The position numbers were made by a program, and so were the translations under genes. A stretch of DNA of 64,000 bases from Spirochaetia bacterium (GTDB taxonomy: Bacteria; Spirochaetota; Spirochaetia; Treponematales; Breznakiellaceae): positions 1-64,000 of the forward strand of contig BNUY01000002.1 in NCBI GenBank assembly GCA_025997715.1, in the 5' to 3' direction. Of this stretch, positions 1 to 64,000 are shown in pieces. Every line of letters begins with the position of its first letter. Position 1 is the first letter of the stretch. Below the pieces are notes generated by a model that saw only the letters and a list, made by a program, of their open reading frames with translations, made no database searches and was not told where the DNA came from.

Positions 1-1036
1 GGCCATCAGTAAAAAAAGGCCGCTGAAAGGTCACGATGGCCCGGGATACCCGGAGCAGGGTGTGGTTCCGCTCGTTGATGGACTGGATAAACCACCGGGC
101 TTCCTTCATGTTTTCCTTCACAAAGTCCCGAATGGGTTTATCATCCCGTCTCCGCCCGTATTGCGACCCGGGATACCCGGCGATCTGCATAAAGAAGGGG
201 TTGATCCCCAGAACCGGGATCTCTTCTTCGTTGATGATAATGACAAAGTCCCCCTCTTTCTTGATCACCTGCACATCGGGAACCACATACCGGGTGTTAT
301 CCGCCGCAAAACGCCGACCCGGGAAGGGGGAAAGCTCCCTGATACGGGAAAAACAGGCCCGCACCTCCGCTTCGGTACGGCCCACGTTCCGGGCAGCCTC
401 GGCAAATTTGCCCCGTTCAAGGAGTTCCAGGTGGTCCAGCAGGTCAGTGAGTCCCGGAAGAGCGTCGGGAAGAAGCGCCGCCTGGACCCGCAGGGATTCC
501 CGGTAATCGGCGGTACAACAGCCCACCGGGTCCAGGGCGCGTACCAGGGAGAGGGCGGCGGCGATATGGGCGGGACTTTCTTCTTTAAGGAGCAATTCCA
601 CCGGCTCCTTATGGAAACCGTCTTCGTTCAGGTTCTGGATGAGCAGTTCCCCCATCCGCCGGGTCCTGTCATCCACGGGCTCCAATTTTAACTGCCAGAG
701 GAGGTGCTCCTGGAGGGTTTCGGGCCGGGACAGGGCGCCTTCAAGGAACTTATACCGTGCCGCCGTTTCCTCGTCCCCCCCCTTCCGGACAAAGCCCGAA
801 TCCGAGCTGGTCTCGAAAGCATCGTAGTCATCCTTTCGGGATGGGGTATAGGCGTCATCCAGGGAGAGAAGGGTATGATCCTCCACAACCTCCAGGGCGG
901 GGTTTCGTTCTATTTCTTCCTCTATTTTTTCCCGTAAATCGACAATGGGAAGCCCCATCAGCGTGATGGACTGGATTTGCTGGGCATTGAGCCTGAGTCG
1001 TTGTTCCTGAACCAAGGACGGCCGCTGAAGTTGCAC
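1..1036 (-). CDS. rpoN: RNA polymerase sigma-54 factor RpoN, N-terminal part (runs off window)
   Basis: Translating from GTG at 1034-1036 gives an uninterrupted frame to the window edge. The first 50 residues are a Gln/Leu-rich activator-interacting region (LRLNAQQIQSITLMGLPIVD, then an acidic stretch with EEEIERNPALE), which is the RpoN region I signature. A core-binding region follows, with LLIQNLNEDGF, LDPVGCCTADYRESL and later RFAADNTRYVVPDV. Known role: alternative sigma factor that needs an AAA+ enhancer-binding activator. The start is GTG with an AAGGGG ribosome site 6-8 nt upstream. The C-terminal DNA-binding region (RpoN box) lies outside the window. Family assignment is firm; its targets here are unknown. 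Confidence 0.93.
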   Translation of the reverse strand, partial: MQLQRPSLVQEQRLRLNAQQIQSITLMGLPIVDLREKIEEEIERNPALEVVEDHTLLSLDDAYTPSRKDDYDAFETSSDSGFVRKGGDEETAARYKFLEGALSRPETLQEHLLWQLKLEPVDDRTRRMGELLIQNLNEDGFHKEPVELLLKEESPAHIAAALSLVRALDPVGCCTADYRESLRVQAALLPDALPGLTDLLDHLELLERGKFAEAARNVGRTEAEVRACFSRIRELSPFPGRRFAADNTRYVVPDVQVIKKEGDFVIIINEEEIPVLGINPFFMQIAGYPGSQYGRRRDDKPIRDFVKENMKEARWFIQSINERNHTLLRVSRAIVTFQRPFFTDG

Positions 1037-1083
1037 GAATTCCCCTTTCTTCTAACTATTGTTCCGGGATGGGTATTTGTCAA

Positions 1084-1301
1084 GGCGGCCAGCCAGTAGG
1101 TAGACACGTACTAAATTGTGTATACCGGCGAAAGAATAAATAACCACAGACCACACGGACCACACGGACACGGACAGGACGGACTGGTTTTTGCCTGTCT
1201 TTTTCTTTTGTCCGTACTATCCGTGTGGTCGACTTTTCCACTCTTTGGTGGAAAAGTGGTTTACCTTCTTCATCTTCCTTTGTCGCCTTTGGGCGGCCAG
1301 C
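1084..1301. repeat. Intergenic repeat element with tandem 9-mers and inverted arm
   Basis: Between rpoN and the DUF1015 gene. Two tandem copies of ACCACACGG (1150-1167) run into a GGACACGGACAGGACGGAC stretch. The inverted counterpart TCCGTGTGGTC (1220-1230) pairs with GACCACACGGA (1149-1159). A second hairpin follows at 1233-1256 (CTTTTCCAC, loop, GTGGAAAAG). A 10-bp direct repeat GGCGGCCAGC flanks the segment (1084-1093 and 1292-1301). The architecture resembles the repeat at 19698-19834. It may be a small non-coding dispersed repeat; no coding sequence is supported here. Confidence 0.5.
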
Positions 1302-1350
1302 TTGTAAAGGACCGGTAAAACAGCGTACAGTTAAGGAATAGGAGGCCTTC

Positions 1351-2697
1351 ATGGGTGATTCAACGGAGCGGCTTGCGGCATTGGGTACGGTGATTCCCGA
1401 AATAAGCCTTCCCCGAAGCGATGTGGATCTGCAGAAATGGGCGGTGATTGCCTGCGACCAGTTTACCCAGGATACGGCCTACTGGGAGGATGTTGCGAAA
1501 ACTGTTGGCCCATCCCCTTCAACCTTCAATCTGATACTTCCCGAACGGTACCTGGAGGATGCACACCGCCAAAATCGGGGCGATGGTATCCACCGGGCCA
1601 TGACCGCGTACCTTGCGGAGGGGGTCCTCGCCCCGCCCATACGGGGATGCGTCTACGTTGAGCGGAGCACCCCCCGCCACCCGCGCCGCCGGGGCTTGGT
1701 CCTGGCCATTGACCTGGAACACTACGACTGGCGGCCCGGCTCCCAAACCCTGATCCGGTCCACCGAAGGCACCGTTCCCGAACGGATTTTCCCCCGGATG
1801 GCAATACGTCAATCCGCGCCCCTGGAAACCCCCCACGTACTCCTGCTCATTGATGACGAAGCGGATTACCTAATCCCCGCCCTGGGTGAACGGGCTAAAA
1901 AGGCCCCTCCCCTGTACCACACCCCGTTGATGTTCGGCGCGGGGGAGCTTTCCGGCTGGGCCCTGGTCGAAGAAACCGACTGGCTGGTCCTTGCGGAGGG
2001 ACTTGCGGAACTGGCACGGCGCTCGGAAACCCGGTATGGTGAATTGGGGGGCACGGCGCGGGAAAAGCCCTTCCTCTATGCCATGGGGGACGGCAACCAC
2101 TCCCTGGCCACGGCCAAGGCGGTCTGGGATGAGTATAAGCAGACCCATGCGAATGATCCGGGACTTCCGCAGCATCCCGCCCGGTATGCGCTGGTGGAAT
2201 TGGAAAATATCTACGATCCGGGAATCGCCTTTGAACCCATACACCGCCTTCTCTTTGGGGCACGTCTGGAGGATGTCCGGGCTGCCCTGAGCGACATGCC
2301 GGGTTTTGTCAGCCGTTCCGTCACCGGCGCCGGGGAGCTTTCCCAACTGGTGGCGGGCAAAGCCGGGGGGAACCGTTACGGGCTTATCGGCGAAGGCCGG
2401 TACATCCTGATTGAGACGGAGACCACCGGTATCGCTACGGAGGGCTTACAGCCCCTGTTGGACGAGCTTACCCAGAACGGGGCCGGCATCGACTACATCC
2501 ACGGGGAGGAGGAGGTGTTCCGTATCGCCGAAGCGGGGGGAAGCAACACTCCGGTGGGGATTTTACTGCCGCCGGTGAAAAAATCGGGCTTATTCCGGAC
2601 TGTGGCGCGATCCGGGCCATTGCCCCGGAAGAGTTTTTCCATGGGGGAAGCGGTGGAAAAACGCTTCTATCTTGAATGTCGGAGGCTTTTCGGGTAG
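1351..2697 (+). CDS. DUF1015 family protein
   Basis: 448-residue protein with the look of the DUF1015 family. It has an N-terminal segment around residues 28-45 (KWAVIACDQFTQD) and the conserved motif GDGNHSLATAKA near residue 245. Members are soluble proteins of about 400-450 residues, widespread in Clostridia, Bacteroidetes and spirochaetes; the biochemical function is not established. ATG at 1351 follows an AGGAGG ribosome site. It is a single gene flanked by the rpoN-side repeat and tRNA-Leu, so context gives no help. No signal peptide or membrane segment is seen. Confidence 0.8.
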   Translation: MGDSTERLAALGTVIPEISLPRSDVDLQKWAVIACDQFTQDTAYWEDVAKTVGPSPSTFNLILPERYLEDAHRQNRGDGIHRAMTAYLAEGVLAPPIRGCVYVERSTPRHPRRRGLVLAIDLEHYDWRPGSQTLIRSTEGTVPERIFPRMAIRQSAPLETPHVLLLIDDEADYLIPALGERAKKAPPLYHTPLMFGAGELSGWALVEETDWLVLAEGLAELARRSETRYGELGGTAREKPFLYAMGDGNHSLATAKAVWDEYKQTHANDPGLPQHPARYALVELENIYDPGIAFEPIHRLLFGARLEDVRAALSDMPGFVSRSVTGAGELSQLVAGKAGGNRYGLIGEGRYILIETETTGIATEGLQPLLDELTQNGAGIDYIHGEEEVFRIAEAGGSNTPVGILLPPVKKSGLFRTVARSGPLPRKSFSMGEAVEKRFYLECRRLFG

Positions 2698-2712
2698 ACT
2701 AGGGACAATCAC

Positions 2713-2795
2713 GCCGGCATGGTGGAATGGTAGACACGGTAGACTCAAAATCTACTGCCCGCGAGGGTGTAAGAGTTCAAGTCTCTTTGCCGGTA
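2713..2795 (+). tRNA. tRNA-Leu (anticodon CAA)
   Basis: Full cloverleaf with acceptor GCCGGCA/TGCCGGT (G-U at pair 1), anticodon stem GTAGA/TCTAC around loop CTCAAAA, a long variable arm and T-loop TTCAAGT. The 3' CCA is not encoded. Its last 52 bases plus one flanking base recur exactly at 4751-4803, so this gene is the probable integration site of the insert that follows. Confidence 0.95.
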
Positions 2796-2796
2796 A
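2744..2796 (+). repeat. 53-bp direct repeat, left copy (att-like, inside tRNA-Leu)
   Basis: Begins CTCAAAATCTACTGCCC and ends CTTTGCCGGTAA; identical over 53 bp to 4751-4803. The next bases differ (CGAG here, ATTT at the right copy). The base before also differs (A here, G there), so the limits are exact. Confidence 0.9.
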
Positions 2797-2917
2797 CGAG
2801 TTAAGTCTTTGTGGTACAAGGAATTAGCAAAATACAGTAGAACATGCTACGGGAAAAACCTGCGCCTTGCTTTGCCGGTTCTTTTGACCTACACTATTAG
2901 AACTGGAGTATAAGGGT

Positions 2918-3251
2918 ATGGAACGGGCGGTACAGGCGGAACTTGATATGCTCAAGGATATAATCATACAAACCGTTCCTGTTGATCAGATTTTCCTTTT
3001 TGGCTCCTAGCCTATGGAACTCCCCATAAAGATTCGGACCTGGATTTGATGGTGATCTTGAAGGATGGCGCGGAAATCCGGGATATGGATGCAATTATCA
3101 AGATCCGCTATGCCATTGATGAAAAAAAATCCATGCCGGTGGATATTGTGGTGAGCAGGCACAGTGCATTTGGGCGGCGGAAAGAAACCCCTTGTTCCCT
3201 CCTTCAGGACTGGAACAGCAGACCGGGTTTGCTGTGGGTTTCTACGCATAG
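2918..3251 (+). pseudogene. MNT-type nucleotidyltransferase, frameshifted
   Basis: Reads MERAVQAELDMLKDIIIQ then QIFLFGS from ATG 2918 and hits a stop just where family members continue GSYAYG. Restoring one T in TCCTAGCCTATGG gives GSYAYGTPHKDSDLDLMVIL, the GS-x10-DxD active-site motif of small nucleotidyltransferases. The frame then runs to about 3190 (FGRRKETP). The last residues fit best in yet another frame ending TAG at 3249-3251, so there may be two frameshifts. Intact relatives act as MNT antitoxins paired with HEPN toxins; no HEPN gene is seen nearby. Inactive as read, unless the single-base loss is a sequencing error. Confidence 0.7.
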
Positions 3252-3344
3252 ACCATATCGGCTGTCGCTGTCCTGAAAACAGAAGCGCGTCATTTTTTCT
3301 CATTCAAGACGGTTAAATAAATGCAAAAAAACAAAAAAAATCTC

Positions 3345-3373
3345 TTGACAATATTATTTTTGCATGAGATACT
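3345..3373 (+). promoter_or_regulatory. Sigma-70-type promoter of a small transcription unit
   Basis: TTGACA (3345-3350), 17-bp spacer, GATACT (3368-3373). Predicted transcription start is near 3380, two or three bases before the ATG at 3383. The upstream stretch is A-rich, like an UP element. Confidence 0.65.
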
Positions 3374-3382
3374 TTTATCAAT

Positions 3383-3475
3383 ATGAAGACTAGAGTATCA
3401 TCCAAATTTTCATTCTTCCCGAAATCATTTGATCGCAGTCATTGTGACATTAGCGATTCAGGGGGTGCCGTCTAA
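3383..3475 (+). CDS. Possible 30-residue leaderless small ORF
   Basis: ATG at 3383 lies 9 nt after the -10 box and opens a 30-codon frame: MKTRVSSKFSFFPKSF, then DRSHCDISDSGGAV and TAA. There is no Shine-Dalgarno sequence, so if translated it would be leaderless. The frame sits wholly between a good promoter and a good terminator. The peptide is basic at its N-terminus, has no membrane segment, and is not recognised. The alternative is that the roughly 160-nt transcript is a non-coding RNA and the frame is chance. Confidence 0.3.
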   Translation: MKTRVSSKFSFFPKSFDRSHCDISDSGGAV

Positions 3476-3508
3476 ATACAAGCATACATAGGTGTTTGGA
3501 TTTTTTAG

Positions 3509-3541
3509 GCGGCAGACCTCATGGTTTGCCGCCTTTTTTTA
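3509..3541 (+). terminator. Rho-independent terminator
   Basis: GGCGGCA, a 12-nt loop region, then TGCCGCC followed by a run of seven or more T. Textbook intrinsic terminator, oriented to end rightward transcription from the 3345 promoter. Confidence 0.8.
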
Positions 3542-3587
3542 TGTTGGAATTTCATGTTTCGCACTCAGCATGATTCCTTAATTACTC

Positions 3588-3633
3588 GGAGAGTGGACCA
3601 ACGGCAGACTGCTGCGCTTGGGACGTAGATAGT
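3588..3633 (+). pseudogene. Possible truncated tRNA-Pro-like fragment
   Basis: Immediately before tRNA-Ser there is a stretch whose CTGCG/CGTAG stem closes a CTTGGGA loop, with TGG in the anticodon position (Pro). A D-arm-like segment precedes it, but the T-arm and 3' acceptor strand are absent because the sequence runs straight into tRNA-Ser. It is probably a decayed tRNA at the head of the array. Confidence 0.3.
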
Positions 3634-3635
3634 AT

Positions 3636-3722
3636 GGAACTGACCCAGGTGGCATGGGATACGGTTTTGAAAACCGTAGTCTGCCGGAAGGCGGCTCGCA
3701 GGTTCGATTCCTGTCGGTTCCG
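3636..3722 (+). tRNA. tRNA-Ser (anticodon TGA)
   Basis: Class II tRNA: acceptor GGAACTG/CGGTTCC, anticodon stem ACGGT/ACCGT with loop TTTGAAA, long variable arm CTGCCGGAAGGCGG, T-loop TTCGATT. No encoded CCA. First complete gene of a same-strand array. Confidence 0.93.
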
Positions 3723-3728
3723 TAACAG

Positions 3729-3801
3729 GGGCGCATAGCTCAGTTGGCAGAGCAGCAGATTTTTAACCTGCAGGTCGAAGGTTCGATTCCTTCTGCGCTC
3801 A
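3729..3801 (+). tRNA. tRNA-Lys (anticodon TTT)
   Basis: Acceptor GGGCGCA/TGCGCTC, loop TTTTTAA with anticodon TTT, T-arm GAAGG-TTCGATT-CCTTC. The closing anticodon-stem pair is A-C, a small irregularity. Six bases separate it from tRNA-Ser. CCA not encoded. Confidence 0.92.
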
Positions 3802-3808
3802 AAAATTT

Positions 3809-3882
3809 GCTGAGGTAGCTCAGATTGGTAGAGCAATGGACTGAAAATCCATCGGTCGTGAGTTCGATTCTCACCCTTAGCA
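3809..3882 (+). tRNA. tRNA-Phe (anticodon GAA)
   Basis: Acceptor GCTGAGG/CCTTAGC, anticodon stem ATGGA/TCCAT with loop CTGAAAA, T-loop TTCGATT. Seven bases after tRNA-Lys. CCA not encoded. Confidence 0.95.
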
Positions 3883-3887
3883 AAAGT

Positions 3888-3959
3888 GCCCCGGTAGTTC
3901 AACGGTTAGAATGTCGGATTGTCAATCCGATGGCCGGGGTTCGATTCCCCGTCGGGGCG
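3888..3959 (+). tRNA. tRNA-Asp (anticodon GTC)
   Basis: Acceptor GCCCCGG/TCGGGGC, anticodon stem TCGGA/TCCGA with loop TTGTCAA, T-arm GGGG-TTCGATT-CCCC. Five bases after tRNA-Phe. CCA not encoded. Confidence 0.95.
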
Positions 3960-3960
3960 T

Positions 3961-4032
3961 GTGTAGGTGGCAGAGCGGTAATGCGCTGGATTGTGGGTCC
4001 AGTTTACGCGGGTTCAATTCCCGTCCTACACC
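3961..4032 (+). tRNA. tRNA-His (anticodon GTG)
   Basis: Acceptor GTGTAGG/CCTACAC, anticodon stem CTGGA/TCCAG with loop TTGTGGG, discriminator C. The base before position 1 is T, so the extra G-1 typical of His tRNA would need to be added after transcription. Last gene of the array; CCA not encoded. Confidence 0.93.
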
Positions 4033-4149
4033 TGTTTGATTTTAGGCGGTTCGTATATCGGTTTGATTACTCCGGTCTGATATACCGGAAAGGAAAGTTC
4101 AACTCTTTCACCGCCTATTTCATGTTATAAAATTTTGAGGAGGAAAAAA

Positions 4150-4674
4150 ATGAAAGTCATCAAAACCGTCACTTGGAAGGAAAGTGAAGCGTATCCTGAC
4201 AGTTGGGATATGTCTTTAGAGGCGGATGATCGCAATCGCTTATCAGATGAATTTGAAAAGTGCGTTATGCAGTATTGCAAAGAAAATGATATTAGGCTTA
4301 GCGGCGATCAATATCAGCATGAAGGAGAAAATGTTCCTATTATTGAACATGAGGGAAAAAAGTATTCCTTCCATGCATCTATGCGTCATTGGGGCGGATT
4401 AATGTATGATATTTGGGGGGATGGTTCCGACTCAGATGAACGCTCCGAAGGGATGGGATATTGTCTTTGGGCATGGTCTAACCCCGATGAAGACCCTCAT
4501 GAAGAATGCACGAAATGCCTGCATTATTATTTTCACAATATGGATTTCAGCAAAGGGCTGCTGCATATCCATGATCATGCCGATAACCCTGAGCTTAATT
4601 GCAGGGGTATTTCTGTAGGGCCTCCTAAACATAGGTCGATATGGGAATGTGACAGGTGGCGGGATAGTGGGTAG
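4150..4674 (+). CDS. Hypothetical protein in tRNA-Leu insert
   Basis: 174 residues from ATG 4150, chosen because GAGGAGG lies 6 nt upstream; the frame opens earlier at a TTG without a site. Acidic, soluble, no signal peptide or membrane segment. It is rich in Trp, Asp and Glu, with cysteines and histidines in the second half (ECTKCLHYYFHN, then HIHDHAD), which could bind metal. Not recognised. It follows the tRNA array by 117 bp and precedes the right copy of the 53-bp repeat, so it looks like cargo of the insert. Function unknown. Confidence 0.65.
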   Translation: MKVIKTVTWKESEAYPDSWDMSLEADDRNRLSDEFEKCVMQYCKENDIRLSGDQYQHEGENVPIIEHEGKKYSFHASMRHWGGLMYDIWGDGSDSDERSEGMGYCLWAWSNPDEDPHEECTKCLHYYFHNMDFSKGLLHIHDHADNPELNCRGISVGPPKHRSIWECDRWRDSG

Positions 4675-4750
4675 AATTATCGTTCTGCCCAAGGCGCCGA
4701 ATTCCTTACATGATATATAATTATCAGTAAAGATTAAGGCGCAGGTCCCG

Positions 4751-4803
4751 CTCAAAATCTACTGCCCGCGAGGGTGTAAGAGTTCAAGTCTCTTTGCCGG
4801 TAA
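4751..4803 (+). repeat. 53-bp direct repeat, right copy (displaced tRNA-Leu 3' end)
   Basis: Exact copy of 2744-2796. It lacks the 5' half of the tRNA, so it cannot fold as a tRNA. It lies between the unknown gene and the 3' end of araA (stop codon at 4812-4814) and marks the right junction of the insert. Confidence 0.9.
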
Positions 4804-4811
4804 ATTTCCCT

Positions 4812-6317
4812 TTAAACAGTCCGTTTCCCGCTCCAGTACGCTTCGCCCCACCGGAGTTCATTCTGCAGTTTCAGGGGATTAGTATCCCTGTCGATGTACA
4901 CACATTCAATGTCCATCATCGTTGCCCAATCAATAAAGTATTCCGCAGAGAGGGCGGTGGTATACGCCGAGTGATGAGCCCCGCCGCTCAAGATCCAGGA
5001 TTCCGCAGCGTCCCGTATATTCGGATAGGGTTTCCACAGCGCCCGGGCCACCGGAAGTTTCGGCATGGGATGGGGAATGGGGATGGTCTCCACATCGTTA
5101 AGGATCATCCGCAGGCGATCCCCCAGGTCCACCACCGTGGCCAGCACCGCAGGTCCCGGCGCCGCGTCAAAGACGAGCCGGGCGGGGTCCGCCTTGCCGC
5201 CAATCCCCAGGGGATGTACCTCCAGCCGGGGCTTTTCACCTGCAATGCTGGGACATACCTCAAGCATGTGGGCGCCCAGGGCCGCTTCCTTCCCGGCTTC
5301 AAAATGATAGGTATAATCTTCCATAAAGGACACGCCCCCCGGTAAGCCCTGCGCCATTACTTTTGCTGCGCGTACCAGCATGGATTGTTTCCAGTCCCCT
5401 TCTCCGCCAAATCCAAAACCCTGTTCCATGAGCCGCTGGCAGGCAAGGCCGGGAAGCTGAGTCAGGCCATGGAGGTCCTGGAAGTTCGTGGTAAAAGCCC
5501 CGGCATGTTCCGCCTCAAGTAATTCCTTCAGGGCAATTTCGATCTTGGCCTGCTCCAGCATGGCGGTTCTGCCGGGGCCGGGACTGCGCAGTTCCGGCGC
5601 CAACTCATAGGCCGCCTCAAACTCCTTTGCCAGTTTTTCTGCCGCAGCATCACTAACCTTATTATATCGGGCCGCCAGATCTCCGATGCCCCAGGTGTTT
5701 ACCTGCCAGCCGAATTTGATCTGCGCCTCTACCTTGTCCCCCTCGGTGACCGCCACTTCCCGCATATTGTCCCCAAGGCGGAGTACCACCGACTCAATTC
5801 CGTCCTGCCGGGCGGCGGCGGCCCGCATCCACACACCAATTCTGCGGCGGACCTCCGGCTCCTGCCAGTGGCCGGCAACAACCTTCCGGTTAAGCCGCAT
5901 CCGGGCGTGAATATAGCCGTGTTCCCGGTCGCCGTGGGCGGACTGGTTCAGGTTCATAAAGTCCATGTCAATTGTTGACCAGGGGATGTCCCGGTTAAAC
6001 TGGGTATGTAAATGCAGCAGGGGCTTTTTATTGATCCCCAAACCGCCGATCCACATCTTTGAAGGCGAAAAGGTATGCATCCAGGTGATGATACCGGCGC
6101 AGTGCGAAGAGGCATTGGCCTCCTCAAAGACCCGGCGAATCCCCTGGGGGTTTACGGCTGTCGGCTTTAATACCACCGTGCCGGGAAGCAGCGGGTCCTT
6201 GGCAAATTCCGCCGCCATTATCTTTGCATTAGCGGCAACCTGCTTCAGTGTTTCATCTCCGTAGAGATCCTGACTGCCAACGATAAACCAAAATTCGTAT
6301 TTCTTAAGATCGATCAT
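4812..6317 (-). CDS. araA: L-arabinose isomerase
   Basis: 501 residues, matching the usual 500 of AraA (L-arabinose to L-ribulose, Mn-dependent). Active-site segments are visible: FGGEGDW and FMEDYTYHF carry the two catalytic glutamates, LGAHMLEVCP and SGGAHHSAYTT the metal-binding histidines. The N-terminus EFWFIVGSQDLYG is typical. It is downstream of and co-directional with the FGGY kinase (10-bp gap), giving an isomerase-kinase pair; an araD epimerase is not in the window. Transport is probably supplied by the adjacent YtfQRT-YjfF system. The 3' end abuts the insert junction but the gene is intact. Confidence 0.95.
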   Translation of the reverse strand: MIDLKKYEFWFIVGSQDLYGDETLKQVAANAKIMAAEFAKDPLLPGTVVLKPTAVNPQGIRRVFEEANASSHCAGIITWMHTFSPSKMWIGGLGINKKPLLHLHTQFNRDIPWSTIDMDFMNLNQSAHGDREHGYIHARMRLNRKVVAGHWQEPEVRRRIGVWMRAAAARQDGIESVVLRLGDNMREVAVTEGDKVEAQIKFGWQVNTWGIGDLAARYNKVSDAAAEKLAKEFEAAYELAPELRSPGPGRTAMLEQAKIEIALKELLEAEHAGAFTTNFQDLHGLTQLPGLACQRLMEQGFGFGGEGDWKQSMLVRAAKVMAQGLPGGVSFMEDYTYHFEAGKEAALGAHMLEVCPSIAGEKPRLEVHPLGIGGKADPARLVFDAAPGPAVLATVVDLGDRLRMILNDVETIPIPHPMPKLPVARALWKPYPNIRDAAESWILSGGAHHSAYTTALSAEYFIDWATMMDIECVYIDRDTNPLKLQNELRWGEAYWSGKRTV

Positions 6318-6327
6318 ACGGTACTCC

Positions 6328-7917
6328 TTATTTCAAATATTCACCGGCGGCTTTTTCAATCACAAGCCCCTGTGTATAGTGCTGCATAAAGGCGGTAAAG
6401 CCCTGTACATCCTTCATGTCCGGCTCAACCAATGTTCCTGCATTCTTGCCGAACACTTTTTGTGCGAGGAACGCTTCAAGCGATTTTACTGAATCGCCTG
6501 ATTCACCGGTGTTTTTTTGCTGCATGTAAGCCGCAAGGAGCGCGATACCCCATGCACCGCCTTCACCGGCGGTTTCCATTACCGCAACCGGTGTATGCAA
6601 TGCCGCCGCCATCAGCTTTTGGCCAACGCCCTTTGTTTTGAACAGGCCCCCGTGGCCAAGCAGTTTATCAAGCCGGACATGCTCTTTTTCCGTAAGAATA
6701 TCCATGCCTAGTTTCAGGGAGGCCATGGAGGAAAAAAGGAGGGAACGCATAAAATTCGCCAGGCTAAGGCGGCTGTCCGGTGTGCGTACAAAGAGCGGAC
6801 GCCCCTGTTCAACGCCGGTGACCGGCTCCCCCGCATAGTAATTGTAGGAAAGGAGGCCGCCGCAATCGGCGTCACCTGAAAGGGCCGCGGCGTAAAGGTC
6901 ATCGTAGAGCCTGCCCTTGTCAACTTTGACCCCGAATGTTTCGGTTACTTCGCCGAACAATTTTACCCAGGCGTCAATGTCTGAAGTACAGTTGTTGCAA
7001 TGAGCCATGGCCACCGGTTTTCCCGCAGGGGTGGTAACCATATCGATCTCCGGATACACCCGGGACAATTCTTTTTCCAGCACGACCATCGCAAAGACCG
7101 AGGTGCCCGCCGAAACATTACCGGTGCGAACAGCAACACTATTTGTCGCAACCATGCCGGTGCCCGCATCCCCTTCGGGGGGGCATAGGGGAATGCCGGA
7201 CTTAAGGGCGCCTGTCGGGTCAAGCAATGCGGCGCCATGAGCGGTGAGGGCTCCGGCGTTTTCACCGGCGGTCAAAACTCGCGGCAGTATATCATTTAGT
7301 TTCCAGCCAAAGTGCAAACCACCGGTAAGCGAATCAAATTGACCAACCATTTTCGCATTAAAGTTGTTCGTTTTGCTGTCAATGGGGAACATGCCGGAGG
7401 CGTCATCAATGCCCAGCACTTTTTCACCGGTCAGCTTCCAGTGTACGTAACCCGCAAGGGTGGTAAAAAACGCGACATCCTTTACGTGCGCTTCCTTATT
7501 CAAAATCGACTGGTAGAGGTGCGCAATACTCCAGCGCAGGGGAATATTAAAACGGAACTCATCCGTAAGCAGCTTTGCCGCCTGTTCAGTACTGGTGTTG
7601 CGCCAGGTACGGAACGGTGCAAGCTGTTTGCCGTCCTTGTCAAAGGCCAAATACCCGTGCATCATGGCGGAAATGCCGATGGCCCCTACGTTGGAAAGGG
7701 GGGCGCCATAACGGCTGCGGAAATCATCGGATAGTTCCTTAACGGCGGCTTTGAGGCCGCTCCAGACATCATCCAGGTGATAGGTCCAAACGCCGTCCTC
7801 CAGCCGGTTTTCCCAGGCAAAACCGCCCGATGCAAGGGTTGCGTAATCCTCCCCAATCAGCACCGCTTTAATGCGGGTGGAACCCAGTTCTATACCCAGC
7901 GTTGTTTTCCCGTTCAT
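6328..7917 (-). CDS. FGGY-family carbohydrate kinase (probable L-ribulokinase)
   Basis: 529 residues. The N-terminal phosphate motif [15 protein letters not shown] is at residues 8-22, followed by the FGGY_N core ([16 protein letters not shown]). The C-terminal half has the FGGY signature region with [16 protein letters not shown] and [17 protein letters not shown]. The position directly upstream of araA makes L-ribulose the likely substrate. It is not a close AraB type, so other pentuloses cannot be excluded. ATG at 7917 has a GGAGC site. A strong promoter (7954-7983) and a palindrome lie just upstream, so the pair can be transcribed apart from the transporter genes. Confidence 0.85.
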
Positions 7918-7928
7918 TTCGCGCTCCT

Positions 7929-7947
7929 TGATTTAGCATTTAAATCA
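7929..7947. promoter_or_regulatory. Palindromic operator candidate at kinase-araA start
   Basis: TGATTTA-GCATT-TAAATCA, a perfect 7-bp inverted repeat with a 5-bp centre. It begins at the predicted transcription start of the kinase-araA promoter and lies 11 bp from the kinase ATG. The position suits a repressor site; the binding protein is unknown. Confidence 0.5.
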
Positions 7948-7953
7948 GGAAAT

Positions 7954-7983
7954 AGTATACGCCTAAAAATGCGATTCTGTCAA
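7954..7983 (-). promoter_or_regulatory. Promoter of the sugar kinase-araA pair
   Basis: On the minus strand TTGACA (7978-7983), 18-bp spacer, TATACT (7954-7959); predicted start near 7947. It lies in the 86-bp gap after the yjfF-like permease. Confidence 0.65.
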
Positions 7984-8003
7984 CAAACATTTGAAAATGA
8001 AGT

Positions 8004-9011
8004 CTATTTCCCCTTATCCCCCACCGCCACGATAAAGCGCTGCAGGCCGATAAAAGCCAGGAGCAGAACCCCCACGGTAATCTTGGTCCACCAAGAATTG
8101 ATAGTTCCGTTGAACATGATAAGGGACTGGATAATCCCCAGGGTCAGCACCCCGAACACCGATCCGAACACATATCCTGTGCCGCCCGCCAGGAGGGTTC
8201 CCCCGATAACCACCGCGGCGATGACATCCATCTCCATACCCTGGGCGTGCAGCCCGTAACCGGAGAGCATATAAAAGCTGAATACCACCCCGGACATGGC
8301 GGAACAAAAACCGTTGAAGGTATAGATCAGTATTTTGGTCCGCTTCACCGGGATGGCCATGAGCAGGGCGGACGTCTCGTTGCCGCCGATGGCGTAAATG
8401 TTTCTGCCGAATTTGGTGTACAGGGAAATATAGATACCCGCCAGGATAATCACCAGGGCGATAATCACGTTGATGGAGATAAAGCCCGCGTGGCCAAAGC
8501 GAAGTTTCCAGAGCGCCAGGGCCTGCATGGTTTTATCCCGCATGGCGATGGACTGGATGCTGATCAGGTAACAGGCGCCCCGGGCAAAGAACATCCCCGC
8601 CAGGGTTGCGATAAAGGGCGGCACATTCCAGTGGGCGATCATCAGCCCCATCCCGAAGCCCATGAGGCTCCCTGCGGCCAGGGCGATGAGGGTAGCGAGG
8701 AAGGGATTCATGTGGGCGAATTCGGTGAGGGAGGCAATAACCATGGTGGTAAAGGCCAGCACGGAACCTACCGAAAGATCGATGCCCCCGGAGAGAATCA
8801 CCAGGGTCATCCCCGTGGCGGATACCAGGAGGAAGGCCTTGTCGATGAAGAGATTGAAAAAAGTCTGAGCACTGAAAAATCCGCGGTACAATACGGAACC
8901 GGCGATAAAGGCAATAAAGAAAAGTACCGCAGCGGCGATAACCGAAATATATTTTGAGCTGAGAAAGCCAAGACGCGGTTTGGAGGCGGACTTAAGTTCG
9001 AGCGTATTCAT
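8004..9011 (-). CDS. yjfF: Sugar ABC transporter permease, YjfF-like
   Basis: 335-residue hydrophobic protein of the BPD_transp_2 (RbsC-like) family, with about eight to ten membrane helices. Conserved segments include MTLVILSGGIDLSVGSVLA near residue 75 and AVVIGGTLLAGGTGYVFGSVFG near residue 270. Gene order with the upstream permease, ATPase and binding protein matches E. coli ytfQRT-yjfF, a galactofuranose importer. Related systems carry L-arabinose in other bacteria, which fits araA next door. It overlaps the ytfT-like gene by 4 bp, suggesting translational coupling. Confidence 0.88.
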   Translation of the reverse strand: MNTLELKSASKPRLGFLSSKYISVIAAAVLFFIAFIAGSVLYRGFFSAQTFFNLFIDKAFLLVSATGMTLVILSGGIDLSVGSVLAFTTMVIASLTEFAHMNPFLATLIALAAGSLMGFGMGLMIAHWNVPPFIATLAGMFFARGACYLISIQSIAMRDKTMQALALWKLRFGHAGFISINVIIALVIILAGIYISLYTKFGRNIYAIGGNETSALLMAIPVKRTKILIYTFNGFCSAMSGVVFSFYMLSGYGLHAQGMEMDVIAAVVIGGTLLAGGTGYVFGSVFGVLTLGIIQSLIMFNGTINSWWTKITVGVLLLAFIGLQRFIVAVGDKGK

Positions 9012-10066
9012 ACAAGCGCCTCCTTTTTTCCACTACCCAGTTTTGTAAAGAAGCCGCTCACCACACTGGATTGGAGGAAACACACCAATACTACCACCAG
9101 GGATTTAACCACCAGGGAAACTTCCGGGGGCACCCCAAAGGCGTAGATGGTGGTGGTCAGGGTCTGAATGAGCAGGGCTCCCACCAGGCTTCCGGAAAGG
9201 CTAAACTTGCCCCCTGCCATACTGGTACCGCCGATAACCGCCGCGAGTATGGCGTCCAGTTCGGTATTGAGCCCCGCGTTATTGGCGTCCGCCGATTTTA
9301 CATTGGAACAGATGATGAGCCCCGCCACCCCGGCGCAGAAGCCGCAGAAAATAAAACTGAACAGTTTTACCGCCCGTTCGTTGATCCCCGCGTACCAGCT
9401 TGCTTCGTTATTACCCCCCACGGATTCAATAAAGAGCCCCAGGGATGTCCGGCGGGTAAAAATACCCGCAAGGGCAAACACAAAAAGGGCGATGAAAATG
9501 GCAAAGGGGAAACCCAGGAGCCACCCGCCGCCTATAAAGAAAAAGGGTTTGTAATACACCGTGATGATCTGGCCTGAGGTAATGAGCTGGGCTATCCCCC
9601 GGCCCGCCACCATCAGTACCAGTGTGGCCACAATGGGCTGGATCTTCCCGTAGGTTACGAGGATTCCGTTCCACAACCCCAAGGCCATTGCCAACCCTAA
9701 GGAAATGATTATCGCCAGGATCATGGGGGTCTCGGTCACATAGGTCTGAACGCCGTCTACCATTACTAAGTTGCCCCCAATCAGTTTTGAAACCATGGCC
9801 GCGGTGATGGCGATGATCGCCCCTACGGAAAGATCCGTGCCGCCGGTGGAGGCGATGACCAGGGTCATGCCCATTGAAAGGAGCATCAGCGGCGCACCCC
9901 GGTTCAGGATGTCGATGAGGGTTCCAAAGAGATGCCCCTCCCGGATAGTAATGACAAAAAAGTTTTTCGTAAAAAACAGGTTGAACAGCAATAATAAGGC
10001 AAGCACAATCAGTGCGCTGAAGACTTTACTTTTCGCCATGCTTTGGATAGCCGTTTTTCCCGCCAT
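9008..10066 (-). CDS. ytfT: Sugar ABC transporter permease, YtfT-like
   Basis: 352 residues, inner-membrane permease of the RbsC-like family and partner of the YjfF-like protein. The typical loop segment MTLVIASTGGTDLSVGAIIA lies near residue 62 and AAVIGGTSMAGGKFSLSGSL near residue 280. ATG at 10066 has an AGGAGG site. It lies 9 bp after the ATPase gene in an operon that starts at the YtfQ-like binding protein. Confidence 0.88.
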   Translation of the reverse strand: MAGKTAIQSMAKSKVFSALIVLALLLLFNLFFTKNFFVITIREGHLFGTLIDILNRGAPLMLLSMGMTLVIASTGGTDLSVGAIIAITAAMVSKLIGGNLVMVDGVQTYVTETPMILAIIISLGLAMALGLWNGILVTYGKIQPIVATLVLMVAGRGIAQLITSGQIITVYYKPFFFIGGGWLLGFPFAIFIALFVFALAGIFTRRTSLGLFIESVGGNNEASWYAGINERAVKLFSFIFCGFCAGVAGLIICSNVKSADANNAGLNTELDAILAAVIGGTSMAGGKFSLSGSLVGALLIQTLTTTIYAFGVPPEVSLVVKSLVVVLVCFLQSSVVSGFFTKLGSGKKEALV

Positions 10067-10075
10067 GCCCGCCTC

Positions 10076-11599
10076 CTAAGCCGCGCCGCCGGAATCGGCG
10101 GCGATGGTTTTCAGAATTTTTTCTTCCTCCAGGTCTTCTCCCGTTATTTCGGCGATCTTCTTCCGGTCCCGCATGATAGCCACACGGTCGGAACAGCGGA
10201 TAACCTCTTCTATCTCCGAAGAGATGAAGATCAGGGACATCCCCTCATCGCAGAGCCGCATGGCCAGGTTCATGATTTCCGCCTTGGCCGCAACATCAAT
10301 GCCCCGGGTGGGCTCGTCCAAAATAAGCAGCGCAGGATTAGTAACCAGCCAGCGGGCAAGGATCACCTTTTGTTGGTTGCCGCCGGAAAGGTTCTTCACC
10401 GGCATATCCGCCCCCGGCGTAATGATCCCCAGTTTTCTTATATACTCCGCCGCTATCTCCGCCTGTTTTTTCAAGGGAAGGTACTTGAAGATCCCCTGCT
10501 TTGCCTGCATGGCGAGGATGATATTTTCCCGTACCGAAAGATCGTGGATAAGGCCGTTCTTTTTCCGGTCCTCCGGGCAGAAGGCAATAAGCGCATTAAT
10601 CGCATCCCGGGGCTTTTTGAAAATCTTTCTGTGTTTTTTTAACAGCAGCTCCCCGTTATCCGCTTCCTCTATGCCGAAGAGGAGATTAGCCACCTCGGTT
10701 CTGCCGGACCCCAGCAATCCTGCAAAGCCCAGGGTCTCGCCCTTATGTACCGTAAGGTCAAAGGGTTCCACCACATGCTTTTTGCCAAGGGCTTTTGCCT
10801 CGATTAGAACTTCATTTTGTTCCTTGCCGGCGGCGTTTTTCTCCCGTTTTTTCAGGGAAGAAAAATCCTTGCCCACCATCTTGGAAATCAATTCCAGCCG
10901 GGGCAGCTCTTGTAAAACATATTCCCCGATGAGCCTGCCGTTCCGCAGAACCGTTACCCGGTCGCAGAGTTCATAGACCTGATCAAGGAAGTGGGAGATG
11001 AATATGACCGACAGCCCATCGTCACGGAGCTTGCGGATCGTGGAGAACAACTGTTCAACCTCGGGCCGGTCAAGGCTGGAGGTCGGCTCGTCCAGGATAA
11101 GGATTCGGGAGTGCATATCCACCGCCCGCGCAATGGCGATCATCTGCTTAATCGCCACCGGGTAGGACCCCAAAAGTTTGGTAACATCTATACTAATGTT
11201 AAGCCGCCGGAGCGCTTCTTCCGCGCTTGATGTGATTTGTTTCCAACTTATTTTGCCGAACCGGGTTTTTTGCCGCCCGGCGTATATATTTTCCGCAACA
11301 CTGAGATTGTCGCAGAGGTTGATTTCCTGATATACCGAATTGACCCCGTACTGGCGGGCTTCCAGGGGGCTTCCGGGATTAAAATCGGCCCCCTCAAGGA
11401 GCATGGTCCCGCCGTCTTTTTTATTGACCCCGGTGAGTACTTTGATAAGAGTAGATTTCCCCGCGCCGTTCTCCCCCATGATGGAATGTATTTCTTTTCG
11501 CCGGAGGGTAAAATCAACATTGTCCAGGGCCTTTACCCCGGGAAAATTCATATTGATCCCCGACATGTGCAGTACGATATCCGCATCGGGCTTTCCCAT
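10076..11599 (-). CDS. ytfR: Sugar ABC transporter ATPase with two nucleotide-binding domains, YtfR-like
   Basis: About 507 residues with tandem ABC domains. The first has Walker A GENGAGKST and Walker B ILILDEPTSSL, with a divergent signature (YPVAIKQMIAIARA). The second has the degenerate P-loop GLLGSGRTEV, the signature LSGGNQQKVILARWL and LLILDEPTRGID. That asymmetry is normal for RbsA/MglA/YtfR ATPases. The ATG at 11599 is preferred to 11623 because a GGGGGAGGGGG stretch precedes it. It energises the YtfT/YjfF channel on the cytoplasmic face. Confidence 0.88.
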   Translation of the reverse strand: MGKPDADIVLHMSGINMNFPGVKALDNVDFTLRRKEIHSIMGENGAGKSTLIKVLTGVNKKDGGTMLLEGADFNPGSPLEARQYGVNSVYQEINLCDNLSVAENIYAGRQKTRFGKISWKQITSSAEEALRRLNISIDVTKLLGSYPVAIKQMIAIARAVDMHSRILILDEPTSSLDRPEVEQLFSTIRKLRDDGLSVIFISHFLDQVYELCDRVTVLRNGRLIGEYVLQELPRLELISKMVGKDFSSLKKREKNAAGKEQNEVLIEAKALGKKHVVEPFDLTVHKGETLGFAGLLGSGRTEVANLLFGIEEADNGELLLKKHRKIFKKPRDAINALIAFCPEDRKKNGLIHDLSVRENIILAMQAKQGIFKYLPLKKQAEIAAEYIRKLGIITPGADMPVKNLSGGNQQKVILARWLVTNPALLILDEPTRGIDVAAKAEIMNLAMRLCDEGMSLIFISSEIEEVIRCSDRVAIMRDRKKIAEITGEDLEEEKILKTIAADSGGAA

Positions 11600-11710
11600 C
11601 ACATCCCCCTCCCCCTTGTTCATTCATTATACAACAAGAACATCCCAACCGCAACCCTGTTGTTGCGGCGGAGATGTCATTACATCAAGATGCGTTTGTT
11701 TTACGAAGTA

Positions 11711-12778
11711 CTAATACTGCCGTGAGGGATAAGCCGCCGCGGCGTTGCTCTGGTCGTAGTCGCTCTCTTTGGAAACGACCCACTTCTCAACCGGTTTCTT
11801 GTTGAGAATATTCACGGCGGTTTCCATTACCTGGGGACCAAGCAGGGGGTTACATTCAATGGAGGCATTCATCGTGCCCGCAACCATTGCTTCGAAGGCG
11901 CCCTTCACCGCATCGATACCGACGATGATGATGTCCTTACCGGGAACCTTGCCGGCTTCCTGAATGGCCTGGATGGCGCCGATGGCCATATCATCATTGT
12001 GGGCAAAGAGAATGTCGATGTCGTTGCCGTTGGATTTCATGAAGGCTTCCATGACCTGCTTCCCCTGGGCTCGGGTAAAGTCACCGGTCTGGCTCAGGAT
12101 GATCTTGAATTTGCCGTCCGCGCTGGTTCCCAGGGCGGATGCCGCAGGAATCCCAAAGGTATCGCGGAAACCCTTAAAGCGGCCGGTCATGGCGGAGGAA
12201 CCGACGGTGCCCTGTAGTTCTACGATGTTGTAGACGCTTTTGCCGGGCTTAATTTTGGCGGCATTGGCTATCAGCCATGCGGCCGCCCGGTTTCCTTCCT
12301 GCTCCATGTCGGAGCCGATAAAGGCGGTAAACCAGTTATCGGGATCGTTCTTGTCGTTGGGATTGGCGGCTACCCGGTCCGATCCTTCGATACTGCGGTC
12401 TACACAAATCGTAGGGATCCCCGCGTCAAGACATTCCTTGAGAATCGCTTCCCAGCCGGTTTCAACCACCGGGGTAAAGGCGATGATGTCAACCTTCTGT
12501 TGAATAAAGGTGCGGATGGCCTGGAGCTGGTTCTGCTGCTGCTGCTGGGCATCGGAGAAACGGAGATCAATATTCCATTCCGCCGCCGCGGCCTTTACCG
12601 AGTTGGTGCAGGCGGTCCGCCACTCGGATTCCGCGCCAATCTGGGAATATCCCATCACGATCTTGCGATCCATACCCTTGGTTACGCCGCCGGAACTTCC
12701 GCCGCCCTGCTGCCCGCCGCCCGCAAAGGCAAAGGACGCCGTTGCCAGGGCCAATACAAACACTGCTAATTTCTTCAT
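11711..12778 (-). CDS. ytfQ: Sugar ABC transporter substrate-binding protein, YtfQ-like
   Basis: 355 residues. Signal peptide MKKLAVFVLALATASFAFA, then a Gly/Gln-rich linker and a periplasmic-binding-protein type I fold. YtfQ-type segments GYSQIGAESEWRTA, TPVVETGWEAILKECLDAGIP and VDRSIEGSD are clear. Known relatives bind galactofuranose or other furanoses, including arabinose. First gene of the transporter operon, with GGAGGAAG upstream. It is a paralogue of the binding lipoprotein encoded at 16513-17523. Confidence 0.9.
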   Translation of the reverse strand: MKKLAVFVLALATASFAFAGGGQQGGGSSGGVTKGMDRKIVMGYSQIGAESEWRTACTNSVKAAAAEWNIDLRFSDAQQQQQNQLQAIRTFIQQKVDIIAFTPVVETGWEAILKECLDAGIPTICVDRSIEGSDRVAANPNDKNDPDNWFTAFIGSDMEQEGNRAAAWLIANAAKIKPGKSVYNIVELQGTVGSSAMTGRFKGFRDTFGIPAASALGTSADGKFKIILSQTGDFTRAQGKQVMEAFMKSNGNDIDILFAHNDDMAIGAIQAIQEAGKVPGKDIIIVGIDAVKGAFEAMVAGTMNASIECNPLLGPQVMETAVNILNKKPVEKWVVSKESDYDQSNAAAAYPSRQY

Positions 12779-12981
12779 AATCTTCCTCCAAATATAAAAC
12801 GAATATGATTTATTTTACCCCGGTTCCCCCGGACTGTACATGAAAATAATTATTGAAATTGGTTGACCTTTTTCTTGAGTACCCGGAAAGGTATGATTTT
12901 TTACGGGGAAAGCTTAGCTTTTTTCTTTAAGTGGAAAAAAGAGACCTTGACCTATCCTGAATAGCCGCTTATATTGTATTT
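12779..12981. promoter_or_regulatory. Divergent intergenic region, with promoter TTGACC-17-TATATT for the 12982 gene
   Basis: Separates the leftward ytfQ-like gene from the rightward small membrane protein. On the plus strand TTGACC (12947-12952), 17 bp, TATATT (12970-12975) ends 6 nt before the ATG at 12982. No equally clear promoter was found for the ytfQ side. Confidence 0.5.
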
Positions 12982-13341
12982 ATGACCGGATGGGACGGTT
13001 TTGACAGAATATTGAATGGGCTCTCTCCTGTGGCTCTGGCCATCCTCCTCATCGCCGCTGTGGCGGGGGTTGTTATCTTCATAATAGGCTTTTCCAGGCG
13101 GGGCATGAACTTTGTGAAGTACGGCTTCGGACACACCATGCTGGACAGTTCCCTTGAAAGCCGTTTTGATAGCCTTGAAGCGAAGATCGGCGCTATGGAT
13201 ACCAAGATCAGCCTAATTGAAACAAATCATTTTGCCCACCTCAAAGGTTATCTGGAACTTCTTAACGGTATCTTTCTTGACAAGAATATCATCAACAACG
13301 AAATGAAAGCCCGTCTGGACAATGAACTGCGGGGTATGTAA
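12982..13341 (+). CDS. Small membrane protein with coiled coil, probably leaderless
   Basis: 119 residues: one transmembrane helix at about residues 14-37 (ALAILLIAAVAGVVIFIIGF), a short basic stretch, then a predicted coiled coil (SLESRFDSLEAKIGAMDTKI and beyond). Not recognised as a named family. It lies alone on the plus strand between the ytfQ-like gene and the response regulator. There is no Shine-Dalgarno site; the -10 box ends 6 nt upstream of the ATG, so the mRNA is probably leaderless. Confidence 0.65.
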   Translation: MTGWDGFDRILNGLSPVALAILLIAAVAGVVIFIIGFSRRGMNFVKYGFGHTMLDSSLESRFDSLEAKIGAMDTKISLIETNHFAHLKGYLELLNGIFLDKNIINNEMKARLDNELRGM

Positions 13342-13353
13342 CGCTGTTTTTCC

Positions 13354-14991
13354 TTAGCCCGTTTCCCGGCCTTTCCCCTTCCCATTCCGGTATTCCCGTG
13401 GTGACAACCCGGTGTTTTTCTTAAAGATAAAGCTGAAATAGTGTGGATCGTTAAACCCCGTTTCCTCCGCAATATCGGCGTTCTTCATGGCGGTATTTTC
13501 CAGGAGCTGTTTTGCCTTGTCAATCCGCACACGGGTAAGGTATTCAATAAAATTCTCCCCCGTATCCTGGGCAAAAACCGTACTCAGGTGATTGGGGCTG
13601 ATGCCCACATGGGAAGCAACGGTGTGGAGGGAAATGTCCTGATCCCGGTAATGCCGGTCGATAAACCCCTTAGCCTTTAGAACAACCGACTGGTACCGGC
13701 CCTCCATCCGGGAATCCCTGAATTCGATTACCGCGGTAAACAGGGCTTTCATTTTTTTATTGAAGGTTTCCCGGGAACTGATAATTTCGTTTATTTCATG
13801 CCGGTTCAGGCTGAAGGGGATAACCGTGTTAATATCCCCGTTAAACTCTTCTATTATCTTGGAAGCCGCCACAATTATTTCCCCCAGCATAAAATATTCC
13901 AGGATTGGATCTTCTCCTGCGCTGTCCTTTAGTAATGCAGTGTATTCTCCGAGAATGGCGTCAATATCTTTTTTTGAGGCATAGCGGAATTTTGCCCAGA
14001 GGATATCCCCGTCAAAATTGAGCAGCCCCGTTTGATCAAACAGGCGATCGCTCCCCTTCTCTGCCTGCAAACCGGCGCAGTCGGAGATTTGCAGTAAGCC
14101 GGCGGCGGTTTCGTTATTAACAATCCGGTCGGCCTTAAAATAGGATGTGCTTACCTCCCCGAGCCTGCTCACCGCCCCTCCTATGCCGATGGCAACCTTG
14201 CAGTCCGTATTGCGTTCAACCTCAAACTTGATCGCCTGGGCAATGGAGTACACCGACTCTTCCAGTGAATCATCAGGCACGCCGGGCATGTCAGACATAC
14301 CTTTGATAAGCATGATATACTTGTTCTCGTCCCCCTGAAAGAGTATGACATTGGAATATTTTTCTGTTATGGAACGGATAATTAGTTTTACTGCAAAAAG
14401 CGGAGAATGACTTTTCTGATTAGGGGACACGCCAATCACCGCCGCCGTATAGGAATGGGCAATAAGATCGATACCCAGTTCCCGCGCCTTTTCGATGGCC
14501 GCCGGGGTGGAGATTTTCCCGTTTATAAAATCCCTTAGCCACCCTTCCCGGAGGGTGTCCGAATGGGACTGCGCCTGCTGTTTAAGGTGCTCAATGTTGA
14601 GGAGTTCTGTTTTCTCCGCATCGATCCTGCGGGCAATTTTGTCCAGGGTTTGGAGCATATCCTGGGATGACACCGGTTTAAGGAGGTATTCCTCGACCCC
14701 CACGGATATTGCCTCCCGGGCATACTCAAATTCATCGTGCCCGGACAGTATTATTATTTTTATCCAGGGCAGGGTTTTTTTTACAATCCGTGAAAGGCTC
14801 AGGCCGTCCATAAAGGGCATACGGATGTCGGTTATCAGAATATCCGGCTTTATATCTTTTATGATTGACAGCGCCATCTCGCCGTCCGGGGCTTCCCCCG
14901 CAAATGTATAGGAAGTTTTATCCCAGGGAATACTGTTTCTAATTCCCTCCCGAACGACAATCTCGTCCTCAACGATAAACACTTTATACAT
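13354..14991 (-). CDS. Response regulator, YesN/AraC type
   Basis: 545 residues. N-terminal receiver domain with phospho-acceptor Asp in DILITDIRMP near residue 55 and the conserved Lys in YLLKPVSS near 106. A long central region of unknown fold follows, then a C-terminal AraC-type double helix-turn-helix (about residues 440-540, ending FNDPHYFSFIFKKNTGLSPREYR). Encoded 1 bp after its histidine kinase. Probable role: activates sugar-uptake genes nearby (the YtfQRT-YjfF operon is the obvious target), by inference from position. Confidence 0.88.
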   Translation of the reverse strand: MYKVFIVEDEIVVREGIRNSIPWDKTSYTFAGEAPDGEMALSIIKDIKPDILITDIRMPFMDGLSLSRIVKKTLPWIKIIILSGHDEFEYAREAISVGVEEYLLKPVSSQDMLQTLDKIARRIDAEKTELLNIEHLKQQAQSHSDTLREGWLRDFINGKISTPAAIEKARELGIDLIAHSYTAAVIGVSPNQKSHSPLFAVKLIIRSITEKYSNVILFQGDENKYIMLIKGMSDMPGVPDDSLEESVYSIAQAIKFEVERNTDCKVAIGIGGAVSRLGEVSTSYFKADRIVNNETAAGLLQISDCAGLQAEKGSDRLFDQTGLLNFDGDILWAKFRYASKKDIDAILGEYTALLKDSAGEDPILEYFMLGEIIVAASKIIEEFNGDINTVIPFSLNRHEINEIISSRETFNKKMKALFTAVIEFRDSRMEGRYQSVVLKAKGFIDRHYRDQDISLHTVASHVGISPNHLSTVFAQDTGENFIEYLTRVRIDKAKQLLENTAMKNADIAEETGFNDPHYFSFIFKKNTGLSPREYRNGKGKGRETG

Positions 14992-14992
14992 A

Positions 14993-16510
14993 TCAGACCG
15001 TCCTGGGAACCCGGATGATTACCGTGGTCCCTTCCTTGTAAACACTTTTTATGTCCAGCCTGGCAGCCTTGTTATAGTACAGTTCCAGCCGCTTGCTCAC
15101 ATTGTACAAGCCGTAGACCGAATTGGCTGTCGCCGGAGGGGAAGTCCGGTTTGCAGCCCCGGCGGCGGTGACCGGCTTGGGCTGGCTTTGCAGCTGCTCC
15201 CTCACATCCGCCAGGCGTTCCGCCGTCATGCCGATGCCGTTATCTTCAACACTGAAACACAAACAGGATGATACATCCTGCACAGCGCCTTCCTGCCAGC
15301 CCCGTACCTTTATTGTGCCACGGCCCCGCTTGTTTTTAATGCCGTGGTAGAGGGCGTTTTCCACCAGGGGCTGGAGGAGGAGTTTAAGGATGGTGTTACG
15401 TTCCATGGCGGCCTCGCAATCAATGGAATAATCCAGTATGTCACGGTAGCGTATTTTTTGTATGGTACAATAACTTTCGATATGGGAAAACTCGTCCTTC
15501 ACGCTGACCCACTCCCCGCCGCGGTTCAAGGTAACCCGGAAGAAAGTTGAGAGCGCCCTGGTAATGGAAATAACCTCCGCATAGTGAGCGCCCTCCGCAA
15601 GCCAGATGATAGAATCCAGGGTGTTGTATAAAAAATGCGGCGTAATCTGGGCCTGGAGCGCCTTCATTTCGGACTTTTGCAAATTTTGCTGTTCCTGAAT
15701 ATTTACTTCGATAAGGGTTTTGATCTTCCCCGCCATGGTGTTCAGGTCTTCGGTGAGGGCGTTCAGCTCCTTTACGTGGGGGATTGTTGCACGGGCGGAG
15801 AGGTCCCCCTCGGCGATGCGGCTGGAGAAGGAAACCAGGGCGCCTATGGATGCGTCCACATTGGAGGCCACGGAAATCTGCACAAATATTGAAAAGGCGG
15901 TTACAAATATGATGATTACAATTTCTAACACACCAATACTGAACGCCCGCTGTTTGATCGTTTCATTGGCCTGTGCCGCAGACTCAATTTCCAGAACGAT
16001 AAAATCCTGCAATATTTCTGAAACCAGAACGGAAACACCCCGGATTTCGTCCAGGATACGCTCGTTTTCAATTACCGGGTAGGAATCTGCCATCTGTGAT
16101 CCCAGGCGATCCGTATAGCGGCGGAGGGTGTTCATGGCCCTGCCGGCAACCTCCAGGAGTTGGCGGTTTTCCCGGGCTTCGGTGGCGCCCGTGGCGACGC
16201 CTGTGGTGTTCATAATACCCTCAAGCTGATAGTTAATATCCCGGATAATTTCGTACTGCCGCCCCTCGGCAAAGGATTTGTTTCCCGCCACGATGTCCCA
16301 AAGTTCGTTGGTAATATCGCTCTTAACGATTTGGATCAGGCGGTTGGATTTATTCACATTGGTGATGAGCCGGTCGTAGCTGATGGTGTTGTACAGGGAA
16401 AACACCACGCTCAGTAACAGCGGTATGAGCATGAGGCCGATGATGACCACATGGGATGTCTTGATAGTCTTAGTGATGCTGGAACTGATAAAGAGATTCT
16501 GCCGCGCCAC
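14993..16510 (-). CDS. Sensor histidine kinase, YesM type
   Basis: 505 residues. N-terminal membrane helix (VVIIGLMLIPLLLSVVFSLY), an extracytoplasmic segment of about 150 residues, and a second helix (LEIVIIIFVTAFSIFVQI). A HAMP domain follows, then the His_kinase motif LQAQITPHFLYNTLDSI with the phospho-accepting His, and an HATPase domain (PLVENALYHGIKNK, VEDNGIGM). GTG start at 16510, overlapping the end of the binding-lipoprotein gene region. It is probably signalled by that lipoprotein and phosphorylates the 13354 regulator. Confidence 0.88.
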   Translation of the reverse strand: MARQNLFISSSITKTIKTSHVVIIGLMLIPLLLSVVFSLYNTISYDRLITNVNKSNRLIQIVKSDITNELWDIVAGNKSFAEGRQYEIIRDINYQLEGIMNTTGVATGATEARENRQLLEVAGRAMNTLRRYTDRLGSQMADSYPVIENERILDEIRGVSVLVSEILQDFIVLEIESAAQANETIKQRAFSIGVLEIVIIIFVTAFSIFVQISVASNVDASIGALVSFSSRIAEGDLSARATIPHVKELNALTEDLNTMAGKIKTLIEVNIQEQQNLQKSEMKALQAQITPHFLYNTLDSIIWLAEGAHYAEVISITRALSTFFRVTLNRGGEWVSVKDEFSHIESYCTIQKIRYRDILDYSIDCEAAMERNTILKLLLQPLVENALYHGIKNKRGRGTIKVRGWQEGAVQDVSSCLCFSVEDNGIGMTAERLADVREQLQSQPKPVTAAGAANRTSPPATANSVYGLYNVSKRLELYYNKAARLDIKSVYKEGTTVIIRVPRTV

Positions 16511-16512
16511 GA

Positions 16513-17523
16513 TCAGTATCCCCGGGGGCCGATGGAAAGGAGGTCGTCCCCTTCGGAAAAAACTGTTTCATTCACATGGATTAAACGGGGGATCGTTTCT
16601 AAGCGGGCCAGTTGTTTTGCCAGGGCTATTGTCTGGGGCCCCTGTTTGGGGTTACATTCGATGACGCAGTTTACCTCTCCCCGCCTGAGTGCATCGATGG
16701 CCGCCTGTTCCGCATCAACCGTTACAATTACTATGTCTATTCCGGGATTCAGCCCCTTCTCCTTTACCGCATCCAGAACACCCAGGGTCATCCCGTCATT
16801 GTGGGAAAAGATCACATCAATATCAGAATAGTCTTTCAGGATGGCGCGCATCAGTTCATAGCCCTTGGAACGGAGAAAATCACCGGACTCACTGTAAATG
16901 ATTTGAAACTCCGGGTGTTCGGCCAGAACTTCCCGGAAGCCCTGTGCCCGTCCATCTGCGGCAGAGGACCCGGTGGTGCCGCTGAGCTCAACAATACGGA
17001 CCGGGTTTTTCACTGAAGCGGGCGCTGTAGCGCTGCGGTCCTGAAATTTGGTCAAAAGAAATCCCGCTGCGTCCCGGCCTTCCTGAACACTGTTGGTGCC
17101 GATATACCCGGCGTAAAGGCTTTCATCCTGAATATCGATCTTCCGGTCGGTGATCAGCACCGGAATACCCGCGTCCTTTGCCTCCCGCAGCACGTTATCC
17201 CAGCCGGCGGACACAATGGGGACAAAGACAATGACGTCTACCTGATAGGCAATGAAGGAACGGATAGCCTTAATCTGGTTTTCCTGCTTTTGCTCGGCGT
17301 TGGAAAACAACAATTGCACCCCGGCCTCTGCCGCCGCCTCCTGTATGGAGCGGGTATGGCAGGTCCGCCAGGCGCTTTCCGCCCCGATTTGCGAAAACCC
17401 GAGGATGATGCCCTTATCCGCCGGACTTTCTTTCGGTTTCCCGCAGGCGCTGAGCGCAAGTAAGAGGCCGATAATGAGTATCCGCGGAGCAGCGCTACTC
17501 ACGAATATCTTCAAGCTCCGCAT
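16513..17523 (-). CDS. Sugar-binding lipoprotein (YtfQ paralogue), likely sensor component
   Basis: About 336 residues, with the hydrophobic segment ILIIGLLLALSAC ending in a lipobox cysteine. It shares the YtfQ-type sequence pattern: GFSQIGAESAWRTC, PIVSAGWDNVL, DAGIPVLITDRKID. It lies directly upstream of a histidine kinase and response regulator, not of permease genes, so it probably presents sugar to the kinase. The start is uncertain: ATG 17523 is used here; ATG 17556 and a coupled GTG at 17502 overlapping the CBS-ACT stop codon are alternatives. All overlap or abut the upstream gene. Confidence 0.85.
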   Translation of the reverse strand: MRSLKIFVSSAAPRILIIGLLLALSACGKPKESPADKGIILGFSQIGAESAWRTCHTRSIQEAAAEAGVQLLFSNAEQKQENQIKAIRSFIAYQVDVIVFVPIVSAGWDNVLREAKDAGIPVLITDRKIDIQDESLYAGYIGTNSVQEGRDAAGFLLTKFQDRSATAPASVKNPVRIVELSGTTGSSAADGRAQGFREVLAEHPEFQIIYSESGDFLRSKGYELMRAILKDYSDIDVIFSHNDGMTLGVLDAVKEKGLNPGIDIVIVTVDAEQAAIDALRRGEVNCVIECNPKQGPQTIALAKQLARLETIPRLIHVNETVFSEGDDLLSIGPRGY

Positions 17524-18139
17524 CCGTGATAACGCGGATGCTCTCTTCAATATCACTGCGGCTCATACCGGCAATCTTCAGGGTGATGCGGCGGTGATCC
17601 GGGTCGTCCCCGTCGGAGGAGACCAGGGTGACGATGTTCCCTCCCTTGACCGCGATGGCGTGGGTAAGCTTTTCCAACTGTCCCGGTTTATCCGCCACGT
17701 TAATGGTGATGCGGACCCCCGGCCGCCGTGCGCCGAAAGCTTTGACAAAGACATGGAAGAGATCCGTTTTAGTGATGATCCCCACCAGCAGGTCCCCCTT
17801 CATCACCGGCAGGCAGCCGATGGTCTCGTCCGCCATGATCCGGGCGGCCTCCTCCACCACGTCGTTTTCCGTAACGGTGTGTACCGTTTTCACCATGATC
17901 TTCTCGACCTTAAGTTTTGAAAGAAGGTAGCTGATCTCGTACATATCAAGGCTGGTGGCGGCGGAGGGGCCGGCCTTGAGCATATCCTTCTTGGTAATGA
18001 TTCCCACCAGCTTGTTGTTTTTATCCAACACCGGCAGGTGACCGACCTGTTCCTTGTCCATCAGGGAACGCACTTCCGTTACCGACATCTCGGGGTGCAC
18101 CGAAATGGGGTTTTTCGTCATCACATCGCTAATGATCAT
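17495..18139 (-). CDS. CBS-CBS-ACT regulatory protein (AcuB-like)
   Basis: 214 residues. Two CBS motifs (about residues 7-60 and 77-130: MTKNPISVHPEMSVTEV, then MVKTVHTVTENDVVEEAARI) form an adenine-nucleotide-binding Bateman module. A C-terminal ACT domain follows (about 137-205: RITINVADKPGQLEKLTHAI), which commonly binds amino acids. Last gene of the Liv operon, 1 bp after livF. It may sense branched-chain amino acids or energy charge; the target is unknown. The AcuB resemblance is architectural only. Confidence 0.82.
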   Translation of the reverse strand: MIISDVMTKNPISVHPEMSVTEVRSLMDKEQVGHLPVLDKNNKLVGIITKKDMLKAGPSAATSLDMYEISYLLSKLKVEKIMVKTVHTVTENDVVEEAARIMADETIGCLPVMKGDLLVGIITKTDLFHVFVKAFGARRPGVRITINVADKPGQLEKLTHAIAVKGGNIVTLVSSDGDDPDHRRITLKIAGMSRSDIEESIRVITDAELEDIRE

Positions 18140-18140
18140 C

Positions 18141-18857
18141 TTATCCTCCTAAGTAAGCTTTTTTCACCGCGTCATCCTTCATGAGGTCCTTCGCGGGACC
18201 GGTCTTTACCACCTGGCCGGTCTCCAGGATATATCCACGGGAGGCAAGTCCCAGGGCCTTAAAAGCATTCTGCTCCACCAACAGTATCGTTGTGCCATTT
18301 TCGCTGATGCGCCGGATGATCGAAAAGATTTCGTCCACCAGGATGGGAGCCAGGCCCATGGAGGGTTCGTCCAGCAGGAGCAGCCGGGGCTTTGACATTA
18401 AGGCCCGCCCCATGGCGAGCATTTGCTGTTCGCCGCCGGAAAGTGTCCCCGACACTTGCAGTCTCCGCTCCTTAAGCCGGGGGAAAAGCCCGTAGACCAT
18501 CTCCATATCACCCGCCAGCTTGTCCTTCCTGAGATAGGCCCCCATCTCCAGGTTGTCCTTCACCGAAAGGTTCGCAAAGATGCGCCGCCCCTCAGGCACC
18601 TGGACAAGCCCCGCCGCAACGATACGGTCAGGCGGCAAGGCGCTGATATCCATCCCGTCAAAGATCACGGATCCCGCAGTTTTTCTAATGATATTCGATA
18701 TGGCATGGAGGGTAGTCGTTTTCCCCGCGCCGTTGGAACCAATGAGGGTGATGATCTCCCCTTCCCTTACCTCGAAGGAGATACCCCTCAATGCTTGTAT
18801 GGCTCCGTAGTGGACCGTAAGATTCGTAATCGTGAGCAGGACCTTTGGATCAGTCAA
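18141..18857 (-). CDS. livF: Branched-chain amino acid ABC transporter ATPase LivF
   Basis: 238 residues with Walker A GSNGAGKTT, signature LSGGEQQMLAMGRAL, Walker B LLLLDEPSMGL, and the LivF-type C-terminus (VEQNAFKALGLASRGYILETG). A TTG start at 18857 is preferred to ATG 18872: GGGGAGGA lies 7-8 nt before it and it overlaps the livG stop by only 8 bp. Pairs with LivG to drive the LivHM channel. Confidence 0.9.
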   Translation of the reverse strand: MTDPKVLLTITNLTVHYGAIQALRGISFEVREGEIITLIGSNGAGKTTTLHAISNIIRKTAGSVIFDGMDISALPPDRIVAAGLVQVPEGRRIFANLSVKDNLEMGAYLRKDKLAGDMEMVYGLFPRLKERRLQVSGTLSGGEQQMLAMGRALMSKPRLLLLDEPSMGLAPILVDEIFSIIRRISENGTTILLVEQNAFKALGLASRGYILETGQVVKTGPAKDLMKDDAVKKAYLGG

Positions 18858-19647
18858 TGGCGTCCTCCCCAAGGTATGCTTTAATCACCGCCGGGTCCCG
18901 CCGTATCGCTTCGGGAAGCCCCGCCGCAATGATCCTGCCGTAATCAAGCACCATAAGCCGCTCGCAGATCCCCATGACCAGGTGCATATCGTGTTCGATG
19001 AGCAGGATGGTCAGGTGGAATTCCTTCCGTATAAAACCGATGAGCTTCATCAGTTCATGGGTCTCCTGGGGGTTCATCCCTGCGGCGGGTTCGTCCAGGA
19101 GCAGCAGCAGGGGATTAGCCGCCAGCGCCCGTGCAATTTCCAGCTTCCGCTGTTCCCCGTAGGGCAGGTTCCGGGCCAGTTCGTGTTTCTTTGTTTCTAT
19201 TTTAAACAGTGATAGTAAGTCGTCGGCCTTTTCCCGCATCTGCCCTTCGTCATGGTAAAAGCGGGGAAGCCTGAAAAGTACGTCAAGGGGGTTCTCCACC
19301 CGGCTTGAATGGAGGGCTATGCGCACATTATCCTCCACCGTAAGGTTACTAAAGAGCCGGATGTTTTGAAAGGTCCGTGCAATGCCGATATGGTTCAACC
19401 GGGCGGGGCTCAGTTTTCCTACCACCTGCAGCTTCCCATGCCGGTCCCAAAAATCAATCTCCCCCTCGGTGGGCGCGTATATCCCGGAGAGCATGTTGAA
19501 CACCGTGGTCTTCCCCGCCCCGTTCGGCCCGATAAGGCCCACCAATTCGCCCCGGTGCAGTTCGCAGGAAAAGCCGCTTACCGCACGTAGGCCGCCGAAT
19601 ACTATGGAGAGGTCGGATACTTTTAGGAGGAGGTCTTGCTCACTCAT
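18850..19647 (-). CDS. livG: Branched-chain amino acid ABC transporter ATPase LivG
   Basis: 265 residues with Walker A GPNGAGKTT, signature LPYGEQRKLEIARAL, Walker B LLLLDEPAAGM, and the LivG-typical insertion region (IGIARTFQNIRLFSNLTVEDN). ATG follows AGGAGGTTCCAAT. It is separated from livM by a 188-bp gap that contains a long inverted repeat, which could lower read-through from livM to livGF. Confidence 0.92.
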   Translation of the reverse strand: MSEQDLLLKVSDLSIVFGGLRAVSGFSCELHRGELVGLIGPNGAGKTTVFNMLSGIYAPTEGEIDFWDRHGKLQVVGKLSPARLNHIGIARTFQNIRLFSNLTVEDNVRIALHSSRVENPLDVLFRLPRFYHDEGQMREKADDLLSLFKIETKKHELARNLPYGEQRKLEIARALAANPLLLLLDEPAAGMNPQETHELMKLIGFIRKEFHLTILLIEHDMHLVMGICERLMVLDYGRIIAAGLPEAIRRDPAVIKAYLGEDAID

Positions 19648-19697
19648 ATTGGAACCTCCTGAAAGAACCGGAAAGAGAAGAAGGAGGAAGAATTTTT

Positions 19698-19834
19698 AAC
19701 CGCAAAGGCGACGAAGGCGACGAAGGCGACGAAGGAAGGAGAAGAAAGAAGATAGAAAGAGTAATTTCATATTCCCCCCTCTTCTCCTCTCTTCTTCCTT
19801 TCTCTCCTTTGGCGCCTTCGTCGCCTTTGCGGTT
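19698..19834. repeat. Long inverted repeat element between livM and livG
   Basis: Perfect 22-bp arms at 19698-19719 (starts AACCGCAAAGGCGACG) and 19813-19834, separated by 93 bp that is A/G-rich on the left side and C/T-rich on the right, so the whole could form a long imperfect hairpin. The left arm holds three tandem 9-mers GGCGACGAA. The right arm ends 2 bp before the livM stop codon. Same plan as the repeat at 1084-1301. Probably a dispersed non-coding repeat. Confidence 0.7.
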
Positions 19835-19835
19835 T

Positions 19836-20858
19836 TTATTCTTCCACTTCATGTTTTGCAGTATCATGCTTGCCCCCCTTAACAGTTTTACTGCGGATAA
19901 AGGCGATGAAGCGGGAAACCAAGCGCACGAAGGACAGCTCCTTCATGCCCAAGAGCCCCTGGGGCCGGAAGAGCATCACGAAAATGAGTATCAGCGGGTA
20001 GATCAGGAGCCGGTAGTCCTGGAGGAAGCGGAGAAATTCCTGGAGGTACGTGAGGATGTAGGCGGCCAGCACCGAGCCGGTCATGGAACCCATGCCTCCG
20101 AGGACTACGAAGATCAGGTAGTCGATGCTGTGGTTAAAGGAAGCGGCGTCGGGCTTTACAAAGCCTATCACCATGACGTAGAGACAGCCCCCGATGCCGG
20201 CGATAAAAGAGGCGATCACAAAGCCCGCCATCTTGTAGCGGAATACGCCGATGCCGTTGGCGTTGGCCGCAACCTCGTCCTCACGGACCGCCAGGATGGC
20301 CCTGCCGTAACTGGACCGGAGAAAGTTCTGCAATAGAATTAGTATTACTGCCAGGCTTGCGGTAACCACCAGGAAGGATAGCGTTGAATTGAGGGTCATT
20401 TCAGTGGTGAAACGCCTGCCGTTGGCCCCCCCGGTAAGGATACGCAGGTTGGTGAGGATCACCCGGATGATTTCCCCGAACCCCAGGGTTACGATTGCCA
20501 GATAATCCCCGGTTAGTTTTAGTGTGGGGAAGCCGATGATGAAGCCGAAAAGGGCGGTTACCAATGCCGCCAGGATCACGCTTACCGGTATGGGAAGCCC
20601 CAAGTCCAGGGTAAAGGAAATACAGGAGTATGCCCCGATGGCCATGAACCCCGCCTGCCCCAGGGAAAGCTGCCCGGTTATCCCCGTGATGGTGTTCACG
20701 CTGATGGCAAGAATGGCGTTCACGGCGCCCATGGTGAGTATCTGTGCGGTGTACGGGTCGATAAGACCGAAGTGTATCAACACGGTGGGAATCGCCACCA
20801 ACGCTAATGCAAATATGCCGGGGATAAGCGTGTTTTTACGGTTATCTTCCATATACAT
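19836..20858 (-). CDS. livM: Branched-chain amino acid ABC transporter permease LivM
   Basis: 340 residues with about nine membrane helices. LivM features include NTITGITGQLSLGQAGFMAIGAY near residue 60 and LGGMGSMTGSVLAAYIL near residue 250. Its last codons run up to the inverted repeat, so the charged C-terminal tail (HDTAKHEVEE) may have been shaped by that element. 1 bp gap to livH. Confidence 0.92.
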   Translation of the reverse strand: MYMEDNRKNTLIPGIFALALVAIPTVLIHFGLIDPYTAQILTMGAVNAILAISVNTITGITGQLSLGQAGFMAIGAYSCISFTLDLGLPIPVSVILAALVTALFGFIIGFPTLKLTGDYLAIVTLGFGEIIRVILTNLRILTGGANGRRFTTEMTLNSTLSFLVVTASLAVILILLQNFLRSSYGRAILAVREDEVAANANGIGVFRYKMAGFVIASFIAGIGGCLYVMVIGFVKPDAASFNHSIDYLIFVVLGGMGSMTGSVLAAYILTYLQEFLRFLQDYRLLIYPLILIFVMLFRPQGLLGMKELSFVRLVSRFIAFIRSKTVKGGKHDTAKHEVEE

Positions 20859-20859
20859 A

Positions 20860-21759
20860 CTACACCTTCACCCTGGTTTTCTTACCCAAAATCCCCGTGG
20901 GCTTTACCAGGAGGATGACGATAAGAATAGAAAACGATATGGCGTCCGCGTATTGGGAGGAGAGGAAGCCCTTGGTCATGGTTTCCGCAATGCCAAGGAT
21001 AAAGCCCCCCAGCATGGCGCCGGGCACCGAACCAATGCCCCCAAGAACGGCGGCCACGAATGCCTTGAGCCCCGGCATGGTTCCCATGGTGGGACTCACC
21101 TGGGGATAGGCGCAGGCAAAGAGGATGCCCCCGGCGGCGGCGAGCACCGAACCCAGGGCAAAGGTAAAGGAAATGGTGCCGTTCACCGAAATCCCCATAA
21201 GGCTCGACGCCTGGAGATCAAAGGAAACCGCCTGCATGGCCTTGCCCCGTTTGGTATAGTTGATGATGTAGTTCAGGATAAGCATTAATACTGCGGATGT
21301 AACAATTACGATGATCTGGATATTGGAAACCGAAACGATACCGATAGAAACCGTATGCACCTCGGGCCGGGGAAACTGCTTGGGGTTGGGCCCGATGAAG
21401 GGCAGCACCCGCGCCCCGTTTTGCAGAATAAGGGATACCGCGATGGCGGTGATCAGGGAGTTGAGCCGGGGGGCGCCGCGCAAAGGCCGGTAGGCAAAGC
21501 GTTCGATAAAGACCCCCAGGCAGGCGCAGAGGGTCATGGCGAACAGAAACGCTGCGGCCAGGCTCAGGGGGGAGACGCCGAAGCGGGTTAAGACAAAGTA
21601 CCCCGCATAGGCCCCCACCATGAGAATATCACCGTGGGCAAAGTTGATAAGCAGAACAATGCCGTACACCATGGTATATCCCAGGGCAATCAGCGCATAA
21701 ACACTGCCCAGGGATATACCGTTTATCAACTGCTGTACAAAAATGACGCCTGAGTCCAC
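20860..21759 (-). CDS. livH: Branched-chain amino acid ABC transporter permease LivH
   Basis: 299 residues, about eight membrane helices. LivH features include NGISLGSVYALIALGYTMVYGI near the N-terminus and AFVAAVLGGIGSVPGAMLGG near residue 235. GTG start at 21759, 20 bp after livK. Forms the membrane channel with LivM. Confidence 0.92.
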   Translation of the reverse strand: MDSGVIFVQQLINGISLGSVYALIALGYTMVYGIVLLINFAHGDILMVGAYAGYFVLTRFGVSPLSLAAAFLFAMTLCACLGVFIERFAYRPLRGAPRLNSLITAIAVSLILQNGARVLPFIGPNPKQFPRPEVHTVSIGIVSVSNIQIIVIVTSAVLMLILNYIINYTKRGKAMQAVSFDLQASSLMGISVNGTISFTFALGSVLAAAGGILFACAYPQVSPTMGTMPGLKAFVAAVLGGIGSVPGAMLGGFILGIAETMTKGFLSSQYADAISFSILIVILLVKPTGILGKKTRVKV

Positions 21760-21779
21760 GGTGATACTCTACGCATTCA

Positions 21780-22919
21780 TTAGGGGTTAACCGTGGTCTT
21801 ATAGGCCGTGGTCAGCTTGCCATCCGACCCTTTGACGACCTCCAGCACCACCGCAGACTTTACGGGGTTCCGCTTGGCGTCAAACTTGATGTTGCCGGTA
21901 ATATAGCTGCCGTTGATCTTCGCCAGGGCGTCCCGTACCGGGGCGGCGTCCGCAGAACCGGCGGCAATGATGGCGTCCTTAATCAGGGACATGGAATCGT
22001 AGCCCAGGGCGGCGAAAGCGCCGGGCTTGTCACCGAATTTCGCCTGGAAGTCCTTGACGAACTTCACCACCCGGGGTTCGGTGGAATCGTTGGTAAAGTT
22101 GCTGGTATAAAAACCGTTCAGCACCTCATCCCCGGCATTACCGGTGAGCCCGTCCCAGCCATCGGCGCCCACGATGGGGGTCGTTATCCCCTGAGCCCGG
22201 AGCTGCTTGGCGATAAGGGCCACATCCCCATAATACTCGGGCAGATAGACCACATCGGGATTGGCGGCCTTGATCTTGGTAATCTGGGCGTTAAAGTCCG
22301 TATCCCCGGTGTTATACACCTCAACCGCCGCCATGGTCCCCCCAAGGGCGGTAAAGGCTTTGATGAAGTTTTCCTGGAGCCCCACGGAGTAGTCGTTGCT
22401 GATTTCGTAGAGAATAGCCGCCCGTTTAGCGCCCAGGGTTTCCGCCGCGAACTGGCCCCCTACGGTCCCCTGGAAGGGGTCGATAAAACAGGCCCGGAAT
22501 ATGAAATTCCCCGCATCGGTCACCACCGGGTTGGACGCCGCGGGGGCCATGAGCACCACCCCCTGGGCCTGGGCCCGCTCGCTGACCGCAATGGTGGGTC
22601 CCGAGGTAAGGGAGCCGATAACAATCTTCGCCTTATCCCGGCTGGTGAGTTTAATGAAAGCATTGACGCTCTTGGTCGCATCCCCCTCATCATCTTCGGA
22701 AATGAGGACAAGTTTGCTTCCGCCTATGCCTCCCGCCGCATTGATTTCCTCAATCGCCAACAGAATACCCTTCTGGGCTTCCACGCCGTACTCAGCCACC
22801 GGCCCGGAAAGCGGGAAAATACCGCCGATGGTGATATCCCCGGCGCCGGCCTTCTTACACCCGGTAAATACTATTGCGGCCATACCCAAGAATAAGGCGA
22901 TCGTTGCTAATTTCTTCAT
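21780..22919 (-). CDS. livK: Branched-chain amino acid-binding lipoprotein LivK
   Basis: 379 residues with lipoprotein signal MKKLATIALFLGMAAIVFTGC. Type I binding fold with the family opening IGGIFPLSGPVAEYGVEAQKG and the central PAASNPVVTDAGNFIFRACF. First gene of livKHMGF plus the CBS-ACT gene. GGAGGAAAC lies upstream. The promoter and a perfect palindrome lie within 60 bp of the ATG. Confidence 0.92.
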   Translation of the reverse strand: MKKLATIALFLGMAAIVFTGCKKAGAGDITIGGIFPLSGPVAEYGVEAQKGILLAIEEINAAGGIGGSKLVLISEDDEGDATKSVNAFIKLTSRDKAKIVIGSLTSGPTIAVSERAQAQGVVLMAPAASNPVVTDAGNFIFRACFIDPFQGTVGGQFAAETLGAKRAAILYEISNDYSVGLQENFIKAFTALGGTMAAVEVYNTGDTDFNAQITKIKAANPDVVYLPEYYGDVALIAKQLRAQGITTPIVGADGWDGLTGNAGDEVLNGFYTSNFTNDSTEPRVVKFVKDFQAKFGDKPGAFAALGYDSMSLIKDAIIAAGSADAAPVRDALAKINGSYITGNIKFDAKRNPVKSAVVLEVVKGSDGKLTTAYKTTVNP

Positions 22920-22930
22920 TTGTTTCCTCC

Positions 22931-22960
22931 ATTTGGTATCATTCTTTTATGATACCAAAT
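22931..22960. promoter_or_regulatory. Palindromic operator candidate at the livK promoter
   Basis: ATTTGGTATCA, 8 bp, TGATACCAAAT: a perfect 11-bp inverted repeat. Its distal half covers the predicted -10 box, its loop the transcription start, and its proximal half abuts the GGAGG ribosome site. It could be a repressor operator, an mRNA hairpin next to the ribosome site, or both. Confidence 0.6.
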
Positions 22961-22977
22961 ACGAGTAGGGCTGTCTA
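22949..22977 (-). promoter_or_regulatory. livK promoter
   Basis: Minus strand TAGACA (22972-22977), 17 bp, TATCAT (22949-22954). Predicted start near 22942, inside the palindrome. Confidence 0.5.
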
Positions 22978-23008
22978 GATCCGGGCAAAAAGACAGCCGG
23001 GAAATCCT

Positions 23009-23185
23009 ACCACGAAGCGTCCGTCTCCGGATCATCGCTGATCTTGACGGTTAAGAGGCCAAAGGCGGTCATGGCAAACACCGTGATGGGCATCATACGA
23101 TCCAATCCCCCGGCGGTAAGGAGTTCGTCGATTATCGCCACACCGGTGTTGCTGTCAAAACCGCCTTTGGCGCCATGATGGCCGC
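23009..23185 (-). pseudogene. Remnant of a membrane transporter, NhaC-like C-terminal fragment
   Basis: On the minus strand one frame reads KGGFDSNTGVAIIDELLTAG, GLDRMMPITVFAMTAFGLL and ends DASW before TAG. The pattern TG-x4-D-x-LL-x2-GGL-x2-MM matches the conserved NhaC Na+/H+ antiporter segment, but no start or upstream domain exists; the frame breaks upstream. Assignment is tentative. It sits at the edge where the GC-rich Liv region gives way to the AT-rich island. Confidence 0.35.
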
Positions 23186-23257
23186 AAAGGCCGTACCGTT
23201 AATTCTGCTACGCCAGCCGTGCACTATAGAGGGCCGTGCGGGATTCTCTCGTTTTAT

Positions 23258-24253
23258 TTATGAATGTTCATAAACCCATTTTTTACCATCTTTCATAATT
23301 CTATTTAATGTTCTTAAACTTTTTCTAAAAGAATGATGATCCGCATCTTCAAAATAGAAATACTCAAAGGGTTTATTGGGCAAGTAATCCTGAATGAACC
23401 TGGTTGACTCCACCGGACAATTTGTATCTTGTTCTCCATGTATAAATAATATTGGTATGTTTATGTCAATAAAATCATCAATGGGCCGATAATTCAGGGT
23501 GCTTTTTGCATAAATATAGGTAAAACCGTAAAACATTCCTATTGACTCAGGATATAGATCAATATCATGTTTATATTCATAAATATGTTGAAGAACATTC
23601 CTCCATCCGTCAGACATGGGCAGTTCTGAATTTGCCAGTATCTTAAACTGTTCATACCGAGAAAGCCCGCCATAGGATATTGCCACCATGCCGGTAATAA
23701 GGTCTTTCTGTATAATATTCTTATACACAAGAGGTAACACACATGAACCTTCTGACGAACCTGCTAAAATTACTGACGAATAGGAATGTTCTGAAAGATA
23801 GCGGTTGATAATTTCAGAATAGCAGCTTACTAAGTTTTCAAGGGTATAATCTCGTATGGTTTCAATATCATAATAGTAATAACCATATTCCCTTCCCAAT
23901 TCCCTGTTAAATTTTTCAGGTACCAAAATGGTATATGTATCATTAAATGCTTCAACTATAAAATACCACCAGCCAACCTTATGCCATTTTTTCCCATTCC
24001 CATATTTATAACCCAATACCGAATCCCATCCACTCCCTTCAATATTAATGATTAATTTATCTGATTTTTCATTCTTAAATTCGTAAGCCCTATTATTTCC
24101 ATAATCCACTATTTCCATATTGGGATATTGGATATCAAACGGTTTGGTTTTATATCCGGTTGTTAACATCTTAAAAATTGAAGATGAAAATATGAATGGA
24201 ATGGATACTGCAATAATGGCTAATACGATAATTAAAACCCTAAATTTCTTCAA
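23258..24253 (-). CDS. Membrane-anchored alpha/beta hydrolase-like protein
   Basis: 331 residues. An N-terminal membrane anchor or uncleaved signal (RVLIIVLAIIAVSIPFIFSS) precedes an alpha/beta-hydrolase-like body. The nucleophile-elbow candidate is LAGSSEGSC near residue 180, the acid in FIHGEQDTNCPVES near 280, and the His in DADHHSF near 307. Substrate unknown. TTG start at 24253 with a GGGGAT site, overlapping the upstream TPR gene by 14 bp, so the two are probably cotranscribed. The DNA is much AT-richer than the Liv operon, suggesting transfer. Confidence 0.7.
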   Translation of the reverse strand: MKKFRVLIIVLAIIAVSIPFIFSSSIFKMLTTGYKTKPFDIQYPNMEIVDYGNNRAYEFKNEKSDKLIINIEGSGWDSVLGYKYGNGKKWHKVGWWYFIVEAFNDTYTILVPEKFNRELGREYGYYYYDIETIRDYTLENLVSCYSEIINRYLSEHSYSSVILAGSSEGSCVLPLVYKNIIQKDLITGMVAISYGGLSRYEQFKILANSELPMSDGWRNVLQHIYEYKHDIDLYPESIGMFYGFTYIYAKSTLNYRPIDDFIDINIPILFIHGEQDTNCPVESTRFIQDYLPNKPFEYFYFEDADHHSFRKSLRTLNRIMKDGKKWVYEHS

Positions 24254-24626
24254 AATATATCCCCTGAAATGTTATTTTATTTGCAATATATTTGTACCGT
24301 CTTAATACAATATATTCAAGGCGAAAATAGTATGCCTTGGCATTATTGGGATCAAGTTTGATTGCCTGGGTGCAGTCTGCTATAGCCCGGTCATAATCTT
24401 CCTTATGAAAATACGAGGCGCCGCGGTTGATATAGGTAGCGGTATTGTTGGGATCAAGCTTGAGGGCATCGGTGAAGTCCGCTATTGCCGTAACATAATC
24501 TCCCTTATAGTAAAAGGTAATACCGCGATCCATAAACGCCTTAGCCTGGTCATCGGCTGTTGCATGGGCCGTTATGATGAGTGAAAAAGCCAAAACATAC
24601 CAAACAGTAAACATCTTCTTTTTCAT
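24240..24626 (-). CDS. Small secreted TPR protein
   Basis: 128 residues from ATG 24626, chosen because AGGAGGGGG lies 6-7 nt upstream; the frame is open for 53 more codons without a site. Signal peptide FTVWYVLAFSLIITAHATA, then two to three TPR units (AKAFMDRGITFYYKGDYVTA, ALKLDPNNTATYINRGASYF, AIKLDPNNAKAYYF). TPRs mediate protein contacts; the partner may be the overlapping hydrolase. The open frame upstream (LRLKKLEWNDSGWGD) could be the tail of a lost gene. Confidence 0.7.
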   Translation of the reverse strand: MKKKMFTVWYVLAFSLIITAHATADDQAKAFMDRGITFYYKGDYVTAIADFTDALKLDPNNTATYINRGASYFHKEDYDRAIADCTQAIKLDPNNAKAYYFRLEYIVLRRYKYIANKITFQGIYFEEI

Positions 24627-24792
24627 TTTTACCCCCTCCTTCCGTAACATATATTTGGCTATATAATCCGGGCCAAAATCATCCATATAAAGATACAGCA
24701 TTGTACCATACTTTGTAAAGATATCCCTGTTGTGGTCCCCCCACCCGGAATCGTTCCATTCCAGTTTCTTTAACCGTAGGGTCAATCACCGG

Positions 24793-24821
24793 TTGAAACA
24801 AATGATGATATAGGGTATTTT
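24793..24821 (+). promoter_or_regulatory. higBA promoter
   Basis: TTGAAA (24793-24798), 17 bp, TATTTT (24816-24821). The higB ATG is 9 nt after the -10 box and has no Shine-Dalgarno site, so the transcript is probably nearly leaderless. Confidence 0.5.
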
Positions 24822-24830
24822 CAATTTCTA

Positions 24831-25127
24831 ATGATACAATCATTCAAATGCAAACAAACTGCCAGGATTTTTGATTCTGGTTTTTCAAAGAAATTTCCCA
24901 CCGCCATTATGAAGTCAGCAATAATCAAATTGGCCATGCTCAACCGTTCAAAAACCCTGGATGAACTCAATATTCCTCCGTCAAACCACCTGGAAAAACT
25001 GCATGGCGACCGGGAAGGCCAATATTCCATCCGGATTAACGATAAATACCGTGTTTGCTTCAAATGGGAATCTGAAGGACTTCAGTCCTCTGATGCCTAT
25101 GATGTTGAAATAGTTGATTATCACTAA
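24831..25127 (+). CDS. higB: HigB-type mRNA interferase toxin
   Basis: 98 residues, RelE/HigB fold. SFKCKQTARIFDSGFSKKF at the N-terminus, LNIPPSNHLEKLHGDREGQYSI in the middle, and RINDKYRVCFKW with the basic and aromatic residues typical of the active surface. It lies directly before higA, the toxin-first order that marks HigBA. Known role: ribosome-dependent mRNA cleavage, neutralised by HigA. Confidence 0.85.
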   Translation: MIQSFKCKQTARIFDSGFSKKFPTAIMKSAIIKLAMLNRSKTLDELNIPPSNHLEKLHGDREGQYSIRINDKYRVCFKWESEGLQSSDAYDVEIVDYH

Positions 25128-25190
25128 ATGTCGGTCCCCTTGACGGATTATACCATATCCGTATATACTATAGTCGTAGGAGGGTTGAAA

Positions 25191-25496
25191 ATGGCCTTTG
25201 AAGATGCAGTCCCCACCATCGGCGAAGTTTTAGCCGAGGAATTCCTCAAACCGTTTGGTATATCCCAAAATGCCCTGGCACACGCCCTGGATATTCCCCA
25301 AAACCGCCTGAGCGACATCATCAACGGAAAACGCGGTGTCACCGCCGATACCGATCTGCGGCTGTGCAAATATTTTGGCGTATCCGAAGGCTATTTTACG
25401 GGAATCCAGCTTGATTTTGAACGAATCAATGCCAAGCGCAAAATCCAGGACGCTCTTGACCGGATTGTGCCCCTTAAACAACAGGCGATTGCATAA
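25191..25496 (+). CDS. higA: HigA-type antitoxin, XRE regulator
   Basis: 101 residues from ATG 25191, which has AGGAGGG just upstream; an earlier in-frame ATG at 25128 lacks a site. The HTH_XRE helix pair is in ISQNALAHALDIPQNRLSDI and NGKRGVTADTDLRLCKYFGV, preceded by the HigA-typical GEVLAEEFLKPFG. It binds HigB and autoregulates the operon. The gap to higB is 63 bp. Confidence 0.88.
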   Translation: MAFEDAVPTIGEVLAEEFLKPFGISQNALAHALDIPQNRLSDIINGKRGVTADTDLRLCKYFGVSEGYFTGIQLDFERINAKRKIQDALDRIVPLKQQAIA

Positions 25497-25636
25497 GGGA
25501 GAAGTGAACTCATTTGCCTTTTTTTACAAGTGAGCCAGTTTCAAAACTGAATCGTTCGCAAGGCCGCAAGACAAATCACCGCCCCCATGAGCACGACTGA
25601 TATCTTTTGAATATACCCAGGATCCCTTTTTTCTAT

Positions 25637-26290
25637 TTACGAAAGCACCACGGTTACCGCAGGCCCCCAGGGGGCTATTTTGTCATTGGTGTTTCTCCAA
25701 CGGCCTTCAACGGTAACTTCGCTGCCAAGATTCTCTTTGCCGATGTTCAGGTCAAAGCGGGCCGTATGAAAGGTTTCGGTATACACTTTGACGGCCTCCC
25801 CCCGATTTCTGATGGTCATCCGGACCTCCCCATAATCGGCGGTGGGCAGCATGACAACTGTTTCATCGTACTGGTCGTGGGCCCGGATATGCAGGAACCC
25901 GCTTTGGGTATGGCTCAGTTCCAACACCACATGGGAGAAAATCGCTGGAGATTTGCTGCAGGTCTTGTCCCGCACATGGATCCCATAGTCCACCCGCTGG
26001 GCATCGGTAATGGTTGAAGCTTGCAGAAAATTGACTATGGTCCGGGCCGCAGCCGCAAATGCGGCCCGGTCTGCGTTCTTTTCCGCCACAAGCACCGGGG
26101 TGCTGTCCGGGCCGGCTACCGATATATGACCGGCTTTATAGACCGTAAATGCGGCAATGAGCGCCGCTGCCCATGCATGGGGAATCCCATCCCTTGCGGC
26201 GTTTGCCGCCGCCTTGGGGACAAAATTCTCACCCCAGAGTATCCATTCATCGTCATTGCTGTTTTTCGGTATTCTTGTTATTTCCGGCAT
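25637..26290 (-). CDS. Hypothetical protein
   Basis: 217 residues, soluble, no signal peptide. An Ala-rich helical N-terminal half (ANAARDGIPHAWAAALIAAF) is followed by a beta-rich C-terminal half (GEVRMTIRNRGEAVKVYTE, then GRWRNTNDKIAPWGPAVTVV) that could be an immunoglobulin-like sandwich. Not recognised. ATG with GAGGAGC upstream. The region immediately upstream holds nine 21-bp tandem repeats. Confidence 0.6.
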   Translation of the reverse strand: MPEITRIPKNSNDDEWILWGENFVPKAAANAARDGIPHAWAAALIAAFTVYKAGHISVAGPDSTPVLVAEKNADRAAFAAAARTIVNFLQASTITDAQRVDYGIHVRDKTCSKSPAIFSHVVLELSHTQSGFLHIRAHDQYDETVVMLPTADYGEVRMTIRNRGEAVKVYTETFHTARFDLNIGKENLGSEVTVEGRWRNTNDKIAPWGPAVTVVLS

Positions 26291-26360
26291 ACAATACGCT
26301 CCTCATATCCCTTGTTTCGGTAAAAACGCTCCATTTGTCCCGCATTATGCCACAATGGCT

Positions 26361-26549
26361 GCTCGAATCAATCCTTCAGTTGCTCGAATCAATTCCTCAG
26401 CTGCTCAAATCGATTCTTCAGTTGCTCAAATCGATTCTTCAGTTGCTCAAATCAATTCCTCAGTTGCTCAAATCGATTCTTCAGTTGCTCAAATCGATTC
26501 TTCAGTTGCTCAAATCGATTCTTCAGTTGCTCAAATCAATTCCTTAGCT
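26361..26549. repeat. Nine tandem 21-bp repeats
   Basis: Consensus GCTCAAATCGATTCTTCAGT plus T, nine units end to end. Changes are mainly at the ATCGATTCT/ATCAATTCC positions, so two unit variants alternate irregularly. At least two plus-strand frames stay open through the array, one as the heptapeptide AQIDSSV repeated from ATG 26355 to stop 26588 (77 residues), another as LLKSILQ. No ribosome site precedes the ATG. On the minus strand the frames contain stops. A repeat-protein gene or a non-coding regulatory array are both possible. Confidence 0.75.
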
Positions 26550-26724
26550 ATAAATACCGCATTTTTCGCTATTCCGGCAATCCGTTAACCATAGGCTCCT
26601 TTTAGCCGCCTTTTGGTTGATTTTCTCCGATAAATACAGAATCTTGCCCAACGAACATAATCCTACAGGACTTTCTGTGCGCCCCTCCCGGTCACGGGAG
26701 ACTTCGATCTCCACCCGTTGTACT
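26550..26724. other. Non-coding gap with a weak ORF remnant
   Basis: Between the tandem repeats and the leucine-rich-repeat gene. On the minus strand a frame from 26747 (EVQRVEIEVSRDREGRTESP) stays open to 26544 but overlaps the 3' end of the LRR gene and has no ribosome site. It may be a remnant of another gene. Confidence 0.3.
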
Positions 26725-28581
26725 TCATTCCCCAAAAGCCCTTGCACCGAATCGGCGTATTAGTTCTGCACGGTTAGAAGAACTAAGGCCGGTACATCCT
26801 TTAAACGCCCCATAGCCTGCACTGGTAAGCGCCGGGGATATAGTAATGGACGCAAGGCTGGTACATTCTAAAAATGCAAAATTGCCGATAGTTGCTGTGC
26901 CGGAAATAGTTACCGTAGCAAGCTTTTTGCAATTCTGGAATGATGCATTACCTATGGTTGTTACCCCTCCCGGGATAATCATTTCAGTAATTTCAGAGTA
27001 CCAAAACGCCTTATCCTCCATGTCCGTTAATCCCTTGGGAAGCGTAATCTTTGAAAGCTTCGCAAACGTAAACGCTTCGGTCCCTATAACCTTTACCGGC
27101 AGCCCGTTTATCGTATCGGGAATAATCAGCGTAGTCTTAGTGCCGGTATATTTGTTTATCTTTATATACCGGGTATTTCCCGTCCCGATACTCGTTGTGT
27201 CAAATTCAGCGGCGCCGGCTGCAACTTCCAAATCAGCCGGATTAAGGGTGATACTCGCGGCAGGATCGAGGGCGAAGGTAAGGATAGACTGCTTGCCATC
27301 GTTGATGGCCCAATAGACCTTTTTGGTTTGTACGTTATAGCGCAGAGTGTCGTTCATATTAAGCCTGATTCCGGGCAGCGTTTTTACTTGGGAAAGCGGC
27401 TTCCCCTGGGCATCTATGATGAGCATATAGGTTGACAGATAAGCGGTTGCCTCGTTCCCAAATCCACTCGCCGTTGAAAAGGCGCATTTCTCCCATAGCA
27501 GAAGATAGCGGCCTCCATCCATGGCGGTAATTTTGGGGTGCGCAACATGTCCGGTGTTTTCTGTATAACCGGTAAGATATACCGGATCGCTGCAAGCAGT
27601 CAAATTATCATCAAAGGTAAGAACAAACAGATTCCGGGGTTTATTTTGTACCTTTCCATAGCTGCCTGCAAATATATAACCATTTGAAGTTTTTGCAAGA
27701 CTACCCATTTCTGCATACGTGGCGTTCTGACCGCTTGGCCCTTCAAATTGAAAGGACTGGATTTCTTTGATCGTGCTGCCGTTCTGAACCTTTGCAAAAG
27801 CAAAACTTCGGGGACCTGCATCACCGTGATCGGCAAATATAAAACCATCTTCAAAAGGAAGAATGAATTGATTAAATGAATGCCCTGCTGATGGCATCTT
27901 TATTCCCGGAAGTCTTTCAAGGGTATCTTTATTTAGGATAAATCCGTAGGAGGCCTGATGATTAAGGCCATCTTGCGCCCTAAACATCTCCCGCGCAAAA
28001 TAAACTGCTATTAAATCTCCCGATATTTCCAATCTACAAGTACCAGCATCAAATGGTATTTTTACTCCTGAATATCCCCTCGCCCATTTTTCATCCGATG
28101 TCTGGGCGGCCAAATAAAAAGTTTTAATCTTTGTGCCATCAGGAGAATATTTTGCAAATGCCATATTGTTTTGGGCAAACGCACCTTCGGGGACATCATT
28201 AGCATAGAAAAAATAGTAATTCCTTGCGCTGTCTTTGGTAAAGGCCCCCAATGTTTCCAGTTCATTATGAAATTTATATGTTTTGAGCAGATTCATATCA
28301 CGGGAATACTCATAGATATAGGTATCATGCGCTATCTCATCAGCGGCGCAGACAGTTACGCCACCGTCATCATTGACGATGGCCTGGAGGGAAGGAAGCT
28401 GGCTGGAATATTTTAAGTATTTGTTCCCCAACACATCAACCGAATCACGGATTGTATAAACCACACTCTGCCTGGTTGCCGAAGGGTTGGTGTCGGCGGC
28501 GAAGACCGCCGGAACCGTAACGGCGGATACGACCGTTAAGACGAATAGCAATGTAAGGACGGTGATTTTCTTAGTGTGCAT
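26725..28581 (-). CDS. Secreted protein with BspA-type leucine-rich repeats
   Basis: 618 residues. Signal peptide (VLTLLFVLTVVSAVTVPAVFA), then a region of about 400 residues with repeated beta strands and YILTFAL-like patterns, possibly a beta-propeller. The C-terminal part (about residues 480-600) has BspA/TpLRR-type repeats: LPVKVIGTEAFTFAKLSKIT, LPKGLTDMEDKAF, IPGGVTTIGNASFQNCKKL. Such repeats mediate adhesion or host contact in Treponema and Bacteroidetes. ATG with GGAGAAACCT upstream. Confidence 0.75.
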   Translation of the reverse strand: MHTKKITVLTLLFVLTVVSAVTVPAVFAADTNPSATRQSVVYTIRDSVDVLGNKYLKYSSQLPSLQAIVNDDGGVTVCAADEIAHDTYIYEYSRDMNLLKTYKFHNELETLGAFTKDSARNYYFFYANDVPEGAFAQNNMAFAKYSPDGTKIKTFYLAAQTSDEKWARGYSGVKIPFDAGTCRLEISGDLIAVYFAREMFRAQDGLNHQASYGFILNKDTLERLPGIKMPSAGHSFNQFILPFEDGFIFADHGDAGPRSFAFAKVQNGSTIKEIQSFQFEGPSGQNATYAEMGSLAKTSNGYIFAGSYGKVQNKPRNLFVLTFDDNLTACSDPVYLTGYTENTGHVAHPKITAMDGGRYLLLWEKCAFSTASGFGNEATAYLSTYMLIIDAQGKPLSQVKTLPGIRLNMNDTLRYNVQTKKVYWAINDGKQSILTFALDPAASITLNPADLEVAAGAAEFDTTSIGTGNTRYIKINKYTGTKTTLIIPDTINGLPVKVIGTEAFTFAKLSKITLPKGLTDMEDKAFWYSEITEMIIPGGVTTIGNASFQNCKKLATVTISGTATIGNFAFLECTSLASITISPALTSAGYGAFKGCTGLSSSNRAELIRRFGARAFGE

Positions 28582-28642
28582 AGGTTTCTCCTTGATTTTC
28601 CTTTAATTCTTTATGGCAACAAACTCCTTTTATGCGTCTCTG

Positions 28643-29047
28643 TTACGTTCCTGTAAAAAACGCTACATATTCATTCTCGTTTATCTTAATAAATAACCAT
28701 CCATACGGCCCGGTTTCAACCGAGGTATCTATTACGAATATACGTTTATCTGCTCTTGCTCTAAGCATTCTACTCATATATTCAGATGCTGTCCGCCTAA
28801 AGGCAAACGAAACAATTCGTCCAGAAGGAGTAACTGAATCTTTTATCTGCCTATCACTATTTATACGGTCTTGAATGTCTTTTTTAGTCAAATGCATAAC
28901 AGCACCATAGTTCCAGCCATTGCCACCGTGTATTTCAGCAGAATCAATTTCCCCTGCCTCAGCAAAAGAATACTCTGCATAATAATCCTCTGCAAAACAC
29001 AAGACTGGGAAAATAAGCAAACCTGCAAGAAAAAGTATCTTTTTCAT
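28643..29047 (-). CDS. Small secreted protein of unknown function
   Basis: 134 residues from ATG 29047, chosen because AAAGGAGC precedes it; the frame opens earlier at 29086. Signal peptide MKKILFLAGLLIFPVLCFA, mature start EDYYAEYSF. The mature part is beta-rich with a Val/Phe-Ala-Phe core (GRIVSFAFRRTASEYMSRML). Not recognised. Confidence 0.6.
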   Translation of the reverse strand: MKKILFLAGLLIFPVLCFAEDYYAEYSFAEAGEIDSAEIHGGNGWNYGAVMHLTKKDIQDRINSDRQIKDSVTPSGRIVSFAFRRTASEYMSRMLRARADKRIFVIDTSVETGPYGWLFIKINENEYVAFFTGT

Positions 29048-29304
29048 TCCATGCTCCTTTTCAATATATCCTTCGTAATTTTTCAACGTAACTAATTTTA
29101 TAACCTATTCAATATTTTGTCAAGTCATTATTATACAATTTTACATAACCCCCTATAGACAAATTCCCCTTCACTAAAAGGGACTGCCAACCTCAGTCTA
29201 CCGGTAAATAGTGAACAGATTTGGTGACAGGCACTTTTATGCTCCGCGTTTAACGTCTTCGCCCGACATTTATTATTATAAAACCCCACGATGTCTTTTC
29301 AATT
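29048..29304. other. Intergenic region, AT-rich
   Basis: No gene seen. It contains TTGGTGACAGGCAC (about 29219-29232), which resembles the GGTGACAGGCACC-type repeat often found as dispersed copies in bacterial genomes; only one copy was noticed here. It marks the downstream end of the tubulin/actin operon; no clear intrinsic terminator was found. Confidence 0.35.
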
Positions 29305-30279
29305 CTAATTTATATTAACCTTTATTGATTTTAAACACATCTCTCTATACCAGACTTCTACTGTCCATACTCCACTAGAATAAGTAGAACGATTCTGATT
29401 ACCAACCTTATTTAAATCGAGTGTTTGTCTTTCGGTCTTGAAAATTCTATATGATCCGGTATCTGTATATCCATACGGCGATGATTTTGAATCTTGACGA
29501 ATCTCACTTTTTGGATTAATTATTCTAATATCTAATGCAACATTTCCATTTATCGTAGAGGTATATACAATTCTCGGCGTCAAATATCTCATTTGTGAGG
29601 CAGATAAAGCCACCCCAGGTTGTGTAATCCAATTATCGTTTCCATTCTTATTTCCAATTAATAATGAATCTACACGAATTGGAGATAAGAGTGATAATAA
29701 TCGATTATTGTCAGTCTGCAATGTATTATTTTTATTTTTCAATATATCGTTTTCATTTTTCAAGGTTTTATTATTATTTTGCAATGTATTTCTTTCATTT
29801 TGTAGTTTTTTATTTTCATTTTGCAATGTACTATAATCAGATTGCAAAGTATTTATATCATTACTTTTTTCCATTAAATTATCATATTTAGTCTGTAAAG
29901 CGATAAAGTTATTTTGCAATGAGTTATGTTCACTCTGTAACGTACTATAATTGTTCTGTAATTTATCACGTATTTCGGATAAAGATGCTTCTGCATTTCC
30001 ACATGTAACTATCGACACCAGAATTGCTACAATTAATAGAATGGTAATTATTGTCCAAACAGTTACAACTTTGTTTGTAATCATTCCTGCATTATTTGTA
30101 GATTTATTTATTTTTATTGTCTTAAATAAACTGAATTTCCGCAATTCTTGTTTTGGCGCAATCTCCGGAGAAGCAGCAGGTGGTATTTCAGGATCGACTA
30201 TAATAACTTTTGCTCCACATTCTTCGCAGAATAGTACGTCTTCGCTTAGTGTTGATCCGCATTTTTCACAAATAGCCAT
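29305..30279 (-). CDS. Zinc-ribbon membrane protein with coiled-coil stalk (operon gene 8)
   Basis: 324 residues from ATG 30279, 8 bp after the previous gene, with GGGGAAATC upstream. The N-terminal zinc ribbon has CEKCG and CEECG pairs (residues 4-24). One membrane helix follows (VVTVWTIITILLIVAILVSI, about residues 72-95). Next is a long Asn/Leu-rich coiled coil with near-repeats LQNENKKLQ, NERNTLQNN and LKNENDILK, then a C-terminal beta-rich domain (about 200-324). Topology suggests ribbon in the cytoplasm, stalk and C-domain outside. No function recognised; it is the last gene of the tubulin/actin operon. Confidence 0.78.
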   Translation of the reverse strand: MAICEKCGSTLSEDVLFCEECGAKVIIVDPEIPPAASPEIAPKQELRKFSLFKTIKINKSTNNAGMITNKVVTVWTIITILLIVAILVSIVTCGNAEASLSEIRDKLQNNYSTLQSEHNSLQNNFIALQTKYDNLMEKSNDINTLQSDYSTLQNENKKLQNERNTLQNNNKTLKNENDILKNKNNTLQTDNNRLLSLLSPIRVDSLLIGNKNGNDNWITQPGVALSASQMRYLTPRIVYTSTINGNVALDIRIINPKSEIRQDSKSSPYGYTDTGSYRIFKTERQTLDLNKVGNQNRSTYSSGVWTVEVWYREMCLKSIKVNIN

Positions 30280-30287
30280 GATTTCCC

Positions 30288-31292
30288 CTAAACTACTTTT
30301 GTACCGCAACTTCCACAAAACTTGGCTGTTGGCCTTATTGGTTTACCGCATGCGTAACAAACTTTTTCTTTCGGCAGAGAAAGCGCTTGTTCTGAAGAAT
30401 CTTGAGGTTTAATTTTATCAAAATATTTAGGCAGCAGTGAAAATATTGATTCGATTTTTACGCTATAAAGATCTATAGATTCTTTATAGGGCTTTGGAAT
30501 ATCACTAAAAAATGCACATTTATAACTTATTTCACTTAAATTATTTATTAGGCGCTGTATTTGTTTTCCATATTCTACCGATTGTTCTCGTACCATCCCA
30601 GGAAATGTTTTATTACAATCTTTGATAAATAATTCTGCATTCTCTATATTTACCAGTGCTGCGGCGGTTGATGATAATTTAGTATTCAATGATTTGGCAT
30701 TATTTTCAAGATTTACCACACTTTTTGCAAGTTTTTCAAAAGTATTATTACAGATAGCAATATTATTTGCAAGTACTCCAGTACGGGTATTTTCATTTTT
30801 TATGTAGTCATCTATAAAGTCTATAGTTTTATTAGTATTACTCTGTAATGCAGCTAAATCATTTTGCATATTAACACTCAGATGATTAAAGGTCTCCAAA
30901 ACCCTAATTTTATTAAGATTTATTTCATTCATAGTATTAAAGAATTCAAAAAGAGGATTGACGACTTGCTGTTTTGTTTTTGCCTCGTTAGTATCTTCAC
31001 AATGATATTTATTAAGCAAATGCTCAAGCACAAAGGACAATGCAAATATAATGCAGCAAAATATCAAACTAGTTTCTGATGTACCGTGTATTAAAAGATT
31101 AAATGAAGAAATAATCATAGCAAATATGCCGAGCGGTAAATATGTTTTTATAAAGACAGCGAATAATTTTTGCTGCATAAGAGCCATTAAACCAGTATAT
31201 TTTTGGTGAGTAATTTTAAAAAATGCAACATAAAAGGTCGCAGATAAGGCGGAAAGCCCAAAGAATAGAATGGCAATGATTTGTAAAATCAT
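30288..31292 (-). CDS. Membrane coiled-coil protein with C-terminal zinc ribbon (operon gene 7)
   Basis: 334 residues from ATG 31292, preferred because GAAGGAACC lies upstream and it starts right after the previous stop; the frame opens earlier inside that gene. Membrane helices at the N-terminus (IIAILFFGLSALSATFYVAF, LPLGIFAMIISSFNLLIHG, TSLIFCCIIFALSFVLEHLL). Then a long helical coiled-coil region and a C-terminal zinc ribbon with CYACG and CGSCG. It pairs in style with the next gene, whose ribbon is N-terminal. Confidence 0.75.
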   Translation of the reverse strand: MILQIIAILFFGLSALSATFYVAFFKITHQKYTGLMALMQQKLFAVFIKTYLPLGIFAMIISSFNLLIHGTSETSLIFCCIIFALSFVLEHLLNKYHCEDTNEAKTKQQVVNPLFEFFNTMNEINLNKIRVLETFNHLSVNMQNDLAALQSNTNKTIDFIDDYIKNENTRTGVLANNIAICNNTFEKLAKSVVNLENNAKSLNTKLSSTAAALVNIENAELFIKDCNKTFPGMVREQSVEYGKQIQRLINNLSEISYKCAFFSDIPKPYKESIDLYSVKIESIFSLLPKYFDKIKPQDSSEQALSLPKEKVCYACGKPIRPTAKFCGSCGTKVV

Positions 31293-31293
31293 A

Positions 31294-32430
31294 TTATGGT
31301 TCCTTCTTTGATAAATTTTCCGAAAGAATCTTGCAAATCTCAAAAAAACGTTCATAAGATTTGGATAGTTCCGCGGCATTTTTTGTTAAGGTTTCTTCTA
31401 TATTTGTAAATGTCCGGTTCACATTATTTTGAAGGTCTGTCGTAATATTTCCTAGAATATGTGCAACTTCCTTTTCGGTACAATTTGATTGTTCTATTAT
31501 TGAGTGCCGAAATTGATTTAGTCCATCAGATAATTTATTCATAGCTTCTATATTTATACTATTTGTAGCAGTTAATTTTGGCATAGATTTTTTCCATTCT
31601 TCCATTGACAAAGCTATATTATTTAAGTTCTTATACAAGGTTTCAATGCTCCCATTGTTCTTATCCAATGCTTGAATGATATTTTCGATACTGACTATTT
31701 CACCGTTCATTCGAGAGGCTGTTAAGTTCTCAAGTTTCTGGGCTAATGTCTCATTTGATTTAGCCAAATTCTCAGATTGCTGTGAATAGACATTTTGCAA
31801 ATTTGCAATAGTATTATTCAATAATACTATTGATGTAGAATTAGTTTCCTCCGATAATTTCAAGCTAATAGCATTTATTACTATAGAATCAAGATTGAGT
31901 ATCATTTCATACCAGTTTATATAAAAATGTTCGGCAAAGGCCTCATAATTACCTTCAAGAACGCGCTTTAATGCAGCAATCAATACATACCAGATAAACT
32001 GCACGGTGAAAAGTAATTCCACATTGGATATGCCACTATTATTTAATTGAGCTATAAGTAATATTGCAGGTACAATAAAGCTCGCAAGGAATATATTAGC
32101 TAGAAACTTATTTTGAAGGCTTTTGTATAAAAAGAGATAGAATTCTTTGTTTGCAATCTTCCCATTTTCTGCATCCTTGCAAATTCGGTTCAGTATTTTA
32201 AGAATATGGTTTTTTTTCATTTTCTTATCAAGGGAATTAGCAAATTCTGCCGCGTTGTTTTTTACAATTAATGTATTGGCATCAGGGGAATACTCTGGTT
32301 CAAGACTTAGTCCTGTTAAATCTTTTAGTTCTTTTGTAATACGAATCCGTCGAAAGAATATTATTACCGGTAAAAGAAATAAAAAGATAAACCCGAGGCT
32401 GTACACAAATGCAAAGTTATCCATAAACAT
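31294..32430 (-). CDS. Membrane protein with long coiled coil (operon gene 6)
   Basis: About 378 residues. One N-terminal helix (FVYSLGFIFLFLLPVIIFF), a cytoplasmic-looking loop, two more helices (LASFIVPAILLIAQL, LLFTVQFIWYVLIAAL), then about 200 residues of Asn/Ser/Leu-rich coiled coil (LLNNTIANLQNVYSQQSENL onward). The layout recalls ZorA/MotA-type stator or methyl-accepting-like proteins in outline only; no family motif is seen. Start: ATG 32430 behind GGGAATA; TTG 32439 and ATG 32424 are alternatives. It abuts genes on both sides. Confidence 0.72.
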   Translation of the reverse strand: MFMDNFAFVYSLGFIFLFLLPVIIFFRRIRITKELKDLTGLSLEPEYSPDANTLIVKNNAAEFANSLDKKMKKNHILKILNRICKDAENGKIANKEFYLFLYKSLQNKFLANIFLASFIVPAILLIAQLNNSGISNVELLFTVQFIWYVLIAALKRVLEGNYEAFAEHFYINWYEMILNLDSIVINAISLKLSEETNSTSIVLLNNTIANLQNVYSQQSENLAKSNETLAQKLENLTASRMNGEIVSIENIIQALDKNNGSIETLYKNLNNIALSMEEWKKSMPKLTATNSINIEAMNKLSDGLNQFRHSIIEQSNCTEKEVAHILGNITTDLQNNVNRTFTNIEETLTKNAAELSKSYERFFEICKILSENLSKKEP

Positions 32431-32439
32431 TATTCCCAA

Positions 32440-33066
32440 TCATAGAATTTTTAATTCTCCCTTAAACTCAATATAACCTGAATTAGTCATTTCACACGGA
32501 GTAATTATCTTTATTTTATTTTTCCCTTTTTCGTTAAGCATACTTTGTTCCATTTTATACAAAGCAGATATGTCGGTCATTTGATCGAAGAAACATGGAT
32601 TTGGTAACAAATATTTTCTTGATCCTTCGCGGTTTGTAATCCATTTTGTCTCTTCCGGTGTTTGAATCAACTGCTGTGTCGTACGTATCCTAAAATCACC
32701 CGCAAGGAAAGTAAATGCTGCCGGTAAACCTACCAGCGGATTCACCGCCCATTTGTTAAAAAGGGTTATAACATGATCGGATTCAGCTTTTCGTTCCTGT
32801 TCCTCCTTTTTTTCAAATATTTCCAACCGGCCAGAAAGATTTTGTATTTGTTTTGCACATTCAGCTAGTACCTTTTCCAGCGTAGCGATTCTTGATTCTT
32901 TCTCAGCAAGTGCACGGACGATCTCTTCGTTACGAGTATGATATTTTTTGTTATTTTCATTGATTGCAGGTATAGCATTAAGCCATGCTTTATACTTTGG
33001 ACCCAATTCAGAGATAAGATGAGCATCAATAAATTGTTTAAGAGTTAGTTCTATTTCTCCTGCCAT
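32440..33066 (-). CDS. Soluble coiled-coil protein with operon-specific C-terminal domain (operon gene 5)
   Basis: 208 residues. N-terminal half is a coiled coil (about residues 45-90). The C-terminal domain of about 110 residues is shared with the next gene upstream: FNKWAVNPLVGLPAAF, TKWITNREGSRKYLLPNPC, QMTDIS, NKIKIITPCEM, GYIEFKGEL. No membrane segment or signal. ATG 33066 overlaps the preceding stop (TAATG), so translation is coupled. The shared domain is not recognised. Confidence 0.75.
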   Translation of the reverse strand: MAGEIELTLKQFIDAHLISELGPKYKAWLNAIPAINENNKKYHTRNEEIVRALAEKESRIATLEKVLAECAKQIQNLSGRLEIFEKKEEQERKAESDHVITLFNKWAVNPLVGLPAAFTFLAGDFRIRTTQQLIQTPEETKWITNREGSRKYLLPNPCFFDQMTDISALYKMEQSMLNEKGKNKIKIITPCEMTNSGYIEFKGELKIL

Positions 33067-34493
33067 TATAGAATTTCTAACTCGCCTTTAAACTCTATAA
33101 AACCGGCTTCGATCATTTCACAGGGTTTAACAACCTTTATTTTATTTTGACCTTTTCCTTTAAGTTTTGCCTGATCCATTTCATATAGGGTGGATATGTC
33201 GGTCATTTGGTTGAAGGAACAAGGATTTGGAAACAAGTATTTTTTCATTCCCTCACGATTTGTGATCCACTTTGTCTCAGTAAAACTCTCTTTTATACTG
33301 TGCTTTGTCCGTATTTTTATATCCCCTTCGATGTAGTAAAAAGCCTTCGGTAAGTCGCTTGACGGATTTCCCGCCCATTTATTAAACACATCCAGGGGGT
33401 CAAGTGCGCCGCTTGCGATGTTTTTGGTTATTTGCAAATCTGAATTCAAGCTACTCAGGCTATCAACCTTTTCCTTAATTTGATCTAGCTCTCGTTCAAA
33501 ATTTCTTTGCCTGGATGATAAACTATTTATTTGCTCTTTTGTCTCACTTGAAGATGTATTGTCACGCTGAGGAATTGACAAAAAACTGTTAAGAGGTTTT
33601 TTGTCAACATTATGCTGTAACTGTTCTATGTCGTGAGTGTTGTTTTCAACAGTTTCCTTCAAAGAGCGAATCTTTTTTGCCTTAGAATTGCTTACTAAAA
33701 GGATGGATACTATAATTAATACCAATAACAGTACAGAAATACCTAATAGAATGAATTGAAAATTGATTTGTGTCTCTAGTTTAATCATCATTGTATTTAA
33801 CTCCTCTATTCTTTCGTTAAAAATTTTAAATAACGATGTCCATTTTGCATAAACAATCACATCTCTTTCAATTCGAGTATTTTCTGTAAATTCCTTATTA
33901 TTCTCAATCCAGCAGTCAAATTTATATCCTTCTTTCACAGGCATATCGGGTAGTTTACCAACAGTTTCATTATACCTGACCTGTATTGATTCTATATCAT
34001 TGCCACCGTTTGTATTAAATGTCACGGTGAATCTTTGAACATCCCAATGAGCAATAACATTCTTATTATCATCTATTCGTGTTTTTTCCGTAAATTCAAC
34101 ATCATCATCCGTAAACCATCCGAGAAAATTATAACCATTCTTTTCAGGATTGTTTGGTAATTTAATCGTTTTTCCAGCATCTACCTCTATTGGATAAATC
34201 TTATTACCTCCTTGTGTATCAAAAGTTATCAGATATTTGCTGGGAGTCTTTGGTTTATTATCGGACGTTACAGAGCGGGAAGATGATGGCTTTGGCTGAA
34301 CTTCGTCTTTTTTCGCCGGTGCAGGAGATGCTTTTGATGGAGCAGCAGCGTCGATGGCTGGTGAAGGTTCTACTGTAGCGGCGGATGCTCCATCCTGGTT
34401 AGCACCAGGTTGCGGTTCCGATGGCTGAGTAAAGGCAAGGCTGCAACAGATCGTAAATAGAAATGCAAAAGCGATTAGCCTAATCTTTTCCAT
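33066..34493 (-). CDS. InlB-repeat membrane protein with operon-specific C-terminal domain (operon gene 4)
   Basis: 475 residues. Signal sequence (1-22), Pro/Ala/Ser-rich linker, and two InlB/Listeria-Bacteroides-type repeats at about 87-150 and 153-219 (ITFDTQGGNKIYPIEVDAG, GYNFLGWFTDD; VTFNTNGGNDIESIQV). A membrane helix at 246-269, a coiled coil at 280-350, and the C-terminal domain shared with gene 5 at about 365-475 follow. Predicted topology: repeats outside, coiled coil and C-domain in the cytoplasm. GGAGGATTATTT precedes ATG 34493, which overlaps the tubulin/actin gene by 19 bp. Confidence 0.8.
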   Translation of the reverse strand: MEKIRLIAFAFLFTICCSLAFTQPSEPQPGANQDGASAATVEPSPAIDAAAPSKASPAPAKKDEVQPKPSSSRSVTSDNKPKTPSKYLITFDTQGGNKIYPIEVDAGKTIKLPNNPEKNGYNFLGWFTDDDVEFTEKTRIDDNKNVIAHWDVQRFTVTFNTNGGNDIESIQVRYNETVGKLPDMPVKEGYKFDCWIENNKEFTENTRIERDVIVYAKWTSLFKIFNERIEELNTMMIKLETQINFQFILLGISVLLLVLIIVSILLVSNSKAKKIRSLKETVENNTHDIEQLQHNVDKKPLNSFLSIPQRDNTSSSETKEQINSLSSRQRNFERELDQIKEKVDSLSSLNSDLQITKNIASGALDPLDVFNKWAGNPSSDLPKAFYYIEGDIKIRTKHSIKESFTETKWITNREGMKKYLFPNPCSFNQMTDISTLYEMDQAKLKGKGQNKIKVVKPCEMIEAGFIEFKGELEIL

Positions 34494-37400
34494 AAATAAT
34501 CCTCCGCATATATTTGCAAAAACACCTTTAACATTATGATAAAAGGAGGTTCAAAACGATCTTCTCCAAGAACATTTTCAAATTCTACCTTTATCATGTT
34601 CCACAAGGATTTCTTGGAAGCGGTAAACCAATCCAAATCTATGGGCGTCATATCATTGCGTGTCTTTGCGGCGATCCGGTTAAAGAAGGTAATAAAGGAC
34701 TCAAGATCATTTAGGTCCTGATTGATTTCCACTTTTAATACCTTGGGTGAAGCAAAAAATTGGTCTTTGTATGTATCAACAAATTGATCAGCTCTTAAAG
34801 TCTGTTTCTGGTCACCGTTTTTAACAACAATATTACAGCCCATGTAAATATCAGGATCAGTTACCTTAGCGGTGTTTTTTGGCTTGCCATCAGCATCAAG
34901 GTTACAAATCATTCCTATGGCCGTTTCAGTTTTTGCCGTTACCTCAGCAAACTGCGGGATAAGTTTTATTGAAAGCGAGGTTCGTTCCTTAATAAGATTT
35001 TCAGCCTCGCCATAGATAAACTCACAATAAGCGCCTATCCATGACGTTAATTTGGAGCCCTTGCCGGAAAGTCCCAACACTATTTCCGTGATGTCATTGT
35101 CGATTTTTCGCTCTGCAGGAGTTTTGTCATTCAAAAGAGATGCGATGATATTGGCTACATAATACATGAGCCCTGAATAGGCGATAAGGACGCAATACTT
35201 AAAGTTTTTAAACGCTTCATTGTCTTTCCCTTCCATGTTTTCAAGACGATTGACCAGCGACGTATAATGCTCAAAAAGAACAGTTTCAATAAGGAATTTG
35301 AGTTTATCATCCGTCATTCCCCTATTATTGGTGAGATCAGAGAGCATTGTATATATTTTGTCATCTTTCTGTTCGGTGGTAACCGCTTTCCTTACCGATG
35401 GACGATCCAGCAACTTTTTTAGCGGCTCTATAAACATATTGCGTGAGGCAAAGTGTACCGATGTCTGGAAGAGATGTTTTGTTTTTACCCAAATCGAAAC
35501 ATCGGTTGAGCCGCCGCCAATATCTATACAGAAGAACACCCTGTGCAGGGGATTTTTGTAGTTAAAATAATAGGCCGCTGCGATACTTTCTGTTAAGAGA
35601 TTTTCCGGGTCGTTGAAGGTCAAATCAATGGCTGTTTCGCTTGATAACTGAGTTATAATATTCTTTAGCCGACTACAAAATTCCCCCTTCGCGCCGGGGC
35701 CAAAAGCTGTGGGATACGAAAAGAAAAAGTTAATATTTCGTACACCTTTTTCTGCTGCTTGGTACACAATCTGGGTAAGAAGCTGGTTCAAATATTTTGC
35801 GGCATTTGATTTGCTGCCTTCCCACTTAATATTGGTCAAGAGCCTTTCCTTTCTGCCCTCCTGTGTATTCATGATCTTGAAGTTCTCATAGTTATGCCAG
35901 AATATACGTTCCCCCGAAAATAATGTTGCATCATCATTGCTTAATGATGTGTCCATTTTCTCCAGCGCCGTTGAAAATCCGTTTTGTTTAAAACATTGCT
36001 TGTCAAGGAAATAGAGTTCATAGCTTTTATCTCCGTTGTCAGAGAGTATTTTAAGGTCATTATCAAACTCGAATTCCTCCGCTGTATCGTTTCCTTCCCT
36101 CCATTCGTATTCTTTTAGCAACTGAACGAATTTCGGCGTTGTATCAGCCGTACTGGTATAAAACGCCGTTGTGGATGTGGTGCCAAAATCAATACCAACA
36201 TTCCATCGTACAGCCCCTGCATTTACCGATTTCGGTTTCGCTAAAAATACCATCCCACGGTAAATAGGTGAGCTTTCGGTTTTTTCGTTAATTGTAAACG
36301 CCGAAGGAAGGCTCGTATATCGGCGGTAATAGAACTCATACAGAACAGTTTGAAGTGTCGAAAGATTCCGTTCCCCTGCTAAAGGGGTTGAGTTATCTTC
36401 AAAGAAGGGCTTCAAATCAAGAACCGGAATACCGCGATAATTAGGTTCGATACAGAAACAGTTATAACGCCGCCACGTGTTCTCTCTGTTTGTATTTTTT
36501 ATTTCCGCATAAGGCCACAAACTCCAAAATGGAATGAGGTTTTTCTCCCTAATTCGGCAAACACCATTTTGTTGAGAGCCTTCAACGGATATATCATCAT
36601 TGTTTTTCATACGATACTCTTTGCGTATCGTATGATTGCCAAGTTTACCACTCAGCTTTATCGTAAGGCTTACCGTAATTTTTTCCTGGTCGCTGGTTAA
36701 TGATACCATCCGATTAAGTGTTTCAGCGGAATACAATTCGAGAAGCTCCGCATTAATAGGCCATATCACTTCATAGAGAGAAAGGGAGCTATTATTTGGC
36801 ATGGCATGAATAATCGCAGCTCCTTCTTTTTTAACCATTATCATGGAATCGCAGAGAAGTTCATCCGCATAGAGCAGCTTGATGCCCCCATTTTGTATGG
36901 TATTTTTGTATTTACCAATTGTCCCCTGGGTGATCTGATTATACATGAGGTTTTCGGTTACAAAATGATGAGCAGCCTCTGCGCTCGCTGAATTTATCCC
37001 GCAAATATTAAGCCCGATAAGAGCCACTCGGGCCCCGCCTTTAGTACCTTCCATAATAAAGGGTAGTTCAACGTTCGCGGTGTTAGGCGATAAAACCATT
37101 TCAGTAAAAAGAGAATAGACCGAATTAACCTTGTTTTTCTTCTCCGGTTCTATTGCAAGGTTTGTATTTGGTGTTGCCGTTCCAAGTTCTGTAATATATT
37201 TATCAAGCAGCTTTTGCAGATTTGCAATTATGCTGCTCTTATTTGTTGCCGCTTCCTGGGTGATTATTGTCTTAAGCTCAGAAAGAAACAATTTTAGGGC
37301 GTACTTTGCGTCACGGTTTAATGTTTGACTTTGATCCTTAAAATAATTGTCCGGACTCAGGAAATCACCGTTTTCGTTTACGATGCTTGGAGCTATCTTG

Positions 37401-39463
37401 TTAAGTTTTGTTTTAGTTGCAGGATCCAGCAAATAGGCGGGACAAACAAAAGTGTTATTGGCAAGAAACGCTACTGTTTTGCCGTCTAATGATAAGCGAT
37501 AACACTTTACCCAGTTTTGATTGTTAAAAATATAGCTTGTCGGATGGAGTGTCTCTATCTCACTTAGGAATTCACCGCTGCTTAATGCAAGCGGTTCCAA
37601 TTTAAGACCGGCATTTTCGTAGAGGCATACTTTTCGTAATACCAAAAGAGCAATGACTCCGCACCATTCCTTATACACCCCTTTATTGATTGCGGAAAAC
37701 TTTGGCTCGGTAAGGGTGAGTTCATTCATGATGAAGATAGACCAGGGGGACGGAATAGAAATATCATTTTTCGTAAATGATTCAGATACGGCAAGCGGTA
37801 AACCATCGGCAATATCAGTAAGTAGCTTTGCCTCACTCTTAGCCCATAGTTTTGTACCCGCAGGAGGACGTGTAAAGGTGACCTTGTTTTCTCTCGATAA
37901 ATACGCCACATAATCATAGTTCAGAGGCTCCGGCGGTTTTTTCCCGAAGTTAAAAATCTTTTTCTCTTTCTTTTTCATTATATCTAAGAGATGTGCAAAT
38001 AAAGCGGCGAATCCCTTACCATTTTCATTTGCAGAAGGAGGAGAGCAAAAATAAGCATATATTTTATCACTCTTTTTACTGTTGCCGTCGTTATACACCA
38101 GGTTATCGAAATCGGCAACTTTATCATCTTCGACTGGCGTATTATCAAACAGACTCGGATAATTGGCACTAAAAAGACGAACACGAGTATCCGCTTCCCA
38201 AATTAGCTCATTGGTGTTTTGGTTGATTTCGTTCTTGTTACGCTTATGAATATCAAAAAACCAAGTCACAAGCAATTCAAGATAACTGCGAATGTTTTCG
38301 TACACAAGATTATTTTTACCATCACGCAGTTTATCAAGCGCCGTTTCAGCGCCTTTATCATAAAAATTTTGCCATACACCAGCCGCAATACCATGTGCTA
38401 ACTGTGGATAGAGCACTTTATTATAGAAGATAGCAGATTTTATCACCGTCTGAATCTTTTGCGGTAAATCAGGAAGAATTTTTTGCAACATTTCCCATGT
38501 ATAGAAATAAGTATTATCTTTTACCCCACGTTCAGCGCTGATAATTTTTCCATCTTCCCGATCATCTGATGCCGTGATAAAGTCGATGAGAGCGGTCGCG
38601 GCAAAAAGCTCAATAGGATGAGCCTTGTTTATCTGGGTTGAGGAGCCGCGCGAAGCACGTTCAAAAGAGAAATTAGATTCCGGCTCTCCGATGACATAGA
38701 GCGCATTTGTTTTTTTAAACTGTTCCTGCCGGTAATAATAATAGAGTGATGCTTTTGCCTTTATGTGAAAATTGGAGCTATCTGGCTGTAACAAACCTTC
38801 TTCCGCTATTTTTCCTACCGCTGCAAAATAGGGATTGAGCATCAAAACCGCTAATTTAAATTTAGCTTCCTTTTGTCTATCGTGAAGCAGATCAAGTAAA
38901 ACAGGAATAGCGGACGCACCGGTACCGCCAAAGATAGAACCTGCAACAACGACGAAATCATTATCGTTTAAAGCGGCAATCTGCTTTTCCCATACTTCGC
39001 TTTTTTTAAGAATATCGGTTACAATCAAGGTTCCGATAGCTGTGTGTCCATAAAACCCCTGATCAAACTCCGTTTCTATTTCCTCATTAGTGTATAAAAA
39101 ACGTATAAATGTATCGTCCGGTTTATCCGCATATTGCGAAATGTTAAAGGTCTTGCTCAGACTCTTTTTTTCATCGTGATAGAGGCTTATATTAAGCTTT
39201 GGATCAAGAGCTTCTATGGGAACAAGTCCAAGGCTGCCAGCGCCGTTTAATGCATCATAATACCGCTCATAAGCGTCAAGTGTTTTTTTGGTTAACCCAA
39301 AGTTGCCGTTAGAATCATCCGCATCAATACTCAGAGCGCTTATTTTATTTATCTCGTGCTTCCCCAAGTTGCCGGAAAACGCTCCACAAGCGGCCAGATG
39401 AATAACGGCGTTTAATATCTTGTGTCCTGTACCGCCAACGGTGATAATGTGTAACTTAGACAT
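34475..39463 (-). CDS. Fusion of tubulin/FtsZ-like and actin/Hsp70-like domains (operon gene 3)
   Basis: 1662 residues. The N-terminal region looks like the tubulin-like (Tubulin_2) family: first-strand glycine loop HIITVGGTGHKIL (4-16) and the tubulin T4-loop signature in SIFGGTGAS (about 174-184). A large middle region (about 300-1080) is unrecognised. The C-terminal part has actin/Hsp70-fold motifs in order: phosphate-1 GIDFGTTSTT (about 1089-1098), phosphate-2 CIDIGGGSTDVSIW (about 1311-1324) and an adenosine-like IVLGLSGKGSKL (about 1459-1471). So one polypeptide may bind GTP at one end and ATP at the other. No signal or membrane segment. GGAGGAATT precedes the ATG. Domain calls are from motifs, not a profile search. 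Confidence 0.85.
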   Translation of the reverse strand: MSKLHIITVGGTGHKILNAVIHLAACGAFSGNLGKHEINKISALSIDADDSNGNFGLTKKTLDAYERYYDALNGAGSLGLVPIEALDPKLNISLYHDEKKSLSKTFNISQYADKPDDTFIRFLYTNEEIETEFDQGFYGHTAIGTLIVTDILKKSEVWEKQIAALNDNDFVVVAGSIFGGTGASAIPVLLDLLHDRQKEAKFKLAVLMLNPYFAAVGKIAEEGLLQPDSSNFHIKAKASLYYYYRQEQFKKTNALYVIGEPESNFSFERASRGSSTQINKAHPIELFAATALIDFITASDDREDGKIISAERGVKDNTYFYTWEMLQKILPDLPQKIQTVIKSAIFYNKVLYPQLAHGIAAGVWQNFYDKGAETALDKLRDGKNNLVYENIRSYLELLVTWFFDIHKRNKNEINQNTNELIWEADTRVRLFSANYPSLFDNTPVEDDKVADFDNLVYNDGNSKKSDKIYAYFCSPPSANENGKGFAALFAHLLDIMKKKEKKIFNFGKKPPEPLNYDYVAYLSRENKVTFTRPPAGTKLWAKSEAKLLTDIADGLPLAVSESFTKNDISIPSPWSIFIMNELTLTEPKFSAINKGVYKEWCGVIALLVLRKVCLYENAGLKLEPLALSSGEFLSEIETLHPTSYIFNNQNWVKCYRLSLDGKTVAFLANNTFVCPAYLLDPATKTKLNKIAPSIVNENGDFLSPDNYFKDQSQTLNRDAKYALKLFLSELKTIITQEAATNKSSIIANLQKLLDKYITELGTATPNTNLAIEPEKKNKVNSVYSLFTEMVLSPNTANVELPFIMEGTKGGARVALIGLNICGINSASAEAAHHFVTENLMYNQITQGTIGKYKNTIQNGGIKLLYADELLCDSMIMVKKEGAAIIHAMPNNSSLSLYEVIWPINAELLELYSAETLNRMVSLTSDQEKITVSLTIKLSGKLGNHTIRKEYRMKNNDDISVEGSQQNGVCRIREKNLIPFWSLWPYAEIKNTNRENTWRRYNCFCIEPNYRGIPVLDLKPFFEDNSTPLAGERNLSTLQTVLYEFYYRRYTSLPSAFTINEKTESSPIYRGMVFLAKPKSVNAGAVRWNVGIDFGTTSTTAFYTSTADTTPKFVQLLKEYEWREGNDTAEEFEFDNDLKILSDNGDKSYELYFLDKQCFKQNGFSTALEKMDTSLSNDDATLFSGERIFWHNYENFKIMNTQEGRKERLLTNIKWEGSKSNAAKYLNQLLTQIVYQAAEKGVRNINFFFSYPTAFGPGAKGEFCSRLKNIITQLSSETAIDLTFNDPENLLTESIAAAYYFNYKNPLHRVFFCIDIGGGSTDVSIWVKTKHLFQTSVHFASRNMFIEPLKKLLDRPSVRKAVTTEQKDDKIYTMLSDLTNNRGMTDDKLKFLIETVLFEHYTSLVNRLENMEGKDNEAFKNFKYCVLIAYSGLMYYVANIIASLLNDKTPAERKIDNDITEIVLGLSGKGSKLTSWIGAYCEFIYGEAENLIKERTSLSIKLIPQFAEVTAKTETAIGMICNLDADGKPKNTAKVTDPDIYMGCNIVVKNGDQKQTLRADQFVDTYKDQFFASPKVLKVEINQDLNDLESFITFFNRIAAKTRNDMTPIDLDWFTASKKSLWNMIKVEFENVLGEDRFEPPFIIMLKVFLQIYAEDYLWKRLG

Positions 39464-39478
39464 AATTCCTCCAAATGG

Positions 39479-39946
39479 TTAATTAACCGTAAACCAGAAT
39501 GCCCGTTTATATATCGGGGAAACAAACCGTGCAGCAATGATATATGTTACTAAAAACATAATCGTATGCATTGCTATGAGGATACCAAACGTTGTTCTAT
39601 CAAGACCGAAAGTCAGGAGAAAATAGATGGGCAGCGCCAGCATAAACGCAATGTTCACAAAAAAGCCCACGAAAAACTCCGTGTGTTTGATACTAGCATT
39701 TGCTCCGCCGATTAAGGCCGGAACAATCAGCAGAAGTATAATATTCACCACGATGCTGACCACAAGGCTCACAAACGCGCTTTGCGCTGCATAAACACCC
39801 CATATATATCCAACAACGCGGGATGCCTCTCCATGCACCTGGATATAATAGGGATCTATGCCCATCTTAAAAAAGACTAACATAAGAACAGGAATCAGAA
39901 ACCAGGGTAGCACCCAAAGTGATGTTTTAAGATACGTTCCAAACAT
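39479..39946 (-). CDS. Four-helix membrane protein (operon gene 2)
   Basis: 155 residues with four membrane helices: LWVLPWFLIPVLMLVFF, SLVVSIVVNIILLLIVPALI, GFFVNIAFMLALPIYFLL, and ILIAMHTIMFLVTYIIAARF. No charged functional motif is seen and the family is not recognised. GGAGGTTGGAGAAAA precedes the ATG. It lies 15 bp from genes on both sides, between the vWA lipoprotein and the tubulin/actin protein; a membrane anchor for the complex is a reasonable guess. Confidence 0.72.
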   Translation of the reverse strand: MFGTYLKTSLWVLPWFLIPVLMLVFFKMGIDPYYIQVHGEASRVVGYIWGVYAAQSAFVSLVVSIVVNIILLLIVPALIGGANASIKHTEFFVGFFVNIAFMLALPIYFLLTFGLDRTTFGILIAMHTIMFLVTYIIAARFVSPIYKRAFWFTVN

Positions 39947-39961
39947 TTTTCTCCAACCTCC

Positions 39962-41401
39962 TTATCGTTTTACAAGGTATAATTCATTTGAATATATACT
40001 CTTTGATTTTATGTCGTTATACGCACTGGCGATTTTTTCGAAAACACTTGTCAGATTTAATACCTTGACCCGTTCGCTCTTTACACTTCCGCGTAGCTCC
40101 GCAATATTTTCCGCATTTAGTTCTTCAACCCACCGGGGCGTACTCTTTGCGTGGGGAACAACACTATACTTTATAAGATACCATCCATTCTTAACATTTT
40201 TGTTTTGTACCTCAATCGTAAGGTACATGGGATAGTTGACATCAACCAAACCATCATCAATATTTGAAAGCGGCGTAATTTTTGCACTAAAATCTTTCAC
40301 CGCAGATGATTCGGCAGAGATAAAGGTAGAAGCATCCAACCTATTAAGCTTATTTTTTTTGTTATCATAAAAAAGGGAAATTGGAACCTCATAATCAAAA
40401 CTTGATACATTGATGTTCTGTAATGCGAAGCCTGCTGAGTAGCGCGAAAGAATATCTCCCCGCAATCTGAAAGCTTCAAATCCCTCAAGTTCGCCATCAA
40501 TTTCTGTTCCGATAAGATTTATAGGGGAAAAAGCATTATCATTAATATGTTGTTTGCTATTTACCAATTCAATATCGCCTACATTGGGTTTGGGGATTGT
40601 GCCGGGATTCACCATAAATACCACATTTTGACTATTCAATCTGCTCCTGCTTAACTCCCTGCTAAGTTGTGTGCAGTAGCGTTCAATAACAGCGCTGTCT
40701 CCCGCCATACAGATAAAAAAGGTAGACCTTCCATTATTCACCGCTATATTCTCGCCTTCATTTACCCGGGATACGGAGTATATGTTCCCTGAAAAAGAAG
40801 ACTCCACGGCGAAAAAAGCACCGGAAAGCCCACGGGAAAAGGCATCGCGGAAAAAGCGGGAAAACGGGTTCTCAATATTTTGTTCATAAAGGTCTGTTAC
40901 CACCACATACAGACTGCCCTGGGTTTCTTCATTGTCCACATTGTCGATGATATAGCTGGCGGCCGCCTGAAAAGGTTGATTATTATTGCGTTTAACCTGT
41001 ATCTTATTACCGCCGGAGGATCCGCTAGTTCCATAAAACCCTGCGCGTAAAACATTTCTTTTTACGGTTGCAATCGCCTCACTGCCTTTGAATTCATTAG
41101 TAAAATCCTCGTTATATTCAAAAAAATGGGGCTCAAAGTCAGGAAAAGCAACCTCGGCTGCCTGCCAGAGCGCGGGTAACGCCGAAACATACTCTGAGGC
41201 ATCCCCTTTTGCCGTAAACCCCTGCATTGAGCCGGTTCTGTCAAAAAAATAATGGATCCGTGGGTTCAAAGGCTCAGACGGAACCTCTATTGGTACTGCA
41301 AGATGCTCCCTGGCTGTTTTATCAGGTACGGGTAAACATGCGGTATTACTGGCGGCAATCACCACAAAAAGAAAAAGGAGGGGGCTTACTTTCTTTACCA
41401 T
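39962..41401 (-). CDS. vWA-type domain lipoprotein (operon gene 1)
   Basis: 479 residues from ATG 41401; the frame opens at 41470 without a site. Signal KVSPLLFLFVVIAASNTAC ends in a plausible spirochaete-type lipobox Cys. A von Willebrand A-like domain begins at about residue 48: RIHYFFDRTGSMQGF carries a DxTGSM variant of the MIDAS, and a later LYVVVTDLYEQ supplies the second metal-site Asp. The C-terminal third (about 300-479) is beta-rich. Such domains bind ligands through Mg2+. First gene of the operon; probably faces the periplasm or cell surface. Confidence 0.8.
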   Translation of the reverse strand: MVKKVSPLLFLFVVIAASNTACLPVPDKTAREHLAVPIEVPSEPLNPRIHYFFDRTGSMQGFTAKGDASEYVSALPALWQAAEVAFPDFEPHFFEYNEDFTNEFKGSEAIATVKRNVLRAGFYGTSGSSGGNKIQVKRNNNQPFQAAASYIIDNVDNEETQGSLYVVVTDLYEQNIENPFSRFFRDAFSRGLSGAFFAVESSFSGNIYSVSRVNEGENIAVNNGRSTFFICMAGDSAVIERYCTQLSRELSRSRLNSQNVVFMVNPGTIPKPNVGDIELVNSKQHINDNAFSPINLIGTEIDGELEGFEAFRLRGDILSRYSAGFALQNINVSSFDYEVPISLFYDNKKNKLNRLDASTFISAESSAVKDFSAKITPLSNIDDGLVDVNYPMYLTIEVQNKNVKNGWYLIKYSVVPHAKSTPRWVEELNAENIAELRGSVKSERVKVLNLTSVFEKIASAYNDIKSKSIYSNELYLVKR

Positions 41402-41697
41402 GCTACTCACATCCTTATAAAAGTCGTCCGGAAAGCTGACTAAAATTATAACCTTCCCAAGCGCCATCAAATTATCCCTGGCTTACATTTATGGAAGATT
41501 TTGAAAAATCGTTCGGGTTTTAGGGTTATTTTCCATCAAAATTCAGGAAAACAAGCTCGAACCTTCCAACCGATGTCCCCATAAATCTACAATGAACTTT
41601 GTATCATCATCTATTTAAAATGTCAAGTGGTAAATGAAATATTCTTCTCATTGAGGGATACCACGGACTCAAGTAGATTGAAATTGGGGAATCGACT
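41402..41697. promoter_or_regulatory. Divergent promoter region between the tubulin/actin operon and the WYL regulator
   Basis: For the operon, minus strand TTGACA (41621-41626), 17 bp, TACAAA (41598-41603), giving a leader of about 190 nt. For the regulator, plus strand TTGAGG (41651-41656), 17 bp, TAGATT (41674-41679), start near 41686 and a GGGGA site before ATG 41698. The 24-bp space between the two -35 boxes is a good place for a shared operator; no perfect palindrome was noticed. Confidence 0.45.
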
Positions 41698-42561
41698 ATG
41701 GGGCCGTTTAAACCATCAACTCACCGAAAATGGTTTATAGACAAGAAAATTCGGGAAAATGTCTATCCAACAGCAGTATCGCTTGCGGTGGATTACCAAA
41801 AAGAGTACGGGAAATCCATTGATCCCCGGTCTATTGCAGCGGATATTGCCGCCTTGAGGCAGGAATTTCATGCCCCTATAGGTTATGACTACCAGCATCG
41901 GGGGTATTTTTACACCGATCCAGCATTTCATCCGGCGATTTTGCCGGATGATCCGGGGGGTTTACTATCAGACATGGCGCCGGAAGCACGGCCTAAGACA
42001 CAATTTATCCCGGATTGGCATAAAAACCTGCTATCTACCCTCTTAAATAAGGCCTTGCCGGTCTCAAAAGGGGCTGATACTTCAGCCGGGAAGGTGAGTT
42101 TGCTACTGAACGCCCCTTACGAACCGGAAACAGTCAGGGACGGTCCTCTGCGAGCCCTTCTGGAAGCGCTGGATAGTCATATGGAAGTAAAACTCCGCTA
42201 TATCTACGCCGGGGTTGAACCGGTTGCGCTGATTTTCCAGCCGATACACTTCATTTATACCCCCGAAGCCCCCCTCCTTTTTGGGGCTTTGCGGAATGAT
42301 CAGGGGGTCCGCTATGGGATTTTGCACACAGAACGCATTGAAGAGCTGGTCCGCCTCGATAGCCCGTTAAGCCCGCCGGATTATGTTTATGCCCAAACCG
42401 CTGGGAAGCAGGATATTGAGGTTCTGATTTCTCAAAAGCGGTCGGATCTGCTCCTGGTTTTCACCCTGAAACCGGGGACCAGCCGTAAAAAGACCCTCGC
42501 CGAATATGCCCTTTTAGCAAAAACTGAGATATACCCTATTCCGCAATCAATTTATCAGTAA
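41698..42561 (+). CDS. WYL-domain-type transcriptional regulator
   Basis: 287 residues. N-terminal winged-helix-like DNA-binding region (about 1-75: DYQKEYGKSIDPRSIAADIA, RGYFYTDPAF). A central WYL-like beta domain follows (about 145-215: ALLEALDSHMEVKLRYIYA, FQPIHFIYTPEAPLLFGAL), then a C-terminal extension. WYL proteins sense nucleic-acid or nucleotide ligands and often control defence or stress loci. Divergent from the tubulin/actin operon, 296 bp away, so it is the obvious candidate regulator. The canonical W-Y-L triplet is not intact here. Confidence 0.7.
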   Translation: MGPFKPSTHRKWFIDKKIRENVYPTAVSLAVDYQKEYGKSIDPRSIAADIAALRQEFHAPIGYDYQHRGYFYTDPAFHPAILPDDPGGLLSDMAPEARPKTQFIPDWHKNLLSTLLNKALPVSKGADTSAGKVSLLLNAPYEPETVRDGPLRALLEALDSHMEVKLRYIYAGVEPVALIFQPIHFIYTPEAPLLFGALRNDQGVRYGILHTERIEELVRLDSPLSPPDYVYAQTAGKQDIEVLISQKRSDLLLVFTLKPGTSRKKTLAEYALLAKTEIYPIPQSIYQ

Positions 42562-42612
42562 TTCCCCATCGTTTTAGTTGACATCAATAAGTTCCTGGGA
42601 ATAATATGTCTT

Positions 42613-43545
42613 ATGCAATTCGATAAGCGACACCAATTTATCCTACTTGCGGTCATAGGTACTTCTTTGCTCATATACGGATGTACTGATAGCAAAAAAA
42701 CCTCCGTTGTATCCTCACCGAAAAAACCCGCTCCAGCATCATCTTTATTCAGTGAGATTTCCACCGGTTTTTTAGCAAAACAAAATTATGCTTGGCTCAC
42801 CTCAAAAGTGTTCATCCCTCAATACATCCTTGATGAAGCAACTCAATACCGTTCGGATTTTTTGAAAAAGAATTCAGAATCGGCTTCAAATTTAGTATTT
42901 GTGTTTTTCTATAATAATGACGGTGATGCTTGTCTTGAAGCAACGGTAACACCAAAAGGAGCTTATACGTGGGAAAAGGGAACGTGGATCTGTCAATGGT
43001 GGAGCGGCGGCGGCGGTGAAATCGGGGTTGGAGAAATTAAATATTTACAAACCAAGAAAAATTTAGATGAAGCAGAAATTAGAATTGAAGAACGGCGCAG
43101 GGATACTGCATTTGTTGAAATTGAAAGAATCGTTCTGCAATTAGCCACCGAGTATGATTATGATTATATGGGTGCGTATGGGCGGACAGTAAAATACCGT
43201 ACCCCTATGGTGAAAAAAGCATTTTGTGAGGGTTATTCTGACGCCGTTTTAGAAGCATTTCGGGGGCATCGATTGGTTGATCATGTCGAAAAATACGAGG
43301 GTGGAAACCATGCATGGAATGTAGTCGTTCTAAAAGATGGAAGAAAAATTTATACCGATGTAACTTGGTACGATGGTAATGCCATAGATGATGAAGGATA
43401 TGTTGTTCATATTCCCGTACGCAATCCGGTAGATTTAACATTTGACTTGGCAGAGTTTAACAGTTTGAATGGCGCTATTGATAGGTCAACAGGGAAAACG
43501 GTAAAAGTTCATTTTGATTTTGATCAGGTTAGTAGGGTGTATTAG
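42613..43545 (+). CDS. Lipoprotein with transglutaminase-like domain
   Basis: 310 residues. Lipoprotein signal HQFILLAVIGTSLLIYGC, then a Ser/Pro/Lys linker. The C-terminal half has the transglutaminase/protease-like triad in order: Cys in KAFCEGYSDAVLEAF near residue 200, His in GGNHAWNVVVL near 236, Asp in IYTDVTWYD near 252. Relatives act as peptidases or peptidoglycan-linked enzymes. It is encoded 51 bp after the WYL gene on the same strand; a link to the neighbouring operon is possible but unproven. Confidence 0.78.
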   Translation: MQFDKRHQFILLAVIGTSLLIYGCTDSKKTSVVSSPKKPAPASSLFSEISTGFLAKQNYAWLTSKVFIPQYILDEATQYRSDFLKKNSESASNLVFVFFYNNDGDACLEATVTPKGAYTWEKGTWICQWWSGGGGEIGVGEIKYLQTKKNLDEAEIRIEERRRDTAFVEIERIVLQLATEYDYDYMGAYGRTVKYRTPMVKKAFCEGYSDAVLEAFRGHRLVDHVEKYEGGNHAWNVVVLKDGRKIYTDVTWYDGNAIDDEGYVVHIPVRNPVDLTFDLAEFNSLNGAIDRSTGKTVKVHFDFDQVSRVY

Positions 43546-43550
43546 ATGGT

Positions 43551-44108
43551 TTAGCTGGTTATAGCCAAGGCTTCCTTCTGCTTTTCAATATAGCTACCCA
43601 CGGCGGTTTTCATGTTTGCCATACGCTGCTGTAGAACGGCCTTTTCTATCATGTTGATCCCAGGGGTGCGGAGTGAGTTACTAAGCCGTGTCCGGTGTGC
43701 ATCGCAAGCCTGGTGAAAAATGTCCCTGGGGAACCCCTGGGTACGGTTTTTTGTTGTTGAGTAGGTGGTTTCAGCGGCTTGGTAGAGCGCCGTAACTCCA
43801 ATGGTTTTGAGACAACGCAGGGAATCTTCAAAGTCCTGGATTGCCTGGGTGAGGCTGTTCCGGGTAATAACGTCATTGTCATGGCAGAAATGAAGTTCCT
43901 GCTCCAAAAAGGCTTGTTCGGAAAGTATTAAGAGCTCGCAGTCCGCTGATGTTTGGGCTTCCTGAAAACTGGTTAGGGCTAAGGAAATGCCATCTTCATA
44001 CGAGAGCCTTCCCTGATGTTCTTTTCCATCGGTAGCGAGCATTTTTCGGCCAATATCTATGGAATTGACGCTGATAAAGATGTCATTTACTAAGCCAATT
44101 TTCCCCAA
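43551..44108 (-). CDS. Hypothetical protein
   Basis: About 185 residues, helical and soluble, with no signal peptide (SYEDGISLALTSFQEAQTSA, EKAVLQQRMANMKTAVG). Not recognised. A TTG start at 44108 is preferred because GGAGG lies 6 nt before it; ATG 44144 would give a 62-bp overlap with the upstream gene, and this start still overlaps by 26 bp. Probably a two-gene unit with the 77-residue protein. Confidence 0.55.
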   Translation of the reverse strand: MGKIGLVNDIFISVNSIDIGRKMLATDGKEHQGRLSYEDGISLALTSFQEAQTSADCELLILSEQAFLEQELHFCHDNDVITRNSLTQAIQDFEDSLRCLKTIGVTALYQAAETTYSTTKNRTQGFPRDIFHQACDAHRTRLSNSLRTPGINMIEKAVLQQRMANMKTAVGSYIEKQKEALAITS

Positions 44109-44316
44109 ATTCAGCCTCCGCTTCTGATAGGTTAAAACCGCCATTGATAAGGAAGTCCGGGCCGAGACGATTTTTGGCGAATTCTGCCAGATAGGGCGCC
44201 AAGGGCATCTCCTGCCTCAGTATCCGCTTAAATTCTTCCATATTACCGGCGACTTTATATTCATGCGCTTTTTCAACTATAGCGCCTTTCTCATCTAAGG
44301 TCATGGTTTGGGGCAT
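44083..44316 (-). CDS. Small hypothetical protein
   Basis: 77 residues, acidic, helical (KGAIVEKAHEYKVAGNMEEF, RILRQEMPLAPYLAEFAK). Not recognised; its size and position before an unknown partner gene recall toxin-antitoxin pairs, but no motif supports that. ATG with AAGGAGAATGCC upstream and a good promoter at 44335-44363. Confidence 0.6.
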   Translation of the reverse strand: MPQTMTLDEKGAIVEKAHEYKVAGNMEEFKRILRQEMPLAPYLAEFAKNRLGPDFLINGGFNLSEAEAEFGENWLSK

Positions 44317-44334
44317 GGCATTCTCCTTATGTTG

Positions 44335-44363
44335 AGTATACCGCTGATAAATAAAATGTTCAA
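44335..44363 (-). promoter_or_regulatory. Promoter of the two-gene hypothetical unit
   Basis: Minus strand TTGAAC (44358-44363), 17 bp, TATACT (44335-44340). Predicted start near 44328, 12 nt before the 44316 ATG, within reach of its AAGGAG site. Confidence 0.55.
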
Positions 44364-44465
44364 GATACCGAAAAGTTGCGCTATATACGAAGTGTTATGG
44401 AAACCTGTTTTGATTGATTTCTGCTTCCCAAAATCCGATGAAGGTGATATGGTATAGATAGGAGA

Positions 44466-44687
44466 AAATCATGGGGACTAAAGGAGACACTTGAAAAGAT
44501 TGCAAAAGGCTTAAAAATCGAAGCTCTTGACCTTTTTAAGCCGGAATTACCCCAAGAGCACCCTGCTTTTGATACTTTACATCAATACAATGATGATGCA
44601 AAATTGATAATCGACAAAACAAATAATGAGTTAAAACGGGCTTTGGACATAATGCTCGAAAGATACAGTGCGAATAATAATTCCTAA
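44466..44687 (+). pseudogene. Truncated XRE-type regulator, C-terminal remnant
   Basis: One plus-strand frame reads LKETLEKIAKGLKIEALDLF, then KPELPQEHPAF and an acidic helix to TAA at 44685-44687. LEKIAKGL-x8-LF is the usual last helix and tail of Cro/C1-type HTH regulators. The first helices are missing and no usable start exists, so this is a fragment. Confidence 0.5.
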
Positions 44688-44755
44688 CCCAGCAACAATA
44701 TTCTTCTTGCACATAAAGGTATTATGACTATATTAGTAAGAAACGCGCCTGCCGT

Positions 44756-44784
44756 TTGACCTTGAACCCCGGATAGGATATATT
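44756..44784 (+). promoter_or_regulatory. Promoter of the small-protein/retropepsin pair
   Basis: TTGACC (44756-44761), 17 bp, TATATT (44779-44784), followed by a GAGGGAAAGG ribosome site and ATG at 44804. Confidence 0.6.
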
Positions 44785-44803
44785 GTAGGTAAGAGGGAAA
44801 GGC

Positions 44804-45046
44804 ATGTTAACTACTGATTTTGATTATTATACGGCACATCAGGCCGAGATTGTAGAAAAACACCTCGGCGAATATGTCGTTATCAAGGATGCAAGGGTAT
44901 TGGGCTATTACAAAGAAGAGATGGCGGCGTTTTCCTCAATGAAAGAGGAAATTCCGGGAACCTTTATGGTAAAGAAATGCAAACCGAAGGGTGAAGATAT
45001 TGAGACCTATTACAACCATGCGGTCGTTTATCAATGCTTGATTTAG
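44804..45046 (+). CDS. Small hypothetical protein, partner of retropepsin-like gene
   Basis: 80 residues: TTDFDYYTAHQAEIVEKHLG, VVIKDARVLGYYKEEMAAF. This opening is shared by many short bacterial proteins found directly before DTGAS-type aspartyl protease-like genes. It lies 4 bp before such a gene here. Soluble, no signal; function unknown. Confidence 0.7.
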   Translation: MLTTDFDYYTAHQAEIVEKHLGEYVVIKDARVLGYYKEEMAAFSSMKEEIPGTFMVKKCKPKGEDIETYYNHAVVYQCLI

Positions 45047-45050
45047 CCTA

Positions 45051-45512
45051 ATGGGAACCCAGGCATTTACCATCAAAGCGAATGGCCTCATATCCAGAAT
45101 CCGTACTCCGGTATCTATACGGCAATCCTTGGAGTTTTGCCGAACCTTCAATCTGAGAAGTGAGCAGGTCGATGTTGCTGCCCTTTGGGATACCGGCGCT
45201 TCCCTGTCTTCTATAAGCCAAGGTTTAGCCGCCAAACTGGGCCTGAGCAAGGTTGACCGGGAAACAGTCGCCGGATTCGGTGGGTACCAGATTGCCAATA
45301 TCGACATCGTGGATATTGTGCTGCCGAATCAGGTTGCTATTCCCAATGTCCGTGTTGCCGAGTTTATTGATAATGGGAAGTTTGACGTGATTGTTGGAAT
45401 GGACATCATTACCCTCGGGGATTTTTCCATAACAAACCACGACGGACTGTCTGTGGTCTCCTTCCGAATGCCCCCAGGAGACCGGCATACCGATTATGTA
45501 GCCGAGGAATAG
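45051..45512 (+). CDS. Retropepsin-like aspartyl protease
   Basis: 153 residues. Active-site motif AALWDTGASLSSIS (about 44-57), then AGFGGYQIANIDIVDIVLPN, and the psi-loop segment FDVIVGMDIITLGDF near residue 120, the usual layout of single-domain bacterial retropepsin-like proteins that would act as homodimers. No signal peptide, so cytoplasmic. Cotranscribed with the 80-residue gene. Substrate unknown. Confidence 0.8.
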   Translation: MGTQAFTIKANGLISRIRTPVSIRQSLEFCRTFNLRSEQVDVAALWDTGASLSSISQGLAAKLGLSKVDRETVAGFGGYQIANIDIVDIVLPNQVAIPNVRVAEFIDNGKFDVIVGMDIITLGDFSITNHDGLSVVSFRMPPGDRHTDYVAEE

Positions 45513-45594
45513 AGCCTGGATATGTGGCATGGTGGGGGCCAGGATGGTATGATGTTTGACAAAGTTTTTAGGTGATTATCGCCAGAGTCTTCTT

Positions 45595-46638
45595 TTATTT
45601 CGCTGCGCCCTGCGCTATTTCTTTCCATGATTTAAATACCTGACGCACATTGTCCAATTGAGCGGCAGCGCCGAATTCACATTGGGCGATAGCGCCTCCG
45701 TTTTCCCAAATCGCGGAATGTACTTTGCGTATCGCCGCATCTATTTCCGCGGTAGTTCCAAAAGGAAGCAGACGCTGCCTGTCAACTTCTCCCCAGAACG
45801 TTATCTTGCCTTTGAATTGAGCGATGTTCTCGATGCCTATGCAAAATATTTGCAGGTTCACCGCGTCGTACCCTAATTCTATCAGATGCGGAATAATTTC
45901 AAGGGTGAAGCCGTCCGAATGAAAGAACATTTTTTTGCCGTATTTATGCGCGATGTTTACATAGTCTTTGTATAGAGGTTTAAAGAGTTTTATCCATAAT
46001 GTGGGATTTATCAACAAGCTCCGTTGCGATCCCCAGTCATCCATGGCAAAAAAACCGTCAACGTTTGTTTTTTTGCACCACAGTTCAGCTAGTTCGCAAT
46101 AAAATTCATGTACGCGATTAAGCATCTTTAACATGCCCGGATTTTCCCAGCCAAGGTCACAATAAAAAGTTTCGGAGCCGCGCAAGAATTGCATCCGCTC
46201 AAAGGGTCTGGCTAAATCGCTGGATAGTACAAATTGATCCGTGCCTGCGCAAAATTCATTGACCTTATTTGTATCTATGGTTAGCAGCTCGCAGGGAATG
46301 TGTACACGCGACAGGTCTTCCCAGTCCTCATCCTCCGCTTTCACTATCGGAGCTTTTACTTCGCCATGGAGACCCCGCTGTACATTCTTCCATATTACGC
46401 CCCATTCATCGCGCGACTCACCTTCCTCGTATACGCTGCCGACGGAGATGGGCTTCTTTGCATAGACCTTATGCGAATCGGGCACCTGTACGATGTCCGC
46501 CGGATAGTCACGAAAAATTTCATCAACCTGTTTGCCGTATTTATGATACGCCCACGGCAATGTCCATAGGTCCCGGGGTACGATGCCCTCTGTGTTTTTG
46601 AATTCCAGGGTCCTCTTAACTAATTCTCTTGAGGTCAT
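45595..46638 (-). CDS. URO-D/MtaA-family protein in sugar transporter operon
   Basis: 347 residues of the uroporphyrinogen decarboxylase superfamily: VKRTLEFKNTEGIVPRDLW at the start, DGFFAMDDWGSQRSLLINP in the middle, KKMFFHSDGFTLEIIPHLIE and WGEVDRQRLLPFG near the end. The superfamily includes haem-biosynthetic HemE and methyl transferases (MtaA/CmuA). It is fourth in an operon with a sugar ABC transporter, so a role in sugar or methylated-compound metabolism is more likely than haem synthesis. Substrate unknown. Confidence 0.8.
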   Translation of the reverse strand: MTSRELVKRTLEFKNTEGIVPRDLWTLPWAYHKYGKQVDEIFRDYPADIVQVPDSHKVYAKKPISVGSVYEEGESRDEWGVIWKNVQRGLHGEVKAPIVKAEDEDWEDLSRVHIPCELLTIDTNKVNEFCAGTDQFVLSSDLARPFERMQFLRGSETFYCDLGWENPGMLKMLNRVHEFYCELAELWCKKTNVDGFFAMDDWGSQRSLLINPTLWIKLFKPLYKDYVNIAHKYGKKMFFHSDGFTLEIIPHLIELGYDAVNLQIFCIGIENIAQFKGKITFWGEVDRQRLLPFGTTAEIDAAIRKVHSAIWENGGAIAQCEFGAAAQLDNVRQVFKSWKEIAQGAAK

Positions 46639-46651
46639 ACCATCTCCTTTG

Positions 46652-47644
46652 TCAGCCCTTTCTTTGGGTCTGCACCGTATTAATCAAAACCGCCGTCAAT
46701 ATCAAAAGACCCCGCACCACATACTGGGCGTACTCGTTCACGTTGAGCAGGGTCATGCCGTTAATAATCACGCCGAGGAAGATAAGGCCCACGAAGGTGC
46801 GGGACACCCGCCCGATGCCGCCGTTAAGGCTTGCACCGCCGATAATTACCGACGAGATGGCCGTCATCTCCCAGCCTTTGCCGAAGGTAGAGGAGCCGCT
46901 CATCACTTGGCTGGATACCATAACGCCCGCTATTGCCGCGCAGATCTGCACGTTGATCATCACGAACATTTTGACCTTGGCCACATTGATGCCGGACAGG
47001 CGCGCCGCATCGGCATTGCCGCCGACGGCATACACCGAGCGTCCGAAACGGGTGTAGTTCAGGATGACAAAGTTTACGAGAAACACAAGGATGAGGATGA
47101 GCGCCGGTATGGGGATGATACCGCCGATGCGTCCCGCGCCGATTACGTTGTACCACTTCGGCAGGGTTACCACCGGGAAACCCCGGGAGATGATGGCGGC
47201 AATGCCGTACAGCACATTCATCATCGCCAGGGTAATGATGAAGGACGGCATCTTAAACCGGGTGAGCAGCCAGCCGTTAAACGCCCCAAACAGCGCGCAG
47301 ACGATGATGGACAGCAGTATCCCTGCCACGACGGCGGTCTCCATCGGCAGGATACCCGCCTTTGCCAGGGAGCCTGAGGTGAGCGCCGTAATCACGCCCG
47401 CAAGCGCAACGGTGGAACCGATGGAAAGGTCAATCTCCCCTGAAATGATTACCAGGGTCATCCCAAAGGCAATACAGCCCTGAAACGACATATTACGCAG
47501 AATATTGAACAGATTGCCCAGGGTAAAAAAGCCGTAGGTCGTTACCGACATGATAAGTATCAACAGTATCAGTATTATTTCAAGCATGCGCTTGTTTATT
47601 GCCTGCCGGGAAATCAGTTTCCCAAAACCGTTTTTGTCACCCAT
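46652..47644 (-). CDS. Sugar ABC transporter permease (RbsC type)
   Basis: 330 residues of the RbsC-like permease family. MTLVIISGEIDLSIGSTVAL near residue 62 and SSVIIGGASLNGGIGRVSRT near residue 265 are the conserved loops; about nine helices. Encoded 3 bp after its ATPase. Substrate not identifiable from sequence. Confidence 0.88.
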   Translation of the reverse strand: MGDKNGFGKLISRQAINKRMLEIILILLILIMSVTTYGFFTLGNLFNILRNMSFQGCIAFGMTLVIISGEIDLSIGSTVALAGVITALTSGSLAKAGILPMETAVVAGILLSIIVCALFGAFNGWLLTRFKMPSFIITLAMMNVLYGIAAIISRGFPVVTLPKWYNVIGAGRIGGIIPIPALILILVFLVNFVILNYTRFGRSVYAVGGNADAARLSGINVAKVKMFVMINVQICAAIAGVMVSSQVMSGSSTFGKGWEMTAISSVIIGGASLNGGIGRVSRTFVGLIFLGVIINGMTLLNVNEYAQYVVRGLLILTAVLINTVQTQRKG

Positions 47645-47647
47645 TTT

Positions 47648-49138
47648 TTACGCAGCCCCCATACATAATGAATACAATTCTTCTATCGTAATATTTTCAG
47701 GACGCACCTCATCAACAATACGGCCGGCCCGCATGATTAAAATACGGTGACACACTTCGATGAGTTCCTCAAGTTCTGAAGAAACCATGATGCTTGAAAT
47801 ACCCCTGCGGGATTGTTCCCAGATAATTTGAAAAATCTGCTGTTTCGCGTTCACGTCGATGCCCCGGGATGGTTCGTCAAACAGCATCACTTTTGGTCCA
47901 ATGTTCAGCCAATTGCCCACCACCACCTTCTGCTGGTTGCCGCCGGAGAGGCTCGTCATCGGGTCAATCGCCGACGACATCTTTATTTGCAGATCCGCAA
48001 TCTGCCGCCTGGCAAAGCCGTCCTCACGTTTCCGGTTGACAAAATAGCCGTCTGAAATCAGCGGCAGGCTGGCGTAACAGAGGTTGTCTTTGATTGACGC
48101 GATAAGGTTGAGGCCCTCCCTCTTGCGATCCTCCGGGGTCAGCGCCACGCCGGCGTCACGCATTTTTTCCGGCGTTGCCCCGGTCACCGGCCGCCCGTTA
48201 AAGGTGACGGTCCCGGTGTCAGCCTGGTCTGCCCCGAACAGCGCCCGCAACAATTCTGTGCGGCCCGCCCCCAGCATACCGGCAATACCGAGCACCTCGC
48301 CCTTGCGCAGGTCGAAGGACACATCTTTAAAACGCGGCTTCCGCGAAAGGCCCTTTACCGAAAGTACCACCTCATCGTCTACCCGGAGGTTCGCCGGACG
48401 CTGCTTAATCTCCAGGTCGCCGAACATCATCCCCAACACCTCTTTGCGGGTCACCGGGGCCATCTCAACCGTGCCTATGTACTTGCCGTCCCTTAGCACC
48501 GTACAGGTGTCGGCAATCTCCCAGAGTTCGTGCAGTTTATGGGAAATATAAATAACGATCACGTCTTTCTCTTTTAATAAGCGCACCATCTTGAACAGGG
48601 AAGCCACCTCGTTCTGCGCCAGCGCCGAGGTAGGCTCATCAAGGAGCAGCACCCTTGGCTTGTAACTCATCGCCTTGACAATCTCCAGCATCTGACACTG
48701 CCACACAGAGAGTTCGTAAATATATGCGTCCGGCGCAATGTCAACATCAAGCTCGCGGATCAGATCTTCCGCCTGTTTATACGTTGCCTTCCAGTCGATA
48801 AAGCCGCACTTTTCGGGCAGCCGGCCAATCAGAATGTTTTCCGCCGCCGTCATCCCCTGCACAAGGGAGAGTTCCTGGTACACCGTTGCAATGCCCGATC
48901 CAAAGGCGTCCATGGGATTTTTAAAACTGAGCTTTTTGTCATCCAGGTAGACAAGGCCCTCCGTTGCCTGTTCCGCGCCGGAAATAATTTTTACCAGGGT
49001 TGATTTACCGGAGCCGTTCTTGCCGATCAGCGCATTCACCTTGCCGCTCTCAAACGAAAGGGACACCGCATCCAGCGCCACGGTACCGGGATAGACCTTC
49101 GTTACATTCTCCGCCCGCAACACACTCACCGAACACAC
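47648..49138 (-). CDS. Sugar ABC transporter ATPase (RbsA type)
   Basis: 496 residues with two ABC domains. First: Walker A GKNGSGKST, signature-like ELSVWQCQMLEIVKAM, Walker B VLLLDEPTSAL. Second: degenerate P-loop GMLGAGRTEL, signature LSGGNQQKVVVGNWL. GTG start at 49138 after AAGGTTAGG. Partner of the 46652 permease. Confidence 0.88.
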   Translation of the reverse strand: MCSVSVLRAENVTKVYPGTVALDAVSLSFESGKVNALIGKNGSGKSTLVKIISGAEQATEGLVYLDDKKLSFKNPMDAFGSGIATVYQELSLVQGMTAAENILIGRLPEKCGFIDWKATYKQAEDLIRELDVDIAPDAYIYELSVWQCQMLEIVKAMSYKPRVLLLDEPTSALAQNEVASLFKMVRLLKEKDVIVIYISHKLHELWEIADTCTVLRDGKYIGTVEMAPVTRKEVLGMMFGDLEIKQRPANLRVDDEVVLSVKGLSRKPRFKDVSFDLRKGEVLGIAGMLGAGRTELLRALFGADQADTGTVTFNGRPVTGATPEKMRDAGVALTPEDRKREGLNLIASIKDNLCYASLPLISDGYFVNRKREDGFARRQIADLQIKMSSAIDPMTSLSGGNQQKVVVGNWLNIGPKVMLFDEPSRGIDVNAKQQIFQIIWEQSRRGISSIMVSSELEELIEVCHRILIMRAGRIVDEVRPENITIEELYSLCMGAA

Positions 49139-49219
49139 CTAACCTTTTTATAGAGAAAATAATTGAGCCAGTTCTTTTCGACGGAACCGGCTCGTGAAAA
49201 AATGGTCTAAGGCTGCCTG

Positions 49220-50218
49220 TTAGCGCGCCAGCTTCGCCGCCAATTCTTTTTCGAACTTGTCGATACCGGCCGGGTCGCTGCGGCTGACGAGGAGGCCATC
49301 AACGATGACGGTCTTTCCCTGGGTCTTGCTCACGTCTTTCCCGTTAACGGCATCGGCGAGTACCTTCATTGCGTTGTAGCCCTGGGAGTAGGGATCCTGT
49401 CCGGTTACCGCTTGCAATATGTTATCGCTGTCCCGGAGCATGGCAATCTGCTGATCGCCGGTGTCGATGCCGAAGACGAAGGTCTTTCCGGCGCGGCCCG
49501 CGTTCTTTACCGCCATCACGCTGCCAATGGTACCGCCGTCATTTGAGCCGTAGATGATATCAATGTCGGGGTTCGCGGTAAGCAGGTCACCGGCTTTCTG
49601 TACGGCCACGTCCTGCAGCCACGCTTCCTGGGGCGCCAGGAACTGAACATTGGGGTTCACCTTCAGAATCGCCTCTTTGAAGCCGTCCACCCGGGCCGCC
49701 GCCTGTTCGGGGAGAAGTGTATAGAAGCCGGGGATCGCAACCTTCGCGTTACCGTTCAGCTTCGTCTTGATGAAATCCGCTGCCGACGCGCCGACGGTGG
49801 CGCCCAGGTTTTTGTCGTCAGAGGTGTAACCGCCCACGATGAAGGGCGCGTTGGACAGATTAATATTGGTGACCGCAATCTTTACACCGGCGTCGGAAGC
49901 CCTCTTAAGGGTCGCAACGGAGGACTCCTTGCTGAGCGGGGCAATAGCGATACCGGCGACTTTCTGGTCAACATAGGTGTTAATAAGTTCCGCTTCACGG
50001 GCCTGATCATTCCCGGTGTTTGCCTGCAAAATGCGGAAGCCCGCTTCCTTTGCCGCATCGGCATAACCGAGGGACAACAATTTCATAAACTGGTCTTCCT
50101 GGAACACGATACCGGCTACAACCTGTTCCCCGCCCTGTTTTCCGCCTCCGGCCATCAACATCGCGGGCAGCCCGCAAAACAGCGCGAAAAGCGCAATCAA
50201 AGAAATCCTTCTGTTCAT
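49220..50218 (-). CDS. Sugar ABC transporter substrate-binding protein (RbsB type)
   Basis: 332 residues. Signal peptide NRRISLIALFALFCGLPAMLMA, then a type I sugar-binding fold: LINTYVDQKVAGIAIAPLSK, SDAGVKIAVTNINL, and DIIYGSNDGGTIGSVMAVKN. First gene of the four-gene transporter operon, transcribed from a promoter that shares -35 DNA with the kinase/regulator pair on the other strand. Confidence 0.88.
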   Translation of the reverse strand: MNRRISLIALFALFCGLPAMLMAGGGKQGGEQVVAGIVFQEDQFMKLLSLGYADAAKEAGFRILQANTGNDQAREAELINTYVDQKVAGIAIAPLSKESSVATLKRASDAGVKIAVTNINLSNAPFIVGGYTSDDKNLGATVGASAADFIKTKLNGNAKVAIPGFYTLLPEQAAARVDGFKEAILKVNPNVQFLAPQEAWLQDVAVQKAGDLLTANPDIDIIYGSNDGGTIGSVMAVKNAGRAGKTFVFGIDTGDQQIAMLRDSDNILQAVTGQDPYSQGYNAMKVLADAVNGKDVSKTQGKTVIVDGLLVSRSDPAGIDKFEKELAAKLAR

Positions 50219-50235
50219 AATTCTCTCCTTGTCCT

Positions 50236-50278
50236 TGTAAAAACTTTTATTGACATTCAGTCAATGTTATTCTATTAT
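50236..50278. promoter_or_regulatory. Back-to-back promoters with overlapping -35 palindrome
   Basis: Plus: TTGACA (50250-50255), 17 bp, TATTAT (50273-50278), toward the histidine kinase. Minus: TTGACT (50259-50264), 17 bp, TTTACA (50236-50241), toward the binding-protein gene. The two -35 boxes form the palindrome TTGAC-ATTCA-GTCAA (50250-50264). One regulator bound here would affect both directions. Confidence 0.6.
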
Positions 50279-50362
50279 CAGGGAGGATTTTGATAATCCG
50301 CAATGATACATTTTTTGTATTTGTTGTACATTTTTTGGCTTTATGATAATAAATGGTGGAAA

Positions 50363-52159
50363 ATGGTGAATTCTATCAGTTTCAGATACCGGTTGTTTCT
50401 GATAATATGTATTGTCGCCATTGTTCCCATTACCGTTATGGCCGGCATCCTGTACCGGCGGGCGGTATTTGAAATAACCAGTCAAATAACCGATGTTGTG
50501 GTAAAAACCTTGAATTTTTCCATCGAGTATATTGAACCAAGCCTTCAAACAATCATCCATACCTCGGAGCTCATCCTGCGGGAGGAAAAAATTGGCGCCG
50601 CAGCGGAGGCCGAAAAATCCATGCCGTACAATGATATTGTCGAGTATAACAAGTCCGTTAGAGAAATTCTTAGTATGTATATAGAACGGATAAAATCCAT
50701 AAACAGCACCTTTGGCTTTGATTCTTTTTATGTGTATTTGCCCCGCCATCGTCTGCTGCTGGATTCAAAAACAACGTTTTATGAAAACATCAATCCGGAA
50801 TATCTTGATTTTGTCAGCGGCAGCCGGAAAAACCGGTCCTGGTCCATAACAAAAGCGGTTGATTTTTATACCCTCAACCAAATTGACCGCCATCGATTCG
50901 GCTATAACAGGCTTTTAACCTATGTCAACCAGGTTACGGATGAAAAAGGAGAGGTGATTCTATATCTAGCCGCCAATGTCCGCTTTGATTTTTTGAGCGG
51001 CTATTACAACCGTATTGAAAAAGGCATTCCCGGGAATTTTCTGATTTTGGATACCGACGGCAATTTTATCGCAAACAGCCATGAGGAACAGGGAGCGGAT
51101 TTCGGGAACCGTATTTCTGCGGCCATTCAGTCAGGAAAAGAATCCAGCGGTTCCCTGCAAACAGTCTTTGCTGATCAGCGCTGGTTTGTGGTGTATTCGG
51201 TTTCCGGTTATACCCGCTGGAAATACGCCCTTGCCGTTCCGGCTAAGGATGTTTTCGGCCAAATATACAATATCCGGAATTTTTTCGTCCTGGTGGTTCT
51301 ATTAATAACGGCGCTGATCCTGCCCCTCTGTTTTATCGTCTCAGGCAGCGTCTACCGGCCTCTGGGAAAACTAATCGCCGCCATGCGGGAAGTTGAGGGC
51401 GGCCGCCTTGACATACGGATAAACGACAGGCGGGAGGATGAATACCGGCTGGTTTTCCGGAGCTTCAATAAAATGGCCGGGGAACTTAACAAGCTGGTGG
51501 AGGATCTTGCCAATGAACAGGTTCTTAAAAAACAGGCCGAGATCAACATGCTCCAGGCCCAGATCAATCCCCATTTTTTGTACAATACCCTGGATTCGAT
51601 CTACAGCATCGCCGTCATGTATAAGGTTGAGGAAATTTCAAAAATTGTAGCGGCGCTCTCAAAGTTTTTCCGCATAGCCTTGAGCGAAGGGAAGCAGGAC
51701 ATCACGCTGAAAGAAGAGCTTGACATCATCAAGAATTACCTCATCATCCAGAACATCAGGTTCAATAATAAAATTGAATATAGGATATCCGTTCCCGAAG
51801 AGTACAAGGATATAAGCATACCAAAGCTGCTGCTCCAGCCCATAGTGGAAAATTCGATATTCCACGGAATGGAACGGAAAAAAGGCAAGGGTCATTTAAG
51901 CATCAGTTGTCAGACAGAGGAGGATACGCTCTGTATACGGATCAGTGACGACGGAGTCGGTATGACCGAAGAACATTTGCGATCCCTCAGGGATTCCATC
52001 AACAGGGACCGGATCGGGGATACGGATAACTTTGCCCTCAGAACCCTGAACAAGCAGCTCATCCTCAGGTACGGCGCGCAGTACGGGCTTCACCTTGACA
52101 GCGCCTGGGGCAAGGGAACAACGGTGGCCGTTTCTATTCCTATCCGGTTATCCGTATAA
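50363..52159 (+). CDS. Sensor histidine kinase, YesM type
   Basis: 598 residues from ATG 50363 (GGTGGAAA upstream); ATG 50303 is earlier but its leader peptide is unlike the family. First helix FLIICIVAIVPITVMAGILY, an extracytoplasmic sensing region of about 250 residues, and a second helix (FFVLVVLLITALILPLCFIV). HAMP, His_kinase motif LQAQINPHFLYNTLDSI and HATPase (PIVENSIFHGMERKKGKG, SDDGVGM) follow. It probably senses the sugar handled by the divergent transporter. Confidence 0.88.
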   Translation: MVNSISFRYRLFLIICIVAIVPITVMAGILYRRAVFEITSQITDVVVKTLNFSIEYIEPSLQTIIHTSELILREEKIGAAAEAEKSMPYNDIVEYNKSVREILSMYIERIKSINSTFGFDSFYVYLPRHRLLLDSKTTFYENINPEYLDFVSGSRKNRSWSITKAVDFYTLNQIDRHRFGYNRLLTYVNQVTDEKGEVILYLAANVRFDFLSGYYNRIEKGIPGNFLILDTDGNFIANSHEEQGADFGNRISAAIQSGKESSGSLQTVFADQRWFVVYSVSGYTRWKYALAVPAKDVFGQIYNIRNFFVLVVLLITALILPLCFIVSGSVYRPLGKLIAAMREVEGGRLDIRINDRREDEYRLVFRSFNKMAGELNKLVEDLANEQVLKKQAEINMLQAQINPHFLYNTLDSIYSIAVMYKVEEISKIVAALSKFFRIALSEGKQDITLKEELDIIKNYLIIQNIRFNNKIEYRISVPEEYKDISIPKLLLQPIVENSIFHGMERKKGKGHLSISCQTEEDTLCIRISDDGVGMTEEHLRSLRDSINRDRIGDTDNFALRTLNKQLILRYGAQYGLHLDSAWGKGTTVAVSIPIRLSV

Positions 52160-52171
52160 AAGAGGCGCGCC

Positions 52172-52933
52172 GTGTATACCATGATTGTAGCCGATGATGA
52201 GCGCTGGATTCGGGAACGGATTATCAATTCTATCAACTGGGAAGAGATCGGCGTTACGGTGGCGGGGCAGGCTTCGGACGGGGAAGAAGCGCTGGAACTC
52301 TGCAAATCCCGGAGGCCCGATATTGTACTCACCGATATCCGTATGCCCGCTGTCAGCGGCCTGGAATTCATCATGGCCATAAAAGAATGCGGTATCAATC
52401 CAAAGATAATTATTATCAGCGGGTACAACGATTTTTCTTACGCCCAGAAAGCCATCAAACTGGGGGTGTTTGACTACATTCTGAAACCGGTTGAAAACAG
52501 TGAAATGATTGAGGTGGTAAAAAAATGTATCAGGCAGATAGAGATTGAATCAGGCTATATTCGTCTGGGGCCGCCGCCTTCCGCTATTGAAAAAAATAAA
52601 AGTCAAAGCGGCAGAATGAAAAAAATGATAGAGAAGGCAAAAGGCTTCATCGACGAACATTACGCGAACCCCATAACCCAGCGGGATGTGGCGGAGAGCA
52701 TCACGCTCAATACGTCTTATTTCAGCAAAATCTTTCGTGAAGAAACGGGCGAATCCTTTACCCATTATCTTGCCCGTTACCGTATCGGAAAGGCGGTTGA
52801 ACTGATGCAAGACCCTACCCTGAAGGTGTACGAGATAGCGGGCCGTGTCGGTTATGACAATGTCCAGTATTTTATAAAGATCTTCCGGCAATACACGGGC
52901 CTGAGCCCCAACCAGTACCGGGACAGAAACTAG
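52172..52933 (+). CDS. Response regulator, short YesN/AraC type
   Basis: 253 residues: receiver domain with Asp in DIVLTDIRMP near residue 55 and Lys in YILKPVEN near 106, then directly a C-terminal AraC-type HTH (about 150-250, ending GYDNVQYFIKIFRQYTGLSP). It lacks the long central linker of the 13354 regulator. Encoded 12 bp after its kinase; likely controls the divergent transporter operon. Confidence 0.88.
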   Translation: MYTMIVADDERWIRERIINSINWEEIGVTVAGQASDGEEALELCKSRRPDIVLTDIRMPAVSGLEFIMAIKECGINPKIIIISGYNDFSYAQKAIKLGVFDYILKPVENSEMIEVVKKCIRQIEIESGYIRLGPPPSAIEKNKSQSGRMKKMIEKAKGFIDEHYANPITQRDVAESITLNTSYFSKIFREETGESFTHYLARYRIGKAVELMQDPTLKVYEIAGRVGYDNVQYFIKIFRQYTGLSPNQYRDRN

Positions 52934-53025
52934 ACTACATTATTGCGACCTATTTGCGCAGGAATCCTTTCAGGGCATGAGAAAAACCTGGCCTTTACGG
53001 GGAGGTATGTTCGCAGGCGCTATAT

Positions 53026-53964
53026 TTAAATAGTGGCGAGCATTATCGCCTTAATCGTGTGTTTCCGGTTTTCCGCTTCGTCCCAGACACGGGTCTGCGG
53101 GCCGTCAATCACTTCGGCGGTCACTTCTTCGTTGCGGATTGCCGGGAGGCAGTGGAGAAAAATAGTATCCCTGCGGCCGGTCTTGTCCATGAGGGTCTGG
53201 TTGACCTGATAGGGGCTTAAAAGCGTAACCCGTTCCGCTTTTTTCGCCTCCTCTCCCATACTTGCCCAGACATCGGTATAAATTGCGCAGGCCCCTTCGA
53301 CTTCCGCGGTATCGGCGCTAACACATATCTTTGAACCGGTGGCCGCAGCCAGGGGTTCACATTTGCCTACCAAAACCGGATCGGGATTGAGGCTTGGGGG
53401 GGTGACGATAGTAAAATGAATGCCCAGCTTTGCGCTTATCACCATCAGGGAACGGGCAACATTGTTCCGGCCATCACCCACAAAGCAGAGTTTCTTCCCT
53501 TTGGCGGGGCCGAAGTTTTCTTCTATAGTCTGTACATCCGCAAGAACCTGGGTGGGATGATAATCATCGGTAAGCCCATTGTACACCGGCACCCCGGAAT
53601 ACTTTGCCAGGGCTTCCACCGTGGCCTGCTTGTAACCCCGGAACTGGATGGCGCTGTACATGCGGCCCAGAACCCGGGCGGTATCTTCGATGGTTTCCTT
53701 TTCCCCCAGGTGGATGTCCGCCGGTGAAAGAAACACCGGATAGCCCCCCTCTTCGCCCACGGCGGTCTCAAAGGCACTCCGGGTCCGGGTAGAATGTTTC
53801 TCAAAAATCAGGGCCACGGTTTTTCCCGCAAAACGCTGGTGGGTTTCGCCCCGTTTTTTTTCTTCCTTAACCTGTTTCGACAAATCAAGAAGTGCGCGGA
53901 TTTCTTCGCCCGTATAATCAAGCCAGGTAAGCAGGGATCGGCCCTTAAAGGTTTTGGTATCCAT
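53026..53964 (-). CDS. argF: Ornithine carbamoyltransferase
   Basis: 312 residues, the usual length. Carbamoyl-phosphate motif HSTRTRSAFETA near residue 57, HPTQVLADVQT near 137, and the ornithine-site FLHCLPA near residue 270. Catalyses ornithine plus carbamoyl phosphate to citrulline, in arginine synthesis or the arginine deiminase route. No carbamate kinase or other arg gene is nearby. No Shine-Dalgarno site: the -10 box ends 8 nt before the ATG, so the mRNA is likely near-leaderless. Confidence 0.93.
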   Translation of the reverse strand: MDTKTFKGRSLLTWLDYTGEEIRALLDLSKQVKEEKKRGETHQRFAGKTVALIFEKHSTRTRSAFETAVGEEGGYPVFLSPADIHLGEKETIEDTARVLGRMYSAIQFRGYKQATVEALAKYSGVPVYNGLTDDYHPTQVLADVQTIEENFGPAKGKKLCFVGDGRNNVARSLMVISAKLGIHFTIVTPPSLNPDPVLVGKCEPLAAATGSKICVSADTAEVEGACAIYTDVWASMGEEAKKAERVTLLSPYQVNQTLMDKTGRRDTIFLHCLPAIRNEEVTAEVIDGPQTRVWDEAENRKHTIKAIMLATI

Positions 53965-53972
53965 AATGAACT

Positions 53973-54002
53973 ACGATAGCGGGAATCCGGGTATCCTGTC
54001 AA
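53973..54002 (-). promoter_or_regulatory. argF promoter
   Basis: Minus strand TTGACA (53997-54002), 18 bp, TATCGT (53973-53978). Predicted start near 53966, two bases before the argF ATG. It separates argF from the V-ATPase operon that ends at 54009. Confidence 0.45.
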
Positions 54003-54008
54003 TCCTGG

Positions 54009-55466
54009 TTACAATCCCCCGCGCCCGCCCATCCCATCGCCCCAGCCCTGGGGATCGGGTGTTGCCGCCTGGGCATCGGCGCTTAGGCCGCCCATGTACT
54101 TCTCAATATATTCCTTCTTGATCCGCAGCAGGTCCTCCCGGGGCAGATTGGCCAACACCTTCCAGCCAAGGTCCAGGGTTTGGTCTATGCTGCGGTCCTC
54201 GAATTCACCCTGGGTAAGGAAGTCCTGTTCCAGCCGGTCGCCGAATTGGAGATAGCGTTTATCCGCCCCGGAAAGTTCCTCCTCGCCGATGATCGATGAA
54301 AGGTTGCGAATCTGCTTGACCTTGGAATAGGCGGCAAAGAGCTGGCTGGACACATCCTTGTGGTCTTCCCGGGTCATGCCGGGGCCGATGCCATCCTTCA
54401 TGAGCCGGGAAAGGCTGGGGAGGCCCGCCACCGGGGGATAAACCCCCCGTTGGGTCAGCTCCCGGTCCAGCACGATCTGCCCTTCGGTGATGTACCCCGA
54501 AAGGTCCGGGATGGGATGGCTGATATCGTCGTTAGGCATAGTGAGGATGGGTATCTGGGTGATGGAGCCCGAGGAACCGCTGATCTTCCCCGCCCGCTCG
54601 TAGAGGCTTGCCAAATCGGAGTAGAGGTAGCCGGGGTAACCCTTGCGGCTGGGGACTTCACCCCGGATGGAGCTTACTTCACGGAGGGCCTCGCAGTAGT
54701 TGGTCATGTCGGTCATTACCACCAGGACATGCATGTTCCGATCATAGGCCAGGTATTCTGCGGCGGTAAGGGCACAACGGGGGGCCACCAGCCGCTCCAG
54801 GGAGGGCGCATCCGCCAGTGACAGAAATACTACCACGTTTGCCAGGACCCCGGTGCGCTCGAAGTCGTCCAGGAAGAACCGGGCCACGTCGTACTTGACC
54901 CCCATGGCGCAGAAAACTACCACGAAGGGTTCGCCGGAGCCATCAAGGTTGAGTATCTTTGCCTGACGCACTATTTGTGCGGCCAGTTTGTTATGGGGGA
55001 GGCCGTTGCCGGAAAAGATCGGCAGCTTTTGTCCCCGGATCAGGGTATTCATGCCGTCGATGGAGGAAATGCCGGTCTGGATAAAGTCACGGGGATAGGT
55101 CCGGGCATAGGGGTTGATGGGGAGGCCGTTCACATCCAGGCAGGTGGAGGAGAAGATGTTTCCGTAGCCGTCAATGGGTTCACCCAGGCCGTTAAAGATG
55201 CGCCCCAGAAGCCCCAGACCTACCCGCAGTTCCATGGGTTTCCCCAGAAATTCCACCCGGGAGTCCGCTGCGGAAAGCCCGGTGTTACTGCCGAAGATCT
55301 GTATCGCCGTCCAGTCCTCGCTCATGTCCACCACACGGCCCAGGCGGCGGCCTTCGTCACGGTCATACACCGCCACCACCTCGTTGAAGCCCACGTTACG
55401 GCTCCGCTCGGTGATCACCACCGGGCCTTCTATCCGGGTAAGCCCACGGTATTCAACGCCCCTCAT
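54009..55466 (-). CDS. atpB: V-type ATP synthase subunit B
   Basis: 485 residues, non-catalytic regulatory subunit of the V1 head. N-terminal beta barrel ([19 protein letters not shown]), nucleotide-fold region [20 protein letters not shown] without a Walker A lysine, and [15 protein letters not shown]. The C-terminus has an unusual Gly-rich tail ([12 protein letters not shown]). ATG overlaps the subunit A stop by 4 bp. Last V-ATPase gene of the cluster; subunit D, which usually follows B, is absent. Confidence 0.93.
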
Positions 55467-57280
55467 AAAGTCTCCTTAGTTCGGTAACTCCGCTCCAGGT
55501 TTTCCAGGGCGCTCCGCATTTCATGTTCAAAGTCCGATAGCATTGCTGCATCCTCGTTTTTCACATCACCCTTCAGCCGGGAAAGCCGTCCCCGTATGGG
55601 TTCGGGATTGTCGCCGCCCGTAAGGGAGTTAATCTTGATCAAGGGCGCTCCCAGCTTGATACAGACCTGGGCTTTTTCATAGAAGGCCATGATGAGTTCC
55701 AGGAGCCGCACCTGTTTTGCGGGGATGCAGTACATATCCACCTCGTCAAAGGAATTCTGCTGGAGAAACCCGTCCTTGATGATATCCGCCGTTACTAATA
55801 CTAAGCGCTGATCATCGGGCAGCGCGTCGGGGCCGATGAGCCGCACTATTTCTGAAAGCCGCTGTTCCTTCTTCAATAAATCCAATGTTGACCGGCGCAG
55901 GGTTGCCCAGAGGGGGTTCACCTTTTCCCACCAGGGCCCCACTTCCTCGGCGTATTCGGAATAGCTTTCTATCCAACTGATGGCCGGGTAATGCCGGGCG
56001 TTGGCCAGGTCCCGGTCCAGCGCCCAGAAACACCGGATGAAGCGCTTGGTATGCTGGGTGACGGGCTCGGAAAAGTCGCCCCCCGGCGGGGATACGGCGC
56101 CGATGATGGAGACCGATCCCTCAACACCGGAAAGGGTCTGCACCCTGCCCGCCCGTTCGTAGAATTCCGCAAGCCTGGTGGGGAGATAGGCGGGAAAGCC
56201 CTCCTCGGCAGGCATTTCCTCCATGCGCCCCGAAAGTTCCCGTAACGCCTCCGCCCAGCGGCTGGTGGAATCCGCCATGATCGCCACATGGTAGCCCATG
56301 TCCCGGTAGAACTCCGCCAGGGTGACCCCGGTGTAAATGGACACCTCACGGGCAGCCACAGGCATGTTGGAGGTATTGGCGATGAGAATGGTCCGCTCCA
56401 TCAGGGAACGGCCCGATCGGGGATCGGTCAGGTGGGGGAACTCGGTGAGCACATCGGTCATCTCGTTGCCCCGCTCGCCGCAGCCGATGTAGATGATCAC
56501 GTCGGCGTCGCACCACTTGGCAACGGCGTGCTGGGTCATGGTCTTCCCGGTACCGAAGCCGCCGGGTATGGCGGCGGTGCCTCCCTTGGAAAGGGGGAAA
56601 AACACGTCGATGACCCGCTGACCCGTAACCAGGGGCTGATCCTGGGGCAGCCGTTTCGCGCTGGGCCGCGGAATCCGCACCGGCCACCACTGGGCCAGGG
56701 TGATCTCCTCCCCGTGGTCCGTCCGGGCAATGACCGCATTGCAGTTGTAGTCCCCGGCCTTGGAGAGTTCCGTAAGCGCCGCCCCGTGTATCCCCGGCGG
56801 AACCATGATCTTGCAAACGATGCTCGGGGTTTCCTGCACCGTCCCCAGAACCAGGCCCGGCGTTGGGACCGGTTTTTCCCCGGCGGCAATTTTCGCAGTC
56901 AGCGCGGGATCGGGGACGAAGGGCCATAGTTTAGCGGTATCCAGGGGCTCACTCCGTGCGCCGGGGTCCATGAATGCGCCACTCTGCTTAAAAAGGGCCT
57001 CCAGGGGCCGCTGTATTCCGTCATATATGGTACCGATAAGCCCCGGCCCCAGAAGCACCGACAGGGGCCTGCCGGTGGAGGACGCCCCGGCGCCTATCAT
57101 CAGCCCCGTGTCATCCTCGTAGACCTGGATCACCGCCTCGTTCTGCTCAAGCCGCACGATTTCCCCGATGATCCGCTTCTCCCCCACCTCTACCAGGTCG
57201 AAGAGCCCCGCCCCCTCGAGCCCCGAGGCGCGCACTATGGGCCCGGAAATGCGCCGGACCTTTCCGTCAATGGCCATCAT
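55463..57280 (-). CDS. atpA: V-type ATP synthase subunit A (catalytic)
   Basis: 605 residues. N-terminal barrel, the non-homologous region, Walker [13 protein letters not shown] near residue 237, [14 protein letters not shown], and the catalytic-site segment [15 protein letters not shown]. Couples ATP to ion movement with B through the stalk. ATG overlaps the subunit E stop (ATGA), indicating coupled translation. Confidence 0.95.
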
Positions 57281-57933
57281 TGCCCGCCTCCTTCCAAGGC
57301 CGTACTTCCCAAAAGGGAGCTTACCAACTCCGCCCGGCTATCATCCAACAGGGCAGCCGCCAGGGCATCCAGTGAGGCGGTGAGCCGTACCGCAGGTGTT
57401 TCCACAATAATCGCGGGAAAATTGCCGGGAAGTTTATGGAAGTCTTTTGTCCCTTGTACCGTCCAGTTGATCCCCGGAAGGGCTCTGTCTACCAGGATTT
57501 TAAGTTCCTCCTCCGTAAGCGCCCGGTATCCCACCAAGAGGGGTGAGGCGTCAGAGTCAGACCTTTGGTCTGCGGCTTCCGGCAGCCCTGCGGCGCAGCG
57601 GCGAAGCTCCGTTTCCAGCAGGGCGAGAAGTTTCTCCCGTGATAAAGACCCGAGGTAATCCTGCATGGCGGTACGCAAGAGGGCTTCCACCTTTTCTGAA
57701 TAGGTGCGCCGTTTATCCAGGGGCAGCCGGGCCATGAGTTCTTCCCGAATCTTTTCGGTCCGGCTTGCGAAATTCCGTTTCAGTTCCCCGGTATCCTTTG
57801 CAATCCGTTCTTCCCAGACTGCGGCGGAGGCGGCAATGGCATCCTCCGCCGTTTTCAGAATACGCCGGGCCTTTTTCCGGGCATCCTCGAGAATCTCTTT
57901 GTCCAATACCTCGGTTGATCGCAGTTCTTCCAT
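57277..57933 (-). CDS. atpE: V-type ATP synthase subunit E
   Basis: 218 residues. Long charged helix at the N-terminus ([20 protein letters not shown]) and a C-terminal globular part, the layout of the peripheral-stalk subunit E. It lies between F and A, the usual spirochaete order. Sequence similarity in this family is low, so the call rests on position and helix pattern. Confidence 0.85.
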
Positions 57934-57952
57934 ATGTATTCCTCAAGTCCCG

Positions 57953-58309
57953 CTACACGTGAATCCCAACCGCTTCCCGGATGGAGTCCACCAGGGTTTT
58001 ACGGCCGCTCTGACGCCCCTGGATGCCGGGAATCTCCACCACCAGGGGATACTCACCGCCAAGCTGCCATTGGGTAAGCTCATCCCCAAGCCAGTCCGCG
58101 GCCTCCTCGGTGAGGATCAGCACCCGGCAGCCCGTGCCGCCGTCGGCGCCTGTCACCGGCAGCACCGTCCCGGCGGTTTCGTCCCAGCCCCGGGTTATCC
58201 GCAGAAATGCGGCGCGGGCAGTCTCGGCATTGAAAGCAAGGGTTCCGTCTATACCGATAAAGCGAAAGGCGGTAACCAGCTCGGCATCCCCGATAAAGTA
58301 ATAGTCCAT
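57953..58309 (-). CDS. atpF: V-type ATP synthase subunit F
   Basis: 118 residues from ATG 58309, which overlaps the subunit K stop (TAATG). MDYYFIGDAELVTAFRFIG is the typical F-subunit opening, and the strand CRVLILTEEAADWLGDEL sits at the centre of the Rossmann-like fold. Central-stalk component. The open frame extends upstream through the K gene, but that part is a shadow. Confidence 0.88.
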   Translation of the reverse strand: MDYYFIGDAELVTAFRFIGIDGTLAFNAETARAAFLRITRGWDETAGTVLPVTGADGGTGCRVLILTEEAADWLGDELTQWQLGGEYPLVVEIPGIQGRQSGRKTLVDSIREAVGIHV

Positions 58310-58620
58310 TACAATATCATGATCAATAAAGCAACCAGGAAGCCCCAGAGACAGATACCTTCCGCAAGCCCCGCGTAGGGTAATGCCTTCCCGGAAAGTT
58401 CCGGGTTTTCGCTCATGGCGCCCATGGCGGCCGCCCCGATCTGACCCACGGCGATACCCCCGGCGATACAGGAAAGCCCCACCGCCAGGGCCGCCGCGAT
58501 ATACCGCCATGCCGCAGTATTGCTGCCGGCCGCTGCGGCTGCAGCCGCAGCTTCCTGGGCAAAGAGCGGAACCGACAGGGCAGACAGTATACCGATGGCC
58601 AATACTATTTTGCGTTTCAT
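58309..58620 (-). CDS. atpK: V-type ATP synthase subunit K (membrane rotor)
   Basis: 103 residues from ATG 58620, chosen for GGGAGGTTTGATT upstream. A signal-like first helix ending PLFAQEAAAAA, then two membrane helices (AAALAVGLSCIAGGIAVGQI and the last about 20 residues). The ion-binding Glu is probably in GLAEGICLWGF. Short single-hairpin form, close in size to an F-type c subunit; the duplicated four-helix form is absent. Confidence 0.88.
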   Translation of the reverse strand: MKRKIVLAIGILSALSVPLFAQEAAAAAAAAGSNTAAWRYIAAALAVGLSCIAGGIAVGQIGAAAMGAMSENPELSGKALPYAGLAEGICLWGFLVALLIMIL

Positions 58621-58622
58621 AA

Positions 58623-60638
58623 TCAAACCTCCCTGCGAAACCGGAAGGGTGCAAAGGCCATCCCGGTTTCGGTAAAAAACTTGCTAAAAAATTCGTAATA
58701 TTGAAGACGCACCACCTGGATGGCAACGATCATTCCCTCAAGCAGTATTATGACGGTATTCCCGAAGATCATCACCAACAAGAATACTGCGGGGCCGGCG
58801 ATACTTCCGGCGGCCTCCATCACCATTTCTGAAAGGGTAAAGATGATAAACGAAAGCACCGCATGGGAAAGGGCAAAGGCCCCCACCCGGAGAAAACTCA
58901 CCGTGTTGGAAATATAGGTGGACACCGTTTCCAGGATCTCCACAATTCCTTCCATAACAAACACCATAAGCCCCTCTTCCAGCACCGGCCGTTCCCCCGC
59001 AAAAAGGCGCCACACCACGGGGCCAAAGAAGATGCAGAACACCGGCAGGGCCAGGCCGATACCGTCGAACCAGGCAAAACGCCCCCCCAGAAGGCAGCGG
59101 ATAGCAATAGCAATTGCATACCAAAACAGGAGCAGCCCGGAAACGCCGGTCTTGGAGAAAAAGGCGCGCGCATAGTTCTTAAGGCTCAGTTGATTAAGAA
59201 TATTTATCAACAGCCCGATGGAATTGAAAATAATCCCCACCGCAATGGTAAACCCAAAAAAGTAAAACAGCTTTGTTACACTCCCCCCCTTTTCGGCAAG
59301 GGGCATGAGCGTGAGTATGCGGTCCACCGGATGACCGGTAAGAAACCCCGTAAGCGCCCTGGTGGGCCCGATGAACAGTTCTTCGGTTGCAAAAATCTCC
59401 CCATTGAGGAAGCCCATGACCATGGAAGCAAGGCCCACCGAAATGAGCGGGGTGGAATAAGTCTTAAATTTCGACAAGGCCTTAAGTCCATGGCGGCTCG
59501 TAAGCATTCCCGCCAGAAAAAGCACGAAGCCCTGCCCCACATCACCAAACATGATCCCAAAGAGCAGGGTAAAAAAGAAAGCCACCAAGGGTGTGGGATC
59601 GATAGTACCGTAGAGGGGCGCCCCGTAAGAGAACACCACCCCTTCAAAGCCCTTAACAAAAGCGCCGTGGCGGAGGGATACGGGGACCTTGACCTTTCCC
59701 TCCCTGACAGCGGGAATCTCGTTGGGATCAAAGGTACGCACCCCTACCCTTCCCCCGGTACGTTTCTCCAAATCCTCCACCAGCCGCCCTATGTTGTCCG
59801 CGGGAACCCAGCCGGAAAGGACATAGACATTCCTGGTGGACACCAACCGGTTCTTGAGGTCCTCGGTGAGGGAAGCCATCAGGAAGCTGCTATACAGGGA
59901 TACAAGAGCGGGACCGTATTCTTCTTTCACCTGTTTTTTATCAGCCCCAAGGGCTTCCAAATCCGCATCCAGCCCCGCAAGCCGGGTCTGCAGCCCCGTC
60001 AGAAGCTCCTCCGGAACCCCCTGATAGCCTTCGGGGACGGTGATGGGGGCAAAACCCTGCTTTTTTAGTTCCGAATCCAAGGCAAAGCGGCCCTTCCGGG
60101 ATGCGGCGGCAAGAATACGGCCATCGCCGGTCCCAGCCCCCAGGGGAATAAATACCGCACGATCCGCCAGGGTATCCCGTAATGCACCCAGCCGGTCCGG
60201 TTCCATCCGGCCGATACGCAGGGTCAAATAGGAAAGCTGATCCAGATCCGCAAAAGGGGCGTTGAGGTTCGCAAAGGCATTGGCCTCGTTCAGGGCATCC
60301 TCAACTTTTTTCTTCTCCCTGCGGGTTTCGTTTTCCCGCCGACTCAGCAGTTCTATCCGTGAACAGATCTTCTCCGTAAGCTCAGCCTCACCGGGACCGG
60401 GGAGCGTACTGGATTCACCGGACTCCTTAGGGAGTTCCATCCCCAGATATACTGCGGCGGCCCGTATTTTTTCCAGATTTTCCAGGACACCGTTCCGGGC
60501 AGCATCCTTTGGAGCAACAGCTTCCTCGTTCTTGGGGAAGTGCATCACGGCCCGGCGGCCCAGATATTCAATCACCCCGTCAACATCCCGGTCAAGGACG
60601 CTGAGTTCAACCTGTTTCATCCTCCGGGGTCGAATCAT
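58623..60638 (-). CDS. atpI: V-type ATP synthase subunit I
   Basis: 671 residues. Soluble N-terminal half with coiled coil (RIELLSRRENETRREKKKVE), then the membrane half with about eight helices, starting PTPLVAFFFTLLFGIMFGDV. The conserved segment near residue 590 (NTVSFLRVGAFALSHAVLSF) carries the essential Arg for ion flow. ATG overlaps the subunit C stop by 4 bp. Confidence 0.92.
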   Translation of the reverse strand: MIRPRRMKQVELSVLDRDVDGVIEYLGRRAVMHFPKNEEAVAPKDAARNGVLENLEKIRAAAVYLGMELPKESGESSTLPGPGEAELTEKICSRIELLSRRENETRREKKKVEDALNEANAFANLNAPFADLDQLSYLTLRIGRMEPDRLGALRDTLADRAVFIPLGAGTGDGRILAAASRKGRFALDSELKKQGFAPITVPEGYQGVPEELLTGLQTRLAGLDADLEALGADKKQVKEEYGPALVSLYSSFLMASLTEDLKNRLVSTRNVYVLSGWVPADNIGRLVEDLEKRTGGRVGVRTFDPNEIPAVREGKVKVPVSLRHGAFVKGFEGVVFSYGAPLYGTIDPTPLVAFFFTLLFGIMFGDVGQGFVLFLAGMLTSRHGLKALSKFKTYSTPLISVGLASMVMGFLNGEIFATEELFIGPTRALTGFLTGHPVDRILTLMPLAEKGGSVTKLFYFFGFTIAVGIIFNSIGLLINILNQLSLKNYARAFFSKTGVSGLLLFWYAIAIAIRCLLGGRFAWFDGIGLALPVFCIFFGPVVWRLFAGERPVLEEGLMVFVMEGIVEILETVSTYISNTVSFLRVGAFALSHAVLSFIIFTLSEMVMEAAGSIAGPAVFLLVMIFGNTVIILLEGMIVAIQVVRLQYYEFFSKFFTETGMAFAPFRFRREV

Positions 60639-61663
60639 GCGGCCTCCAGCATGGCAAGGATTTCCTTGGCGCCCATACCCATGCTCAATCCCTCGGCAAC
60701 ACTGGTCAGGAGATCCTCCTCATAGAGTTTGAGCTTGATAAAACAGGCGGCGGTATCCAGGGAAAAGGGCTTCCGCCGGAAGGAATGACGGGCCAGGCGG
60801 TAGAGATACTGCGCGGCGGTGTTCTGAAAATGCCGGGGATCTGCGGTCCAGTGCTCACCGGGACGGTTCAGGAATTTCACCCAGCGCCACCTGGCCCAGT
60901 CGGCGGGACTGTCCAGGGCCATGGTCAGGGAAGCTATGGCGTCATCCGCCGGGGAAACGACGCCGTGAGCGTTCTTATGGGCGGGGATACACACCAGGTA
61001 TTCCCGGGTTTGTTCCGCAGACATGCCGTAATAGGTCCGCATCCGCAGCGCCCAGGCGGCGTTCCGCAGGCTCAACTCCTCCGCCAGTATCCGTTCAATA
61101 GAAGAACGATCAGAGGGGGCAAGCTTGTACAGGGAATTCCAGAGGCCGGTATAGTAGTGCCGGTCCAGTTTGCTTTGAATACGCGCGGTTGAACCGCCGG
61201 AACGGCTACGCAGATCCCCAATATCCCCAAGGATAAACTCAAATTCCGTTCCCGTGAGCATTTTGTCAAAATGGGGATAGGCGCTGAAATCTATAGCGGC
61301 AAAACGGCCGATTTCGGTACGCTCCGGGAGCGCGGGTTCCCCGGAGGCGGCGGCATTGATCGCCCGTTTCAGGTCCGTGTATTCAAAGTCCCGCACCATG
61401 CGGGCCAGTAATTCCGGGGGTGTTCTGAAGGAATTCACAATGGTGATAATTTGTTTCGCATTCCGGTTGATGATACGCCGTTCCAGATCCGGAAGCAATT
61501 CCCGCTCAGGAAGATCACGGGCATCGGTTCCAAAGATAAGCCGGTCCAGTTCAGAGAGCCGGGTTAATCCGGTAAGCCTGGAACGATTTTTGCCGATAAA
61601 GGATTTACCGGTAATCCCACAAGCCTTGGCATACACATATGCCCGTTCCCCGGATCCCGGCAC
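60635..61663 (-). CDS. atpC: V-type ATP synthase subunit C
   Basis: 342 residues, all-helical protein of the V-type subunit C/d family (YVYAKACGITGKSFIGKN, then ELLPDLERRIINRNAKQIIT). It links the central stalk to the rotor ring. GTG start at 61663 directly after the stop of the upstream gene. Confidence 0.85.
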   Translation of the reverse strand: MPGSGERAYVYAKACGITGKSFIGKNRSRLTGLTRLSELDRLIFGTDARDLPERELLPDLERRIINRNAKQIITIVNSFRTPPELLARMVRDFEYTDLKRAINAAASGEPALPERTEIGRFAAIDFSAYPHFDKMLTGTEFEFILGDIGDLRSRSGGSTARIQSKLDRHYYTGLWNSLYKLAPSDRSSIERILAEELSLRNAAWALRMRTYYGMSAEQTREYLVCIPAHKNAHGVVSPADDAIASLTMALDSPADWARWRWVKFLNRPGEHWTADPRHFQNTAAQYLYRLARHSFRRKPFSLDTAACFIKLKLYEEDLLTSVAEGLSMGMGAKEILAMLEAA

Positions 61664-61984
61664 CTAACGGTCCCCGAAAAACAGGCGTTCCGCCAGCGCG
61701 GAAAAGGCATCCCCATGGACCGGCATAGCCGCCAAACTCGACGAGTATCCGTCAAGCTGCCGGGTATAGTCCTCTTTTACCGCCAGCACCGCCGCTTCGT
61801 ACTCCCGGTTCAGTTGTGCCGCCAAGACGCCGTACTGTTCATCGTAACGGGCGCGGTTTTCCTTTTCACTTTCGGAAACACGGCGATCCGCCTCCGCCTG
61901 GGCCTCGTCAACCAGGCTTGAAGCCTGGGCCTCTACATCCAGGAGATGCTTCAAAACGTCCGTTTCGCCATTATCTGAATCCAT
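61664..61984 (-). CDS. V-type ATP synthase G/H-like stalk subunit
   Basis: 106 residues, almost entirely charged helix: LKHLLDVEAQASSLVDEAQA, EADRRVSESEKENRARYDEQ. The first gene of the V-ATPase block, in the place and with the character of the peripheral-stalk subunit G/H that pairs with E. Sequence alone does not prove it. Confidence 0.7.
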   Translation of the reverse strand: MDSDNGETDVLKHLLDVEAQASSLVDEAQAEADRRVSESEKENRARYDEQYGVLAAQLNREYEAAVLAVKEDYTRQLDGYSSSLAAMPVHGDAFSALAERLFFGDR

Positions 61985-62001
61985 TGTTACCTTCTGAAAA
62001 C

Positions 62002-62475
62002 CTAGTTCAAAGCGATAAGAATATCCTCATGTTTTTTTATAATCCCATTGGCGCCTTGAGCATCCTTCTGGACCGCCAACTCCGTAAAAAACTGGGGATT
62101 GACCAGCAACTCCGCCAGCCGCTGGAGAACCTTCAAATGTTGTTCCGAATCCCCCGGGGGCCCAAGAACCAGGAAGAGGAGATGCACCGGATTCCCGTCC
62201 AAAGCTTCGTAGTCTATCCCCTTCCGGGAAATTCCCAGCATACCGTAGACCCTATCCACCGCATTAGTCTTTCCGTGGGGAATGGCGATACCCTTCTGAA
62301 TCCCCGTGGACATCTTCATTTCCCGGGTCCTCAAGGCTTCCAGAATATCCTCACGGGAATCGGACTTAATAACCTGACAAAAACGGTCTACCAATTCCTC
62401 AAACACTTCCTCTTTATCCTCAGCCTGCAAGCCAATCTGTATGAATTCCGGCGAGAACAGTTCGTATAAAAACAT
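62002..62475 (-). CDS. PTS EIIA-like nitrogen-regulatory protein (PtsN-type)
   Basis: 157 residues from ATG 62475 (GAGGAGG upstream). EIIA-fructose/mannitol fold with the phosphorylatable His in GIAIPHGKTNAVD near residue 67. No EIIB/EIIC partner nearby, so a regulatory role is likely. It lies 15 bp from secG and 17 bp from the V-ATPase G/H gene, so it is probably cotranscribed with both. Confidence 0.85.
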   Translation of the reverse strand: MFLYELFSPEFIQIGLQAEDKEEVFEELVDRFCQVIKSDSREDILEALRTREMKMSTGIQKGIAIPHGKTNAVDRVYGMLGISRKGIDYEALDGNPVHLLFLVLGPPGDSEQHLKVLQRLAELLVNPQFFTELAVQKDAQGANGIIKKHEDILIALN

Positions 62476-62490
62476 CAAGCCTCCTCAAGC

Positions 62491-62850
62491 CTATTCTTCA
62501 GGTAATTGGATCTCCGGCTGAGAATCCGCATTGTCATCCCCGCCTGACTCCTGCCACCAGTCATTAGTACCTTCGGTTGAGAGCTGCCGCCCCGCGTCTT
62601 CAACCCCGGTACCGCCGGGGGTCCTGTTTAACAGCGCAAGACCAAGACTGAGTACCAGGAAGGTACCGCCCAAAATAGAGGTTGCCCTGGTGAGCACATT
62701 GCCGGACCGGGAACCAAAGGCGGAGGAGGAACCTCCCGCAAAGATCCCCCCCAGGCTATCCCCTTCCTCGTTCTGTATCAAGACCAGCAGGATAAGCAGG
62801 ATCGCCGCAATAATAAAAAGCACCAATAACACCACACTGAGTACACCCAT
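62491..62850 (-). CDS. secG: Preprotein translocase subunit SecG
   Basis: 119 residues from ATG 62850; the open frame starts 9 codons earlier. Two membrane helices (VVLLVLFIIAAILLILLVLI and TSILGGTFLVLSLGLALL) joined by the SecG motif GDSLGGIFAGGSSSAFGSR and NVLTRATSIL. An acidic Gln/Asp/Glu tail follows. Accessory channel subunit of SecYEG. Head of the ptsN/V-ATPase gene run. Confidence 0.92.
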   Translation of the reverse strand: MGVLSVVLLVLFIIAAILLILLVLIQNEEGDSLGGIFAGGSSSAFGSRSGNVLTRATSILGGTFLVLSLGLALLNRTPGGTGVEDAGRQLSTEGTNDWWQESGGDDNADSQPEIQLPEE

Positions 62851-62914
62851 ATCATGACTCCCTCGAAAATATACCATAGTCTACCGAAACAAAAAAAGTT
62901 ATACAAGTAGCCGG

Positions 62915-63964
62915 TCAGGAAACTGTGCCCTGATGTTCCTTCAAAAATTCCCGGTAATCCGCCAGGTTCCGCTCCAGCAGCGCCGGAGTATCAAGCCCAT
63001 AGGGGCAGTTGTCTTTACAGTGCCCGCAGTGGATGCAGTTTTCGATCTTGGCCATTTCTTTTTGAAACCCCCCGGTCAGAAACTGCTGGTAGGGCATACG
63101 GCGGAGCAGCAGGAACATACGGGCGCAGGTAGAAATTGTAATCTCCGCGGGGCAGGGCTGGCAGTAATCACAGGCCCGGCAGAAATGCCCCGCCAATTCC
63201 GCCCGGTCCGTCTCAATACGGCGGCGCTGTTCGGCGCTCAGGACCAGGCCGCCCTGCGGCTCGCCTTTCCGGGCGGCAAAGAGGGCGTCCAGTTCGTTTT
63301 CCCGCTGTATCCCCCAGATGGGAACGGCGTTTTTAAAGTCCGCAAGCCAAGTCCGTGAAGCGGCCACATCGGTGATGAGCCCCCCGCTCAGGGCTTTCAT
63401 GCAGATAAAGCCCACGTTTTTTTCTTCGCAGTACCGTACTAACCCCTGTTCCTTTTCATCCGACAGGTAGTTAAAGGGAAACTGCAAGGTATCGTAGAGG
63501 CCGCTCTCAACGGCTTCCCGGGCCACCGCTAGGCGATGATTGGTGATACCGATAAAGCGTATCTTGCCCTGCTCCCTGGCCTTAAGCGCAGCCTCGTAGA
63601 GCCCGGTCCCATCACCGGGTTTTGGGCAGAAGCCGGGATTGTGGAACTGGTAGATATCAATATGGCCGGTCTTAAGATTCCCCAGGCTGGTTTCCAGGTC
63701 CTTCCAAAAATCTTCAGCCTTTTTTGCCTGGGTCTTGGTGGCCAGAATAAAATCATTCCGCCGCCCGCCGAAGGCTGCCCCCAGTTTTTCCTCGCTGTCC
63801 GTATAGGCCCGGGCGGTATCGAAAAAATTAAACCCCCCATCCAAAGCCCGCCGCAGTAATACTGTGGCTTCTTCCATAGAGGTCCGCTGTACCGGCAGGG
63901 CGCCGAATCCGTCCTTGTTTACCCGGAGGCCGGTGCGGCCCAATATCGCTTCCAGCATGTCCAT
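62915..63964 (-). CDS. Aldo/keto reductase with C-terminal 4Fe-4S domain
   Basis: 349 residues. AKR barrel: FFDTARAYTDSEEKLGAAF (Asp and Tyr), ILATKTQAKK (Lys), QFHNPGF (His). A C-terminal tail has CRACDYCQPCP and CIHCGHCKDNCPYGLDTP, a ferredoxin-like cluster set as in the widespread AKR-ferredoxin fusion family. Likely an NAD(P)H or ferredoxin-linked oxidoreductase of unknown substrate. ATG 63964 follows GAGGAG. Confidence 0.9.
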   Translation of the reverse strand: MDMLEAILGRTGLRVNKDGFGALPVQRTSMEEATVLLRRALDGGFNFFDTARAYTDSEEKLGAAFGGRRNDFILATKTQAKKAEDFWKDLETSLGNLKTGHIDIYQFHNPGFCPKPGDGTGLYEAALKAREQGKIRFIGITNHRLAVAREAVESGLYDTLQFPFNYLSDEKEQGLVRYCEEKNVGFICMKALSGGLITDVAASRTWLADFKNAVPIWGIQRENELDALFAARKGEPQGGLVLSAEQRRRIETDRAELAGHFCRACDYCQPCPAEITISTCARMFLLLRRMPYQQFLTGGFQKEMAKIENCIHCGHCKDNCPYGLDTPALLERNLADYREFLKEHQGTVS

Positions 63965-64000
63965 CTCCTCGTTACTGTATAGTTATATAGTACCGTTCCA

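Follow-up and report, generated by a model that had tools for sequence, protein, structure and literature searches.

In the window, by which we mean the whole 64,000-nucleotide stretch of Spirochaetia DNA that was analysed, a single minus-strand gene encodes a 1662-residue protein (P0001) that joins a tubulin-like unit to an actin-like unit. We found that this fusion is the joined form of an adjacent tubulin-like/actin-like gene pair that lies in a conserved operon and is unfused in the other phyla in which we saw it, a context that an earlier note on this DNA had overlooked. Tubulin and actin are regarded as distinct filament systems, and in bacteria their well-known direct partnership is that of FtsZ with FtsA; the present module adds a second and very distant one, found side by side in four groups and fused in one lineage. 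The earlier note named no tubulin fused to an actin-fold ATPase, and a literature search found no report of such a fusion. The features of the gene, all on the minus strand, are as follows.

34475..39463, minus strand: tubulin-actin fusion gene, 1662 residues, an open reading frame with GGAGG at 39468-39472 just upstream of its ATG
37964..39463, minus strand: tubulin-like (FtsZ/Tubulin_2-type) unit, residues 1 to ~500, corresponding to the full length of the stand-alone tubulin-like gene in split operons
39425..39436, minus strand: GGTG loop (T1 position), residues 10-13
38912..38929, minus strand: GGTGAS, tubulin/FtsZ T4 signature loop, residues 179-184
37928..37972, minus strand: probable fusion junction, residues ~498-512, from a dip in pLDDT and the split-profile boundaries
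36209..37846, minus strand: middle region, residues 540-1085, part of the actin-like unit in split operons and beta-rich from ~860
34874..36208, minus strand: actin/MreB/Hsp70-fold domain, residues ~1086-1530
36170..36190, minus strand: DFGTTST, phosphate-1 motif, residues 1092-1098 (D1092 and G1094 in 35/35 rows)
35501..35524, minus strand: DIGGGSTD, phosphate-2 motif, residues 1314-1321 (D1314 and D1321 in 35/35 rows)
35054..35074, minus strand: GLSGKGS, adenosine motif, residues 1464-1470 (G1464 in 30/35 and G1469 in 34/35 rows)

The earlier note had placed a 1662-residue protein at 34475..39463 but gave no strand; the reading frame stands and lies on the minus strand, the plus strand having many stops. 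The source genome is a fragmented assembly, 77% complete, which might suggest an assembly join, a frameshift or chance motifs. However, 47 of the 54 homologues among the matches listed are of similar length to the fusion, and both motif sets are retained in the 43 of these 47 near-full-length members (query included) that form the rows of our conservation alignment. The fusion motifs are not due to chance, because they are invariant or at least 90% conserved in these 43 members. Moreover, structure models recover both the tubulin and the actin fold at high confidence, matched to solved structures, as the earlier note had read the single polypeptide. With a conserved family and these models in hand, we rule out an artefact, to which we assign a vanishingly small probability. 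Both domains, with conserved nucleotide-binding motifs, sit in one chain, and their joining is a strong genomic argument for joint action of the two halves.

The gene is present once in its own genome (at E <= 0.001), and a scan of genome contigs with the window protein as query found no relative. The distribution is patchy, at 6/196 genomes with its own included. Of the fused-type database proteins, 12 carry an organism name, and 10 of these come from spirochaetes (Treponemataceae, Termitinemataceae, Spirochaetaceae, Spirochaetia).

Pfam and NCBIfam recognise almost nothing in the window protein, and a sequence search of the PDB gave only weak local matches to DnaK, MreB, FtsA and 3zid (CetZ). 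In the tubulin-like unit, the N-terminal glycine loop and the GGTGAS near residue 180 reported earlier are found at residues 10-13 (at least 90% conserved in the 43 rows) and 179-184 (invariant); across fused and split members together, G10, G11 and G13 are kept in 29/30 rows and GGTGA in 30/30. These are the glycine-rich T1 and T4 (GGGTGS-like) loops of the FtsZ/tubulin superfamily, whose GTPase fold is found in the structure models. D294, a candidate T7-type catalytic acid, is invariant in the fused family but is not kept in the split clades. By Pfam scan the window protein matches PF00091 weakly (17.2 bits against a cut-off of 33) and PF13809 (Tubulin_2) not at all; PF13809 matches 4/28 fused members scanned at E 0.01 and the split tubulin-like homologue P0159 with 44.0 bits (cut-off 27), and P0159 is 31% identical to the window protein (E 5.8e-35). 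The split tubulin-like protein had no match in phages.

The three actin/Hsp70 motifs that the earlier note had listed in order at ~1089-1471 are present, ordered and conserved. E1292 is kept in 35/35 rows of fused and split members, and D1092, G1094, T1095, T1096, D1314-G1317, D1321, G1464 and S1466-G1469 are invariant in the 43 fused members. The phosphate-1, connect-1, phosphate-2 and adenosine motifs follow one another in order and co-linear with MreB of the same genome, as in the ATPase fold of the actin/Hsp70/MreB/FtsA superfamily. In structural comparison MreB, DnaK and FtsA lie ~1 Z unit apart, too close for a clear placement in one subfamily. DnaK is among the top structural and profile matches, and the actin-like members carry a large extra N-terminal region; moreover, relatives of FtsZl1 are described as lacking recognisable filament-interface elements in the part of Makarova and Koonin (PMC2875224) covered here, which adds that the family might, less likely, form no filaments at all. 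Such points would suit a non-polymerising switch, in which an Hsp70-like ATP cycle of the actin-like part remodels or holds the tubulin-like part. However, no peptide-binding Hsp70 domain was recognised, and among 42 split members scanned with Pfam at E 0.01, 19 match MreB, 9 match FtsA and none matches HSP70, and we regard the switch as unlikely. K1213-W1214 is invariant, and its lysine was considered as a possible counterpart of the Hsp70 catalytic lysine; the profile alignments point neither way, and we make no such assignment. A plain Pfam scan found no actin family in the window protein, and SrfB was found at E 0.01 in none of 28 fused or 42 split members, its single match being a weak one in P0053 (E 0.18).

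The junction between the two units is probably at residues ~498-512. The pLDDT of the block 501-510 is 58, and blocks 131-140, 221-230 and 561-570 are likewise near 60; the tubulin profile covers P0159, itself a profile member, from its position 3 to its position 494, whereas in the fusion the match of the split actin-like profile begins near residue 539. The match of the fused protein to tubulins extends to residues 563-590, beyond the split point at ~500-540. The actin-like unit carries its own extra region of ~500 residues (540-1085), which the earlier note had overlooked.

The split module was seen in Spirochaetota, Acidobacteriota, Cyanobacteriota and one Prevotella. An actin-like reading frame follows the tubulin-like gene on the same strand in 18/19 genomes of the acidobacterial class (1.2 kb apart in two of them; in the 19th, the tubulin-like gene lies on a 3-kb contig without an actin-like reading frame), in 3/3 other Spirochaetota matches and in 6/6 plasmid-collection records. 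Moreover, the contig sizes of 39 of the 104 actin-like database proteins are exactly one of the 118 from the listed tubulin-like proteins, where 0.2 were expected. Mirror trees of the two units from 29 loci correlate with r 0.97 (5000 permutations reach no more than 0.29), a result that simple operon co-inheritance also produces, and in each tree the fused members group together in a single supported clade. A vWA-like homologue lies near 22/28 split pairs; none was found near the other 6, four of which have ample flanks. Plasmid-borne split versions occur in Picosynechococcus sp. PCC 73109, PCC 8807 and PCC 7003 and in Gloeothece verrucosa PCC 7822, where the genes are annotated as hypothetical or, in Gloeothece, as tubulin-like; the PCC 73109 pair consists of AWQ23_RS15325 and AWQ23_RS15320, and the split module is directly testable because these cyanobacterial strains bear it on plasmids.

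The window's operon holds seven further genes, with transmembrane (TM) topology assigned by crude hydropathy.

39962..41470, minus strand: vWA-like protein (family c2), hydrophobic over an N-terminal stretch and carrying a MIDAS-like DRTGSM, predicted to be probably exported
39479..39946, minus strand: small 4-TM protein, in the same place as the 3-4-TM protein of other operons
33066..34493, minus strand: TM and coiled-coil protein with Flg_new repeats and a conserved C-terminal domain, overlapping the fusion gene by 19 nt
32440..33066, minus strand: protein paralogous to the C-terminal portion of the 33066..34493 product (family c4)
31294..32439, minus strand: 3-TM and coiled-coil-like protein, with a homologue in locus L068 (family c18)
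30288..31379, minus strand: 3-TM protein with a C-terminal zinc ribbon (weak Pfam match), with a homologue in L068 (family c17)
29305..30318, minus strand: zinc-ribbon, TM and coiled-coil-like protein, overlapping the 30288..31379 gene, with no homologue among the other loci compared

The spirochaete and acidobacterial vWA-like profiles of family c2 match with probability 99.1. Among its 18 reading frames, which include a fragment and a double count of one gene, 16 have the MIDAS-like motif and 12 a lipobox-like pattern, absent in its loose form from the window's member; Pfam VWA matches one of six members scanned (E 0.0029, under cut-off), and not the window's. The C-terminal domain of the 33066..34493 protein matches acidobacterial family c1 with probabilities 79 and 86. 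The small TM proteins of the three clades (c9, c3, c10) have no detectable mutual homology, only place and topology being common. Matches to PF12216 (0.0081) and eIF-5_eIF-2B (0.046) were taken as chance.

The genome also encodes FtsZ, FtsA and MreB elsewhere. Our preferred reading, a tentative one at a little short of even chances, is a conserved tubulin/actin pair that works like FtsZ/FtsA as an accessory, envelope-associated scaffold, distinct from the division machine, which the cell has separately. GTP would control assembly of the tubulin-like part, while the ATP-controlled actin-like part would recruit it or assemble together with it and tie it to the membrane partners; on the periplasmic side, the vWA-like protein would report or act. 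In the spirochaete fusion the two parts would be hard-wired one-to-one in a single chain. A more elaborate form, which is possible but doubtful, is a new class of bacterial machine built on two skeletons, a composite filament in which the tubulin-type GTPase and actin-type ATPase would co-assemble obligately, together with a vWA sensor, at the envelope. At least four phyla would make it from two proteins and a spirochaete lineage from one chain of ~185 kDa, with GTP and ATP cycles mechanically coupled per subunit.

The module resembles FtsZ-FtsA in that tubulin-fold and actin-fold proteins are encoded side by side (in the same genome, FtsA adjoins FtsZ on G000:C5). It differs in its opposite gene order, its different partners, its fusion in the window and its very distant sequence, the genome's own FtsZ matching the tubulin-like unit by sequence profile only weakly (probability 4) and its FtsA matching the actin-like part with probability 52.

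A rival reading is a role in defence or conflict, in which vWA-like and TM proteins would sense an envelope insult by a phage or a competitor, and a signalling or killing assembly would be formed by the tubulin/actin NTPases, as in Zorya or in the systems centred on a GTPase that Kaur et al. 2020 describe. In two acidobacterial operons the module is accompanied by ZorA/MotA-like genes and by ZorB/OmpA-like ones, whose best ZorB models have E 9.1e-17 and 2.4e-15; ZorA-like matches were also found in L083 and L047 (E 2.3e-5 and 2.4e-4), and the patchy distribution and cyanobacterial plasmid location fit such a role. However, a PADLOC scan of the eight window operon proteins found neither ZorA nor ZorB, its other matches being weak and mostly of coiled-coil type (DruC, LmuB, JetC, RTasSLATT; best E 0.00028), nor did the comparisons made mark the window's 3-TM proteins as MotA/ZorA-like. 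PADLOC likewise matched neither the window fusion nor a split tubulin-like protein, and gave a split actin-like protein just one weak match (SP_VI, E 0.0032); no nuclease or toxin effector was recognised in the proteins scanned. Zorya effectors are other than tubulin/actin, which the module has in their stead.

The GAP1-N2-type systems of Kaur et al. (PMC7159879), proposed to form cytoskeleton-like assemblies, share with the module tubulin-domain, HSP70-type and vWA genes near membranes, within predicted conflict systems. In the part of that paper covered here, tubulin and HSP70 belong to non-overlapping themes around a GTPase core, although a class combining GTPases, tubulin and HSP70 is also named, whereas tubulin-like and actin-fold units occur together in our module. 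Moreover, the reading frames picked from window positions 24001-46000 contain no Walker A pattern of a P-loop GTPase, and the core genes of the module have none save single matches in one actin-like and two vWA-like proteins. We consider a defence role rather improbable.

Among the closest known systems are also the FtsZl1/Tubulin_2 (PF13809) operons that Makarova and Koonin described in 2010 (PMC2875224); these carry vWA and membrane proteins, and some genomes add OmpA-type proteins. They share with the module a divergent tubulin-superfamily protein, membrane partners, vWA partners (vWA-like in the module), patchy occurrence and a conventional FtsZ elsewhere in the genome. The part of that paper covered here mentions no actin-fold partner or fusion, both of which the window has, and describes FtsZl1 proteins as carrying a C-terminal coiled-coil domain; its gene families A1-A2 and B1-B9 may include the module's actin-like gene, unrecognised as such. 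It also reports GTPases and kinases as frequent, whereas none was found in the window's operon by Pfam or Walker A pattern. For one branch of these Tubulin_2/vWA operons, the actin-fold partner is a clue to function.

The prevalence of spirochaetes among organism-named fused proteins, together with the cytoplasmic tubules described in the spirochaete Leptonema, raises the possibility of a protein that serves cell shape or cytoplasmic tubules in gut spirochaetes specifically. However, the core role is not spirochaete-specific, because Acidobacteriota, cyanobacteria and Prevotella also have the split module, and the main text of a paper on pillotinaceous spirochaetes mentions no microtubules, filaments, tubules or FtsZ; we judge such a specialised protein very unlikely. 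A minor observation concerns locus L083, where a gene with a Walker A pattern lies some 1.5 kb beyond the core.

The joining of tubulin-like and actin-like domains proposed in the earlier note is borne out by a single open reading frame, in which both folds are found, the nucleotide sites are conserved and all the quoted motifs lie at the residues given: the T4 loop GGTGAS at 179-184 and the actin motifs DFGTTST at 1092-1098, DIGGGSTD at 1314-1321 and GLSGKGS at 1464-1470.

34475-39463, minus strand: fusion gene, a 1,662-residue open reading frame whose ATG start is preceded by GGAGG

The window's genome (447 contigs, 77% complete) holds one copy at E <= 0.001. A database search with the fusion, in which scoring was confined to the 7,989 candidates with the most words in common, returned 54 proteins, query included; near-full-length homologues with the same fusion, which the earlier note had suggested seeking, number 46 besides the query (95-100% coverage of the fusion, 35-67% identity). 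In all, 47/54 exceed 1,500 aa (1,595-1,706 aa), and the other seven span 930-1,341 aa, two being marked partial and one, P0054 (1,096 aa), lacking the tubulin part. Organism names on twelve fused-type entries comprise ten spirochaetes (Treponemataceae, Treponema, Termitinemataceae, Spirochaetaceae, Spirochaetia), one Tannerella label and one Syntrophomonadaceae. No variation is seen in GGTGAS, or at the key positions of each of the three actin motifs, across 43 aligned fused members, four near-full-length members being left out of the alignment. The fusion is a conserved protein. Its distribution looks patchy, with 6/196 genomes, the window's own included, and none among the four other listed genomes of the same genus, two of which are <80% complete.

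With P0054 as query, and 7,996 candidates sharing most words scored, we found 104 proteins with the middle and actin regions, mostly ~980-1,190 aa, some of them under names including Acidobacteria, Pyrinomonadaceae, Poribacteria and Nitrospirae. In the acidobacterial locus L008, which holds the one such protein reached by genome-contig search, a 494-aa gene lies directly upstream of the actin-like gene and its product matches Pfam Tubulin_2 at 44.0 bits (cut-off 27). A tubulin profile built from the fused members and this 494-aa protein, and an actin-like profile built from 99 split database proteins, were run on the fetched loci. Tubulin-like matches occur in 19/162 genomes of L008's class, and a same-strand actin-like ORF follows in 18 of them (in G361 and G319 it lies 1.2 kb away, beyond a small ORF); the 19th, G507, has no actin-like ORF on its 3-kb contig. 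G621 has a second tubulin-like match on contig C403, cut by the contig end. An actin-like query matched 11 of 297 genomes from the phylum, G196 strongly and ten weakly, and six of the weak ones are paired (G221, G224, G247, G292, G319, G361). The remaining four (frames of 414-424 and 738 aa), with no tubulin-like ORF within the ~2-3 kb fetched, were set aside as generic actin-fold proteins. Within Spirochaetota 4/247 genomes match: besides the window's own there are three from a different family, and each of these carries the split pair. In the plasmid collection six records carry a tubulin-like match, five of them also matched by the actin-like protein, and the two genes adjoin in 6/6. Intergenic gaps range from -47 to +117 nt over 21 measured pairs, G361 and G319 left out. 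An independent check, comparing contig sizes for the 104 actin-like proteins with 118 typed sizes for tubulin-like proteins (from a listing of the best 120 of 1,566 relatives), gave 39 exact coincidences where 0.2 were expected. In the uncut loci reached, the tubulin-like and actin-like genes of this family are close neighbours. L064 (7632-12372) holds a divergent pair in which the tubulin-like gene (757 aa) and the actin-like gene (838 aa) overlap by ~44 nt; its branch is long in the trees of both halves.

For 29 loci, of which 21 are split and 8 come from the 47 fused members, the trees of the tubulin and actin halves agree with r 0.97, against a maximum of 0.29 in 5,000 label shuffles; r is likewise 0.97 when the split loci are taken by themselves. 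Because co-inheritance of a linked pair would also produce such a correlation, it shows that the halves travel together, not that they are in contact. The fused members form one clade in both trees (support 1.000), so a single fusion event behind all of them would fit.

Among 30 tubulin-like rows (11 fused and 19 split, one split row starting late owing to the chosen start codon), GGTGA, Q277 and N279 are each present in 30/30; a T7-type catalytic acid was not identified in these rows. D1092, G1094, K1213, W1214, E1292, D1314, G1316 and D1321 are each present in 35/35 actin-like rows, of which 11 are fused, 6 are split proteins from the database and 18 come from loci. Since these residues are kept across fused and split rows, both nucleotide sites look to have been selected to work. 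Besides a DnaK-like protein on C54, the window's genome encodes another member of the Hsp70 family at G000:C112:1293-2807, with an open frame of 576 aa.

The operon order in the window is vWA-like, 4-TM, fusion, two proteins with a common C-terminal domain, two 3-TM and zinc-ribbon.

39962-41470: vWA-like protein gene, heading the operon order

L068 has this order without the zinc-ribbon gene, and L069, L073 and L074 have parts of it. A vWA-like member was found in 22/28 split loci having both genes (profile, E <= 0.001), many acidobacterial members being in the profile by construction; matches from outside it include L047 (9e-7), L083 (2e-6), Gloeothece (1.5e-44; L086, gene on the opposite strand), Picosynechococcus (6e-24) and Prevotella (6e-10). 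The L064 match is a 175-codon ORF farther from the pair. The profile found no member in six loci: L050, L051, L054 and L085, all with ample flanks, and L056 and L090, whose stretches are cut. We use the name vWA-like because a MIDAS-like D-x-[ST]-x-S occurs in 16/18 ORFs (one gene counted twice, one ORF a fragment) and one weak Pfam match was obtained. Hydropathy suggests that the protein is exported, and the spirochaete and acidobacterial versions are homologous (prob 99.1). For the protein after the actin gene, the C-terminal domain of the window's family matches the acidobacterial one at prob 79 and 86; the relation is strong within some clades and weak between others (prob 48 and below).

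Several neighbouring genes were also noted. The 310-aa protein at 42613-43545, transglutaminase-like by eye with no Pfam match above cut-off, has a homologue (family c20) inside the L069 operon, between the fusion and TM genes. A divergent 287-aa gene beside the vWA-like gene (41698-42561) resembles a WYL-type regulator by eye, with no Pfam match. A BspA-type leucine-rich-repeat protein lies just downstream of the operon (26725-28581), and V/A-type ATP synthase subunit genes lie at 54009-60638. In L008 a 1,710-aa RHS-repeat gene (3289-8421) has the vWA-like and TM genes on one side and the tubulin-like gene on the other; on Picosynechococcus plasmids (L087, L098, L099) an alternate F1F0 ATP synthase cluster is found close to the module's operon of hypothetical-protein genes.

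We have established two folds, conserved sites and membrane-type partners in a genome that also encodes separate FtsZ, FtsA and MreB. In the mechanism that we propose, the tubulin-like part would use GTP and the actin-like part ATP, and the halves would contact each other and form an assembly tethered to the membrane. Its role is likewise conjectural; our first choice, by analogy, would be a module resembling FtsZ/FtsA, its closest working analogue. The main rival is a Zorya-like or conflict role, toward which the plasmid homes, the patchiness (6/196 genomes) and the ZorA/ZorB-like genes of some split operons count: both types occur in L008 and L045, and ZorA-like genes in L083 and L047, with neither type in L085 or the window. 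In two acidobacteria the ZorA/MotA-like and ZorB/OmpA-like genes end the split operon (L008:15365-18303, L045:2853-5351), and a link of the split module to ion-driven envelope motors is possible. 

Among openly licensed PMC papers we found no report of a tubulin-actin fusion or pair, and the main text of PMC13067680, on pillotinaceous spirochaetes, contains none of microtubul-, filament, tubule or FtsZ. As far as the accessible parts of the literature compared extend (PMC2875224, PMC9871819, PMC7159879, PMC3746420), the Tubulin_2/vWA operon type is known from 2010 (PMC2875224) and the window's module is a variant of it, the actin-fold partner and the fusion being new. The actin-like gene may be among the unnamed gene families of that 2010 paper.
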